A stretch of 64,000 bases of DNA from Cloeon dipterum (Eukaryota > Arthropoda > Insecta > Ephemeroptera > Baetidae). The notes beneath the pieces are model-generated. The model was not told the DNA's origin and ran no database searches. It was given only the letters and a program-made list of their open reading frames with translations. The stretch spans positions 26,092,501 to 26,156,500 of the forward strand of contig NC_088787.1 in the NCBI RefSeq assembly GCF_949628265.1, written 5' to 3'. The translations under genes and the position numbers were made by a program. Shown in pieces: positions 1 through 64,000 of this stretch (position 1 is its first letter; each line of letters opens with the position of its first letter).

Positions 1-414
1 TGCCTCCACCATCTCTGACAGACTTGCTTATCCCGATTTACCGAACGCCCGTTGTGCCCAAAAATTTGCCTGTCAGTGTGCCGTTAGTTCCCATTTCGAC
101 TCCCGGCACTGAGAAGGATGAAATTCAAGCTGCAAGACTTATTGTTATAAGGAGGCACAAGATGAAGAAACACAAGAGGAAGAAGTTGAGGAAAAGGATG
201 AAATTTGAATGGGCAAAAGTAATGCGTGAGAATGTAAAAGTCCCACTTTTATTTACTTCTTTATACGTTTCAGCTCCGGTTCCGAAGAGAAACTAAGAAA
301 GAGAAGGAGTTCCAAGATGGATTAATAAAAAAAGTAGATGAAGCTCATGAATTTGACGCCGAAAATTATGTTCAGGAGAAGCTTAGGAAACTCAAGTTGA
401 GCGGAAAACTGTAG
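1..414 (+). CDS. AURKAIP1: mS38 / AURKAIP1-like mitochondrial small ribosomal subunit protein (C-terminal part)
   Basis: The reading frame is open from the window edge, so the N-terminus lies upstream. Two exons are visible: up to 218 and 274-414, separated by a 55-nt GTAATG...CAG intron in phase 0. The TAG stop is at 412-414. The product has the hallmark of the mS38 family: a proline-rich stretch followed by a very basic block (IRRHKMKKHKRKKLRKR, about nt 153-203) and a lysine-rich helix in the last exon. mS38 is a small, highly basic protein of the mitochondrial small ribosomal subunit; the human protein is also called Aurora kinase A-interacting protein 1. The family is assigned from the KMKKHK-type core. 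The subcellular role is known for the family and not visible here because any targeting peptide is missing. It runs convergently toward HIRA. Confidence 0.82.
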
Positions 415-606
415 CTGTTGCGAAATTGTCGTGTGAATTAAAATAATTTACAGTAAGAAATGCGATCGTTGTCATATTTAAATCCAGAAACTAAATAACG
501 TTATGATTTGTTGCATACAAACCCCCATTTTTAGGACAGTGTAACTGTTAGTTCACCGTCTGAACATTATCAATGTTCCAGAAGACCTTAAACGCTTTAG
601 ACTTAA

Positions 607-612
607 AATAAA
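607..612 (+). promoter_or_regulatory. Polyadenylation signal of the mS38-like gene
   Basis: An AATAAA hexamer lies about 190 nt downstream of the stop codon, in AT-rich DNA, and fits the end of the mS38-like transcript. Confidence 0.55.
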
Positions 613-668
613 TTAATTAAATGTTGAATTTAAAGTGCTCAAATCAATTCCAAATCACTTTTATCAAT

Positions 669-836
669 AAGTTTTTTCTTTTTTTTTTTTTTGCTTTCTT
701 ATCCCTGTCCGGGGATGGGGAAGGGCGCGCACTGTACTAGCACGAATGCTGAAACCCAATAACACCGCAAACAGATAACATGGGCGCACCAGGCCGCACA
801 GGGACCCAACCCACTGAAGGGCCACTTAATCTTGCC
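669..836 (-). mobile_element. Probable retroposon 3' fragment with A-tail
   Basis: A GC-rich block of about 140 bp (roughly 697-836) sits in AT-rich surroundings. On the minus strand it ends in a long A-rich tail, seen as the T-run at about 669-692 on the plus strand. A GC-rich body ending in poly(A) is typical of the 3' end of a non-LTR retrotransposon or SINE. No coding part and no clear target-site duplication were recognised, so the family is unknown. It lies in the convergent gap between mS38 and HIRA. Confidence 0.35.
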
Positions 837-1036
837 AAAAAATGTTCATCTAACTCAAATGACTAATTTGTAGAATGATCTGGTAACGTAAGTAGTATTG
901 GGTAAATCTGTATTGCAATAACATCACATTCTTAAATTAATTAGAAAACTGACTTTATGAATGATACACAGTTAAATGGTGATCGTTTATCCAAAACGAA
1001 GTTGGACTAATGTAGCCGCTGATAAAAATTGATAGA

Positions 1037-4000
1037 TTACTTGCTTGTGAGAGCGCTTTCAAGCAAATCGTTGTACTCTGAATATAGCCTCTGCAAGCTC
1101 AGATTGGTGGCTACAACAATGAGAGTTTCTCGTAGAAGGTCGTGTTTTGACAATCCCTGTCGAAACATAAGGATCATTATCAGGCTCTTAGAGGATTATA
1201 TCAAAGTATTCCTTACAAGAATTTTGTCGTCCCATGACTTGCTTGACACCGCTCGGGAATGGGCTGGGCCTAATAGCTCATCACATATCAACCGCAATCG
1301 GGTCTCCATTCCTGGACGTCAAGTGAATCAAATTATTAAAATTTACATAGCACCATTGCGCACTAAATTTGTAACATGTTTCAATAGTTAGGCATGAGTA
1401 AAATAACGTTGGGCGATATTATAAAAAAAGATTAGTAGTGTGGACAGTAAAAACTTGCCTTCATGGACCAAAAATCTAACAAGAGCTGATAGCCAGAGGT
1501 GGTAATCTCTGGGTGACTGCAACAATCTGCTGCATGCCATTTGCTGTTCCAAGAAGGTAAGAGTGCAGCTTGAGGCTGGACCAGAAGCAGTTGGCACTTT
1601 GGAACGGCTGCAAAAATTATATTAGGCAAAAATCGAGTAAAAATATTTTTCAATAGTCATACAAATGGCCTTTGCATGCCGCCTGCAAGGCAGTAAGAGG
1701 TGGAAGAGGCGAGGCGGAAACATTTCCAGACTGCGTTACAGCTGTTGCGTATAAAAGATGACTTGAGCTTTGCTGAACTGGGTCACGCCCGTCTCCAAGA
1801 AGTGTCCTAAAATGCAGATCGTTCAAAAGAGGATGTCTATTAATAGCAACAATAATCATACCAGTTTTTCAGTTCACTGCAGAAAAGGTATAATTTTCCT
1901 GAGGACAAAGTTAGCGCAGGACTTCCACTCTCCAATACTTGACAGCCAACCACGGACACTACAAAAATTTGTTTGTAGTACGAGTAAAAAAACAACATTA
2001 GGAACTTTGGATGTACCATTCTTGTCCAGCAGGTGAGCAACAGACTCATCAACAAGCACTGCTTTCCTGGCAGGAACGTCCCAAACACTCAACATCCCTT
2101 TCACTGTCAGCACAAACACATGTCCCCTGCTGACAATGAGTCTCGAAGGCCTGCTTGTCAGCTGCAACGGTGGAAGTGGTCTCCTGCCATACATGGTCTC
2201 AAACACTTGCAGGGTGCAGTCTTCGCAGCAAACGGCACAGAGGAAAGCGTTGCAACCAGCTGCCACAGCCTTGCTGCTAAGCACAGCTTCCCAATCACCT
2301 CTTGAATTTATAAAACACAACTTGTAAGTTAGAGGATTGACGATATATATATATATATAAAATTATATGTACCCTTTGGTGTTAACGCTTTTGTTGTTGA
2401 AGTAACACTTTACAAGGTTGAGCGGTCCGAATGGACTTGCTAAAGCTGCATTTTCTACTGTGAGAACTTTTCCTGGACACCCAGGAATCTGCAAACATGA
2501 ATTGAAAGTATAAGTCTCTAAGTGAAAAATTTGAGCTGTTCAATAATTTGGTTTATTTCCAAGATTTTGCTCACCTGAACATTTAAAGTCTTATCAATGC
2601 TTAAAATGGGGAGTTTGAGCTCGTTTTCAGCCACAACAGTCACTTGCTTGGCTGGAGAATGCACTGCAGGCGTTTGAACTGGTTGGGCAGGCGCGGGAGT
2701 CGCTACTGATTTTTCAGTCTTCTCAAGGCGGTCCACCCTTTCTGAAAGAGGAGGCCTGCCCCTCCTTTTGCCTGTTTTGGTTTTCACATCAGGCACCTTT
2801 TCTTGCACAGGAATTGCTTGAGCTTTTTCCACCTTCTCCTCTGTTTTCTTTTCCTCTTTTTCTTTATCCTTGGGCTTTTCCTCGTGTTTTGGGGGTTCCT
2901 CTGACTTTGGTTGGCTAGACGAACTGAAACTATTTAGATGATGACGTCACGTTAACTATTTGAATTAATCACTTTGATTTGTCGATTTTAGAAGTCAGGG
3001 GAGCTGGCTGGTCCAAACTCTCAGCAGCCACACCATTGACTTTTTCGGGAGTCACGCTACTCTTCGGTGCAGTAACATTGGGTGGCGATTTGTCGACTTC
3101 CATTGAGCTGCTTATAAGTTCTTGCGACTGAGGTTTTGGATTGGCCGGCTTGCTCACGTTAGGTGCGATTATGTCCTCTCTTTTCTCGATGACTATTTTG
3201 CTCTTTGTCTCTGTTGAACTGCTAAACGTTGGCTGTGTAGATGAACTGAAGGGCTGTGGCGCTTCCCTAAAAAACACAAGTACAAAATCAGGTTGGCAAG
3301 AAAAAGCTGTGCCTTACCCATTATCAACAACAGTTGGGATGAACATTGGAGTGATTCTTCTTTTCCCGTCAGACGTTCGAGTTTCAATTTGCTTACTCGG
3401 ACCTCGCATTGTAGTAGCAGTTAAGTTGGGCTTGCTTACAGAGTTAACTTTGGTAGGTGTTGAATTTAGTTGTTTTCTCTGCGCTTCTCTTACTGCCAGA
3501 AGTTCTGGAGTCTCAACTATTGTATTTGAAGTAAGCGAGTTTGGCACTGTTAAAGACTTTCCATATATCCGCTCATGAAGTGCTTTCTGAAATTTAAATT
3601 TGTATTAACTGTCACATCAGAATAAATAAATAAATAACAAATCGAGTGAAGGAAGTGGGTGCATTCTTGTTGATTGATGGAAAAATTAAATGAATATTTT
3701 AACCAAATAATTTAAATATTTAAAATACTTTTTCACTCGCGCTGAGGGCTTTTCCAATTTCTGTTTCCTCAAATTCGACGCACGCCACAGTCCCGTCCCA
3801 GGAACAAGCCATGAGAATGTGGCCACTGGTGCACCAGGTCAGGTCAAGAACAGAATCATTGAAAAGGTCTTTTATGATAACCAATGGTCTTTTCAGGGCC
3901 GTCAACCAGACTGAAATAGACCGGTCTCGGGAGCCAATAGCGCAGCAACAATATTGCTGGGGCTTGTTGGAGTGCGGCAGTGACTTGAGCATGATGTTGT

Positions 4001-5233
4001 TGTTGAACCTCTGTGAAAATTTAATACATTAACATATTGGCCAGTTTCCCTAGCAAACAAAGTACTAACAACAGAAGTTATGGCTTTCCGGTGTCCGACA
4101 AAATCTTTGTCAGTGACCCAACCTTCTCGCTCAATGATTTGTGCTGTTGGACCGCCACCATTCATTGCATGGGCAGACACCAGGTATTGCCCGTCAGGAC
4201 TCCAGCCCATGCGAAGAACATGCGTTGTTCCTCCACACTAAATTTATAAAAAAATTAGAATTTGTGATGTCCTATCCTCTTTTATTGTACCTCTTTAAAA
4301 GGCTCTGTAATGGACGTTTCCTGCTTCCAGTCGTTTGTCCGCCATATTTTAAGTGTCTTATCATCTGACTGAGATGCGAGAAACTTTCCAATGGGGTCCC
4401 AAACAACTCCTTTTACCAAGCCACTGTGTGCCCTTAAAACTGTCACAACCTCTGGAACAGGAAACAATAATTTTAAGTTGCACTTATCGTTCTTGTGTAT
4501 TAACTAGTTACCAGGGAAATTGAGCGCGTTCCAAATTATGACAGAATTGTCAACGCTACAAGAAGCAAGCCATGCGTCGTGCGGGGCCCAAGCCAAGTCT
4601 AATACATCCCCTGAGTGGGATCTGAGGGTGGCGACACACCGCCATGACTCAGCGGTAGAGATTCCTCCAAATACCGTGCCGCCAGAACCAGAATGCTGCC
4701 AGATCAGTATCGTTTTATCGTCTCCACAAGAGGCAAGATACCGGCCAGAAACGCTCCACCGGACACAATTAACACAGGCTGAAAATTAATTTTTTCTTTA
4801 AGGTACATCGATAAATCAGACAATTATATATATGTTTGTATCGGATCAAATAATTAAATACTATACCCAAGTGGTTGTCCATTTGGCACAAAAGTTTTGG
4901 AACGTTTTCGTCTTTCTCAACCTCTGCTGAAAGGACTGGGGCCATATTCCAGATAACAACACGACCGCAATCATCACCTAAATTAGTAAGTGTTTGCTAG
5001 GAAATTAAAGCAATTTTCCAAAAAAATAAGCAAACCTTGTCCTCCTGTTGCAAAACGAGACCCATCTGGATGAATGTCCACAGAGAAGATGGGACGCCCT
5101 GGAAATCAACAAGAAATCAGCATCAAAACAAACCGGGTGCACGCGTATTTATAACAAGTTGAGGCAGGTTATTCGAAAAGCAAGACTGGTAAATACCCTC
5201 GTGGGTGACCCATGCCGGCTTCAGCAACTTCAT
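1037..5233 (-). CDS. Hira: HIRA histone H3.3 chaperone (WD40 + HIRA domain), complete
   Basis: Seventeen coding exons join in frame to a 994-residue protein (human HIRA is about 1017): 5233-5197, 5098-5036, 4977-4867, 4778-4512, 4451-4291, 4237-4070, 4010-3729, 3586-3318, 3266-2973, 2923-2575, 2488-2414, 2320-2017, 1958-1862, 1806-1663, 1607-1459, 1311-1217 and 1156-1037. The N-terminus begins MKLLKPAWV, as in HIRA. Residues 1 to about 363 form the WD40 propeller, with motifs such as [15 protein letters not shown] and GHRKAIT. The ASF1-binding B-domain core is [10 protein letters not shown] (438-447). An AT-hook-like KRRGRPP lies near 603-609, and the C-terminal HIRA domain contains LSVWDV. 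HIRA deposits H3.3 independently of replication in the nucleus together with ubinuclein, cabin-1 and ASF1 (family knowledge). Introns are mostly 50-90 nt. Intron 15 uses a GC donor. The intron 11 donor at 2413 was chosen because it alone keeps phase and matches HIRA. Confidence 0.96.
2343..2359. repeat. (AT)8 microsatellite in HIRA intron 11
   Basis: A short run of AT dinucleotides lies inside the intron between HIRA exons 11 and 12. It does not touch the splice sites. Confidence 0.8.
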
Positions 5234-6110
5234 CTTGCAAAGAGATGCGTCCAAAGTGGTGGTTCCGTTCGGACGCCGCTGGACACTTCACTGACTTCAC
5301 AAGGACCGGCAGTGGCAGTGCCCTCCCTCCTGACCAGTGCTTCCCTCACTGTCAAGCTCAGCAATCCCGTTTGATTCCCGCAGTTAAACTCTAGGCAGCG
5401 CGTCTCATTTCTGCGTCAGCTGCGGTCGCGCCTTCATTTGTTTTTTATAAGATGGCAGAGTAAATGGAACAATCTGCCACCGGGCAAGCTTATTTTGCAT
5501 CGATTTTATGGCCCACCGCACGAAAATTTTCGGCCAGCAACGCAGTGAGAGGTCGGCCTGTTAGTTGGACACGCGTTCTGCTCATTTCCGTAAGTCGGGC
5601 CGACGGTTCGGCCACGTTGCCTTTGTTTATTTACTGGCCCAGCGCCTTTTGTAGTACCACGTCAGACCGCCTTATGCATGCACGGACTGCTGGCTTTGGG
5701 CAACGAAATATACATTAACGACAAGTATATGTAGGGCGTGCGGGTCAAGTGGTGCCCTGTTGTCCTTGAAGGGAAGGGTTTCATTTGCCGCGCCAGCTCT
5801 GTGCTGTTAGCTATGCCGGGTAGAATTTTTTCGATCGCTTCGGAATAGACACAACCAAGTGGGTTTGGCCGAAAATTAATGTCATATTTCTGGCCCTTTC
5901 CAAATAATTTATATTTCGTAAAAATTGTATTTGAAATATTCAGTGTTCCTTTAAGCTACAATTTTCGAGTGTCTCTTTTTCAGTTTATTTATCGTGTTAT
6001 TCTTTGATAAGTTTATTTTTAAATGTTGAACAAAATAACTTTTAGGGATTTGCCGCTTCTCCAGCGATTTAATTTATAACATCTTATAACAACTTGTTTA
6101 TAATCTGCAG
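5234..6110. promoter_or_regulatory. Divergent promoter region shared by HIRA (-) and the zinc-finger gene (+)
   Basis: This 877-nt stretch between two divergent genes is GC- and CpG-richer in its HIRA-proximal half. On the minus strand an initiator-like TCAGTG lies at 5294-5289 (candidate +1 at 5292), which would give HIRA a leader of about 60 nt. On the plus strand a donor-like GTAAGT at 5590 could end a noncoding first exon that splices to the acceptor at 6108-6110 of the zinc-finger gene. Both are inferences from motifs. No coding exon is visible. Confidence 0.45.
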
Positions 6111-6130
6111 GAAAATAACGGCTTGAGAGA

Positions 6131-6139
6131 ATGCCATGA
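6131..6139 (+). other. Two-codon upstream ORF overlapping the zinc-finger start codon
   Basis: ATGCCATGA encodes Met-Pro-stop, and its TGA overlaps the main ATG at 6136 in an ATGA arrangement. It lies 20 nt after the predicted splice acceptor, so it should be in the mature leader. See findings. Confidence 0.6.
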
Positions 6140-9100
6140 CAGAGCCGGACCGACACTTGGGTGCCGACGACAGTGGCTCAAGTGCTGAGGAGGCAGCAGG
6201 CGGTTCAGGCACCGGACTGGAGGAGGAAAGCGAGCGGCAGTCGTCGCCAGGCGGCCATAAGGCCGGCGACGACGCAGCCGGCAACCACAGCGGCACGGAT
6301 GGCGGCTCGATGACCAACGGAGCCGGCAACGGTGGCACCGGCAACAACAAGATGTTCGAGTGCGACGTGTGCAACATGAAGTTCTCAAATGGAGCGAACA
6401 TGCGGCGGCACAAGATGCGACACACTGGGGTCAAGCCTTACGAGTGCCGCGTGTGCCAGAAGCGCTTCTTCCGCAAGGACCACCTGATGGAGCACTTCAC
6501 GACGCACACCAAGTCGCTGCCGTACCACTGTCCCATCTGCAACAAGGGCTTCCAGCGGCAGATCGCCATGCGGGCCCACTTCCAGAACGAGCACGTTGGC
6601 CACAACGACGTGGTCAAGACATGCCCTCTCTGCACCTACAGGGCCACCTCCATGAAGAGTCTCAGGGTGCACTTCTTCAACCGGCACGGCATCGACCTGG
6701 ACAACCCGGCCACGCCACCCGGCCTCACCAATCCAGGGCTGCGCTTTGATTCGGGTGACGTGGACCGCTCGCAGGACTCCACGTCGCCCCTGCAGATGAT
6801 TCCACCGCACTTCCTTGCACCGCATGTCGAGATTTCCATGGCACCCGCAGGTAAAGGATTTTTTCTTACAATGTTATATATGTCATTTGAATAATTCTTG
6901 TGTGAGGAATTTTCCCTTGGCTGTCACTACTTAAGTGAAAACAAACTTGTGAAATCCTAGAACATAAGAGCCCAAGCAATAGTATGTTCAGTGGAATTTT
7001 TTGCCATTAAAGGCTCTAAAGTTGTTTCGTAATGACAAAGGTTTGTGACACGTTATTCCATAAGCAGAGATGCTAGTAATATCGTGAAGTAAAAAACAAT
7101 TTGTTTAGCCAGTGATTGGGAAGCATGAATATACATTTTCTAAATTTTGAAATCAATTAACAACCAGGCAGAATAGATTTTAATTCTATTGGAAAATCAG
7201 TAGCAATAATTGCTAAGCAACAAAAATAATGTATTTGAAAGAAAAAATAATTCCTTATTGGGGGGATTAGATTTTCTGTTCTGTACATTGGCTGTTTCTG
7301 CCTCCCAGACGGCATCAGCAGTACTTCATCATTTTCTTTACGATTGATTAACTCTGGGCAACTCATAGGAGTAGCTATTATTGTAAATTCATTCTGGGAA
7401 AAATTGTTACTGTCAATCCAAAAATTTTCTTTTCTTACATGCCCTAAAGCTGACTTAACTGATGATTGATCAGGAAGATTTTAGTATGAACTTGTTTATT
7501 TACATCAATAATTGTTTCGTTTATTCCTGTTTTTTTTTTAATCTTCTAATGCAATGAAAGAATGAAAGCGCTCTCTTGCCAAAAGCATGCTGTTCAACAA
7601 AACCAACCACACAATGGAAGCACGCCGAAAGGTTGTTTTACTGTTTTGGTTATGGCTTGGTAGTTTTGAATGTTTTGACATTGGAAGGACAAATGGCGCA
7701 ACCCGTTCGACCGGTATTTAAACCTCTTGCACGAGTCGCACGTGTTCTGAGAATTTCAAACACTTGTCGCGTCATACTTTCATTTGCGTGCCAAAACCAG
7801 ATGAATTAAAAAGTCGCTCATTGCTTGATTTTTTCCAGCGCCTGTTGTTTATATAATAAATAATTTAAAATTATCAAAACTGGTTTACAAAATGATACGC
7901 GATGCAGTGGAATCGGTTCAGGGCATGATTTTTATTCTGGAATGGGAATTCCAGTAGATAATAATTCCAAATGTATTTTCAAAATCCCATTGGGTTGGGG
8001 AAATTTTTGTGTCAGTGTCAGATTCTAGTTGAAAATTCATCAATGATTGTGTAAATTTAAAAAGCATCAGTAGACGATCGATACTTTTGACGTATTGCAT
8101 CTGCAGCATTTTTTAAGTGAAATTCTTTCGTCTAGTTATCTCAAAGGTTTTTATTTCACTTTATACTAGATGTTTTGAAATACTTCTCATGTTCATGAAA
8201 TGCCAAACACCCAATTTTTGACTGGCAATTTTTTCTACCTCAAATTTCAGCATTATGTGACACATACAATTGAGCATAAAATTTTCATATTCGGTTGATT
8301 TCAAGTCTCATGATATTTATTTTGTGAAGAGCAGAGAAGCCTATAGGTAGAGTTCCCGAAAGCGATCAAGTATTATTTTGAAGCTGATAACGCGAGCTTT
8401 CAGGCCAGATTAACGCCTACTGACGGGTCCATCTATTGCCTCGCCCCTTTACAAAGGGGGTTTTCCCTAAACCAGGCTGTAAAATACGCCCCAAAATTTC
8501 GATATCGTTTCGGCCGATTTCGGTATCGTTTTCTCAAGAAGCGTCTGATATTTTTTGCCAGAACTGTTACCCGCTTCTTCTCACTTTGCCGCCTTCTGAC
8601 AAAGTCAGTTTATATGATATGATCAATATTAAAAATAAATTGTAATGAAATGTTCATATCTTAAACAAATCATGAATTATTTTTCTTCATTGGTGCACTG
8701 AAACGTTAAAATATTTTACTGCGCAGGTGGCTCGTCATTCCACAGTTCTGGGGGCAGCTTCTCTCCGCCGGCGGACCTGAGCCAGCAGCGGCCGGGCTCG
8801 ACCAATGGCACTGCCAACTCGCCGTCCGCCTCGCCGCAGTCGTCCAACTCGAACACTCCGTCCAGCACAGCGCAGCAGGCGGCGTCGGCAGAGCTTGCGC
8901 CGCCCTCCATCTCCCTGATCCCCATCAAGCAGGAGCCTAAGGATGACTCTGGGGGCGGCGGCGGTGGGGGCGGCTCCACCACCACCCCCGAGAGGCAGTC
9001 GTTGGATAGCAACGGTCAGCCGCTTCAAGAGAGTGCGCTATCCCTGATCAAGGTGTCGCCGCTGAAGTCGCTGTTGCGCGACGATGCGTCGTCAGCGCCG

Positions 9101-9340
9101 CGGCGGGGGCGGGCCTCCGCCCTGGCACAGTGCTTGGAGCAGCCCCCAAGGGGTGGCATGCCCGGCGGCGGCTGCTGCCAATGTGTTCATTGTGGAATTG
9201 TGTTTCCTGATCAGACCCTATACTTCCTGCACAAGGGCTGCCACTCCGACAGTAACCCATGGAAATGTAATATCTGTGGTGAGCAATGCTCAAACATCTA
9301 CGATTTTAACTCACATTTGCTCAGCAAGACGCACCAATGA
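6136..9340 (+). CDS. C2H2 zinc-finger transcription factor with Ikaros/Hunchback-type C-terminal finger pair
   Basis: Coding exons 6136-6850 and 8727-9340 join across a 1.9-kb intron (GTAAAG donor, GCGCAG acceptor) to give 442 residues. The start exon begins at the acceptor at 6108-6110. An in-frame TGA at 6124-6126 rules out an N-terminal extension. A Gly/Ser/Asn-rich acidic N-terminus is followed by four tandem C2H2 fingers with pairs at C76/C79, C104/C107, C132/C135 and C163/C166. A low-complexity Ser/Pro/Gly linker holds a sumoylation-like IKQEP. Two final fingers (C391/C394, C419/C422, ending LLSKTHQ) resemble the C-terminal dimerisation pair of Hunchback and Ikaros. It is probably a nuclear DNA-binding regulator. 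The first four fingers recall Drosophila l(3)neo38, but that is from memory and unsure, so no symbol is given. Confidence 0.85.
6851..8726 (+). other. Intron of the zinc-finger gene, no features seen
   Basis: This 1.9-kb AT-rich intron is long for the neighbourhood, where most introns are below 100 nt. No coding exon, RNA gene or repeat was recognised. Retaining it would end the protein after 13 extra codons. Confidence 0.6.
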
Positions 9341-12300
9341 CTTGTCACTCGTAGCTGAAACTCTCACGAGGCAGCTTGCGAAGTCTAGATTCTGTTGTTT
9401 AACGTATGATTTCGGATGTCATCATACCTTGTTGTTGTTTTTCGTCAGAAACGCTTTTGAAATTCAATTTTTGTTTGAGACTTGTTAACTTTTAAATTGG
9501 CTCATTCGATTCTATATTGTTATTATTATTTTGCCTCACGCATTTTGAATAATTCGCTGATCGCAGTGCTGCCTCCTGGTTAGGGGAAATTAATATTCAA
9601 ATTTTAGCATTCCTTCTCTGCATATTACCATTTGTGACCAATGAAGGGCTCTGGTGTTAATATAACAAAAGGGACTGACTGAAATATTACAAACTAGGCG
9701 TCGCTCGGTGTTAAGAAGGCCCCTAAAGTACGACAAGAGTTGAGAATGAAATCGCTTTCATAAAGTAGATATTTGCATGACAAAACTTCCAGTGCCTCAC
9801 TGATAACGGTTATATATGAAATACAAGTACGTACGTTTATTGTTTTAGCTTAAAAATAAAGGAGCAAGAGGTAGCAAACTATAGGAACAGAGAGGACATG
9901 TATGTGGATTCATCCATGTAATTAAAATTACTACCACTGCACCATAGGTGAATTTAAGCAGAGTTATATTAACTACGATGCATACAATGAATATTTATGT
10001 AGGTACTTTCCGATTAATTAATTATACTGCATATTTATATCATATCAGCAAGGAAAAGTGTTAATCCAAAAGGTGTACAGTGACACATTCTTCTACTACG
10101 GTTAGAGATACACTTGAATATAACGTTAAAAACGCTGAACACAAACTTCGGCCGAGCTATAGCGAAAGAAAACAAAAATGCAGCCGTATTCGTTGACGAT
10201 GACATAGTATATTTTATGACTTATTCTTACAGTCGGTTCAGGATTTAGAATCATACTTCAAAAGTAAAGTTGAACAAACCAACCAACCAACAAACAAAAT
10301 AATGCTTCACGAAATATTGCAAATCACACTCACATGGAAATTTAACTCGATCACTATCTATCGAATCATAGCCAATCGCGCGCTTTCAGATCCAATCTTT
10401 TTAACTCGCTATGCTAACTCTAGTCTAATTATATTCTAAAGAAGTAATCACAGTTATACCTAGAGTAGCCAGAAACGTGGCTTTGCCTGACCGAAAAAGA
10501 AGTGGCAAGGTAGTAGCGATGGTGTTGCGTCGGTTCAGGAGGCGAGAAGCTGTAGCAGTGTATCTCTTAAAGTCAGTATTAAAAAGTGCACCTTTAAAGT
10601 AACGAGGGGTGGGTTAGCATGCAGCGTCAGCCTTCTTTTCGTTTTCTATAACGAGAGGGAGACTTGTGCCCTGCATATTTCCGTTGATTGCTGCGGATTT
10701 GTGCAAAGGAAAATGCCATATTGACAAACTGTAGAGAGAGAGATATAGAGAATCATCACTGAACTTTGTGATTCACTGACGTAGAAATCGAACGACTTAA
10801 TTTTTAGGCAACTTGATCAGTTGAAGATTCAGAAATTGTCACCCGGTTGTGATGTGCAAGTTAAAAAGAGATATATATTCGAAGGAAATTTACATGTTTT
10901 GTCTTATAACTGAATGAGCGATTTTTGTGCGGCTGGCTTGCAGATTGTTATTTTTGTTATTTATATATATACCATGAAAAATTGTTGTTGCGAATTAGTC
11001 CTTTGTGTTATCGACTTTGGCCTGAATATTGATCATATTGATCGGGCGTTTTCCCGACCCGCTGAACCCGTCTTTTGGCAGACAATGGCAGCCAACTGAA
11101 TTCATTTCTTTTCTGTTCAAGACTGAAATTTATTTCTTTCGCCTCTTCCTGCTGTTCTAATTGTAATATTTTTGTTTTTGGGATCAACGGGTCTCCAAAA
11201 TTGTTGACGTAGGAATTGTTAAAGAAGCTGGTATTTAATGGAGCTGGTCTTTCACAGCTAAATTTTCGCTAGAAGTGTTATTTAGGCATTCAAATACTCG
11301 ATTCCGAACACATGAAAAGGGGTGGAACTTGATACATGTAATTTAGCATGCAAAGGCTTCGACCACAGCACTGTCCATTCACATTCCCCTTTTGCGGTAG
11401 TCTCGAAATATTCCATTTACATAAACGCGATTTCATCAGAGTAACGCTTAGCTGTAAAAGAGAGGAGACGAGATGTTGGAATTTGTAATCACACCACATT
11501 TCTTTTATTCCAGTCGCTCCACGTTTTCTCAAAATTTCAAAGAGACGTGGTGGGAGAAATTTAAACGCGTCTCTTTTTTATTGTGGAATTACCAATTTTA
11601 TGGAAATGCGACTGGTGAGCAAAGCGTCATTGACAGTTTCTTTTCATTATTGTTCCTATTTGAAATTTGTGCCCGGAAGGAAAAACTTTGACTTCCGCAC
11701 ATTGATAGAGAAAACGAATCATTCAAACAAACACATAAAACACTGCACCTCTCCGAGCGTCGTGGACACACATACTAAAATGAGATGTAGAAATTAATTT
11801 GTTGATTAATTATAATATTATGTACATTGCAAGAATGTAATTATTATCCTTTATGAATTAATAATCAATGGAAACACACACACACACACACACTCTGAAT
11901 TAATTGAAAAGACCAAAAACTGTTGAAACGAATCTATTACTCTATAGCTTAATTACTATCGAATTAAAGGTAATCGCGTTACTAGGTATATGATTATTAC
12001 AAGTTTATGGATTATAAAAAAGTGAAACGGGCATCAAATTAATATTCTATATTTTAGAATACAAGGTTGTAGGTATATAATTATCAAAATTGTTACAAAA
12101 ACAGAACCTTTGTGCGACCATACTAACTGCTGCTGGCATTGGTTTCCATGGAGAATTGGCTCTTCTATGTGATCGATTTAAAAAATAAGCAAAACCGCAA
12201 AACAATTCAAATGTGCATGATTAATTATGTCTTGTTGGTCAGTTAGTACCAAGTGCAAAGATGTGCCTTCTCGTCATACAAGCTGTAATAAAATTATATT

Positions 12301-12562
12301 TATTGAGCTTAGACTGCTGCGCATTTTTTCTGCTGAAAATACCACACTTCCATTATGTATTTTGATCGGAATTCCCCATCTAATTTTTAAATGGATTTTT
12401 TACCTATATTGAACACATTTTTTATCTTATTTTTCATTGTTGGTTAGAAGGGGACAGTTGCATTTTGAACACTCAGGTGGAATACAATATCTCGCAGTTC
12501 AGATCACCTTGACTTGATTGGGCTTATTGAAAATTAAACTCAATCCTCTGTTTTCGTTCTGT
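9341..12562. other. 3' UTR of the zinc-finger gene and convergent intergenic DNA
   Basis: No coding exon is visible over 3.2 kb. The first plus-strand AATAAA, at 9855-9860, gives a minimum 3' UTR of about 520 nt, and the real one may be longer. A (CA)10 run lies at 11874-11893. The rest is AT-rich DNA between two convergent genes. Confidence 0.5.
11874..11893. repeat. (CA)10 microsatellite
   Basis: A 20-bp CA dinucleotide run in convergent intergenic DNA. Confidence 0.85.
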
Positions 12563-12568
12563 TTTATT
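12563..12568 (-). promoter_or_regulatory. Polyadenylation signal of the Galpha-q gene
   Basis: The minus strand reads AATAAA here, about 100 nt beyond the TAA stop at 12671-12669. Confidence 0.65.
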
Positions 12569-12668
12569 CATTTCAGCTCACAAAAACAGATCAAGCAGGA
12601 GAGAATAACGTGATTTTTAATCAAATGAGGGGAAAATTAGCAAAACAAAACTCGAGGATAAGCAGAAT

Positions 12669-14145
12669 TTAAGCCAAGTTGAATTCTTTGAGGGCGTTCT
12701 GCATGATGGTATCTTTGACAGCGCAGAACACAAGCTTGATGTTCTCAGTATCTGCAAATTTAGAATTAACAAAAAATTCAAGGAAAGCTAGAAAGTGTTA
12801 CCTGTGGCCGTTGTAAAGTGAGAGTAGCAAGTTCTCTCAGGGTCAGGATTCTCAGCCAAATATTTCTTCAAGATGTAGTTCTTGGCGGAAATGTCGTCCT
12901 GCTTCGGCCCTGAAATACGGTAATGGTAAGTGAACCTTTGACCGAAATATTCTCAGATCTTACCATCAAAGTCAGGGAAGTAATCAATCAAATGGGAATA
13001 CATAATCTTCTCTTCCAACAAATCCTTCTTGTTCATGAAGAGAATGATCGACGAGTTGTTAAACCAAGGATAAGTAATAATGGTTCGGAACAGAGCTAAG
13101 GACTCGTTCATACGATTCTGAAAAAAGAAATGTGAAAGTAAAAGTGGAAAATGTATCTTTTTTATGTACCTCATTGTCGGATTCGAACAAGATCATGTCG
13201 TATTCACTGAGCACGGCCAAGAAAATGATTGAGGTCACGTTCTCGAAACAGTGAATCCATTTTCTTCTTTCAGATCGCTGGCCGCCGACGTCTACCATTC
13301 TAATTATCGAAAATATTTTTATTTGAACTAACATATTTTATGGATTTACCGGAAGATGATGGAGTCCAAATCGAATGGGTACTCGATAATTCCAGTGGTA
13401 GGCTGACGAGCACGCAAAATATCCTGCTCGGTTGGCAGATAGTCGGGGGCTTTGATTCTTTCTAGATCAGACATGTAGCTGTTGACAGCAAATATTTTGT
13501 AGAATAACATATTATAGGAATCAGGCTTTGAACTCACTATAAGGCTGAATCCGTCAACTGATATTCACGACGTCTGTTGTAAGCCTCCTGGATGCCAGTG
13601 TCTTTCCACAGCTCTTCAATGTGGTTAGAGTAAGGAGCCTCGAAGGAGGTGACCGTTTCAAAGTCCTCTTCCATGATTTCGTCAGCTTTTGCCTGCGAGA
13701 GTGGGCAATTTACAAAAATATTAACTAATTTAGTTTTATAGCATCGAAAGTATCCACAAAAATTCAGAAATCAATCTTTTAATGCTTCCACATTAAAGAT
13801 GAGAATAATATATGGAAGTTCAAAATTCTTCGGTTTACGAACCTGGCTAGCAGGGTCTCCGTATTCGATACTGAGCATGCCCATGGCTTTGATCATGGAT
13901 TGCATGGCCATGAAGACGTTCTGGTAGATCAGCTTGGTGAAGCTTTTCTTGTCTTCGTCCGAGTAACCGGAACCGTGGATAATTCTCATCTGCTTGATGA
14001 AGGTCGACTTTCCGGACTCACCGCATCCGAGAAGCAGCAGTTTGAGTTCCCTCCTCGCATTCCTCTTGTCATTTTTCAGCTGCTTCTCAATTTCCGCGTT
14101 TATTCTCTTCTGCTCCTTAGCTTCTTCGGACAGACAGCACGCCAT
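12669..14145 (-). CDS. Galphaq: G protein alpha-q subunit, complete
   Basis: Seven coding exons, 14145-13843, 13692-13538, 13478-13350, 13299-13170, 13117-12964, 12909-12802 and 12751-12669, give 353 residues, the usual length for invertebrate Galpha-q. The N-terminal [11 protein letters not shown] carries the palmitoylation cysteines typical of Gq. The P-loop is GCGESGKS (40-47), the arginine finger is R177 in RQPTTG, switch II is DVGGQRSE with catalytic Q203, the guanine-specificity motif is NKKD, and the TAT loop is TTATDTEN. The protein couples receptors such as rhodopsins and peptide receptors to phospholipase C-beta at the inner plasma membrane (family knowledge). Unusual points are Cys41 in the P-loop, where Gq normally has Thr, Gln178 after the arginine finger, and a C-terminus of KEFNLA. 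It could be a diverged Gq paralogue rather than the main Gq. The gene is divergent from the CRAL-TRIO array. Confidence 0.95.
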
Positions 14146-14201
14146 TGTGTCTTTTGGATTTTTTCAACAGACACCCGGAACTTCAGATGCTGAAATTACT
14201 C
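14146..14201 (-). other. Galpha-q 5' UTR part of exon 2
   Basis: A pyrimidine-rich acceptor (CTTTTTCAG) on the minus strand ends at 14202. The exon then runs 56 nt to the ATG at 14145. Confidence 0.5.
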
Positions 14202-14543
14202 CTGAAAAAGAGATATGATTGAAGCGTGAATTGAACGAGAAGCGCCTGCTTTATTCAAAAGTAGGCAACCCCCGCGACATATGTGACAGTCTGCGCTGCA
14301 TAACTTCAGCATCCAGCAGGCGTTAGCCTGTTAATTAGCTGTTTTGCGGCTCATTATCCATCACCCCCATATTAAAAAAGGAAAACGCACTTTCTAAACT
14401 TTTTAGATAAAATTTTAAGATTTTTATTTAAAGGATTTTAACACCAAGATGTATGCTAATGGTAAAATATAATTTACAATTCTTTCATTCTGGGATTTCC
14501 GGTTTGTGAAAGGTGAAATAAAAATTTAAATTTGTCAACTCAC

Positions 14544-14658
14544 TCGTTGGCAAGTTCCAGACTTGATGAGAGTTGAAAGGCACTTTCGGTCACTGCGTCC
14601 TCAGCTTGCAGGCTGGTCGGGGGAAAGGTTCGGTGAGAGCCAGTGCAACGTTGGCACT
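14544..14658 (-). promoter_or_regulatory. Candidate noncoding first exon and initiator of Galpha-q
   Basis: On the minus strand an initiator-like TCAGTG (A at 14658) is followed 115 nt later by a strong donor, A|GTGAGT at 14543. The segment is GC-rich against AT-rich flanks and would splice to the acceptor at 14203-14202. No TATA box lies at -30. This is an inference from motifs only. Confidence 0.4.
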
Positions 14659-16050
14659 GAGCACCGAGGAAGACCGCACTCCGTCCGTCTGCAACTCAAT
14701 TAGAAAGCACCCCACCTGTGACAGATTAAGGGCGGTTGTAATGGGATCGTGCACCCGCTGCAATTCCTACGGCTTCCAGTGAAAGCCTGCATAGCCTTGC
14801 AACACGTGAATTTTTGGCACAATAAATTTCCCCTCATCGTCCCTCACTCTGTTCCCAAGGCTGATTTTTTTTCAAGTTGTGTGTTGTACTTATTCGGATT
14901 ACGGGATAACCATCACTAAGCTGGTTTAAGTAAACAAGCTTTTTCAACCTAAAAAACATGTTCAAATGAAACTAAACTGACTGATTGATTTTCTTTATTC
15001 CCTCTGTTATAAAAAAATGTTTTGTATTTTTATCTGTTGTGTTCTGAACGTGGGGAGATGTGGAGCATAGTTGCTCTGCTGATCCGCAATAAAATCACTT
15101 TCAATCTAAATTATTATCTTGCCCGTTCTCGCGCTGATATTTATGTAAGGATGCCTGGACCAATTATTATGGTGTTAAAAATTAAATGACAAAAACTCCA
15201 AACATAAGATGAAACTGGGAATTCTATTTACGAGTTTCAGCAGGTTGTTCGCTAACACTACAAATGCCTTATTTCTCCTAATGTGATTTTCTTGACTTTA
15301 AATTTTTGTAAAATAATATGACTTGTTTGGAGAAATAAAAACGAATTGAAATTTCCAATTGCTTGCTTGGCCAGGAAACAATTGTTGAAGATGCGAACAA
15401 CAAAATAAACCATTTTGGTTCAGTGAATTCAGTAATTTTTATATCTCAACAATTAGTTTAAATTTTGTTTTCCCGTCTGTTCAAAACTTAAAATTTTCAG
15501 TTTCATCTTAGGATTTTTCTTAATTTGATTATAACATCACACAAAAAATTATTCGTTTGGATTTGAAATTTTAGGAGCAATTTGAACGAGCTAATTTGCT
15601 GATATTCCAATATAAAGAGATTATTATTATTATTATTTCAACGCGTTCACCTAAATATTTAGTCTCTTTTCCCGTACGTTGTGTTGCAAGTTATTTAGCT
15701 ATTGATTTGAGATTTAATAATATAATTAACAATTCTGTGTTTTTTTAAATGTACAGAAATGGTGATTCTTATAATTTCACATTTTCATTTTTTATTAAAA
15801 TATTAGATGTTTCGGTTTTTCTATTTCTGTGAATAGTATAGTGAAATTTTCTCTCAATACAATTCCCAAATCCATAACATGTAGATAATTTGAAACATAT
15901 TCTTTCTTATCAAAATTCACGTGTACACTGTGGCGTAAAATTATATTTGTAGGTCTTTTTTCAGACCAGACACGCTTATTATTTTAGTTTGCTGTACAGA
16001 CCCTGTATCATTCGTTATCTCAAATCGCCACCTATACTTATCTGAACGAG
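14659..16050. other. Intergenic DNA between Galpha-q and the CRAL-TRIO array
   Basis: About 1.4 kb of very AT-rich DNA with short A/T runs. No coding exon or structured element was recognised. The last part carries two inverse GATA motifs (TTATCT at 16015 and 16038) that may belong to gene A. Confidence 0.5.
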
Positions 16051-16053
16051 AGA

Positions 16054-16059
16054 TATAAA
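16054..16059 (+). promoter_or_regulatory. TATA-like element upstream of CRAL-TRIO gene A
   Basis: TATAAA lies 114 nt before the gene A start codon and just downstream of two TTATCT (GATA-factor) motifs. Confidence 0.4.
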
Positions 16060-16167
16060 GCCTAACCCACACCTCGCACGTGCTTTCATATAACAACAAG
16101 TCCCGAGAGTTAAAAGCTACAATCGGCCGCTTCTGCCCTAAATTACGTAACAGTTTTGCTGCCAAAA

Positions 16168-17411
16168 ATGGGTCTCAAGAGCAACGAGCTGAATATCCGC
16201 GAGCTGCCACCTGACCTTCTGGAAAGCGCGATCAAGAACCTTAACGAGGACCCTAAACGAAGGGCAGCCGACGTGCAAGCCATCAGGGACTGGCTGAAGA
16301 AACAGCCACACATCAAGGGTGACCTTGACGACCAGACCATCGTGAACTTCCTCCGAGGGTGCAAGTTCAGCTTGGAAAGGACCAAAGAAAAGCTAGACAT
16401 GTATTTCACGATTAAATCGGCGGTGCCCGAGTTTTTCGGCGAGCGGGATTTCAAGTCGAAGAAGATGGCAGAAATTTTAGACTTGGCGTGAGTCCAGCGT
16501 TATATAATTTTGCCTTTTTCAACTTGATTTACATTTTTATTGGACCCCAGATTTTACTTTCCCTTACCGGAACCGGACGATTTAGGAAGAAGGGTTTGTC
16601 TGCTTCGTGCTGGACAAAATGATCCAAACTTGATTAAAATGGAGGATGTCTTCAAGGTAGGGAATACATATTTTAAAGTTTTTTAATTTGCTAATTAAAA
16701 TAAAAAGGCCAATTTCATGATGATGGACATGATGATCAGGACCGACGATCGAGCCGTTATAAACGGGATTGTAAATGTTATGGACATGGGCAGTTTGTCA
16801 ATGGGCCACGTTTCCCAAATGACACCGAGTTTTGTAAAGAAGGTTACTGTTTGTTCAGAGGTGAGAGTTGCGCATTCCCGGTAATTAATTTGGTTTTTCG
16901 TTGTACTCTATGAATATTTTAATTTCAGGAGGGCTACCCTATCCGCCCAAAGGGTCAGAACTTCATCAATACGCCTACCTTTTTTAATGTGATTTACAAC
17001 ATTTTCAACTCTTTTGTTAAAGAAAAAATCGCAAAGAGGGTATTAATATTTTTTATCATTTTGTTTGTGTTGCTTCATATATTTTTTTAGAATTTTGTGC
17101 ATGGGAAGAACATGGAATCACTATATGAAAATGTGCCGCAACGACTTCTGCCTACCGAATATGGAGGCAAAGCAGGTTCAATCGCAGATATAAATAGTAT
17201 GTTTTATTTGAAGTATGATACCGACATGTCTTTATTTGTTCAATGCATTGGATTTACAGAGGCTTACGTGAAACAGTTGCTTGAGTTCAACGACTGGTAC
17301 ATAAAAGATGCTAAAAGTGGCGTGGACGAGAAGAAGCGACCTGGCAAGCCGAAAACCTCGCAAGACATCTTTGGGCTTGAAGGCTCTTTCCGCCAATTGA
17401 ACGTCGATTAA
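16168..17411 (+). CDS. CRAL-TRIO lipid-transfer protein, array copy A
   Basis: Exons 16168-16487, 16551-16656, 16708-16860, 16929-17039, 17091-17196 and 17260-17411 give 315 residues. Exon 1 encodes the N-terminal helical CRAL-TRIO_N region, with IVNFLRGCKFSLERTKEKLD near residues 55-75. Exons 2-5 encode the CRAL-TRIO ligand pocket (about 100-265), including EGYPIRPKG. Exon 6 gives a basic linker (VDEKKRPGKPK) and the array's signature tail LEGSFRQLNVD. The family carries hydrophobic ligands such as alpha-tocopherol or retinoids in the cytosol. There is no signal peptide or membrane segment, and the ligand cannot be told from the sequence. Relatives are often named alpha-tocopherol transfer protein-like. 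The start is the first ATG after an A-rich leader; the frame is open only 12 nt upstream. An AATAAA follows at 17444-17449. Confidence 0.92.
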
Positions 17412-17443
17412 TTTACTTCAATCGTCATTTTATGTTATAAGAG

Positions 17444-17449
17444 AATAAA
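17444..17449 (+). promoter_or_regulatory. Polyadenylation signal of CRAL-TRIO gene A
   Basis: AATAAA lies 33 nt after the stop codon. Gene B starts only about 190 nt further on, so the spacing in the array is tight. Confidence 0.6.
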
Positions 17450-17569
17450 TGTTGTGTGATTGTTGAGGAAATACTTTTAGTTTTTAATGAGCAAATCGCA
17501 CTCAATGGGGATCTATGTTGGGTCTGTCATAACGTTTCAATAGTACAAGCACGCTTAAAACAGCGTGAA

Positions 17570-17578
17570 GATAAGATA
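17570..17578 (+). promoter_or_regulatory. GATAAGATA motif upstream of CRAL-TRIO gene B
   Basis: A tandem GATA-factor motif 65 nt before the gene B start codon. The identical 9-mer occurs before copies C and G. Confidence 0.45.
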
Positions 17579-17634
17579 GTAATAAAACACGTCCCAGCAG
17601 AACGCACAAAAATAATCTCACATCAAACCAAACC

Positions 17635-18856
17635 ATGGAGGACAACGTTGGCGATTTGAAGATTCGGCCACTCTCACCAGAATTGCTGGAGCACGCGAAA
17701 AAGAAGCTGAACGAAGATCCAAAAAGACGAGCGGATGACGTGAAGGCGATTCGAGAATGGCTGAAAAAGCAGAAGCACATCATCGGCGAACCAAGCGACC
17801 AAATGATCGTGAACTTCCTCAGAGGTTGTAAGTTCAGTTTGGAGAGGACCAAAGAAAAGTTGGATATGCACTTCACAATGAAAACACTTGTGCCGGAGCT
17901 ATTCAAAAACCGTGACTTGGCCAGCAACCCGCATTTGAGAGAAGCTCTGGATCTGGGGTATAAATCGGATGGTGTAATTTAATTCTAATTAATCTTTCCC
18001 TCCTCGTGGGAGGTGCAGTTTCTTCTTTCCCCTCGGATTAGACAATGAAGGACGAAGAGTATTTATGTTTTTGGGAGGCAAAGATGACCCTGACAAGAAA
18101 ATGGCTTTAGACATTTTTAAGGTTGCTTTGAAATATTCAATAGAATGACCGCATTTTTATCATTTCGTCGATAGGTGAACTACATGATGATGGAATATTT
18201 TTTATTGAACGACGACGCTGGCGTAGTGAAAGGGGCAGTTTTCGTTAGTGATATGTCCAACTTTAAAATTGGACACATGACCCAAGCAATGCCGAGCCTT
18301 ATGAAAAAAGTGGCTGTCTGCTCTGAGGTGAATTTAAAATAAATGCAATTATTTTTTAATTAAGTTTAGCGTATTTTAGGAAGGCTATCCTTTTAGGCCC
18401 CAGGCGATGCACGTTATAAAAATGCCCTCTTTCATGGAGACGATGTTCAAGTTGTATCAGTCTTTCAACAAAGAAAAACTAAACCGAAGGGTAACATGAA
18501 ATTACTCCATTAGCTGATTCTGAGTTGAACTTCCATTTTTTCAGACTTTTGTTCACGGAAAAGATTACGACACCCTCTTTGAAAAAGTGCCAAGGAAAAT
18601 AGTGCCACAGGATTTTCATGGCGAAGGACCGCATTCTGAAGAATTAGCTAGTAAAATAATTTATTTAAAATTATGTTCTGACTTATTATTTGGGGTTTCT
18701 CTAGAAAATTTTGCCGCGGAGGTGTTTGCTTTCAATGACTTTTTCGTGGCTGACGAGAAAAACGGTGTGGATGAAAAGAAGCGAGTTGGAAAATCGAAAA
18801 CCAAAGAAGATTTGTTTGGAATGGAGGGATCCTTTCGCCAGCTCACCTTGGACTAA
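17635..18856 (+). CDS. CRAL-TRIO lipid-transfer protein, array copy B
   Basis: Exons 17635-17957, 18019-18121, 18175-18327, 18380-18490, 18545-18650 and 18705-18856 give 315 residues, with the same junction phases as copy A. The protein starts MEDNVGDLKIRPLSPELL, a leader shared with E, F and G. Exon 5 departs from the usual EYGGEAG loop and reads QDFHGEGPHSEEL, a local change next to the ligand-binding fold that may alter specificity. Exon 6 keeps GVDEKKRVGKSK and ends in FRQLTLD. The introns are 51-61 nt and extremely AT-rich. A cytosolic ligand carrier is inferred from the family; the ligand is unknown. An AATAAA follows at 19017-19022. Confidence 0.92.
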
Positions 18857-19082
18857 AGCTGTACTATATATATACTCTGGTCGCATTTCTACGGTTTCGG
18901 TAGCGGCCCATAGAATTTAATATACAAACACTGCAAGAGAATTGCTAAACTGTCATTGACTTTTTATGGATTTAAAGTTAAATATTTGTTCTGTTGGATT
19001 AATTGAATACAGTTGAAATAAAAGGGTTTTAAACGAGTGTGTCGTTAAACGTACCAAATCTGCTATAGATAGACCCGAGTTT

Positions 19083-19091
19083 GATAAGATA
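19083..19091 (+). promoter_or_regulatory. GATAAGATA motif upstream of pseudogene copy C
   Basis: The same 9-mer seen before genes B and G, 55 nt before the ATG of the dead copy. The motif was therefore part of the duplicated promoter unit. Confidence 0.45.
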
Positions 19092-19137
19092 AAAACGGAT
19101 CTCTTCGCGAACCCATTTTATTCATCGCAGTTGCAAG

Positions 19138-19767
19138 ATGCAAGACTTAGGTGATCTGAAATTGCGGCCCCTTTCGGCCGAGTTGCTTCAGCACGTAGTC
19201 GAACATTTGAACGAAGACCCAAAGAGTAGGGCAGCGGACGTGAAGGTCATCATAGGGACTTGTTGAAAAAGCAGAGGCATATCATTGGAGCCAGTTGATC
19301 GTTTCCTTCCTGAGAGGCTGTAAATTTAGTTTGGAGATGACCAAACAGAAAAACTTCATAATTCATAATATATATTTCACTGTTAAAAGTGCTGTTCCAG
19401 AATTTTTCATACACCGTGCGACCTGATAAAAAATAAAGGAATAAGAGCCGTCCTCGATTACAAGTAATTCATAAACCTTAAAACGAGACCCATTTAAAAA
19501 GAAAACTTAAAAAGCATTCCTTTTTGTCAATTAAGCTATTAAATTAATTTTCAAATTTTGTCTTTCCTATAAAATTTCAATTTATAAAAAATTGAAATTA
19601 TATCGTTTTAATTGATTCATAACATATGCTGTATATTAAAGATCATTTTTTGTTCCTCTACCCGAGATTGATGACTAGGATCGTAAAGTAATAGTTGTTT
19701 TTATGGCTGGATAGGAACGCATCTATTCGGCATTGAAGGCTCCTTCCGCTAATTAGAATTGGATTAG
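19138..19767 (+). pseudogene. CRAL-TRIO pseudogene, array copy C
   Basis: An ATG and about 40 codons match exon 1 of the array (DLGDLKLRPLSAELLQH...). A small insertion near codon 38 then shifts the frame and gives TGA at 19264-19266. A second indel follows near 19295, where the PSD-type codons before QLIVSF are lost. Homology continues out of frame to about 19425. Exons 2-5 are not recognisable. A remnant of the last exon (LFGIEGSFR, then TAA, then LELD, TAG) lies at about 19714-19767. The copy has therefore lost its core by deletion or decay and cannot make a CRAL-TRIO fold. The promoter-like GATA motif upstream is still intact. Confidence 0.88.
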
Positions 19768-20194
19768 ATGCTAGATTGTTTAAAAATATGTTTGAAACAG
19801 TCTTGCGCCATGGTGGTGGTACAAGTTATTGAATTTTCATAAAAATCTCATTTTTTTATTAAAGTGGAGATATAACTATTTCTTATACATGTGAATTGCG
19901 GTTGATGAATTTTAATATTCATTTTTATATATAGTTCCTCTTGTTTCTAAATAAACCATGCTGTGGAAAATCTAACATGAATAAAAAGGCACAATATTAT
20001 ATTACACCACTATCACTAATCCCGCCAAATTTCAACCGTGCTGCCATCTCTCTAAATTCAAAAAAGCGCAAATTATGGAAGGGCGGGTCTGAATTAGAAG
20101 TGCGCACCAGCAGAAAATAATACAGAAGAACTCCCTTTATAATACAATCGCTTTAAAAGGCCACCTCTCTCTCTGACGAATAATCAGCAGCACC

Positions 20195-21450
20195 ATGGTG
20201 GACGATGTGGGTAGCCTGAAAATCCGACCCCTTGCACCTGATCTGTTGCAGCACGCAATGCGAGAGCTGAATGAGGATCCGAAAAAACGTCCTGCCTACG
20301 TCAAAGATATTCGCGATTGGCTTAAAACGCAAGAGCATATCGTTGGAGTGCCGAGTGACCAGTTGATCGTCACGTTCCTTAGAGGGTGCAAATTCGACCT
20401 CGATAAAACGAAAGAAAAACTTGATACTTATTTCACAATAAAGACGTTGGTGCCAGAGTATTTTAAAAATCGTGATCTTACGAAAAATGAACAGCTACGG
20501 AAAATTTTGAACTTGCGGTAATACTATAATTTCGATTCAGACGAATCCCTTAATTGACTTTTGCTTTTATTAGCGCGTACATATCGGTCCCAGGAACAGA
20601 TGAGGAAGGACGCAAAATTTATATTATGGTAATGGGCCGAGACGAACCAGGGACAATCGATCCAGACGAAGCTGCTAAAGTTATAAAAATAATTTGCTTA
20701 AAAATTTTATTTTTAAAAAAATTCCGATTCTCTAGTTCAATTATATGGTTATGGACTATTTGCTTATGGAAGACGACGTTGCTGTAGTGATGGGAATTGT
20801 AAATTTGACAGACTTGTCTCCATTGACGTTACAACACGCGAAACAATTAATGCCCAGCATGATGAAGAAAACTACTGCTTGTTCAGAGGTTCTTCGTTTT
20901 TAATTTATTTATGGGCACAGTTTTTTCTAACAAAATTAAAAATTTTTATTAGGGAGGTTACCCTTTCCGTCCAAAAGTGGTGCATTTGCTTAATATGCCG
21001 AGTTTTGTTGACAAGATTCTTGAATGGATCGAAATGTTCAGGAAAGACAAAGATGACTTGAAGGTTTGGTGTATTACCTGGTTAAGGAAGCAAGTTCTTA
21101 ATTTTGATTCTTTTAGGTTTACTTGTATGGTAATGATTTAAGCGCCTTGTTAAGCCGCGTACCAAAGAAACTTGTACCCAATGAGTTTGGTGGTGAAGCT
21201 GGAACGCTGGATGAGCTAGGAAGTGAGTTAAATTGCTCCTATGTATATACAGTACTATCAGAATTTAAATAGCTAAATATTTAATATCTTGTTTTCAGAG
21301 GAATTCGCTGACAAAATTCTTGCATTTAACGACTGGTATGTGGCGGACGAAACGAACGGTGTTGATGAAAATAAAAGAGTTGGGAAATCTAAAACAAGAG
21401 AGGATCTATTAGGCATGAACAGTAACTTTCGTGAATTGGACTTTGATTGA
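20195..21450 (+). CDS. CRAL-TRIO lipid-transfer protein, array copy D (divergent)
   Basis: Exons 20195-20517, 20574-20679, 20736-20888, 20953-21063, 21117-21222 and 21299-21450 give 316 residues with conserved phases. The N-terminus (MVDDVGSLKIRPLAPDLLQ) is typical. Exon 4 is diverged: GGYPFRP is kept, but the following helix is acidic and unlike the other copies (FRKDKDDLK replaces FSKEKLNRR). Exon 6 has DETNGVDENKRVGKSK and ends in LGMNSNFRELDFD, changing the GSFRQL tail. The exon 2 donor (AAA|GTTATA) is weak but is the only one at the conserved place. No GATAAGATA motif was seen upstream. A TATAAT-like element lies near 20142. It appears to be an intact but fast-evolving copy. Confidence 0.9.
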
Positions 21451-21994
21451 TGTTTAATTGTAATAACAACCTAATTCTAACAATGAACTTGGGCAGTCGT
21501 GAAAATTATGTTTAATATTATTGTTTGAAAAATATAACACAAATAATCTGCCATTAAATTGCTAGACAAAAAGTAAATTTTAATTTATGATATGGTACAG
21601 AAAAAGCTGGAATAAATTGTAGTATTTGAGTGACAATTGTGACTTTAAATAAAAACATTAACATGATTGCTTCAAACGAAAGTATTGATGTTTTACTCGT
21701 ACCTTAATAAGATAAAAATCCCTCGAAAAATTAATTTTGATACCGTCACGTGGCCTGCGCGTGCTCTTCAAAACACTCGTACTCTGCACTATCAGAATTT
21801 AAACCACTTAATGTACAGTAAATTAATGACACCTGGATTACACCATATATACACCCAAGGATACGGAGGTAATATCTATGAAATAATCGATAAAAACTAC
21901 CTCTCCTTGTTGAGATAACCTTAAAAATGTTGCAAACTGCGATTACATCACCTCACATGTTCAGCTAACATTGTCAGTTGTTTGGACCAAGAAA

Positions 21995-24168
21995 ATGGAA
22001 GACGACGTGGGCACTTTGAAAATTCGGCCGCTCTCGCCCGAATTGCTGGAGCACGCGATCAAAAACTTGAATGAAGACCCAAAGAGACGGGAGGCAGATG
22101 TGAAAGCGATCAGGGAATGGTTTAAAAAGCAGACGCACATCATTGCTGACCCCAGCGACCAGTTGATTGTGTCCTTCCTCAGGGGCTGCAAGTTCAGCCT
22201 GGAAAAAACGAAGAAAAAATTAGACATGTACTACACCATTAGGTCGATGGCGCCAGAATTTTTCAAAAACCGAGATTTGAACAAAGACGCAAAGCTCAGA
22301 GAAGTCATCGAAAAAACGTAAATTGAAACAATTTTCTTAAAATATTTTGCCTAACTTTATAATTAAGTTAAATCTTTATGATACTCAGGCAATAATTAAA
22401 TAAGAAATTTTGAAAGTGCGAATCAATGAATGAGAAAAATTGTATCCAGTTTTGTGTTAATTGCGTGTAGATCTTAAATATTTTCAGCATATTGGTTTAA
22501 AAAAATGATCTAAGATTCTCACCTCTTCTTTTCGTTAATTTTTCATTCTTTAAAATAGCTGAAAATTAAGGACAGAATTTCATGCTTGTAAATTTTTGTA
22601 TTTGATTGCAGCGAGTATGGCTGCGTAAAAAGATTTATTTCGTCTCTCGTTCCTTTTTAAGTTCCTGCTTATTGTTAGAAGTGAGTGCAGTTATTACCAA
22701 CAATTACTCATTAATATCATAATTCTCTGTAGCTAATACGCTGTGTTGAATCGATATTTCGCAATATGAAAATAAAATCATTAGAATAGCTGTTTTATCA
22801 AAAACTATCTATTATTAAATTTGAATGAACCAATTAATTTATACAAAGAAAATATCATTTTTATAACCCTAAAAAAGATGACACTAAATAAAATGTATAA
22901 TAATTACTTATAAATAATTAATAATTAAAATTAATGTAAGCATACATATTAAATATTAGATTTAAATTAAACTTTACTTCAAATTAGCAAAGCAAATATT
23001 TTTGTTTATTTTGAAAATGATAAATATTTTAATTAAATTTTTCTGTAATCTTTGTTTTAAGTTACATGTTTCCGATCGGCTATGACTACGAGGGACGTAA
23101 AGTGTACATGATGGTAATCGGCAAGGATGACCCAGAAGGAAAATTTAAAATGGAAGACGTAATCAGGGTAAAAAAATAATATATAAAATTTGTGAAAGAT
23201 TTAGTAGAAAAATATTTTAATACGCTTTGGCATAATTAAAAACTTTCCTGTTTTGCTAAACTTTATTTTTATATTTGCTTCAATAATTAAACTTAATTTA
23301 ACACAAAATGCTGCCACATATACGCCTTGAAGAGGGAGGGATACTGTGCCGCTGAACAGTCATTCAGTCCGGTTGGCTTTTCACGATATGACGACAGTCA
23401 AATTAATGAAGCATATTTATTTTTCTTAATCTGATTCAATTACATCAAATATGCCATTTTATAATTATACTTGACTCTTTTTTAGGGAAACTTTGTTCTG
23501 GTTGACTACATGGTGTTGCACGACGATGAGTCCATTGTTAAAGGGAGCGTTCAAATAGGCGATTTAGCAATGATGAGAATGTCCTACGTCACTCAAATGA
23601 TGCCCAGCTTCATGAAAAAAATGAACGTTTGTTTCGAGGTAAGAAATTTTAATGAACAAAAAAGCTTTATTATAATAAATTTCATATTTCAGGAGGGATA
23701 TCCATTTCGACCACAAGCAATGCACATGATCAACATGCCCTCGTTCTTTGAAAAAGTGCTAAAATTTTTCCAGTCGTTCCAGAAGGAGAAAATGACTCGC
23801 AGAGTAATAAATTTATCCACATATTGAACTATAAGCACCAATTTTATTTATTTTGTGCAGCAAACAGTCTACGGTAGTGACTGGGAGAAAATGTATGAAA
23901 CAGTTCCTAAGAAAATAATGCCCAATGAGTATGGTGGCGAGGCAGGAACAATCGATAGCCTGAGCAGTGAGCCTAAAATAAACATTGAAATTAATTATGT
24001 GACAATATTTTTTTAGAGAAATTTGCAAAGGAACTGCTCGAGTTCAACGATTGGCTTATTGCTGATGAGAAAAATGGCGTGGACGAGAAAAAGAGGATCG
24101 GAAGAGCGAAAACCAAAGAAGATTTGTTCGGCATGGAAGGCTCGTTCCGCCAACTTGAATTTGATTGA
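21995..24168 (+). CDS. CRAL-TRIO lipid-transfer protein, array copy E
   Basis: Exons 21995-22317, 23062-23167, 23486-23638, 23693-23803, 23861-23966 and 24017-24168 give 316 residues. The first intron (744 nt) and second intron (318 nt) are much longer than in A, B, D and G. The N-terminus is MEDDVGTLKIRPLSPELL. The ligand-domain core carries EGYPFRPQAMHMINMPSF, and exon 6 encodes GVDEKKRIGRAK and FRQLEFD. It is nearly identical to copy F in exons 1 and 4-6, so the two are recent duplicates. The GATA-like motifs upstream (near 21707, 21888 and 21912) are not the perfect 9-mer. Confidence 0.92.
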
Positions 24169-25321
24169 GATCACAACGACATCTGATTTCAAGAGTTTTG
24201 GCTTTTATTTTTTAGTTCTATTCAAACGATTACAAACTCAATGCAGCGCAGAGTAGAGCCACCCCGTATTTTTTTATTCATTTGTTTTTAGCTGAAATAA
24301 TATGTAGTGGTTGCGGAGCCGATCTCCTACTCATTTTTCATTTTTGGCTCAATGTATATTGTTAGTATTTATTGATAAATTTTTATTAGGCGCCTGTTTG
24401 TTAGAAATTCGTAATGCAACAGTGAGAGAATTTTTATTTTAATCAGATTTCTCCGGACTTTCGACCAATTAGGTCGCAAATCGAAGAAGAAAAGTAAAGT
24501 CTATAAAAAAATAATAAAGGATATCAGTGGGTCCCCTATCTCACAATGAATAAACCGATCAAAAGAAAAGCATTATCTCAAAACTAAATCTTTTCATATT
24601 TTGCCTCCAGACACAATGATAATAGTTTAAGTTAAATATTGGCATTATAAGGGTAATGAGAGAAATCTGCAAAAATTTGCCAGAGGAATAGAAAGTAATT
24701 TGATTCTGGCAACAATAAATGATCGCAAAGAACTTTAAATCACAGGTTTCTAAAAAAAATTAACTGCACTTGCCGCAACAGTAGTGAGCACAAATCAAAA
24801 AGAAGGATAATTATTGACACAATTATTTATTTTACAATCAGCCTAATTAGAATAAACTATTGCAATTATTTTTTCTTGCTCGATTCTTGTTTCCAGTTGC
24901 ATAATTTTTAAATTGGTATAAATGGCTTGAGTTCATGAAAACTTTTAGATCTGACATTATCGCGCAGCGAATATACTTGCTGCATAAAAATGTTCATAAC
25001 CATCTCACCTCTAGAAATTTAATGCTTTATAAAATACATTTCATACATCATACGCCTTTTCCCAGTAACCTTCGACAAGAGTTGAATTTTTATTTTTTCA
25101 TCAACTTTTGAGCGATTTTTGCAACACTCTAAATTATGTTTCACTGTGAGAAGTTGCTGGGAAAAGGCGCTACCTATAATGTCACAATATTTTACGGGTA
25201 AACACGCCCAGCGAGTAGAGGCATTATCTGGGGAGAGCATCATCGATAAGATTAACCTCTCCTCGCTACGATATACCTGCTAAAACTCTACAATAACCAA
25301 CCTCAGTTGACCGGTTTCATA

Positions 25322-27132
25322 ATGGAAGACGACGTGGGCACTTTGAAAATTCGGCCGCTCTCGCCCGAATTGCTGGAGTACGCGATCAAAAAATTGAATG
25401 AAGATCCGAAGAGGCGTGAGGCGGACGTGAAGGCGATCAGAGAATGGCTTAAAAAGCAGACGCACATCATTGCTGACCCCAGCGACCAGTTGATTGTGTC
25501 CTTTCTCAGGGGCTGCAAGTGGAGCTTAGAAAAGACAAAGGTGAAGCTGGACATGTACTACACCATGAGGACAATGGCACCAGAGCTATTCAAGAATCGA
25601 GATTTGAACAAAGATGCAAAGCTCAGAGAGATCATTGACAACACGTAAATAATCAATCGATGCTATAAAATCAACACACCATACTTTTAATTACTTATTT
25701 TTTTTTAACTTTTAGCAAAATCTAAACGATAACGACAAAATTATATAAATAAGAAGTTAATTCAGTTATTTTCCAACGATTGCTTTTAGCAGTTGATATT
25801 ACCAGCCCGTCGACTCGCAATTTTTAAAAGGCATTCCTTTCAGTGTCAAAACAATGGGAGATATTTGAACATATCGTGGCTGCTGAAATATTTCGTACAA
25901 AATAAATTCATATCTCGACAATTTACAAAATAACCTTTAAATTAATAATATTTTAATTTTATTTAAAAAACACTATTTGTTTACAAATATTTCCGTGTTT
26001 CCATTTACCAGGCACGATGCTAAAAATTGAGAAGAACTGTAACAAATTGAGTTTAGTTTAAGACCTATTAATACAATATACACATAGCTATTTCTTCCCA
26101 ACTGGCTACGATTTTGAAGGACGTAAGGTCTACATGATGGTGATTGGCAAGGATGATCCAGAGGGAAAAATTAGAATGGAGGACGTGATCAGGGTAAGAA
26201 CATAGTATAGTAAGTTAATTTAAAAGTTAATAATTTCAAAATTAAATTATATCGTTTTGTTACAAACGCCCTCAAGAGCGAATGGAAATGTATCACATTT
26301 ACCAGCTAAATATTTTTAAAAACAAAAATCCAACAATTATTTGGGAAAATTGTTAATAAATGGTGGGAAAAGTAAGAACAACATGAAATTTGTGACAAGT
26401 TAACTTTTCCAATTTTGATAATAACGATAGTAACACTTTTTTATTCACTGCCCTATAGATGAACTTTGTAATGATGGATTACATGGTCATGCATGATGAT
26501 GAAACCATCGTCAAAGGTATCGTCCAAGTTGGGGATTTGGCAATGATGAAAATGGCATACGCCACCCAAATGATGCCAAGCTTCATGAAAAAAATAAACG
26601 TTTGTTTTGAGGTGAGACAGTGTGGAAATTGCGATCAAAATAATTAAAAATATAAATCAGGAAGGATATCCGTTTCGACCGCAAGCAATGCACATGATCA
26701 ACATGCCCTCGTTCTTCGAAAAAGTCATGAAGTTTTTCCAGTCGTTCCAGAAGGAGAAAATAACCCGCAGAGTAAAATAATATCGTTTCTATTTTTCAAA
26801 CAATAAATCCTTATTTTTTTGCAGCAAGCAATATACGGGAGCAATTGGGAGAAAATGTATGAAACAGTTCCTAAGAAAATATTGCCCAATGAGTATGGTG
26901 GCGAGGCAGGAACAATCGATAGCCTGAGCAGTGAGTCAAAAATAAACAATGAAATTATTTATGTGATAATCTTTTTTCAGAGAAATTCGCCAAGGAACTG
27001 CTCGAGTTCAACGATTGGCTTATTGCTGATGAGAAAAATGGTGTAGACGAGAAAAAGAGGATCGGAAGAGCGAAAACCAAAGAAGATTTATTCGGCATGG
27101 AAGGCTCGTTCCGCCAACTTGAATTTGATTGA
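25322..27132 (+). CDS. CRAL-TRIO lipid-transfer protein, array copy F
   Basis: Exons 25322-25644, 26088-26193, 26459-26611, 26661-26771, 26825-26930 and 26981-27132 give 316 residues. This is the sister of copy E. The N-terminal 18 residues match exactly, and exons 5 and 6 differ by only a few bases outside the start of exon 5. Differences gather in exon 3 and in residues such as GCKWSLEKTKVK, where E and most copies have GCKFSLE. Introns 1 (443 nt) and 2 (265 nt) are long, as in E, and do not obviously align with them. GATAAGATT lies 77 nt upstream of the start at 25245. The ATG chosen is the first in frame. Confidence 0.92.
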
Positions 27133-27313
27133 GATCATGACATCAAGTTTTCAGCTTTTGCTTACTGTTGTTATATAACAGATAAGAAATTAAATAAAAT
27201 ATTAAGAGAAACCAAAAGTTAATGTTTCGATTCATATTAACTAAATCTTTGCACACTCGGCCTGCAGTCAAAGAGTATAAGATAATAGTATCAGGTATAA
27301 ATCATTGCCATGA

Positions 27314-27322
27314 GATAAGATA
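27314..27322 (+). promoter_or_regulatory. GATAAGATA motif upstream of CRAL-TRIO gene G
   Basis: The same 9-mer as before B and C, 71 nt before the start codon. A further ATAAGATAA lies about 35 nt upstream of it. Confidence 0.45.
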
Positions 27323-27384
27323 ATCCGAGAAGTCTGCGGAAAAACGTCCAGCAGACGAAAAAGTAGAGTTATTCGGCAACTAAA

Positions 27385-28613
27385 ATGATTGCAGACGACG
27401 TTGGAAATTTGAAAATTCGGCCTTTGACGCCGGAGCTACTGGACCATGCGATGAGGAAGCTGAACGAGGACCCCAAGCGGAGGGAGGCTGACGTGCAGGC
27501 CATTAGGGACTGGCTGAAGAAGCAGGCGCACATAGTTGGGCAGCCGGATGACCAGATGATCATCACTTTTCTCAGGGGATGCAAGTTCAGTCTTGAGAGG
27601 ACCAAGGAGAAGCTGGACATGTACTACACAATCAAGACGATGGTGCCCGAATTGTTCAAAAATCGCAACCTCAAAAATAATGAGGTGCTTCAGGAAATCC
27701 TCAAGCTTGGGTAAAATTTTCAATAAAATTAGATTATTTTTTTTAATTTTGCTCTTTTTATAAAAGATTTTTCTTCCCGGTGGGGGAAGATGACGAAGGT
27801 CGCAAAGTTTATGTGATGGTAGGCGGCAAAGACGAACCAGGAAAATACAAGGTGGAAGACGTAATGAAGGTATCATTTCTCTCTGTTCTATCATAAACTA
27901 TACATTTTATCTTTAAAAGGTAAATTTTATGATGATGGACCATATCATGATGCACGACGATGCATCAGTCATCAAAGGAACGGTGAATGTGATGGACATG
28001 GCTCAAATGAAGATGGCACATGCTACTCAGATGATGCCGAGCTTCATTAAAAAAATCACAGTTTGCTCAGAGGTGTGCGACCTCCATGAATTTATTCACT
28101 AACCCTTAACCCTAAACTTATTCCTCTAGGAAGGATATCCGTTCAGACCTCAAGGAATGAATTTCATCAATATGGCTTCATTCTTGAACACAATTTTCAA
28201 ATTGTTCCAGTCTTTCAGCAAAGAGAAAATAAACCGACGGGTAATAAAGTGATTTTATTCATAATGCATTTTGCAATCTTTTTATGTACAGACGTTTGTG
28301 CACGGCAAAGATTTGGAATCACTGTACAAAAAAGTGCCGAGAAAATCATTGCCAAAGGAGTACGGTGGAGACGCTGGCTCAGTGGACGATCTCGCAAGTA
28401 AGGAAAATTAGCGTTAGGGCTCTTCATTTTTTAATGTTAACCTTCAATTTCAAATTTCTAGAGGATTTTATTGACAAAATACTCGCTTTTAATGACTGGT
28501 TTGTGGCCGACGAAAAGAACGGTGTGGATGAGAAGAAGCGCACTGGAAAATCGAAAACCCAGCAGGATTTGTTTGGCATGGAGGGCTCATTCAGGCAACT
28601 CAATTTGGACTAG
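27385..28613 (+). CDS. CRAL-TRIO lipid-transfer protein, array copy G
   Basis: Exons 27385-27710, 27767-27869, 27920-28072, 28130-28240, 28292-28397 and 28462-28613 give 316 residues, with all introns 47-64 nt. The start is MIADDVGNLKIRPLTPELL. Exon 2 (FFFPVGEDDEGRKVYVMVGG) and exon 4 (EGYPFRPQGMNFINMASF) fit the core of the family. Exon 6 reads GVDEKKRTGKSKTQQD and FRQLNLD. Exon 1 is GC-richer than in its neighbours. An AATAAA near 28668 follows the stop. Compact introns and exons of standard length make this the cleanest example of the array plan. Confidence 0.92.
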
Positions 28614-28679
28614 CAAGCAACCGATGTTGTGGCTTACAATGTGAAAACTAAAATCTTGAGCTTGAGGAAAATAAATTTT

Positions 28680-30029
28680 ATTTGAATTCAGATTCACTAA
28701 TATTTATAATCAAAGCTCGCCTTAGAACACACAGGAAGCTGTGCCGCTGTGCACACACTTGACGCAGGTAGCATAACCATACAGGGGCTTCCCAGTTTAA
28801 AAATCTATATGAGACTAATATAAATTACGAAATTTGGCTTGAAAACATTTCTATTGCATAGCACACATTTTTATTCTGGACATTGATGAAGCTAAAAACC
28901 AATTAATTAGCCACGCAATTTACTTCCATATCAATGAAAAGGTAGATCATACTTGAATTTTTTTTAATAAAATGAAAAGAGCATCACACTCTGAGCTATT
29001 TTATTATTAACCTTAATTAAGTTGACAGTTTGTAAACATGGCAAAGAGGAAAAATATTCACCTCTTGATATTCATGACCAGTAAAAGTACTATATTGATT
29101 CCATCCCTAAGCGTTTTTTTTAATTTTTTCCTCTGTACACATGTATGTAATTAATTTCTTAAACTCAGTAAACTGTTGCGCTTTTACATGCTATCAGAGT
29201 GTGAATTAAGGCAACATACGCGAATTTATCAATCAGAGGTCACAATATAAACAGGAACAAAGGCAAATATCAACAATTAACCAGCATTCCATTCTACTTG
29301 TGCGGGAATAAGCCAGAAGGTCACGTGCGAAAAGGCCAACATGTGTGCTTCGAGTCCCATCTCACTTGTTAGCTATGGGGGAAGCCGGAAAACTGTTTCC
29401 GACAGACAACCATTGAAGAATTAATATATAACGTCGCGTGAGCGCTAATAACATTTTTCATAACATGAATTTCTAATCGAGATGCACACCAACGGACTAA
29501 ATGGTATGGACAGATGCTAAAGATTGAGCGCAACAAGGAGGCTTCACTTGGTAACAATCGTTTCATTTTGCGTCGAAATAACTTTCAATTAACTATGAGT
29601 CCGCGCGTGGCTTGTTTCTATGTATTCACCGTTGCAAAAAGCAGATTGTATGGGAGAGGGAGCTAGAACAATAATGTATGCGACTGAAGCCCAGTGAAGG
29701 GAATCACGCCATTCATATATGTCATTCTGCAAATCTTTCAGGTGACCTCCAAAACTATTAGCGTTTTTGCTGACGCGCAGGAGGTGCCATGAATATTCTT
29801 AAAACTGACTAAAAGATTTCCCCCAAAATTATCACTTCATGTGATTAAAAAATCTTGATTTTATATTTCTTATTGCACGTGTTTCTTGATTTAATATATT
29901 TTTGGAAGCACAGTAATTGGCACTTAGTGATAGATCCAGCGACGTTGAATTTAGCTTCGATGATTGCGGTCTGGCAGATAAGGAGATAACAAAAATCATT
30001 GGCTGTACAGAGTGCAAGTTCTGTTAAGA
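28680..30029. other. Intergenic gap inside the CRAL-TRIO array
   Basis: About 1.35 kb separates copies G and H, the longest gap in the array. It is AT-rich. No coding exon, degenerate CRAL-TRIO copy or repeat was recognised. GATAAGGAGATAA at 29977-29989 probably belongs to the promoter of H. Confidence 0.5.
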
Positions 30030-30036
30030 TTATATA
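30030..30036 (+). promoter_or_regulatory. TATA box candidate of CRAL-TRIO gene H
   Basis: TTATATAAG lies about 60 nt before the H start codon and about 40 nt after a double GATA motif (29977-29989). The spacing would leave a leader of about 30 nt. Confidence 0.45.
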
Positions 30037-30092
30037 AGCCAAAGTCAATATGCGACAGCTATCGAATAAAACGAAAAAGAGAGTCGGCTAGC

Positions 30093-31447
30093 ATGGCAAG
30101 CCAAGTTCAATGTCGCGAGTTGAGCCCGAAACTTCTGGAAATAGCGAAAAAAGAGCTCAATGAAGACCCAAAGCGGAGAGCCACAGATGTGCAAGCCATC
30201 AGGGACTGGCTCAAGAAGCAGCCGCACATTATTGCAAAGCCGGATGACCTGACCATCCTCACCTTCCTCAGAGGGTGCAAATTCAGTCTGGAGAGGACCA
30301 AGGAGAAGCTGGACATGTACTACACCATGCGAACAATCGTGCCGGAATTCTTCGCATCGCGTAGCGTGAAGGAAGGGGCCTTGCGCGAAATACTGTTGAA
30401 CGGGTAAATTTTAAATTTAGTGATAAGTACAAATAAAAATTACTATCATTATTCAGAGCATATCTTCCTTTGCCTATACCAGACGAAAACGGATGCAGAA
30501 TACTCCTGTCACGACCAGCGCTGGTGAACGTGGAAAAATACTCAATGGAGCTATTTTTTAAAGTAAATAATATTCCAACAAAACCAATCGTGATATTTAC
30601 AAACAACAATCAGGTTGTGTTCCTGGCCATGGACTACTTGATTAGAGAGGACGATCAGATGGTGGTGTGCGGAGTTTCTGCCATAATAGATCTTGAAAAC
30701 GTCACCCTTCCACATGGGTTGCAAATGACTCCGGCCTTAATCAAGAAGGTCATGACTTGCTCGCAGGTAAAATTCCAACACCGAGATCATCCAGGTATTA
30801 CGGCTTTTTACAGGAAGGTTTTCCGCTGCGTGAAAAGGGAGTCAATTTTCTGCATACACCGCCTATGTTTGAAACGATTTTCAATTTCTTCAAAAGTTTC
30901 AGCAAAGAAAAACTGAAGAAAAGGGTATTTCTACAATGCGATCATATTTTTATGAAAAACAATAACAATCTTAAAATAGCTTCATGTGCATGGGGATGAT
31001 GTGGAGTCGCTGCATAAAATCATACCACAGAAGTTGTTACCAGCCGAGTATGGAGGAACGGCCGGAACTATTGACGAAATCAAAAGTAAATATATTTTCA
31101 TGCGTTATAATATGCTATCATTAGTATCTCAGTCAGGGGCATTATTGGGTTTTTTGGTCGAAAAATAGTCAATGCTTCAGTTCATCTCCCAAATTCCAAT
31201 GTTTTTTTACCCTCATCGTTAGTTAAATTAATAAAGAGGAAAAATTATCGCATTTGTTATTTGTTTCAAGGCTAATATTATTAAATCTGAATTTTCAGAT
31301 GATTTTATAAAACGTTTAGAAGAACGTGAAGCGTGGTTTTTGGAGGAAACTGGAGGAGTTGACGAGAAAAAGAGACCAGGAAAGCCAAAAACGCATCAGG
31401 AGCTGTTTGGCTTGGAGGGTTCCTTCAGGCAGCTTAGCGTGGACTGA
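30093..31447 (+). CDS. CRAL-TRIO lipid-transfer protein, array copy H (most divergent)
   Basis: Exons 30093-30403, 30457-30562, 30614-30766, 30814-30924, 30980-31085 and 31299-31447 give 311 residues. The N-terminus is different and shorter (MASQVQCRELSPKLLEIAKK); from NEDPKRRATDVQAIRDWLKK on it rejoins the family. Exon 2 lacks the usual GRKVYMM strand and GG(K)DDP loop and reads NGCRILLSRPALVNVEKYSM. Exon 6 has EEREAWFLEETGGVDEKKR and then the normal KPK linker and GSFRQLSVD tail. This suggests the oldest branch, or one with a different ligand. Frame and splice sites are intact, so it looks functional. AATAAA at 31474-31479 ends the transcript, convergent with the TTC28-like gene. Confidence 0.9.
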
Positions 31448-31676
31448 TTGTATTTTAATCTGTGCTTGAATTTAATAAATAAAAGCTAAAATTTAACGTC
31501 ACTCGCTCGTTTTTATGGAATAAAATGATTCACAATTTCATATAATGGCGAGAAAGGCGCAATATCGCAAATTAAGTCCGTATCATATGGTGACCGCGCA
31601 ATAATTTCAAGCAGCTCAATACAATGTAACTGTAGAGATCAAAGGTTTTTATTTAAAACATGCGCATTCTGTTCGT

Positions 31677-31699
31677 TTTATTATTTTGCATGATTTATT
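31677..31699 (-). promoter_or_regulatory. Polyadenylation signals of the TTC28-like gene
   Basis: On the minus strand AATAAA occurs at 31699-31694 and ATTATTAAA/AATAAA-type sequence at 31682-31677, about 120-140 nt after the predicted stop at 31822-31820. The first hexamer overlaps a TAA that would end the protein if the last intron were kept. Confidence 0.55.
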
Positions 31700-31819
31700 G
31701 CTCATCTCTCATACAAGATCTATACAAAGTAATTTTTCTGTCCATAAAGGCAGAGAGAAGCAATTCCAATTCTTCCGATATATCACATTTCATGGGATAG
31801 GATTTTCTTTCAACTCCTT

Positions 31820-34800
31820 TTAAACCATGTCTCCTGATGAGTGGAAAACTGTAGAGAAAATAAATCATATTAGCACTCGACAGAAAAGCTAATGAAAATT
31901 CGTCACCTTTACTCTGCAACAGCAAATTCCTAGAGTTTAGCAGGAGTTTGCTGCTGGTGCCACTGGTACTGGAGGAGTCTGTATTTTCAGCGGCAAGTTC
32001 CTCGAGTAAGGAACACAGGCCACCATCACCCTGGTCCCGACCTGACGCAGAGCTCGAGCTCTCGACAACGGAAGGTGTCTGCTGTTCGGCTGCTTGCTCC
32101 ATCAGGAGGGAACTCAGGGTCGGCGCCAAACCTAGACCGAGTCTTCTCTCGTGGTAGACATCTGAAATAGGCGCCAGTTGGTGTTGGAGCCGTCTCAACT
32201 GCGTGGCAATTATGTGATCCTGAAAGAAAATATTATATTTAATAAATTAAAACATCAGTCGATATTAAAAAATTAAAATTTATAATTCACACAGCAAAGG
32301 GGACAGAGGGAATGGTAAAATATTTTTTTAAAATTATATTTTAAAGCACCTTGACAATTACTTCCAATATTTGAAATTTATGCAGTATGCTACCTGAATG
32401 CAGTGTGTCTCCGGGGCAACGGAGAGCCTTGAAGACCTCTGGGGAGGGGTGGCAATGTCTGAGGAGTCGGAGCTGTGTGAGCTGTGCCTTGGTGGAGGCA
32501 TAGTTGGAAGGTTGGCTGGCGGCAGCGGTGGCGCCGATGCTGTCGGCAGGGGTGCGTGGCGCCGCACCATAGTCAGCGTGGCGGCGCCCTCCCAGTCGGT
32601 TGTGGTTGCGGTCGAACTGCTCGCGCTACTTGACGAGTCAGGACGCCTTCGACCTGTATGATAATTAAGTTATTTTCAATGTTTCAATTGAAATTTATTT
32701 TAAAAAGTTTCTTGGGCCTATTTTGGACACGTAAAAATGGAATACAATATTATATATTTCAACAAAATGCATTTCACCTGTGGTCATAGTGCTTGAGGTT
32801 GGCGTGTAGAGATTTTTGATTTTGGTCTGGTGCAGGAGCGAGAGGGCCAAAGCTGGCGGCTCCACAGGACTAGGGGTGAAGGCGGCGTCACTCTCTCGAC
32901 CGCCGCTGGCCCTTGAGTGCGTCACACCAGGCTCCACGGCAGTCCTAAGAAAATGAGATTTTTTTACAAGATTAAAACAATGAGTTGGTAATTTAAAAAA
33001 GCCCTTTTGTAAATTTTGCTACAAGTAAAATAAAAAATGTGGCTGAGAGTTTACCTTCCATCTGGCTCTCCGCGCCTCCTGACGTAACTGGTGAAGGCAC
33101 CCCTACGGCCTAGCATGAGTGGAGGGTTGAGAGGCGTGGAGTTTTGCGGCACTAGGGGTCCAGGAGTCGGCACCAACGTGTGGTTTAAGTCCATGGTGTC
33201 CGACTCTTCGACTTCGCCCTCTTCGTCGCTCAACGATGACCAGTCTGGACTTGCGCTTCGAGGTGATTCATCTGATTCTATGAAAGTGGATTGAGTTTTG
33301 TAAAAAAATGTATGATTGGACATGAAATTCCAGAAGGAAAAAATATTCTTAATTTTTGCTACTTACCAAACAAAGTGGTGACAGCGGTCAAAGCAAACTG
33401 GATGTTCCTTCGTGAGGCTTGCTTGCCGGTTCGGAGGGTCACTTCATTCTGGCCTACTTCCATCAAATCAAGACCTTAAATAAAAAATACAGTCACACCA
33501 AATAAACTCAATGGTTTAGAATCTGAAGTACCAAGGGAAGCCAGCAATTCGTGGACACCAGGTTCTCTCCACAGCTTAACAGTTAGCGCTGCTTCAACGG
33601 TGCTTGAAGCGGACGTCGAAAAATTGCTGACTGAGCCAGTTTGCGAGGCTGAGGAACTTGATGAAGATCCTTCCAACTCGGATGCTGGGTTGGAAGTGGT
33701 TTGGATTCGACGTAGCACTGTGCTCAGCTCGCGAGCAGCTTCAGTATTATTCAATAGTCGTGACAGGGCGTGCAAGCTGGTTGCAGACAGTCCTAAAATA
33801 AAGATTAAATATTTATCAATTCATCATAGGCTACATATATAGCTGAAAAAAACTTGCTTAAATGAAACTCTAATGAATAACCAAAAAAAATAAGTAAAAA
33901 ATGCTCTCGTCATTTGCTGATTATTTACTATTAATAATTTATGTCAAATTAATGAGTTATATAAGAGTATGCGTGTACATATTATTCGACTGCCTATCTT
34001 AATGGTTCAATTTGTTAACATAGTTTTAAGAAAAACTCACCAAGCAGCGCCTGAAGCGAAGAGCTGACCTTGGACAGTCGCTCTCCTGTGTCGTTTTGTG
34101 GGAAAAACACGGAGGCGGGAATGCCATGTGCCGCCGGCTCGAACCTGAAGCCCACGGCCATCAGGAGCTCTCTCCAGCCAGGCACCTCACCGACTTTGTT
34201 CTCAATCGACTTTTGCGTAGTGTACATGGCGTTCTTCTGGCCTCTCTGGATTCGTTGCAAAGACTTCTCGATCAGGTGGAGCGACACCCTGAGGGCGTCA
34301 CGACACTCGCTGGGCCGGCCTAGCAGCTGGCCCAAGGCCTGGCCCACGAGGGCCCCCTTGCAGCAGATGCGGACGTCAGCGCCTACCAGCACGAAGCCGG
34401 CCCAGTTGGCGGGATGGGCAAAATGCTTGGTGTGCTGCACAGTGGTCATCGCTTCGGCCAGGGCTCGACTCACCCTTGCACCCTTAGAAAATTAAATTAA
34501 TTATTTGAGTTTTGGCGAGTATAATGCCCACTGAAAAATTCTGATCGTTTTCTAATAAACTCTCAATATTTTATATTTAGAATGTTTAAATATGTCTTAA
34601 ATTTAGGCACCATCTACAATCCAAAAACTTATGAAAATTAACATGTAATAAAAATGAAATATATTGATTTTAATTTTTCTAAAGGAATATTGTTTTGTCT
34701 TTTTATTTTAATTCATTTACCTGGAAGAGTGCAGAGTAGAATGCCCTGAGCAGGATTTTGGCAGCTGTGTCAGGTACGGGCCAAAGTGCCAATAGGACAC

Positions 34801-37800
34801 ATTGGACTCCGGAGGCCAACAGGGCTCTGGTGAGGCCGACCACCCCATCAGCGGAAGCCCAAGTCTGCTGCTCTCTCGTGTGGCAAGAACTCAAGACAAC
34901 CAATCTGGCTCTAAGGCGTAGGGACACGAGGTCTGCGGCGGTTAACAGAAACTCAGACAAGGATGCTGGCTCAGAGCTTGGCTGAAATAAAGAAATAAAG
35001 TTGTTGACAATTTTTACGAGGGATGTTTTATTAATACAAATAAGGAATTCCTTTTCAAAACGAATCCATGGTAAAAAGGAGCCTGAAATTTACTGTTGTT
35101 AAATCGGTTAATATAATAATGATATTTTTAAAATATCTCTAGAATATTTATAAATTTTCTAACCGTTTGGAATAATTTTTAAATTTTATATTGATTACTT
35201 TTGAAATTTTAGTGCATGTGCGGCGTTCATCGAACCGACAGAGAGATCCTAATTAAAAAAAAAATAAAAACTCACTTCAGAACTCTCTTCCTCCGGGTCC
35301 ATTTCCTCAGGAGACGCAATTCTTTTCTGCAGCGTTGACGGCATCTCGACCGTCGTAGGAGAAGGCGGTGCCAGTACGATGGCGGACAGCTGCCAGGATA
35401 CGTGCGTCGAGAAGTGGATGCAGTCAGCGGAGGTCAGTCTGGTGAGCACCGCCTGCTTGGACGCGTTTTTCCCGACGAGCAGAGTGGGCCCTGAGGGCGC
35501 AAGGGCGGGGGCCGACGAGGTTTGCAGCAGCTCCCCGACCATGATGGCCTCTTGCTCGGCAAGCGGCAGGTTGTTCCAGCCCCACTGCTCTGTGATGCTG
35601 GGCGGAAGTTTAGGGTTGCCCACCACCAGGGCACTCAGTTCGGTCAAAGTCTTGTTGGTGCGACGCTGTAGACGCGCCTGCTGCTGCGCTGCGGCGCCCA
35701 TGCTCGACAGCGAGCTCAGCGACGGCACCACCAGAAGGCTGAATCGCTCGCACAGGTAGTCTGCTGTGCCCGCTGACCGCAGCACAGGGAACGGCACCAG
35801 GATCAGGTCACCGTCGAGCACTAAGAGCAGCTCACGGCTTCCATCTGAAGAAACAAATTAAATTTAGAGTTATTTTTGGGCAACGTGTGGGCATATTTAG
35901 TTACTTTGAGTAAGTACTTCATCAAAGGGAGCGATGAGAAGGTGATAGAGGGCGGAAATACAGGCAGGACCCTGCCAGGGTGCCCTCCGTGATCTTTGGG
36001 AACCTGCTCGGCTTGGGGTGGACGTTGACGGACCGCTTGCCACACTAAACAATTAATTTTTACATTTAAAATTTAGATCTAAATTCACTTAAATAAATCC
36101 CACCTGAATAAACTGCTTAAACTGTAGTTGGAGCAGTTGAACGCATGGTTCCTATTGACCATTCGGAGGAAACCGGTTCTGTCCCCATCGTGGTTGAGTC
36201 TCTCGCCAAGCTGCTCCAGATGCTGACTCCAGAGCTCAGTCATTTCCGGCTCAGAACTGCCAGCCTGCGAGCCGGCGTCGTTGAGGGATAACGCCATCAT
36301 ACTCTTGTGCAAGTTCTTTGACGAGCCGGTGGCGATTTCAACGCCCAGAGTCTCTCGGACCGCTTGGATGTAGTTCTCCAGGATGGAACCTTCGTCATCC
36401 TTGTCCAAATTCTGCTCACTGAAACGCACGACTCCTTTTCCAGGAACAAGACACCAGCTTAGGAGACAGCCGGCAGAAATGCTGAAGTACAGGACTGCTG
36501 CTTTTTGGTGGTCCACAATGGACAGGAGTGAGTGAAGAGAAGCTGGATTTGCCTCTGGTAAAACTGAACTTCTTTGGCTGCAATACACAATTTAAGAATT
36601 GAAAATTTTATATTGGTTGAAGTTCCAAACCAAGAAAAACCAATAATTAGAAATGACAAAAGTGTTCAGTTAAAAAGTGACATATCGCATATTGGTCTAC
36701 TAAAAATTGTTTTTGAAATTAATATATTATAAATATTCACCCTGGATTGATTCCTCTCCTTTGCTCGATTAGGTCATTGTGAGCTCTGGAACGAGCCCTT
36801 TCTGAAGCCAGCAGCGCTTCAGACGTGCGGCCTAGAGACACCAGGACCTTAACCAGAGCTTGATAGCACGCAGTCTGTAGATCAAAAAGCGCCAGCCTTC
36901 CATCAGGGTCCTTGGTCTCCTTGCGCAGGGTCTCCAGCATTGTGGCTGACCGCTCCAGTTGAGATGCAGCGGCCGAAATGTCTCCCTGAGCCCACAGAGC
37001 CAGGCCCAATCGATGGCGGGCCTTGGCCTCCTCCTCCCTTCGACCCAGGAGCTGCGCTAAGGAAAGAGCCCTCGCCAGGTTGTTAGCAGCGGCGCCCGAA
37101 TCACCAAGGGCGTGTTGAACACGGCCTGAATAAGATAATTAGAGCAAGAATAATTGGGTTGAAATTTCCACCATACCAAGTGAGCTGTAGGCGAATATCT
37201 GCTGGATTTGGTCGTTCGTGTGGATGGATAGTTCCAGTTGCTTTTCGTAACATTGCTGGGCCTCCATCATATTTCCCAGGGCCTCGTGAGTGACGCCCAG
37301 GTTACCGTGGGCTTTGGCTTGGGCTGAGCTCATCTCGAGTTCTTCCGCGAGTGCCAGGTGCAGTGTGTGGTGTCGAAGAGCGCCTTCTAGGTCGCCAGTC
37401 TTTTGCAAAACACTGCCCAGACCACTGGCAGCCTCACCCTCTGCGGCCTTGTCACAAAGATCTCTGTTAACAAAAATTTAAAAAATTGTTAATAAATATT
37501 CATTTTTGTGCAAAACCTTATATTTTTAAGCTCAGCTAGCTGTTAATATTTTCTGAGACAGTAAAATGCAATAGTACCTTGCGATGGAGAGTTGATGCTG
37601 GAGACAACTGACAGCTGGTTCAAACTGCCCGAGGGCGGCATGCACCTGTCCCAGGTCCCCGTAACCGTCCATTTTGGCGTCAGGATTGCCCAGCTCGTGG
37701 GCCACCACAAGTCTTTTTTCGAAGCAGACTAGCGACTGCTGAAGGTGGCCCAAGCTTTGGTGCGCGTTTCCTAGGCCGCGAAAGGCGCGTTCTTGGTCGC

Positions 37801-40800
37801 GTGGACTGTGCAGCTGATTGGCCAGGTTGAGGTGCTGCTCGTGGCACCGGATTGCTTCTTCCCAGTCTCCAAGAGCCTCGTAACAATCGCCAAGATTGCC
37901 TAAAGCTCGGCCCTTAAATCATGAAATAGAAACTTAATTATGTTCTACCAAGCACTTTTCAATAACTCAGCTTATTTCAACCTGTAAATCAAGTTTTTTT
38001 CTGCCGATAAAAGAAAATATATCTCTAATGAAAATTAATTTAATATTCAATTGAGGAATTTTTCGTGAGAAGTTTTGAATGAGATATATAATCCGTTTTG
38101 ATTTCTACTAAAAATGTATAGTTGAGAGGATAATAATTAAAATAATAAATACCTTATCAAGCAATGAAGTTGGTGTGCAAAGAGGCTCTAAAGTAGCCAA
38201 CTGCTGCTCTAGGTAGCCAATAGCATCCTCGTAGTGGCCCATATTCAGTCTGGCGATTCCGAGATTGCCGTAGGCTTGAGCTTCCAGGGCTGCTTCTCCA
38301 ACCTCCCTTGCTCTTTCCAGCTGCTCTGAGTAACACTTTGTTGCGTGTGTGTAGTTGCCCAGGGACATGTGCACAGCGCCTAGCTGACCATGCGCCCTGC
38401 ACTCGCCCCGGACGTCGCTCATTTCCTGCCTCAGGGTTAACTCCTATAATGCGAAATGGTGAGATTTTGTTCCCTGAGCCGAGAAAGGTTTCAAAATACC
38501 TGAGTGTGGAATCCCAGCGCCTTGTCGAAAAATCCGAGCGTCCTGTTGGCCCTCCCGAGGGCACCGTAAGCAGCCGCCTCGAGAGACCGGTCGCCGATGT
38601 TCCTGGCGAGGGCCAACTGCCTGGCATACATCTTCACAGCCTCCTCCATATTACCCGACCTGCCGAGGACATCACCCATGTTGCCGAGAGCGCGGAATTT
38701 GCCAGCGGCGTTTTTGGTCATGTGGGAAATGGCAAGAAAGTACTTTTGGCACTCTAGTGCAGTCGCGTGCGCTCCCAGGGCCAGGTGAGCCAGACCCAGG
38801 TTGCAGTACGCCCTTGCCATTGAGTTTCGGTCCTGCAGGTCTTTTGCTAACGCCAAATCCTGGTTGATTTAAAAAAAATCAATCATTTTATTCAGTTTAA
38901 ATAAGAGATTTGAATTTGATATTTTACCTGATCATAATAGCGAACAGCCTCTTTGTAGTTCCCAAGGCAATAATGCGCGTATCCGAGCAGGTGGCATGCT
39001 TTGCCCTCTCCTTCGACGTCATGCATTTCCTGGCTGAGCATCAGGTAGTTCTCGTAGAAAGGCACGGCTAGGTTGAACTCCGCTCGCGAGCTGTGGCAGT
39101 TCCCCAAGTTCAGAAGGGCGCACGCCTCACCCGCCGCGTCTTTCAGCTCGCGCGCGATGTTTAGGTGCGCTCTGTAGTGCATCAGCGCCTTCTCGTGCAT
39201 CCCCAGCGCCTGGTAGGCGACTGCCAGGTTGCCGTGGGTCGACGCCTCGGACGACCTGTCGTTCACTTCTTTGCTGATGGTCAGCTCTTGTTTGTGCAAT
39301 TTTATGGCCTGTTCGTAGTAGCCCATGGCGCTATGCGCGTTTCCCATGTTCCCGTAGGCGCGTCCCATGCCTGCCCTGTCCCCGAGTGCTCTGGCGATTG
39401 CCAGGTGAGCCTGGAAAATAAATATTTTATCAATCAAAGCATTCGGTAGACAAATTAATTGTATGCTATTTTAAATCTGAATTTAGTGAATCGAAACGAA
39501 TTTAATGATCCCAATTGAATTCTACTGTTCATGATATATTAATCGAGATTCTGACCTGGTGCAATTTGAGGGCGGCGTCGTGGTCGCCGAGCAGCTGGTA
39601 GACGATTCCTAGGTTGGAGCAGGCCCTGCCCTCGGCGACCCTGTCCCTGGTGGCGAGCGCCGAGTCGAGCTGCCGTTCGTGCCACTTTCTAGCCTGCGTG
39701 TAGTCGCCCATGCACCTGGCAGCGTGGCCCAGCCCAGCGTAGGCCCTCGCCTCCACCGACCGGTCCTTGAGCTTCAGGGCGATGCGCAGCACGTGCTCGT
39801 GAAAGGCGAGCGCCTTTTCAAAATTGCGCCGGAAGTGGTGGCTCGAGCCGAGGTTGCTGTAGGCCCGCGCCTCCTCTACCTTGTTGCCCAGTTGCTTCGC
39901 TAACCTCAGGTGTTGTGTATGGCAGTCAACCTGAAAACCGAGTGGTTCATGTTATAATCGGTAAGTTTCAAGCAGCACTATTAAGAAAAAATAACTCCTT
40001 GCTTAAATAAAATAATTTCTTTTTCTCTTATTAATCAAAAGCAATTTTCAATTTCTTTTAACAAAAGTCTATACTTCAAATTATTGTCTGCTTGAAAGAG
40101 TAGCATGAATTAACAACTTTTAATCTGAATATTTTAAAATTAAATTACTAGAAAGCAAGAGAAAAATAAATATCACTCACGGCACTGTCAAAGTCGCCCA
40201 TAGCGAGGTAGACGGCGCCGACATTTCCGATCTCCCTGGCCTCCTGCAGGGTGTCACCCATCTGCTTGACCAGCTGGACGCACTGCTTGTGAGATGCCAG
40301 CGCGTTGGGGTAGTCCCCGATGGCCGTGTACACGTGGCCCAGACTAGTGAGGGCGGCCGCGGCCGCCTGCGTGTCCCTGCACTTCATGGCGAGCACGAGC
40401 TGGTAACGGTGCGAGGTAAGCGCCTCTTTGAAGCTGCCCTTGCTGAAGTATGCAGAGCCGAGGTTTCCGTGCGCCCTGCACTCGCCAGCGATGTCGCCGA
40501 GGCTCTTCGCCACCGCTAGGTCTTGCTGCATGTAGCTGATTGCCTGTGGGATTGCAGACATGAGAAAATATTTCAGAAATGAGCTCAAGATGAGAGCGAA
40601 ATGGGGAACAGGAAATTAAAACATTTTGGAAATGGAGCATTTTTCACCAATTAAATTCTTGGCTCCTGAAAAGCTTTACTTTAACAAGGCAATTCAGTAA
40701 TTTTTCAAACACTGCAATGCGTATTGAGTTAAAATTTTTACTACAAACAACGAAGAAAACTTATTCAACGTAATAATTAAAATGTACTTCAATAAAAACT

Positions 40801-43800
40801 GTCATTTTAATTTAAACCATGAATTATCAAAACATCTCTTAATCTGAGATTTTCAAGTTATGATTCCAAAATTTACCTTGTCCAGCGAGTTCAAAGCCCA
40901 GTAGGCCGATGACAGAGCTGAGAAGACTGAACCACGAAGTTTGAGACTGCATGTGCCGATTCTGAGAGCAGCCTCCAACACCACGACCGCCGGAGCGTAC
41001 AGGCCAGCGGCCAACAGCTCTTGACCCACGACCGAAATGATGACAAATGGTGAAGAATCTAACTTCATCGCCTTCAGCTGTCGGAACGTGGGGTCAAGTG
41101 TTGCTGCAAAATTTAATTGTAGAAAAAAAAATTAGGAGATTATTGCAGCATACATCTCAAAGGTGACTTCATGGCGGCCTCGATCAGCGCATTTAGCAGC
41201 TGCGTGGACTTTGGGTCCTGCCCCAGGCCGGAACTGAAGGCGGCCAGTGCGTCCCCATGGCGGCCGAGGCATTGCAGGGCCACCCCTTGACGGAAGTAGG
41301 CTTTTGGCCATCGCGGCTCGGCTTCCCTCGCGGCCAAAGCGTCTTGCAATGCTGACTGAAATTTCCAAAAATTTGTTAAATAATTTTCAGAAAAATTTAT
41401 CCTTCGCAAATTAAAAAAACACGGCACAATTTGAATATTTCATTGGGTGGTTTAGTTTTTATGCTATGAATTTTTCTTATAGAAGTGACAAAATACTGAA
41501 TAATAATTGATAAATAATTTTCAAAGATCCTATCATAACAAACCTTTTTATAGAATGTTATGTTGCATGTCTACTGTTGATTAAGGTTCTCTTAAAAAAA
41601 TAATCAATTATGGTTTCAAGGGCTGAATAAAAATACCTGGAAATCGCCGAGTTTGATCCTGGCCGCGGATCGGTTGGAGAGGAGAACCGGGTGTCCTGGT
41701 GAGATGAGGAGAGCCTCGGTGTAGAGGGCGATGGCGTTGGCGAAGTCGCCGCTCTGGCAAGCCGCGTTTGACTGGCGCACCTTCTCGAGGAAGAGAAGCC
41801 TGTTGGCCGCCGGCAGCTCTGACGGCGCCTCCAACTCATTCTGCGACACACAACCACCGCATTCCATCAGCGAATTATCAACAACATTGTTATGCATCAG
41901 CACACACATCCGTCAAAGCGTAAACACAACATAACTGAGCGTGTTCAGAGATTCGGAGGCGTGAAGGAATAATAATATTTTGAAACACGTGTTGACGATG
42001 GGGAAGAAGTGATATCTAAATCCATGAGCAGTCGAGCTCAAGAAAGTTATTTTCAAGAAACATTTTTTGCTTAGCTTAATTTTAATTTGTTCATTATCTA
42101 GTTGTAAAATCTAACGAGGTGAATCAATTTTTTTTAATTTGGTCCCAACCACGTGAGAAATAGTCCATCCAACGACTTAAATTAACAAAACTCGTATAAT
42201 ATACTAATCAAACTCGAATTCGGACCGCAACCGTCATGAAATTGTGGTCTGACCGACAGAAATAATTATGTGGTCACTTCCTCTCTTTTTATAGAGGAGA
42301 ATTTTAAAAAATATCGTCCTACTCGGCCGGATGGGCATTGACTCTGCGATATAATCGCGCAGAAAAGAAGCCGTTGGTGCTCTCTAGAGGGCCGGCACGC
42401 AAAATAATAACACACAATAATAATGGGGACCAGTGTCTCCCGGCCTTGTGTTTATGTGAAAAAGAAAATAATGCAATAATAAAGATGACTGCGCGTCACT
42501 GACGGAGCGAGCAAAAATGCTCTGGTGCGCTCATTGTTTTTCGCTCAGTGCTCTCTACAACCACTGCGTGGGAAAAACTGAGCAGTATTCATTTAGGTTT
42601 GAGAAAGAAGAGAAGAAATTCCAACTTGAAATACGAAAAAAAATATCTTACTCAAGCGCTGGAAAAGTTCAAAGGTTCGATTTGAAACATCACGCTCCCC
42701 TTCCAGTTGATTGGCAATTAATCATTTTCAAAGCTAAATTCTGAAGTTGCAAATAATAAACAAAGGATTGGCGAATTCTGATCTTGCTGAAGATCAGACG
42801 ATGCCCAAAATGAATAGATCGAGACAATGGCAAATTTAAACTTACAATAAGTATTGAATCGCATTGTGAACAATGCGATGTATAGAACTGCGCGCACACC
42901 CTCTGCTTTTATGCGTCATTGTTTTTATTATTCATTCGCATTCCGTCTGTTCGAACCGCATTATCTTGAAAGAACGGCTCCCTTTATGACGAATGGGCGA
43001 TATATATACATTCGCAATAACTAGCTTCAGCGCACAACACATTCAAATGTACAACGTTGAATTTTCCGGTCTGCAGCACACCGGTTCACATACTGTCTGG
43101 CATTAAATGGTCCTTAATTAAAAAGCAGTCTTAATGGTGTAGACATGTCTTGAATTGCCAAGCACCCAGATAAATTTGAATTTTATGCTGACCTGCATTT
43201 TTATTTAAATAATGCGCTAATTTTTGCATAAGCAACCAAAGCGTTTAAAGCCATGTACTGCGTAAAGAAAATGTTTAATGCTGCGATTTTTACCATGCAA
43301 ATTCGGATTGCCAAAAAATGAGCTTAAAATTGTTGAAATTTTTCAATTTAAAACTAGTTCCCTGCATTAAATCAGCGTCAACGTGACTCGCTATCTTGTC
43401 ACACTTTTCCCGCTGACGAAACTGTCACGATCGAGCTGCAATTTCACTTTCAAAACCAGTCCATCGGTCTGCATAGGCGCAGACGAGTTGCAGCGAATGC
43501 CAGTCGCGTTTTCATGCAAAATAATCAACCGATTTTCTACTGGAAATCATAGTTTGAAGAGTTTTTCCTTTCCCACGGCATCGTCTGACCCTTCGGAAAG
43601 CAACAAACAATATCCTGCTCTCCTTGTTACGGGCATAGCATACGGAGAACATAAAAGAGAGCAGTAATTATTGGCCGAGAGCACGCTGCGGTGCAAATTC
43701 GCATCGTGGGTCAGCCGGCCCAAATGGATTTTCGCCGCGTTTATGGCCGAATCGTGCACAAAGCCAAACATGATAATTAACTGCGCCGAGCACACCACAT

Positions 43801-43806
43801 TATCCA

Positions 43807-43871
<65 letters not shown>

Positions 43872-45710
43872 CTAGCTTTCGTGATTTCGCGGCTCAAAAG
43901 TTAGGCAGACCATAAATTACGCACCAGCGAAAATGAAAATCACTTGGGTGGAAAAAATCCGAATAAGAGGCGAAACTAATAAATGAATTACTTGGACTTT
44001 TAACCGTTGAGTTTTGTACTGTTAGCTGGCAAAAAAATGGGTGCAGTTGTAATTATTTTTAGCAAACAAAGTTTGTAAATTCCTAAACAGAAGGAGTCGG
44101 CTATCCTAACAAAAGAGATGTTCTCAGATATATGAAAATTATTTTGTGATTTAAGTGGCACTAAAATTCTGATTAAATAAAATTCTAGCCATTAAATTGT
44201 ATTATGAATGAAAATTCAGCTACCAGGTTCAAACATGCATTTTATTCAAATGTTCTTAACAGAGGTCCAACATTGAAAATTTTCCATGGAAGATGGAGAA
44301 GAAAAATCAATACAAGGAACAAAATATTTTGCTTGAGAGTGAAATTAAAATTTCAAAGCAATTTATTGTTTTAATTACAAACTTTTGCGAAAATAGACTT
44401 AGTTGGTTTAAGCCGAATTGATCGATTATTAGACTCAATTTTTCAAATTAGAATTGCAGGAGATTTAAAAAATATTTTGTCTGTTGCCGTTTACAGAGCG
44501 TATGATAATATAATATTATGTCGACTAAAATTCCCACCTTTATTTTGCATATTTTTTTACAGAGGAATTGATTGCTATATTTCCTCAACTACAATATTTG
44601 GGGCGTCAAATATGTTTCCCAATGATAATGTTCCAAAATCATCTTCGGCTGTGTCACAGCAGGAACAAAATTCCTGTCGGGCCCCACTCGAATAAATAAA
44701 ACCTATCAGTTCGATAAGGAGATTAGAATTAGGATTCTACAACAGGTCAGAAATCCTGATATCCCATCATAAGAATAGCATTTGGGGGTAGTAGCGTTGT
44801 CGGATCCTAATCTCTACTATCAGTTAGTTTGAAAAACTATATCGCAAACTCGAATGAGGCTCATAAACAGTTTCAAAGCAAGATTTCTGCTAGCTGAGTA
44901 AGAAGTGTGACATTTTATTATTAAAATTTCCATTCATAACTGCATGCCAAGAATCTGTTATCTCGTTTATTGCGTGTACAGCAGTTTAAAAATAGGGTAG
45001 CTTGAAATAAATCAAGCAGAAAGCTTTATACTACGACGATCAGTGCCTGGCATTTTTTGCCCAATTTAATATAATTACGAAACTCAATTATTTTCGACCT
45101 TTCCCACATACCAAGAATATTCTTAGAGCTTTTAATCAAAAAAAGTTGGACCGCATTAAAAATAGTGGAAGTAAACATTTAAAGCTAGCAAAGAACGAAA
45201 GAAAGATACGCACGAAAGAAAATCTTAGGTATTGCTTCGTTTTCTTTTCACTCCAAGCGGGAAAACCGATAAATGTGCAGTTAAATATTTACGCAACGCA
45301 CAAGCAAGAGAGCATGGGAGGCGTTTCGAAAACAAGAGCAAGGCTCTTTTCTGCCGCTCTCACAATCAGCAGCATCTCCTTATTGCTACTCTCGATCGAA
45401 GAGCGAGTGCTCCACACATCTCGCGGCCACCGCGGCTTACGTGTTTTTCAAACGACGAGTGAGGAAAAAAATCTACCTTGGCCAGGGACCGAAAGCAAAA
45501 CAGTCATTAACGCGATTACCGGATGTAATTTTCGGAGAGGGAAAAAAGGAGGCGGCCGCGCTGGACGGATGGAACCGAGAGCAGCGCGAGTGTTGTTTTT
45601 TGCTCTCAAGGATCCAAGAGGGGCGGTCGGGAGGCTGCATTCCACAGGTGGACCCGCCGCTAAAACTGGCGCACGCCAAGACTCACCTCGGACAGGTCTC
45701 GCTGCGACAT
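31820..45710 (-). CDS. Ttc28: TTC28-like giant TPR-repeat protein with C-terminal CHAT domain, complete
   Basis: Twenty-four coding exons join in frame to 2260 residues (human TTC28 is about 2480): 45710-45687, 41840-41637, 41355-41154, 41103-40877, 40543-40181, 39930-39556, 39410-38928, 38859-38500, 38443-38153, 37912-37578, 37463-37177, 37125-36741, 36577-36104, 36044-35905, 35844-35276, 34981-34721, 34482-34041, 33792-33532, 33474-33367, 33277-33055, 32944-32778, 32653-32394, 32219-31907 and 31848-31820. The short first exon encodes MSQRDLSE. Residues 9 to about 1260 are TPR repeats, first a canonical block (FRQGVALQCLGRHGDALAAF) and then many LGN-like units (GRAYGNMGNAHSAMGYYEQA). A CHAT caspase-fold domain spans about 1360-1790, with THVSW (H1531) and VVLSSCHT (C1606). 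The tail is Ser/Pro-rich. TTC28 is reported to act at the spindle midzone and midbody (family knowledge). The first intron is 3.8 kb. Confidence 0.95.
43811..43868. repeat. (TC)29 microsatellite
   Basis: A perfect 58-bp TC run in TTC28-like intron 1. It reads GA on the sense strand of that gene. Confidence 0.95.
44703..44827. mobile_element. Possible short inverted-repeat (MITE-like) element, copy 1
   Basis: The left arm (44703-44737, ...GGAGATTAGAATTAGGATTC) and the right arm (44799-44827, GTCGGATCCTAATCTCTAC...) are imperfect reverse complements. The right arm closely matches a sequence at 49137-49158. No transposase or target-site duplication was identified. Confidence 0.25.
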
Positions 45711-45717
45711 GGTGGTG

Positions 45718-45770
45718 CTAGGTGGGCTCCTCGCGGGGCCCTGGGCCACTCATCGCCCCTCGTCGCCCAT
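45718..45770 (-). other. Two upstream ORFs in the TTC28-like leader
   Basis: uORF1 (45770-45750, MGDEGR-stop) overlaps uORF2 (45753-45718, MSGPGPREEPT-stop) by an ATGA. uORF2 ends 7 nt before the main ATG at 45710. See findings. Confidence 0.55.
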
Positions 45771-46100
45771 TCGGCGCTGCCTCGACCCCTGACACGAGAG
45801 CGAACTTGCAGCAAGCACACCGACACTTGGCCGCGTCTGCCTTGACTACCTGCTTCGCCAGCCGCCTTGCCTACCTGTTCTCCCCCTCCACACCTCGCTG
45901 CCTTTGTACCTGCAGGTACCTTCCAGGTGTACCAACAAGACAAGCGTAATTTGAATGGAGAATATCATAATCAGAAGACCCTGACTTAATTTTAACCATT
46001 ATTTTATAAATTCTCTTTGGAAAAGTTATTTGTTTTTTTTTTATTTTGGACATTTTTAGAAAAATATGTTCACTATTCAAATTTTGATGCCTCATTATGG
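45771..46100 (-). promoter_or_regulatory. Leader and promoter region of the TTC28-like gene
   Basis: GC-rich DNA from 45771 to about 45930 is probably the 5' UTR and core promoter. Beyond it the sequence turns AT-rich. No TATA box is obvious, which fits a CpG-type housekeeping promoter. The exact start site cannot be placed. Confidence 0.4.
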
Positions 46101-49033
46101 GGCATAATGTGGAGCCTCCTCGATCGTCATTAAAAATCTTAATTATTTATTGATTCTTGGAAAACATTTTTCAATCATAACTTTCCATTGCATCAGTGGG
46201 CTTTTACGTTTATATATGAGTGTTTTCTTGCAGCATGAAATATACTTTTTATGTCATAATACAATCTAGCGATAGTGGCAACCTATAGCACAATCATTTT
46301 TTTTATTTCCTTTGCGTGCGGTTGACGCGGCGTGTACCTTCTTTTTTTCCTCGCCTCTAATTAGAATGATGTGTTCGTTTTATTTTTGTGTCTTTCCTCT
46401 CTGCGTCAAAATCCATTCGAAAAAAGGCACACTTTGGCCCGCGGCGAATAAAAACGAAAGGATTAGTGCGAACGCTATATTCATCAAGTCTTGGAGTGCG
46501 TGCGATGGTTTCGTTTGAATGAAACTATTCCTTTAAGGCTTTTTCCGCCACCAACAAACAGAAGCAGAAAAACGGCACGCAGTGTGACCTTCCACTGCTT
46601 TCAACACCACCTGTCCTCGTAAAAATTCAGCTTGCAAAGCTGTTGTACGAAATCTGAAAAAGAAACATGATAGATTTTGGTAAAAGTGCTTCAGACCAAA
46701 TATATTTTGTAGCTCTATACTACTTATTTTGATCCAATTCAATATTTATTTTTCACAATATTTCCTCTCAATTCTTAATTATCGAATAATCATAGAAAAC
46801 GTAAATATTTTGTAATATAATATGCACATATGTAAATTTTATCAGTAATATACACATGTTGTGCAAAAGGCAATAATTAAATCACACATAATAATATGAA
46901 TAAAATTATGTATGATTACGTTTGCTTCAAATTAACCAAATTAGAAAAATATTTTTCCGATGCTTTTATTATTTTTAGATTAGAAAATCATTATAATTTG
47001 ATATTAAATTAAATTTTATTTGCTATAGACAAACCGCACATGTTGTTGAATACGTACACAATTATTAAATGATTACTGGATAAATTTTTATATATTATTT
47101 ATATTATAAAACGTTTAGTTCTTTCAGTAAAACACTGAGCCGTCTATTCTAATCCATAAAAAATTGCCACCTATAGAAGAGCCTATAAGTATACACTGAA
47201 ACGCATGCATAATTAGGAATATCAGCTGAAGAAAATAAAAAAGAAGCACCTGCAAGAAGTACAAAGATTATTACAACAAGGAATGCAAGAAGACGCTTGA
47301 GAGGTGCAACCACGGCAGAAAACAAAAAGAGATCCAGTTTTTCAATTTGGCTGCAGCCTATCCCTTTTTAGGCTCGGCGCCAGTTGGTCAGCAGCCGCAG
47401 AGATTTTCGATTTAGCGGCCGCTGCTGCTTCTCCGCGGTGGCAGCGGCCAATGGACGGACCAACGAGCGATGGAGTAAATGAGAAGTTAGGAAAAATAAA
47501 AGAGAGGCGCACGGCCAGAAGGAGCGAGAGGAGAGAACAGGTGTGAGCGAGATGCCCTCTGACACTGGAGCCGGAATGCGGCCTTATCACGAAATAAGAT
47601 AATTACAGGCACCACAGCCTCTGGCGGCCTTCTCGCTCCTCGCTCTCGTCTCCCCCATCATTCAGTTAGTTTGATGGAAGTTGAAGCCGACTTTGCCTGC
47701 TGCCTAGGCAACCGGCTTTGCCGATCACCGGAAAGGTGAAGGCATTTTAAAACTTGACGAGCAACGGGTCTTGGATTTTCTCAAATGAAATGGGAATTTT
47801 TTAGCTTAATATTTTTCAATTGAAATTGCAGCAGCCTCAATATGCTGCAATGTTTAATTGAGAAGATGAATTACACAAAGAAGATGACTATTTCGATGTT
47901 TTCCTTATCTTACTCAAAATTTAACATACATTTTGTTAATTTTTTTATCAATGAAGCACCTCTTCGATTTTGCTCTCCTTATGCTTGCTATCAAGCTACT
48001 GCCTGTGAAAAAATCACGATGGAATTATTGGCTTCTAAATACAAACTTGCATTTCTGGGGATGTTTTCTTTCTTTTGGAAAATATCGAACATATTTAAAG
48101 AGAGTTAGGCTAGCAGAAGAATCAGCTCTTTTTTAGATATTTTGCATCTAATAAACGTTGACAGTAAACCATTGTTCCTTCCCCGTGTTTCTTCTTTCCA
48201 TTTTGCGAAGGTAATATTTACGCACTATGATACAGCAATATATTTTTTAGAGGGGAAATTGAGCTTTTCCGCCCCTTTGCACTCATCCCACGGTTCAGCT
48301 TCAGGGGTAAATTTAGGTGGTAATTCTTTATAGTGTATTAACCGTGAGCCGCGGGATGCGTTCCAATTGCTTCTTTACCTGAACCACATTGGCGGAAAGA
48401 ACAAACAAAACGGCGATGAAAGAACACCGCTTGATGCTCCTGATGCTCCATTATTATTCCTTATATTATGGAGTAAAAAGGTTTACTTACGCTTGGCACC
48501 TCTTTGAATTGAGGAACCATGAAGCGTTAGGATGTGAATGAAATATTGATTCAGATACGCTACTCAAATCTGAACTAAATTTTGAACAAAGAGATGTGAG
48601 AGATTTCCCTGGCATTCGGGTCTAAAGCACCCTATTTTAGATAGGATAAACTTTTCATGAGTGATCCTACGTTTGCCTCAACAATAAAAGGCTGCTATAT
48701 TTAAAAACTTTTCCTAAGCCTTAAAAGGTACCTAAGGCATTAAGAGTGAATTTTCCCAGGCTCTTCATCATATGGTGTAGCATTTTATTATACATCCTCT
48801 GCCGCAGTGCACAGTCAATGGCTAAAAATAAATTGCGTATCAACTTCCCTAATTTTAAAGGTCGAATTTTATTTTCATTTATGACTAACTTGCAGTCAAA
48901 GCAATTACGTCGTTCTTATTCTTTCAGCAATAATAAATTTTAAATGTTGGGACGCATGTCTTTAAAAATAAAACTATCAATCCCGCCAGGTCAAAAGTTA
49001 TCTCCTTGTTGCAAGTTGCATTGTAAACCCGTA

Positions 49034-49200
49034 CTCGCGGTATCCAGGTTTTCTGGGTTAAGGATGGTGGACACACGATTCAGAAATGGATTTTGGGTTT
49101 TTCTCAAACAATAGCAAAGTAACTAGGCTCCATGTCGTCGGATCCTATCTCTACCATCCTTACTCTGGACCTTTTTTTGACCGCAGAAATACCCGCGGAG
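49034..49200. mobile_element. Possible short inverted-repeat (MITE-like) element, copy 2
   Basis: The left arm (49034-49070, CTCGCGGTATCC...AAGGATGGTGGA) and the reverse complement of 49152-49200 share the GCGGT...AAGGATGGT pattern. The inner right flank GTCGGATCCTATCTCTACCATC matches the element near 44.8 kb. Arms are imperfect and the class is unknown. Confidence 0.3.
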
Positions 49201-52200
49201 TCGATCATGACGACTTAACAGCTTAATCAGCTCGCTGAGCGTACTGTACTTTACCGCTGCTGTTTATTAAAAACTTGGCCAAACACTTTTTACCCTTTTT
49301 TTCAAGCGTGGCCTCTCTGGTTGAACTGCCAAAAATTTGTTAGCTCGGTCTAATGTGTGTGCTGTACACGCAGGTAGGAAGCAGCCTCCAAAATGTGTCG
49401 TAGGTTATTTAGGGGTTGATGCTTTATTTAATTAAATTATACAGTTAATTCAAAGATCTATATTTCTTTGCGTGGGCAATCCTTTCGCCGTGTTGCGAAT
49501 GCCAGTATTTCCAATCTGAGCACGTTTCATACAACGTATTTAATTGATTCCTTTCAAAATACTTTTTAATTATACACATACATGTAAATAATTCAAATAT
49601 GAATTTAATTTCAAAATATTTTCAAATGATCGTGCTTAATAAAGGTATAATTCAGTGTCAAGTCAAAATCAATAATTAAAAATAAACTCGAGTTCAAAGG
49701 TTTTTATAGTTTCTGCGATATCCGTAAGGTTCAGCAAAATCCCTCCTTTGTTTCAAGGTGCAGGAGATGATGGCGTTTAGCCACAGATGGCGGCAGTCTG
49801 ATCACCACAGAAGGAGAGAAATAACCAGAGACTGGAACAGGAGGACCACCTGTGGCCGCGAATCAAATTTGATGAAATGTAAAACATACGATTAACAGAA
49901 ATGTTAGCAAAAGGCTCCTCTCGCTTTCAGATAAATAACATCAATTCAACCGGGTTTGAGTTAAACAAAAAAGCTGTCAATTTTCCACTTCCTCTTTCGC
50001 GAAAATAAATCAAGGAAATTATTAATGGATGTTTTTTATGATAATTATTATATTAATTAAAATCAAGGCAAATATTGAGAGCGAATTATTATTATTGTGA
50101 CAAGGAAGCAAAATGGGCTGGCTGGGCTCGTCAGGGCTGTCCGCGTGCTCAGACAGCTGAAATCTTGTTTTTCTCGCTATATTGCTGTGTGGTTTATGAG
50201 AAGACATTGTGTCGCGCGGCATTAATTCGTCGCACGTCTGCTGCGTAAACTGCATGCTTTCGCGAGAGAGTGACGCGAGCGATTCGATCTCTGCTCCTCT
50301 GCCGCACTTAGAATTTAGCCTACACCTGCGGACTCGGCATCGGCGAGACTGCACGCACGTCGCGCGAAACTAATCGTATTGCGAGCGGCAAACAAATCGA
50401 TTATGGAACACAAACACAACGGACGTGCCTAATTCCTGAGAAAGTCGAAGCAGTTTATTCAAACCGTTCTATAACACAATGCGCGCTTGCCAAATTCATC
50501 TTTTATTGGTGACAAATCCGCGTGATTTTGTCACCAAGCGATCGAGCAACTGTTGCCAGACAGTTTTTTCATGAGGCGAAAACAGGCATGGCTGGAAAGT
50601 TTATTTAATAAAGAATTAAAGAACACAAAAATGCCTGCTAATTGTGATTTTTTTAATTTATAATTTTCTTTACCCTTACTTGAAAAATTTTCAATTTCCT
50701 AGTCATTTCAATAACTTAGCATTCACACGCATCAATCAATTAAGCACAGAAGTTTATATTTTTTTACTAAATTTAATTCTTTCTCATATAAGATTGCGTT
50801 GTTTTAAATGCAATCTCTAGTTTGTTGGTGGTAGCCGGTGGTAGCTTTAAATTAAATTGTTTATAATTAAAAAATATCTCAAAATATAATATTTTAAACG
50901 GTTTGAGACAGGGTCAAATTGTTATTTTTACAGTCTATGAAATGATACCCTTCCAAAAATAATGTAGATTTTTGTATTTTTTATGCACATACACTTAATA
51001 ATGTTACTACACCTTTTTTGTTTTTTGCTTGTTTAACTAAACAAGCAAAATTTTAATATCACGTGAATTGGAACATATTTGTGTAAGTCCCGATCACTAT
51101 TGCCTAGGATTGAGTCATCTCGAGTTTGAGTCAACCATTCGCAGCGGGTGACAAGACGAGAGGAGCATTTTATTTCACTATCGTTGGCGTCCACGGCGCC
51201 CGTTTGTAGCGAGAATCGCGCCCAGCGTTCCTAGTACCTCATTAATTCAAACTATCCAGCAGACATGGCTGCAAACAGCTCATCCACAGCAGCAGAGACG
51301 CAATAGTCGCGGAGAGAAAAACAAACAGAGTCTGAATTAAAATTAATCTTTCAAGATGCTTCAACTGTACGAGCAATCAATCGCAACCACACATGACTTT
51401 TTGCGGATTATTGTTTTCAAAGGCACAATGAAGAATTCAATTTCAAATAAAAAGGTCAGAGTGACGAAGGCGGCGCCCTACAGGCCAGGATGTGGCTCGT
51501 TAACAAATCATTATTGACAGATTCGGTGTTGCACCGAAGTGACCCTTGATCAAAGCGATTATGCGCCAATGGGAGGCTAGCCTCTTCTCTCTCTGAACAA
51601 AACACATTATTTCTGCAGATTTTATTGAACAAACTGATCACAAAGTATTACTCAGTATTTTTTTTTTAAAGACGACTGATTGATAACGCTAACGATGCAT
51701 AACATTTAAATTATGTTTGTTTTTAAATAAAATATTTTGCGTTTATAGAGTTTTGCTACGTCCTTGAAAAAACCTTGAAATTTGAAGAATTTTATAAACA
51801 TGATCGTGAATTTTAAACCTACACAGATCACAATATCAAAATGTTTGAAAGCAATGATGTAATAGTTCCTGTTCATGTGAATTTAAACCTTTTTATTTCT
51901 ATATATAGCCTGTGCGATGACGTCGGTTAGCAGGCAAAATAATGTGCGCGCGAGTACATACTGCCGCGTGCTTCATTGTTTATTCAATCGATCATTGCAG
52001 GCACGATTTTCATGCGGCCGGCCGCTGATTGAACTTGTCGCAATCCGATTTTATCGATGCCCCGCGCCGAGAGGCGAATTTCAATTCAAGCGTTGAAGGT
52101 GCGTCTGGAAAATATAATTACTTTAAGGAAGCTGGTGGTGGAGATGAGGCGAATTTGACTGCGAGCGAAATGCAAAAGCGGCCGAAGCGAGTGTTGTTGT

Positions 52201-55200
52201 GAGCACACGGTGGTCGAAAAGGCGAAAAGTGGCATTTAAGCATCAGGCTCACTGCGTGAGAGTAGCCAATAAAATGAATCTCGCCCGCCACAGCCAGCCT
52301 TGATATAAAAATTAGCGTGCCAAGAGCGAGTGAGCTAGAGAGAGGCCCTTCGGAGACTAAAATGAAATAAAACGCACCAAAGCAAGCAAAAACAGAACAA
52401 AACGAGACGCTCCTTGAGGAATGAGACACAGTCTTGTGCTGAACCGCAGCTCGCGTCTCATCAAAGGTTGTTTTTAAGTGTGCACAGCACCGAACCAAAA
52501 ATTTGTCATTGCCATTTCTGGTACATCCTGAAAATTTTATAAGTGTCGAGAAATAGATGCATGATATTCATTCTTTTGAGTTGAAAACCACAGCCAGCAG
52601 CAGGGAGCTGCTCCACCGACGAAATTGCGCAACGCTCCCTCGTGACCTCCGCTAAGGCGCAGCGGTGGCAGCGGTGGACTCTAAGTGTTCAAAATGTCAA
52701 ATTATCGCAAAATTGCTTTTCACAGTGAGTTACTCGTACTCAATTCACAATATTCTGTTTGAAATTTTCATTTCGTACGTCAGATCCCTTGCGCGCGCGT
52801 TGGGGCAGATGAGGCCGAGGAGTGTCGTGTTACAATCACCGATCATCTTGATTGAATGGGATGTATGAGTTTCTAAGAAAAACAGCGTTTATCGCCACCA
52901 CCTTAGTAGTTTGAAAAATTCAAATTGTTTGAAATGATCTTGTCTGTGAATTCAATTAAGTTCAAATAATATTGTAATTTTTGTAAACTGAATTAGATTT
53001 TATGGTAAAGTATAACATTTTCAAGAATACAAATTATGGTTAAGTTCACACGTATTGATTATGATTTTAATTTTGCATTAGGACTGACAAAAAATAATCC
53101 GTTTGTCATCATGTTATGCAGGTGTGCGGAAGGTTATGGTAATTACAGTGCGCGTGAGTAGCGTTTGGTGCACATACACACATGCAAGCTGCAGCCCTTG
53201 ATCCACGTTTTCCCGTGCGAAATAACGAATATCTGGCTTGCCAATTGTTATTGCACTTGAGCGCGCGTGCACCGCTCATTAGCGGCTTGTTCTACGTATG
53301 TACTGTCTTTTTATTTCTGTCAGACAGCATAAGCAGACAGATTTCCGACGTTCGGGTTCACGCCTTTCGCTCTGCGTGCAAGCGCGAGTGAGTGTAATTG
53401 TTTGATTGCCAGCACTGACTCGACTCAAATTGGAGGCGAGAATAAGCAAGACGAAGTGCAGACGATAATTGAATTACGTGCGCTGAGCTAAAAGCTATTG
53501 TTTGCCCGGGCCGCTTATTCCACCTGGGCGAATTATTTTGGTTTCTTTATTTTCGACATAGTCAAGATCAATGATTTTTCACCACTCCTTTTAACTGTTG
53601 TATTACATATATTTAGCCATTGGGTGTTTTGTGAAGAGAGAGCAGAGTATGAATGGTGACAAGGACAAGAATAGAGTTACAATGGATTTACTTAGACACG
53701 TTTTTTGCTCATTTCACTTGATTTCATTAGTACCTCCAGTGGAATATGATATGTGTAACCTTTTTAAAATAATCATCTCTCCGTAAACTGTATTAAATAT
53801 CAATACAACCTTAAACAAAGAACTAAAACTGCATTAATTAGGATGGGAGGCTTAAGTGATCAATTGAAGAGAAATGTACTTGTACTTATACAGTGGTTTT
53901 TAATTATATTCTAATATATTAAAGATCCAACTGCAGAGGATTCTTGATCACCAGTTGTTAAAAACGATCGACGGCTCTCATTACGCTGAGCACCTACAAG
54001 AAAAAAGTGGGCAATCGACAAAATATTGCGCAATCCCGCCACCCGACTGCTTTTAACAAATACTCTCAATAGAATTACTTAACTGATGCTCTATCGATTC
54101 TATAGAGCAACTAATATTCTGCTTGTTACATAGCAAAAATGCCTAGAATATTCACTTGCACCTTTGTGAGTTCAATTTAATTCCCTGTGAGTTTTCCCAA
54201 AATAATTTGACTAAACAAAAAACCAACGGCATTTTTGTTGATGTAAGATTAAGATTAAAGTAATGTAAAGGTATGTATTTTTAAAACGAGAAGGACAAAA
54301 AATCAAGACTGTTGCCAACGATCGTACCAACAAATTGGATTGAATGCAACTCTTCCTGAGTAATTTTTGGCACTGTGTGATCTGATTGGCCGTAAGTATG
54401 GATGAAACAATCGGAATAATTAGGAAACAATCTGGGAGGGTCGCCATGTGAGAAGATTATCTGAAATTAACTGTTTTATTGTTTACGCAAACTCATTGCC
54501 AAACGTTAGTGTATGAGAAATCTACCACTTAATTCGCTAATGGTTGCGAGATTTCGGTAATTTGTGATTGAACCTATAAGACTTCTCTTCCGCATTGTAG
54601 GAATGGTAAAATTTCAAAGAGACTTTAATTTGTCTTTGTCCGACAAACTATTTTATATTTCAGTTTTCTTTAGTTAAGTCTTTGATTGTATTTCTATTTT
54701 AAAGCCCTTAAGCATTATGTAACCTTTGAAATTTATGGAAAGGAAGCCCGAAATGAAGAAATTTCGCTAAGTGGAGCGGCAACTCGGGTGCCAAAGAAGC
54801 GTCTGCGCGCGCTAAATGTTGCAATCAGTTTGCGGCGTGTGCAAAAATTTGACGAATTTCATGCGACAAGGAGGCACCAGGTATTTAGGCTTTCGCGGCT
54901 GCCAAAATTGAGCAGAATTGGTGCCAAAAGCGACGATTTGGCAGCGGTTTCGGATGAAAAGAAGCGACCTTTCGTGCAGGCCGAGAATATTATATGTGTA
55001 TTTTTGAGCGCGAGCGGCCACGGAGTGATTGACCCTGCTCTGGGATGCGCTCCTCCACTTGTTTTATAGGCCGCCCCAGACTCGCTCTCCGAGGTTATTC
55101 CACCTTTTTATAATATTTTTCGTGCGCCAAAGGGCTGATGCTAATCGTCATTACCTTATTGCTTTTATTTAAAAAAAGAAACTATACAAAAGCTCTGTCA

Positions 55201-55895
55201 GCCACGATTCTCTGCGTGCGCTCGCCATTCTACTTTTGTGTCTGTTTGGTTTTGACTTACCAGTTCTCTGGAGGCGAAAAGTCTGCTGCCGCTACTCACC
55301 AATCGCATTCGGAATTGCTCTTTTAAAATATTCATCTAACCAGTTAGTCAGTGATTTGGTTATTTTATTGCGTAGTTCATCTTCTCTTATCTCACGTAGA
55401 TTTAAATATAGAATGGTAAATGATAGACAAAAATCGTGGCCATTTAAGTGGATCATTGTCGAAGATTGAGGAAATGATGAGATGAATGGTTAGAACTTTG
55501 CAATTGCAATTGAATTTAATACACAGGTCCACTTTGAGTGCGTTTAAAATTTCCTATTTGTTATTGTTACTCTACTGTTTTAAAAATTTTCAAATTTCTT
55601 CAAAACTCACCACTTGTCTTGATCAAATTGCCACACTATTAATAAATTTTATGAGCGAAAAATTTAGGATTTTTTAATTTTTTCTCGCTGCATTATTGCC
55701 AAATATTACAACTAAACATGCAGTTTTTATTAATTAACAAACTTAGCAAAATGATATGAGATATTTTCAAATTTGCTGCATTATAATTTTGCACAAGATG
55801 GATGCCTGGTGCAAGTATTAGTCATTAGCTGTGGTTTAATCGTAGAGGTCTCAGCCAGTCGCGCTAGCCGGGAAATATTGGATCACGTGGGAAAC

Positions 55896-55936
55896 CGCCA
55901 GCCGCCGTGAATCTGGCTAAGCTGCGCCAGCCGCCG
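55896..55936. repeat. Duplicated CGCCAGCCGCCG motif
   Basis: Two identical 12-mers lie 29 bp apart (55896-55907 and 55925-55936), with a degenerate third GC-rich relative near 56020-56040. A CACGTG E-box lies just upstream at about 55884. The function is unknown. Confidence 0.4.
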
Positions 55937-58900
55937 GGGAAAAAGGTCAAAAGTTAAAAAGTGCAGGTGAAACTTATCTTCCGCACTATCAAACTTCACG
56001 TTTAAAATATTGTCAACCACGCTAGCCACCGCCGCTGGGCAAAAAATCAGCTGAGCCGGTCCTGCCTGCCGCCTTAAATCTCGTGGCTGACACCACTAGT
56101 ATTCAGCAAAGTCAAGATTTTAATTAAAAAAGAGGCATCATCAAACTCAAGAAGTGAAGTGATACAAGTAAGTTGACTCCAGTTTTTTTTTTTGTGAATG
56201 GTCTTGATCTTTGCTCCAAATTCTATCTCTCATGCTCAGAAATTATAGAAAATTTGCCGAGAACCAACTTTTCAAAGTGACCCAAAGAGAGCCAGAAATT
56301 GGAAATCAGTCTTTTTCAAAGACGGACATGTGTTCACAAGACTCACCTGCCATGGATTCAATTTTTAATTTGTAAAAAAAATTGATTTCATTTCATTAAA
56401 TATTTTAAATGTTTAGATTATCTTTTTTGGACTCTTTAAAATTTATTTAATGCGCATAAATGATATTGTGCGATTAGTGTTTTAATTTTGCTTTCTGGTA
56501 AGCCTGGTATACAATCTCGAGTTTAATACATTGTCCGTGAATCAGCACCCTCACTCTTTCTCACGCCTAGAACAAAATATCAAATTGAAAAACAATAGGA
56601 GAAAAAATGAAACGAATCATTATCAAGAGAACATTTTCGTCCATTTTCTCCTCTTTTGCGAAATAAATATTCTTGCAAACGTTCATCTTGATGTGAAACT
56701 AATAAATCCGGACGATTTTTTCCAACAGGTGGTTTGTTTTTAAATCACTTGTTTGGAGCTCGCCGATCAGCAGTTTATTTGTTAAAAAAACATGAAAGCT
56801 TCCCACGGTAAAAATAGTCTTGGTCGCGTTTGGATTTGGTTCTCTCGTCTGATAGTAAACGTGCGATTTTTTAGTGAAGAGTGAACAACTTGAGCGAGAG
56901 ATTTGCCGAGTTTAATTCGAAGCACGCCATAGGGGCCGCGCGGAGTGATCACGCTATTAGCGCATAACCCACATTTATTGAGGGTCCCTTCCTTTATATT
57001 ATCATCTCATAGTGTGTCTGTGTATGTCCTCAGGGATAATTGCCGGCTCGCTGAGCGCGCGATTCAGCCTGGAAAATCACGAGATGCGAGAGAGCGAGAA
57101 AAAACAGCGTTCGGCTCGTCCGTGTGCGCGGCTTTGTGCTAATTTTTTGCGCTCATTGCTCTCGGTGAAGCAACCCTCGTCGCTATCGCCACGGCCTATA
57201 ATTAGGCGCATTATTAGTGCCCGGCTGCACGTCAAGCGTGTGTGTGCAGATTCGCACAAAATACGATCGGCTGTTTTTGTACGAAACACGCGGAGAGGTG
57301 CCTCGCGTGAGACTTTTTCGCCGCACTCGCTTTTTGCACACACCGAACTCGCGCGCAGAAAACGAACAGCTTTTATATCATTTCGGCCGAGGCTGCGGCA
57401 TTAAGAATTTTTGCAATAAAACCGGCTGGCCGCCCCACGATCATTGCAGTTTCGTCCTCGGGTGATGGCAGATTCGCGCTTTTATGAGTTTCATAAAAAT
57501 TATTCTCGTTATCATGTGCCTGGGAAGAGCAGCAGACGCGAAAACATCACGCCCTCCGCCGCTGCTGTGTGCGCACATCTCGCATCTCTGATGGGAACCC
57601 GCACTGCTGATCGTACTTTGATTGTGTAAACTGACCATTTAGAGAAAAAATGGATTTCAATATCTTTTCTTACGAGTTAATAACAAGGAACTATACAAAC
57701 AGAATTGGAATAACTTGATATACAAGGGGTAAAAAGAAAACAGGGCTTGTAACTTCAAAAACAGGAAGGAGGTAATTTGCAAAAACTGTTTTGTGGCTTC
57801 AGTTATTTACCTGTTAGTGTTACGTTCAACACTTATGTTTTGATGAACTTGCAGTGCTTATCAATTATTGGCTACAGGGTCAAAAGGAAATAAAATTATT
57901 ATAATTAATTAATAATTTATTTCACTGAATCGAGAATCAATTAATGAGGTTCAAGAAACGTGAAAAAGGCAATAGTGAACAAGTCGCTGAAACGTCGGAA
58001 AAAGAAAAGATAGTCGAGTCGTACGCGAACTATAAAACACATTCAATATTTGTTACCTTTTTTGAAATTGATTTCCAATTAAGAAGATATTCATTACTTC
58101 AGCTTGATTTTAAACGTAGTTATTTTTATTATTTTCGAAGACACGTAAAAATTCTCCCACTTAAAGTCATTTTTTAGTGTAAAATCATGGATTTCTCGAG
58201 TAATTAATTTATGAAATTAAACAAAAAGATCCAATTATTTGTTCACTTTTACTTGACTTTTAAAATTTCAATTACTCTAGTTTCAATGAATTAATTCACA
58301 TACACCAACATGATTATCGAAATAACCATCATTGGATAAAAAATAGTTAAGAAAACTTGGAGACTTCTATAAAATTTCTATTAGCAAAACTAAACTAACA
58401 AAAATCTATAAAATAGACTTTTTCAACAAATATTTTGAATTGCCTCAATTAAAAAATTCTGTATTGCTGTTTTTATGCGGCGAGTGACAGGAACCAATAA
58501 AAACGTCACTGCTTAAGTTTGAGAAAAGGTATGCAACCCGCGCGCCTTTCATGTCATGCAAGTTGCGTGAGGGTTGATGACAAGGCAATTTTGTCGCAGT
58601 CAACGGTGCAACGACAAAAAATTGGTCAGAAAGCTTGCTCAAAACGCGGTATGATCTCATTCAAACGAACAATGCCAAAATAAGGATGAAGAGCAGTTTC
58701 TCAGAAGTAAACCGTAACGCGCGTCCACTCAGTCGAAGAGTTTCCTCGTGTCCGAGTGGACATAAATTCCGAAATGCAAATCACCCGTTCGCCCACGTTA
58801 AAAACACATTAAATTCGCGAAAAGCGTCAGCGATTCCGAGAAGAAAGACCACAAGGTGGAAAGTGGAGCCGGAACAAACGGAGCAGAAATGTGAAATCCG

Positions 58901-59144
58901 AGAGTGGATTTGCATAAGGATTTTCCCCGATCGCAGCAATTACCGTAATTGGCGGGTAAAAAGACGTGGAGTGTGTGCGTGCATAAATATTTTGATACAG
59001 TTTCGCGCGCTTGATTTATTGGCGGTGGCCGCGGCGGTGCGGCAGCGGCGGAGAGTGATGTGTGCAGGCAGGCAGGCAGCGAATACACACACATACAAAC
59101 GCACTCGCACACAACTCATATAAATTTCCCCCCACCTACAATAT

Positions 59145-59294
59145 TATAAGAGCTGCCGCGCCTCTGTCCATCAGCACACCAGAGTTTGCTTCATTTCGTG
59201 GCTGCTTCATAAAGCGCAGAGTAAGTGCAAGCCTGCGACACAACGCACCTGACCGACTCCCTGATCGACACCCTGCACCGCTCCCCAACTGCGC
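59145..59294 (+). promoter_or_regulatory. Candidate TATA promoter and noncoding leader exon
   Basis: TATAAG at 59145 is followed 28 nt later by an initiator-like TCAGCA (A at 59173). The GC-richer sequence after it contains no ATG and has two donor-like sites, A|GTAAGT at 59221 and C|GTGAGT at 59295. This would be a 48- or 122-nt 5' UTR exon of a gene running rightward. No matching acceptor or coding exon was recognised before the window ends. Motif inference only. Confidence 0.35.
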
Positions 59295-59947
59295 GTGAGT
59301 ACCGCAAAAATCGTATTCCTTGACGCTGACTCGATTCCACAAGGGTGGACAATCAGTCTGATTTTGGGGAGAGCTCTCAAAATCAGCTCGAAACTATTTT
59401 TCCTTTGAATCTGCTCAGGTGCAAAGGAGATAAGGGTTGTTTGTTTTAGTTTGAGTTCTATGAATTTGAAATTTTTAATTTAATTTGAAATTAAGGCACA
59501 ATCATTGATAAATAAACAAATTTGAATCTTAATTACGTCTCAATTTTTGAAGTTCCAGTTAATTTGCTAGAATGATCCGGGTTTTATTTTTTTTATTATA
59601 TTTAAAGTAACTGATGATTATTCAATTTAAATAAAAGCGAAAAACTGACAAAAGTGCCGTAGAATATATTTATTGCTTGAAGAAATCTCTCACCGTACCA
59701 AGTCTCACTCTTTTAAAAAGGATGATTTTTTAATATTTATATATTTTCCATTTTTGCAAACTCTATAAAAAGCCAGATTTCTACATCCACAAGATTTTGC
59801 ATAGGTTTTGGTAGGAGGTGCGGGTCGGCCGCCGGGATGAGTAACATTTTATCTATTTAAGAAATCGGCCACTCGAGTCCAGGAATATGGCCACGGGTTC
59901 CGAGAAAAAACTTCTCCCCCCTTTTGGAGTGGCCGTTTTTCGACGAG

Positions 59948-59950
<3 letters not shown>

Positions 59951-59987
<37 letters not shown>
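59951..59987. repeat. (GA)18 microsatellite
   Basis: A perfect 37-bp GA run, 0.7 kb downstream of the candidate promoter near 59.2 kb. Confidence 0.95.
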
Positions 59988-59989
<2 letters not shown>

Positions 59990-60223
59990 AGTCGTCGGAG
60001 GCTGGCAGAGTAGTCGTCCAGACTATAAATTAATGGCAACTACCACATCAAGTTGAATTATTGCAACTCGTTGCGCGGTGCTGCGCGAGATGACGCATGT
60101 ATAACAAAAGCTGGCCTGCTTAAAATTCAGAAAGGTATAAAAATGCACGCACGTATTTCAGATGCTGGGCAAACGAGAGAAAAGAAGGGGAGGGGATTCC
60201 ACCGATGATCGTTTCAATCAGGG

Positions 60224-60342
<119 letters not shown>

Positions 60343-61911
60343 TCAAATCCACCGCTATCTCTTTCAACCCTTAAATTTTTTAAATATTCTACTTCAAGAC
60401 TAAGAGCTATTTTAAAAAATAAATTTTGTTTAATAATTAAGAAAATATCTGCCTCCCTTAAGTTTAATGGGTGAATTATCAGCAGAGCAGTCCAGAGGAG
60501 GACGAATTTATTCAATTTGCCCGTACTTGGCAATTTATAGACTTTTGCAATGGCATTGGGAGAAGCACTATTTTGCACACCCCCAATTTCAATTTGTAAT
60601 CGCGAGTACGTGCTTGCGCAAAAACAAGTACTCGCCGTTTCAAGTGCTCTTTTTACAGCAAAAAGAGTTATTCTGCATGCGAATAATGTTTGGTGGAAGT
60701 ACATCTCTTTATGTTTCAAGAAAGTTAAAGCCAAGGCCGCCATATTCATGAGAGAAGGCAGTCGGAATTTGAAATATTAAATTTTATCCTTTATTACGCG
60801 GCGCGAACGCAAAAAAGTGCGCGCGCGGCTAACAATGGGCCATGCTTGGCATGATGGATTGCGCCCGGATCATTTTATGTGCCATTCTGGATTTTGGCCG
60901 GCCAACGGGCCAGCCCAGCCAGTCCGTCGCTCTTCGCTCCGAGCCATTTTCGAATACAATAATCATCAGCAGCTTGCCATTATTATTTTCCATCTGCTCC
61001 GGATATTCTCTATTCAAATCACGCACAGCCTTTTGGATCAAATAATTGCGAATTTTACAATTCGTTATTTTTCCTTCGAATTCACGCAGCCTGCGAGGCT
61101 CTTCGTGTGTTTTACTTTTTTTAAATTGGCTGACACTAAACTTTAATGCTGTATATACATGTTTAAATTTGAAATTCAGATTTAAAAGAGCATTATATTC
61201 TTTAGTTGAAACTACCTTGAAATTTAAGACATCTTTTTTTTAAGCCATGCATTTTATCAGCGTTTCTTTTAAGTTCATTTGTTTGGATCATCACAATGTT
61301 TATTTATTAAATGCATATTTAATTTAAAACAAGTGGGAGAATTTTTTGAATCTGGTTGAGCTTAAATATAATTTCATCAGCAGAGAACTGAGACCTCAAA
61401 AATATGGGTTTTTTACAATAACATAAGAGGAAACAGAACCGCGAGCGTGTGGCAAAAAAACGCACTCTCTGAGCATTTCTTTTCGTTTGCCATGTAAAAC
61501 TTTGCCTTTGTCTGCATTCAAAAGCTGGACTTGTGAGTGTTCTGTGCCGCAAACATAATTGAAATCATTTTTAATTTTTTTTAATCAAGAGATAAGACTA
61601 GGTCAGCCGACATTATATTATATTATATATTATAGTGAAAAACATTTCCACTGCAAAAGGGCACCGACAAGGTTTAACCTCTTCAAACCACAAAAATATT
61701 ATGGTGATAGTCCTCCTAAAAATCAAACAAGATATGATATAAAATAAAACGTAATCAGAATGAAAAAGATGGAACAGAAAAATCAATAATTTCTTTGCTT
61801 TTGTACTTTGTTGTTCTAGAAGTATCTATGGAAAGCAACAGTTTTATATTGCATGCACCGCTGCTGACCTCGTGATTTTATTTCATTATTTTCACTAAAT
61901 AAAAAAAATGA

Positions 61912-61931
61912 AGAGAGAGAGAGAGAGAGAA
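61912..61931. repeat. (AG)10 microsatellite
   Basis: A 20-bp AG run, the third GA-type repeat within 2 kb. Confidence 0.85.
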
Positions 61932-64000
61932 GCGGTCTGTTTCGCGCCCGAACCGATTTGAGTGAGGCATTTTTACAACTTCCCGTGCTATTGATTATTG
62001 AGTGTGTGTGAGTCAAATATAATATGTGTAAAAATTGAAAGTTGCCGCGCGCCGACACCTGCAAAAAGCGCAGCAATAAACGGTGGATTTGAATAAACGG
62101 TGGCGGCGGCAGTTTATGGATGCTATATGTGTCTTAAAGTGCGCCTTAATTGACTAGGTTATTAGAGCACAAGGTTGTCTTTTTACAAGAGTGGCGGCCA
62201 GATCTGGGAAACACTCGTCAAGCGTCCGCACTTCACTCACAAATACGCGCAATTATTGTAACAGTAATAATGACACACGCGTAGAAAGCGGCCAAAAGCA
62301 GCGGCTTCTGATATATCGAGCCAAGAGTGAGTGACCCCGCGCGCGTGTCGCGAAAGTATCCTCGAAAATGTGTCCACAAATCAATTTCACTGTCGAAACA
62401 ATTAATAATTCCGTGAGTTTTATATCAGCCTCGGGAGCTGTTTCTTTTCACGTCTCTTCCCGTAAAAACGAAACGTACATGCAACGACCTAATTTCAGAC
62501 AGAAATTTCCTTCGAAATTTGTTCATTGTATTAACCGTATTAACGATAAAAATAGAAAAACAATTATTCGTAAACACTAATGTGTATGAATTTAATTAAA
62601 TAAACAAGCTAGTTCCCAGTTCTTGAGTGAATTTAAATTGGCAAATTACAATGCAAATAAGCTATTAAAAAAGGGCATAGTACAATAACAATGCGATACT
62701 TTTATTCCAAATCCAGTTTCATAAGGCAAATTTGGCTTTTTCGACTGCCAAAAAAGTTGTTTGTTAAGATGAGAGTCGATAATCGTCCCAAACTATGGCT
62801 GGAATTTTGTGTGATATGCAAGTTTAATTAAGCTCTGGATGCTTTGTATCGTACGCCATCGACAAATTTTCTGAAAATCATGCAAAAACGTAAAAACTGC
62901 TTTGAGAACGATCTGCACTTGTGATTTTGAAACAATAGAAACTCCTTTGCATTGGAGAGTTAGCTTGTCTTTTTAGGTAAAATCAGCATTTTTGGCATTT
63001 CATAGGTCCAACGCACCCGACTTAACGATGTCCTCGTTTGCAAAAGCCAGTTTTTGGCTGAACATGCAAGCAGATTACTTCTATCAATATCAATTGGAAC
63101 CTTTTTGTGATTCAGTTCAAATGCATTAAGCAAAGATTTTAACTAATTCATATCTTTTGCAGCTCTTTCAATTAGAAAGTGTGTAAATTTCCGAGGTATG
63201 CGGTCGTTTTTTCGCGAAAATTAGCCGCTCTTTATGAAGCTAGAGCAATTTTATGTAGACAACAATAAAAATGAAACTGGTCTATTGAACGCGGAGCGAG
63301 AGGAAGACACGCATAACTGGCCGCGGGCGCATTCCCTACACGTCCCTTCGCGTATCTTGCGCAAAACAAGCCAGCCCTCTCGTCGTCCAGCGAGAACAAA
63401 CGACAAAACTCATAGAAAATTTAACAATAAAATGAAGGAGAGGCGTTCGCCCGCCCGCCGCGCAAACCACGCGGATTAACAGCTCGTGTTTTTAATTGGT
63501 CATTTAACTCTTTACGGCCACGTAATTCGAGTCATTTACTGGGCGATTAATTTGCCTCTCTGGAATTTACGCGTGATTCCTCTCATTATTTCAATATTTA
63601 AGTGATGCGATAAAAAGAAACGCCGTGGTAGAGCAGATTCTAATTTAAAAAGGTTGAGAGTTATCTTTGATTTTAGATTATGTAAATTCAAAATCATATT
63701 AACTTAAAAGTCTAATTCTTAATTGAGCACACACTGCTCGAGGCATGTAAGCAAATTAAAAAAATATATTGGTATTCTCTCGTTTAAATACACAAATTTG
63801 TGGTTTAAATTTAGTTTGAATTGGATATGCGTCAGTTTGAAAGCATTGAGCAGACATTCAAGGTTGGAATTTTTTGTAACAAGGATTACTTTTGTAACGT
63901 ATTAAGTATAAGAATGAACTTGGCACTTAGTTGACAAAAAAAACGACCGAAAATATTAAAAATAGTAAAATTACATGAAACAAAGAATATTTAACACAAT

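Follow-up and report, generated by a model that had tools for sequence, protein, structure and literature searches.

Proteins that combine tetratricopeptide repeats (TPRs) with a caspase-like CHAT domain have been described from bacteria, fungi, and animals. In the type III-E CRISPR effector Craspase, the TPR-CHAT protein Csx29 loses Csx30 cleavage upon H615A/C658A mutation, and its catalytic dyad is described as being positioned by three acidic residues, E617 (two residues after the histidine), E659, and D661 (one and three residues after the cysteine) (PMC10028731). During activation, the distance within the TPR-CHAT dyad is reported to decrease from about 7 Å to about 3 Å (PMC9729208). A fungal TPR-CHAT protein is reported to activate a gasdermin (PMC12881547), and in clan CD, a glycine beside the catalytic histidine is said to be a structurally conserved feature of every family (PMC4357240). 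The majority of metazoans outside the anthozoans are stated to carry one or two TPR-CHAT genes (PMC12314368, PMC9145168). According to a preprint, zebrafish Ttc28 is a binding partner of Dchs1b and restrains microtubule dynamics (PMC12132318); the same preprint cites a 2012 paper whose title describes human TPRBK as essential for mitosis and cytokinesis. The precise roles of the TPR and CHAT domains of TTC28 are described as poorly understood (PMC12314368).

We analysed a stretch of 64,000 nucleotides from Cloeon dipterum (hereafter the window), in which a first-pass annotation had noted a TTC28-like protein with an intact His/Cys pair. In human and other vertebrate TTC28 proteins, serine probably replaces the dyad cysteine (LGSS).

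Gene model and domain architecture

The gene lies on the minus strand of the window and was modelled with 17 exons encoding 1,909 amino acids, the frame still being open at the 3′ end. Exons E1–E11 (36741–41909) encode the TPR scaffold (residues 1–1193) with AG/GT borders, matching phase, and an open frame. E1 (41909–41637) begins at an ATG and is followed by E2–E6 (41355–41154, 41103–40877, 40543–40181, 39930–39556, and 39410–38928) and E7–E11 (38859–38500, 38443–38153, 37912–37578, 37463–37177, and 37125–36741). The TPR part matches Pfam TPR_12 in 13 stretches (1.5e-113). A phase-consistent splice leads to E12 (36104–36577), which links the TPRs to the CHAT core (residues 1194–1351) and in whose open segment (36085–36591) no Pfam family scores above its cut-off.

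The CHAT domain starts in E13 (35905–36044; ALYHLLIAPF...), where the spliced match begins at residue 186 of the 629-residue query. E14 (35276–35844) encodes its first half, including H1542, the dyad histidine H1546, and, directly after it, V1547 (Pfam CHAT 2.7e-23; positions from MAFFT and hmmalign), while E15 (34721–34981) contributes the second half, including the dyad cysteine C1621, DGVVGLTRALLASGVQ, and LWPVPD (Pfam positions 172–251, 3.9e-20). The domain ends in E16 (34041–34482) with HPANWAGFVLVG (CHAT positions 251–289, 5.8e-5), after which a weak PUB-like segment falls under the Pfam cut-off (E 0.0036). E17 (33532–33792) continues into the C-terminal region by a phase-consistent splice with an open frame, and the gene probably extends further in additional exons, as open segments exist below 33.5 kb.

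The motifs that the first-pass annotation had listed, CIHFSTHVSW, LVVLSSCHT, GVVGLTRALLASGVQ, and LWPVPD, are indeed encoded on the minus strand. The interval 35844–34721 comprises two coding exons (35844–35276 and 34981–34721; AG/GT borders, matching phase) plus an intron of 294 bases (34982–35275) with GT..AG borders, in-frame stops, and equal flanking frames. The dyad codons are CAC at 35404–35402 and TGC at 34885–34883. Counted from the first methionine of the open frame, H1546 and C1621 are 75 residues apart; the earlier designations H1531 and C1606 denote the same residues counted from Met15.

Across its exons, the spliced CHAT domain (PF12770) takes in residues of about 1376–1725 and covers profile positions 3–289 of 289 at 5.2e-62 and 210.3 bits against a cut-off of 24, and the assignment is far above chance level. 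At E 0.1 or better, Pfam returned only CHAT and the sub-threshold PUB for the spliced query, with no match to separase (C50), and NCBIfam gave no match at E 0.1. The gene model, the spliced CHAT match, and the TPR_12 stretches bear out the proposed TTC28 architecture of a long TPR array followed by a single CHAT domain. An exon-wise profile search found no second CHAT locus in the genome (190 Mb, 10 contigs), in agreement with the one or two TPR-CHAT genes stated for the majority of metazoans (PMC12314368). The gene is most likely the single-copy TTC28 (TPRBK) orthologue of this animal, as judged by architecture. The genome yielded no sixfold repeat of either TTAGG or TCAGG.

The His/Cys pair and its surroundings

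The nearest sequences found in searches of prokaryotes are cyanobacterial CHAT-domain tetratricopeptide repeat proteins with 28–36% identity over about 330 residues; the second of these searches used an alignment rich in cyanobacteria and a collection of prokaryotes only. No animal relatives were detected in a viral contig collection by protein, by alignment, or by a NAMYT-motif DNA pattern, and L095, a contig of this collection and the sole match to the pattern, was rejected as it has no similarity to TTC28 outside the motif.

MAFFT, hmmalign, and a PDB profile alignment agree in placing H1546 and C1621 on the histidine of ATH(G) and the cysteine of LSAC in bacterial TPR-CHAT proteins, as the earlier reading had it. 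In the profile alignment, the dyad columns coincide with the catalytic residues of Csx29/TPR-CHAT (PMC9729208), corresponding to H585 and C627 of 7x8a (numbering derived manually from the alignment as printed). The likeness to Csx29 as another TPR-CHAT protein holds as well (PMC10028731). A histidine and a cysteine are therefore present at the catalytic positions of the CHAT and clan CD families. Around the dyad, H1542, T1545, S1619, and T1623 are also retained. Queried with just the animal sequence, the PDB returned nothing at E 1; when the query was restricted to the dyad-bearing part, one weak match was obtained, 8rot (E 0.35).

To place the flanking residues, we used two bacterial samples. 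The first comprises 110 frames, 104 of them with intact dyads and 6 with broken CHAT domains; its counts are biased because one of the two search patterns demands A[TA]HG. Histidine and cysteine were found in 80/80 pattern-chosen frames versus 11/16 neighbouring CHAT domains detected by profile only, while the other 14 frames stem from plasmid loci. Owing to this bias, four whole genomes were sampled. Here, 58 matches were listed and 48 loci examined (the ten left out were all partial or weak), 36 of which gave a profile match (41 frames); all 35 frames with both columns aligned have histidine and cysteine. The two samples may overlap, since genomes G002, G003, G006, and G007 also hold L016, L027, L059, and L067.

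The histidine is followed by V1547 and not by the glycine of clan CD. Among 139 intact bacterial dyads, this position is occupied by G, A, S, R, or C and never by V: the first sample has G in 101 cases and S, R, and A in one each, and the less pattern-biased four-genome sample has G in 27, A in 7, and C in 1. Glycine is thus not universal in CHAT domains either, and the alanine in 7/35 indicates that it is not strictly needed for a kept dyad. The residue preceding the cysteine, S1620, is small, and alanine stands there in 138/139 intact bacterial dyads; LSSC occurs in only two domains of the 110-frame sample, both of which lack the histidine. By offset, the equivalents of E617, E659, and D661 of Csx29 are S1548, H1622, and R1624. 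The loss of the glycines three and five residues after the cysteine was dropped as a decisive objection, since Csx29 also lacks both in the printed alignment.

General conservation of the domain was compared with that of the dyad. Of the bacterial columns reaching 95% identity or more, 45/58 are kept in the animal domain, so that two given columns would both be kept with a probability of about 0.60; at a 90% threshold (59/89 kept), this value is about 0.44. Judged by these sequence counts, retention of both dyad residues would be unremarkable. Further, strongly conserved columns are kept in 9/14 cases near the dyad versus 50/75 elsewhere, giving no extra protection near the dyad. On the other hand, the broken CHAT domains (6/110) indicate that an unconstrained domain could lose the pair, and the animal domain did not.

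Alternative readings of the CHAT domain

The reading that we favour, with a confidence that is about evenly balanced, is a TTC28 scaffold whose CHAT domain would be catalytically weak or inactive. By transfer from the zebrafish and human work, the long TPR superhelix would be the working part, a scaffold to which partners bind; its vertebrate role would lie in cell division and microtubule control, with Ttc28 binding the Dachsous1b tail and being linked to Aurora B. As the small residues flanking the dyad are altered relative to the bacterial proteins (HG to HV, AC to SC), the CHAT domain most likely acts today chiefly as a folded module for interaction or regulation, its peptidase activity being weak or nil, and its cysteine would be an ancestral residue whose loss in this lineage is still pending. 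Counting against a weak or inactive domain, the dyad and four residues around it are all kept, and the fungal protein acting on a gasdermin shows that activity is possible in a eukaryotic member (PMC12881547). The aligned dyad and the fungal protein, together with the loss of Csx30 cleavage in the Csx29 double mutant and the contraction of the TPR-CHAT dyad, lend some weight to an active, regulated cysteine protease, which we consider possible but tentative. Its TPR superhelix would sense a partner such as the tail of a cadherin or a mitotic kinase complex, the His and Cys loops would shift from inactive to active distance as in Csx29, a specific substrate would be cut, and vertebrates would later have lost the cysteine. 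However, neither the valine nor the serine state is seen in 139 intact bacterial dyads, and as far as these counts go, the first-pass reading of the dyad alone as the mark of an active protease is not supported. Moreover, the acidic residues holding the Csx29 dyad in place are missing, and an exon-wise six-frame search of the genome found no gasdermin (PF04598), although divergent or finely split genes can escape such a search. The fuller proposal, in which invertebrate TTC28 would work as a separase-like protease, turned on by TPR-bound partners (a cadherin tail or mitotic kinase) and cutting a cytoskeletal or cell-cycle substrate via its non-canonical HV/SC site, while vertebrates made it a pseudoprotease scaffold, appears rather doubtful.

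The both-kept probabilities given above are what would be expected if common descent and the general conservation of the domain had kept the dyad, with neither selection favouring catalysis nor selection opposing it visible in these data and no functional information in the finding. We regard this as unlikely; it is a null that offers no function, and from a single sequence it cannot be told apart from weak constraint. Contamination, a pseudogene, or a mis-spliced artefact is highly improbable: the gene comes from a single assembly and its nearest sequences found are bacterial, but all 17 modelled exons have consensus borders and matching phase and are open throughout, at about 26.1 Mb on the contig.

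The finding is not a new kind of system. The matches listed in a literature search on TTC28/CHAT and proteases include no protease-activity test of TTC28. The description as little explored applies to the enzymatic question; it does not extend to animal TPR-CHAT proteins, which are already in print, including large expansions in corals (PMC12314368, PMC9145168). An animal TTC28 with the cysteine provides a natural test of whether early animals used CHAT as an enzyme. Were it active, animal cell division would have a second TPR-linked caspase-fold protease in addition to separase; were it inactive, the protein would be a pseudoprotease scaffold still carrying its nucleophile, an ordinary outcome.

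Comparison with known systems

The gasdermin-activating TPR-CHAT protein of fungi is likewise eukaryotic and is clustered with a gasdermin gene (PMC12881547), in contrast to the genome analysed here, in which no such gene was found. Separase (clan CD, C50) shares the caspase-like fold class and the link to cell division (PMC9729208), yet Pfam assigns the present domain to CHAT and not to C50. Csx29 resembles the protein in combining TPRs with a caspase-like CHAT domain and in its aligned dyad columns, whereas it has HG, AC, the acidic residues, and a CRISPR partner in place of HV, SC, and no acids at those offsets; membership in Craspase is implausible for an intron-containing animal gene. The cyanobacterial CHAT-TPR proteins are bacterial genes, of which a single genome gave as many as 106 matches, and their spacing from histidine to cysteine is 42–54 in at least 96/110 frames versus 75 here. 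Animal TTC28 (TPRBK) is like the protein described here in having a long TPR array at its N-terminus and a single CHAT domain at its C-terminus. The human protein differs at the nucleophile position, where it probably has serine and the insect protein cysteine.

Gene model and placement of the dyad

The TTC28-like gene is modelled on the minus strand from 41909 down to 33532; all 17 modelled exons show AG/GT borders and agree in phase. The model is stop-free over 1,909 residues to 33532 and partial, the gene probably continuing beyond it at the 3′ end; residue 1 is the first Met in the open frame, and the first-pass annotation counted from Met15. Residues 1–1194 form a long TPR array (Pfam TPR_12, 1.5e-113, 13 stretches), which is joined by a single CHAT domain (Pfam, 5.2e-62, profile positions 3–289 of 289). 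A CHAT profile search of the animal's own genome (190 Mb, 10 contigs) reveals no second CHAT locus among the best-scoring candidates. Right after CHAT lies a PUB-like segment (PF09409; 34482–34041, minus strand, residues ~1760–1810) with E-values of 0.0036–0.026, under the Pfam cut-off. PUB domains bind p97/VCP tails, and the segment would suggest a further binding module.

The codons of the dyad residues H1546 (CAC, 35404–35402) and C1621 (TGC, 34885–34883), both on the minus strand, lie in two different exons. When the animal domain is aligned with ten bacterial CHAT domains encoded on plasmids (nine loci), the C1621 column is invariant and the H1546 column nearly so, Thr replacing the His in a single Tolypothrix paralogue. 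A profile built from this alignment hits eight different PDB sequences, and Csx29/TPR-CHAT is one of the proteins represented; in 7x8a the dyad columns, counted along the printed profile alignment, fall on H585 and C627, named as the TPR-CHAT catalytic dyad in PMC9729208. In the Csx29 of PMC10028731, mutating the pair H615/C658 abolished Csx30 cleavage. Because the columns match bacterial CHATs and the Csx29 catalytic residues, the first-pass annotation was right to place this His and Cys at the bacterial catalytic positions.

Dyad flanks and domain conservation

H1546 is followed by Val. Among intact dyads of a first set of 110 bacterial CHAT frames, Gly occupies this position in 101/104 (S, R and A once each), a count biased by a search pattern demanding HG; in a set from four whole genomes, which possibly overlaps with the first, it is Gly in 27, Ala in 7 and Cys in 1 of 35. 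C1621 is preceded by Ser, where intact bacterial dyads carry Ala (103/104 and 35/35, respectively); LSSC is present in two domains of the first set, both lacking the histidine. PMC4357240 describes a glycine adjoining the catalytic histidine as a structurally conserved feature of every clan CD family. Further, E617, E659 and D661 position the Csx29 dyad (PMC10028731) and correspond by offset to S1548, H1622 and R1624 in the animal protein. These flanking changes lower the likelihood of CHAT activity. On the other side, one in five of the four-genome dyads has Ala for Gly, which counts against glycine as a strict need for a kept dyad; Csx29 likewise lacks the later glycines after the Cys, and Thr at Cys+2 is kept in the animal CHAT.

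Broken paralogues with H or C replaced make up 6/110 frames (cyanobacterial loci L010, frame from 93, L029, L069, L075, L076 and L092) and 5 of the 16 CHATs adjoining a pattern-chosen CHAT; on these counts, pseudo-CHATs look common in these cyanobacterial families.

Measured against the 110 bacterial frames, the animal CHAT keeps 45/58 comparable columns with at least 95% bacterial identity and 59/89 at 90%, the chance that two given columns are both kept being 0.60 or 0.44, respectively. Near the dyad (up to 4 residues from His or 5 from Cys), 8/11 conserved columns are kept versus 37/47 elsewhere at the 95% level, and 9/14 versus 50/75 at the 90% level. The presence of the dyad is therefore a sign of good domain conservation and does not by itself show selection for catalysis.

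Vertebrate TTC28 carries LGSS at the cysteine site, and the human protein has His, a branched residue and then Ser-Trp, resembling V-S-W of the Cloeon protein. If this vertebrate sequence is right, it offers the lead that the glycine was gone before the arthropod/vertebrate split and the cysteine was lost later in vertebrates, an order that fits a CHAT already weak as an enzyme.

We give even chances to a weak or inactive CHAT, which would serve as a fixed folded module on the TPR scaffold. An active, regulated protease is possible and distinctly less probable. The first-pass annotation saw and placed the dyad accurately; the active protease that it proposed is somewhat disfavoured. The retention rates lend some weight to the view that the dyad permits no functional inference at all; we regard it as improbable. 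As for a substrate of the Cloeon CHAT, the fungal TPR-CHAT acts on gasdermin (PMC12881547); an exon-wise search of the Cloeon genome finds none, so that a fungal-type gasdermin substrate would be unlikely.

Other features of the window and genome

A tandem array of CRAL-TRIO exons, which we take to be alpha-tocopherol-transfer-like, spans 16549–30916 on the plus strand, as delineated by similarity to exon 30437–30916, which matches six more places (16549, 18175, 20742, 23492, 26465 and 27968) at 33–44% identity. The plus strand also carries a C2H2 zinc-finger exon (6127–6894) and, by eye only, a possible further one (8702–9340), and the minus strand a HIRA/TUP1-like exon (1874–2362). Neither TTAGG nor TCAGG was found as a sixfold repeat in the Cloeon assembly; either the assembly lacks chromosome ends or the lineage has another telomere repeat.

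Comparison with animal TTC28

Animal TTC28 is described as TPR plus CHAT (PMC9145168, PMC12314368), and by this same domain order, TPR then CHAT, the gene matches it. According to a preprint (PMC12132318), zebrafish Ttc28 binds the Dachsous1b tail and limits microtubule dynamics, the tail is thought to draw Ttc28 away from the microtubule-organising centre, and ttc28 loss partly suppresses dchs1b defects. By transfer from zebrafish, the Cloeon protein would most likely be a TPR scaffold for cytoskeletal and division control. In some animals, TTC28-like TPRs are reported to be fused to TRADD-N domains, as part of a group of proteins of conflict and cell death (PMC8195603), which hints that TTC28-type scaffolds may have been recruited into immunity elsewhere. 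The Cloeon TTC28-like protein adds a further example to an already known kind of protein.
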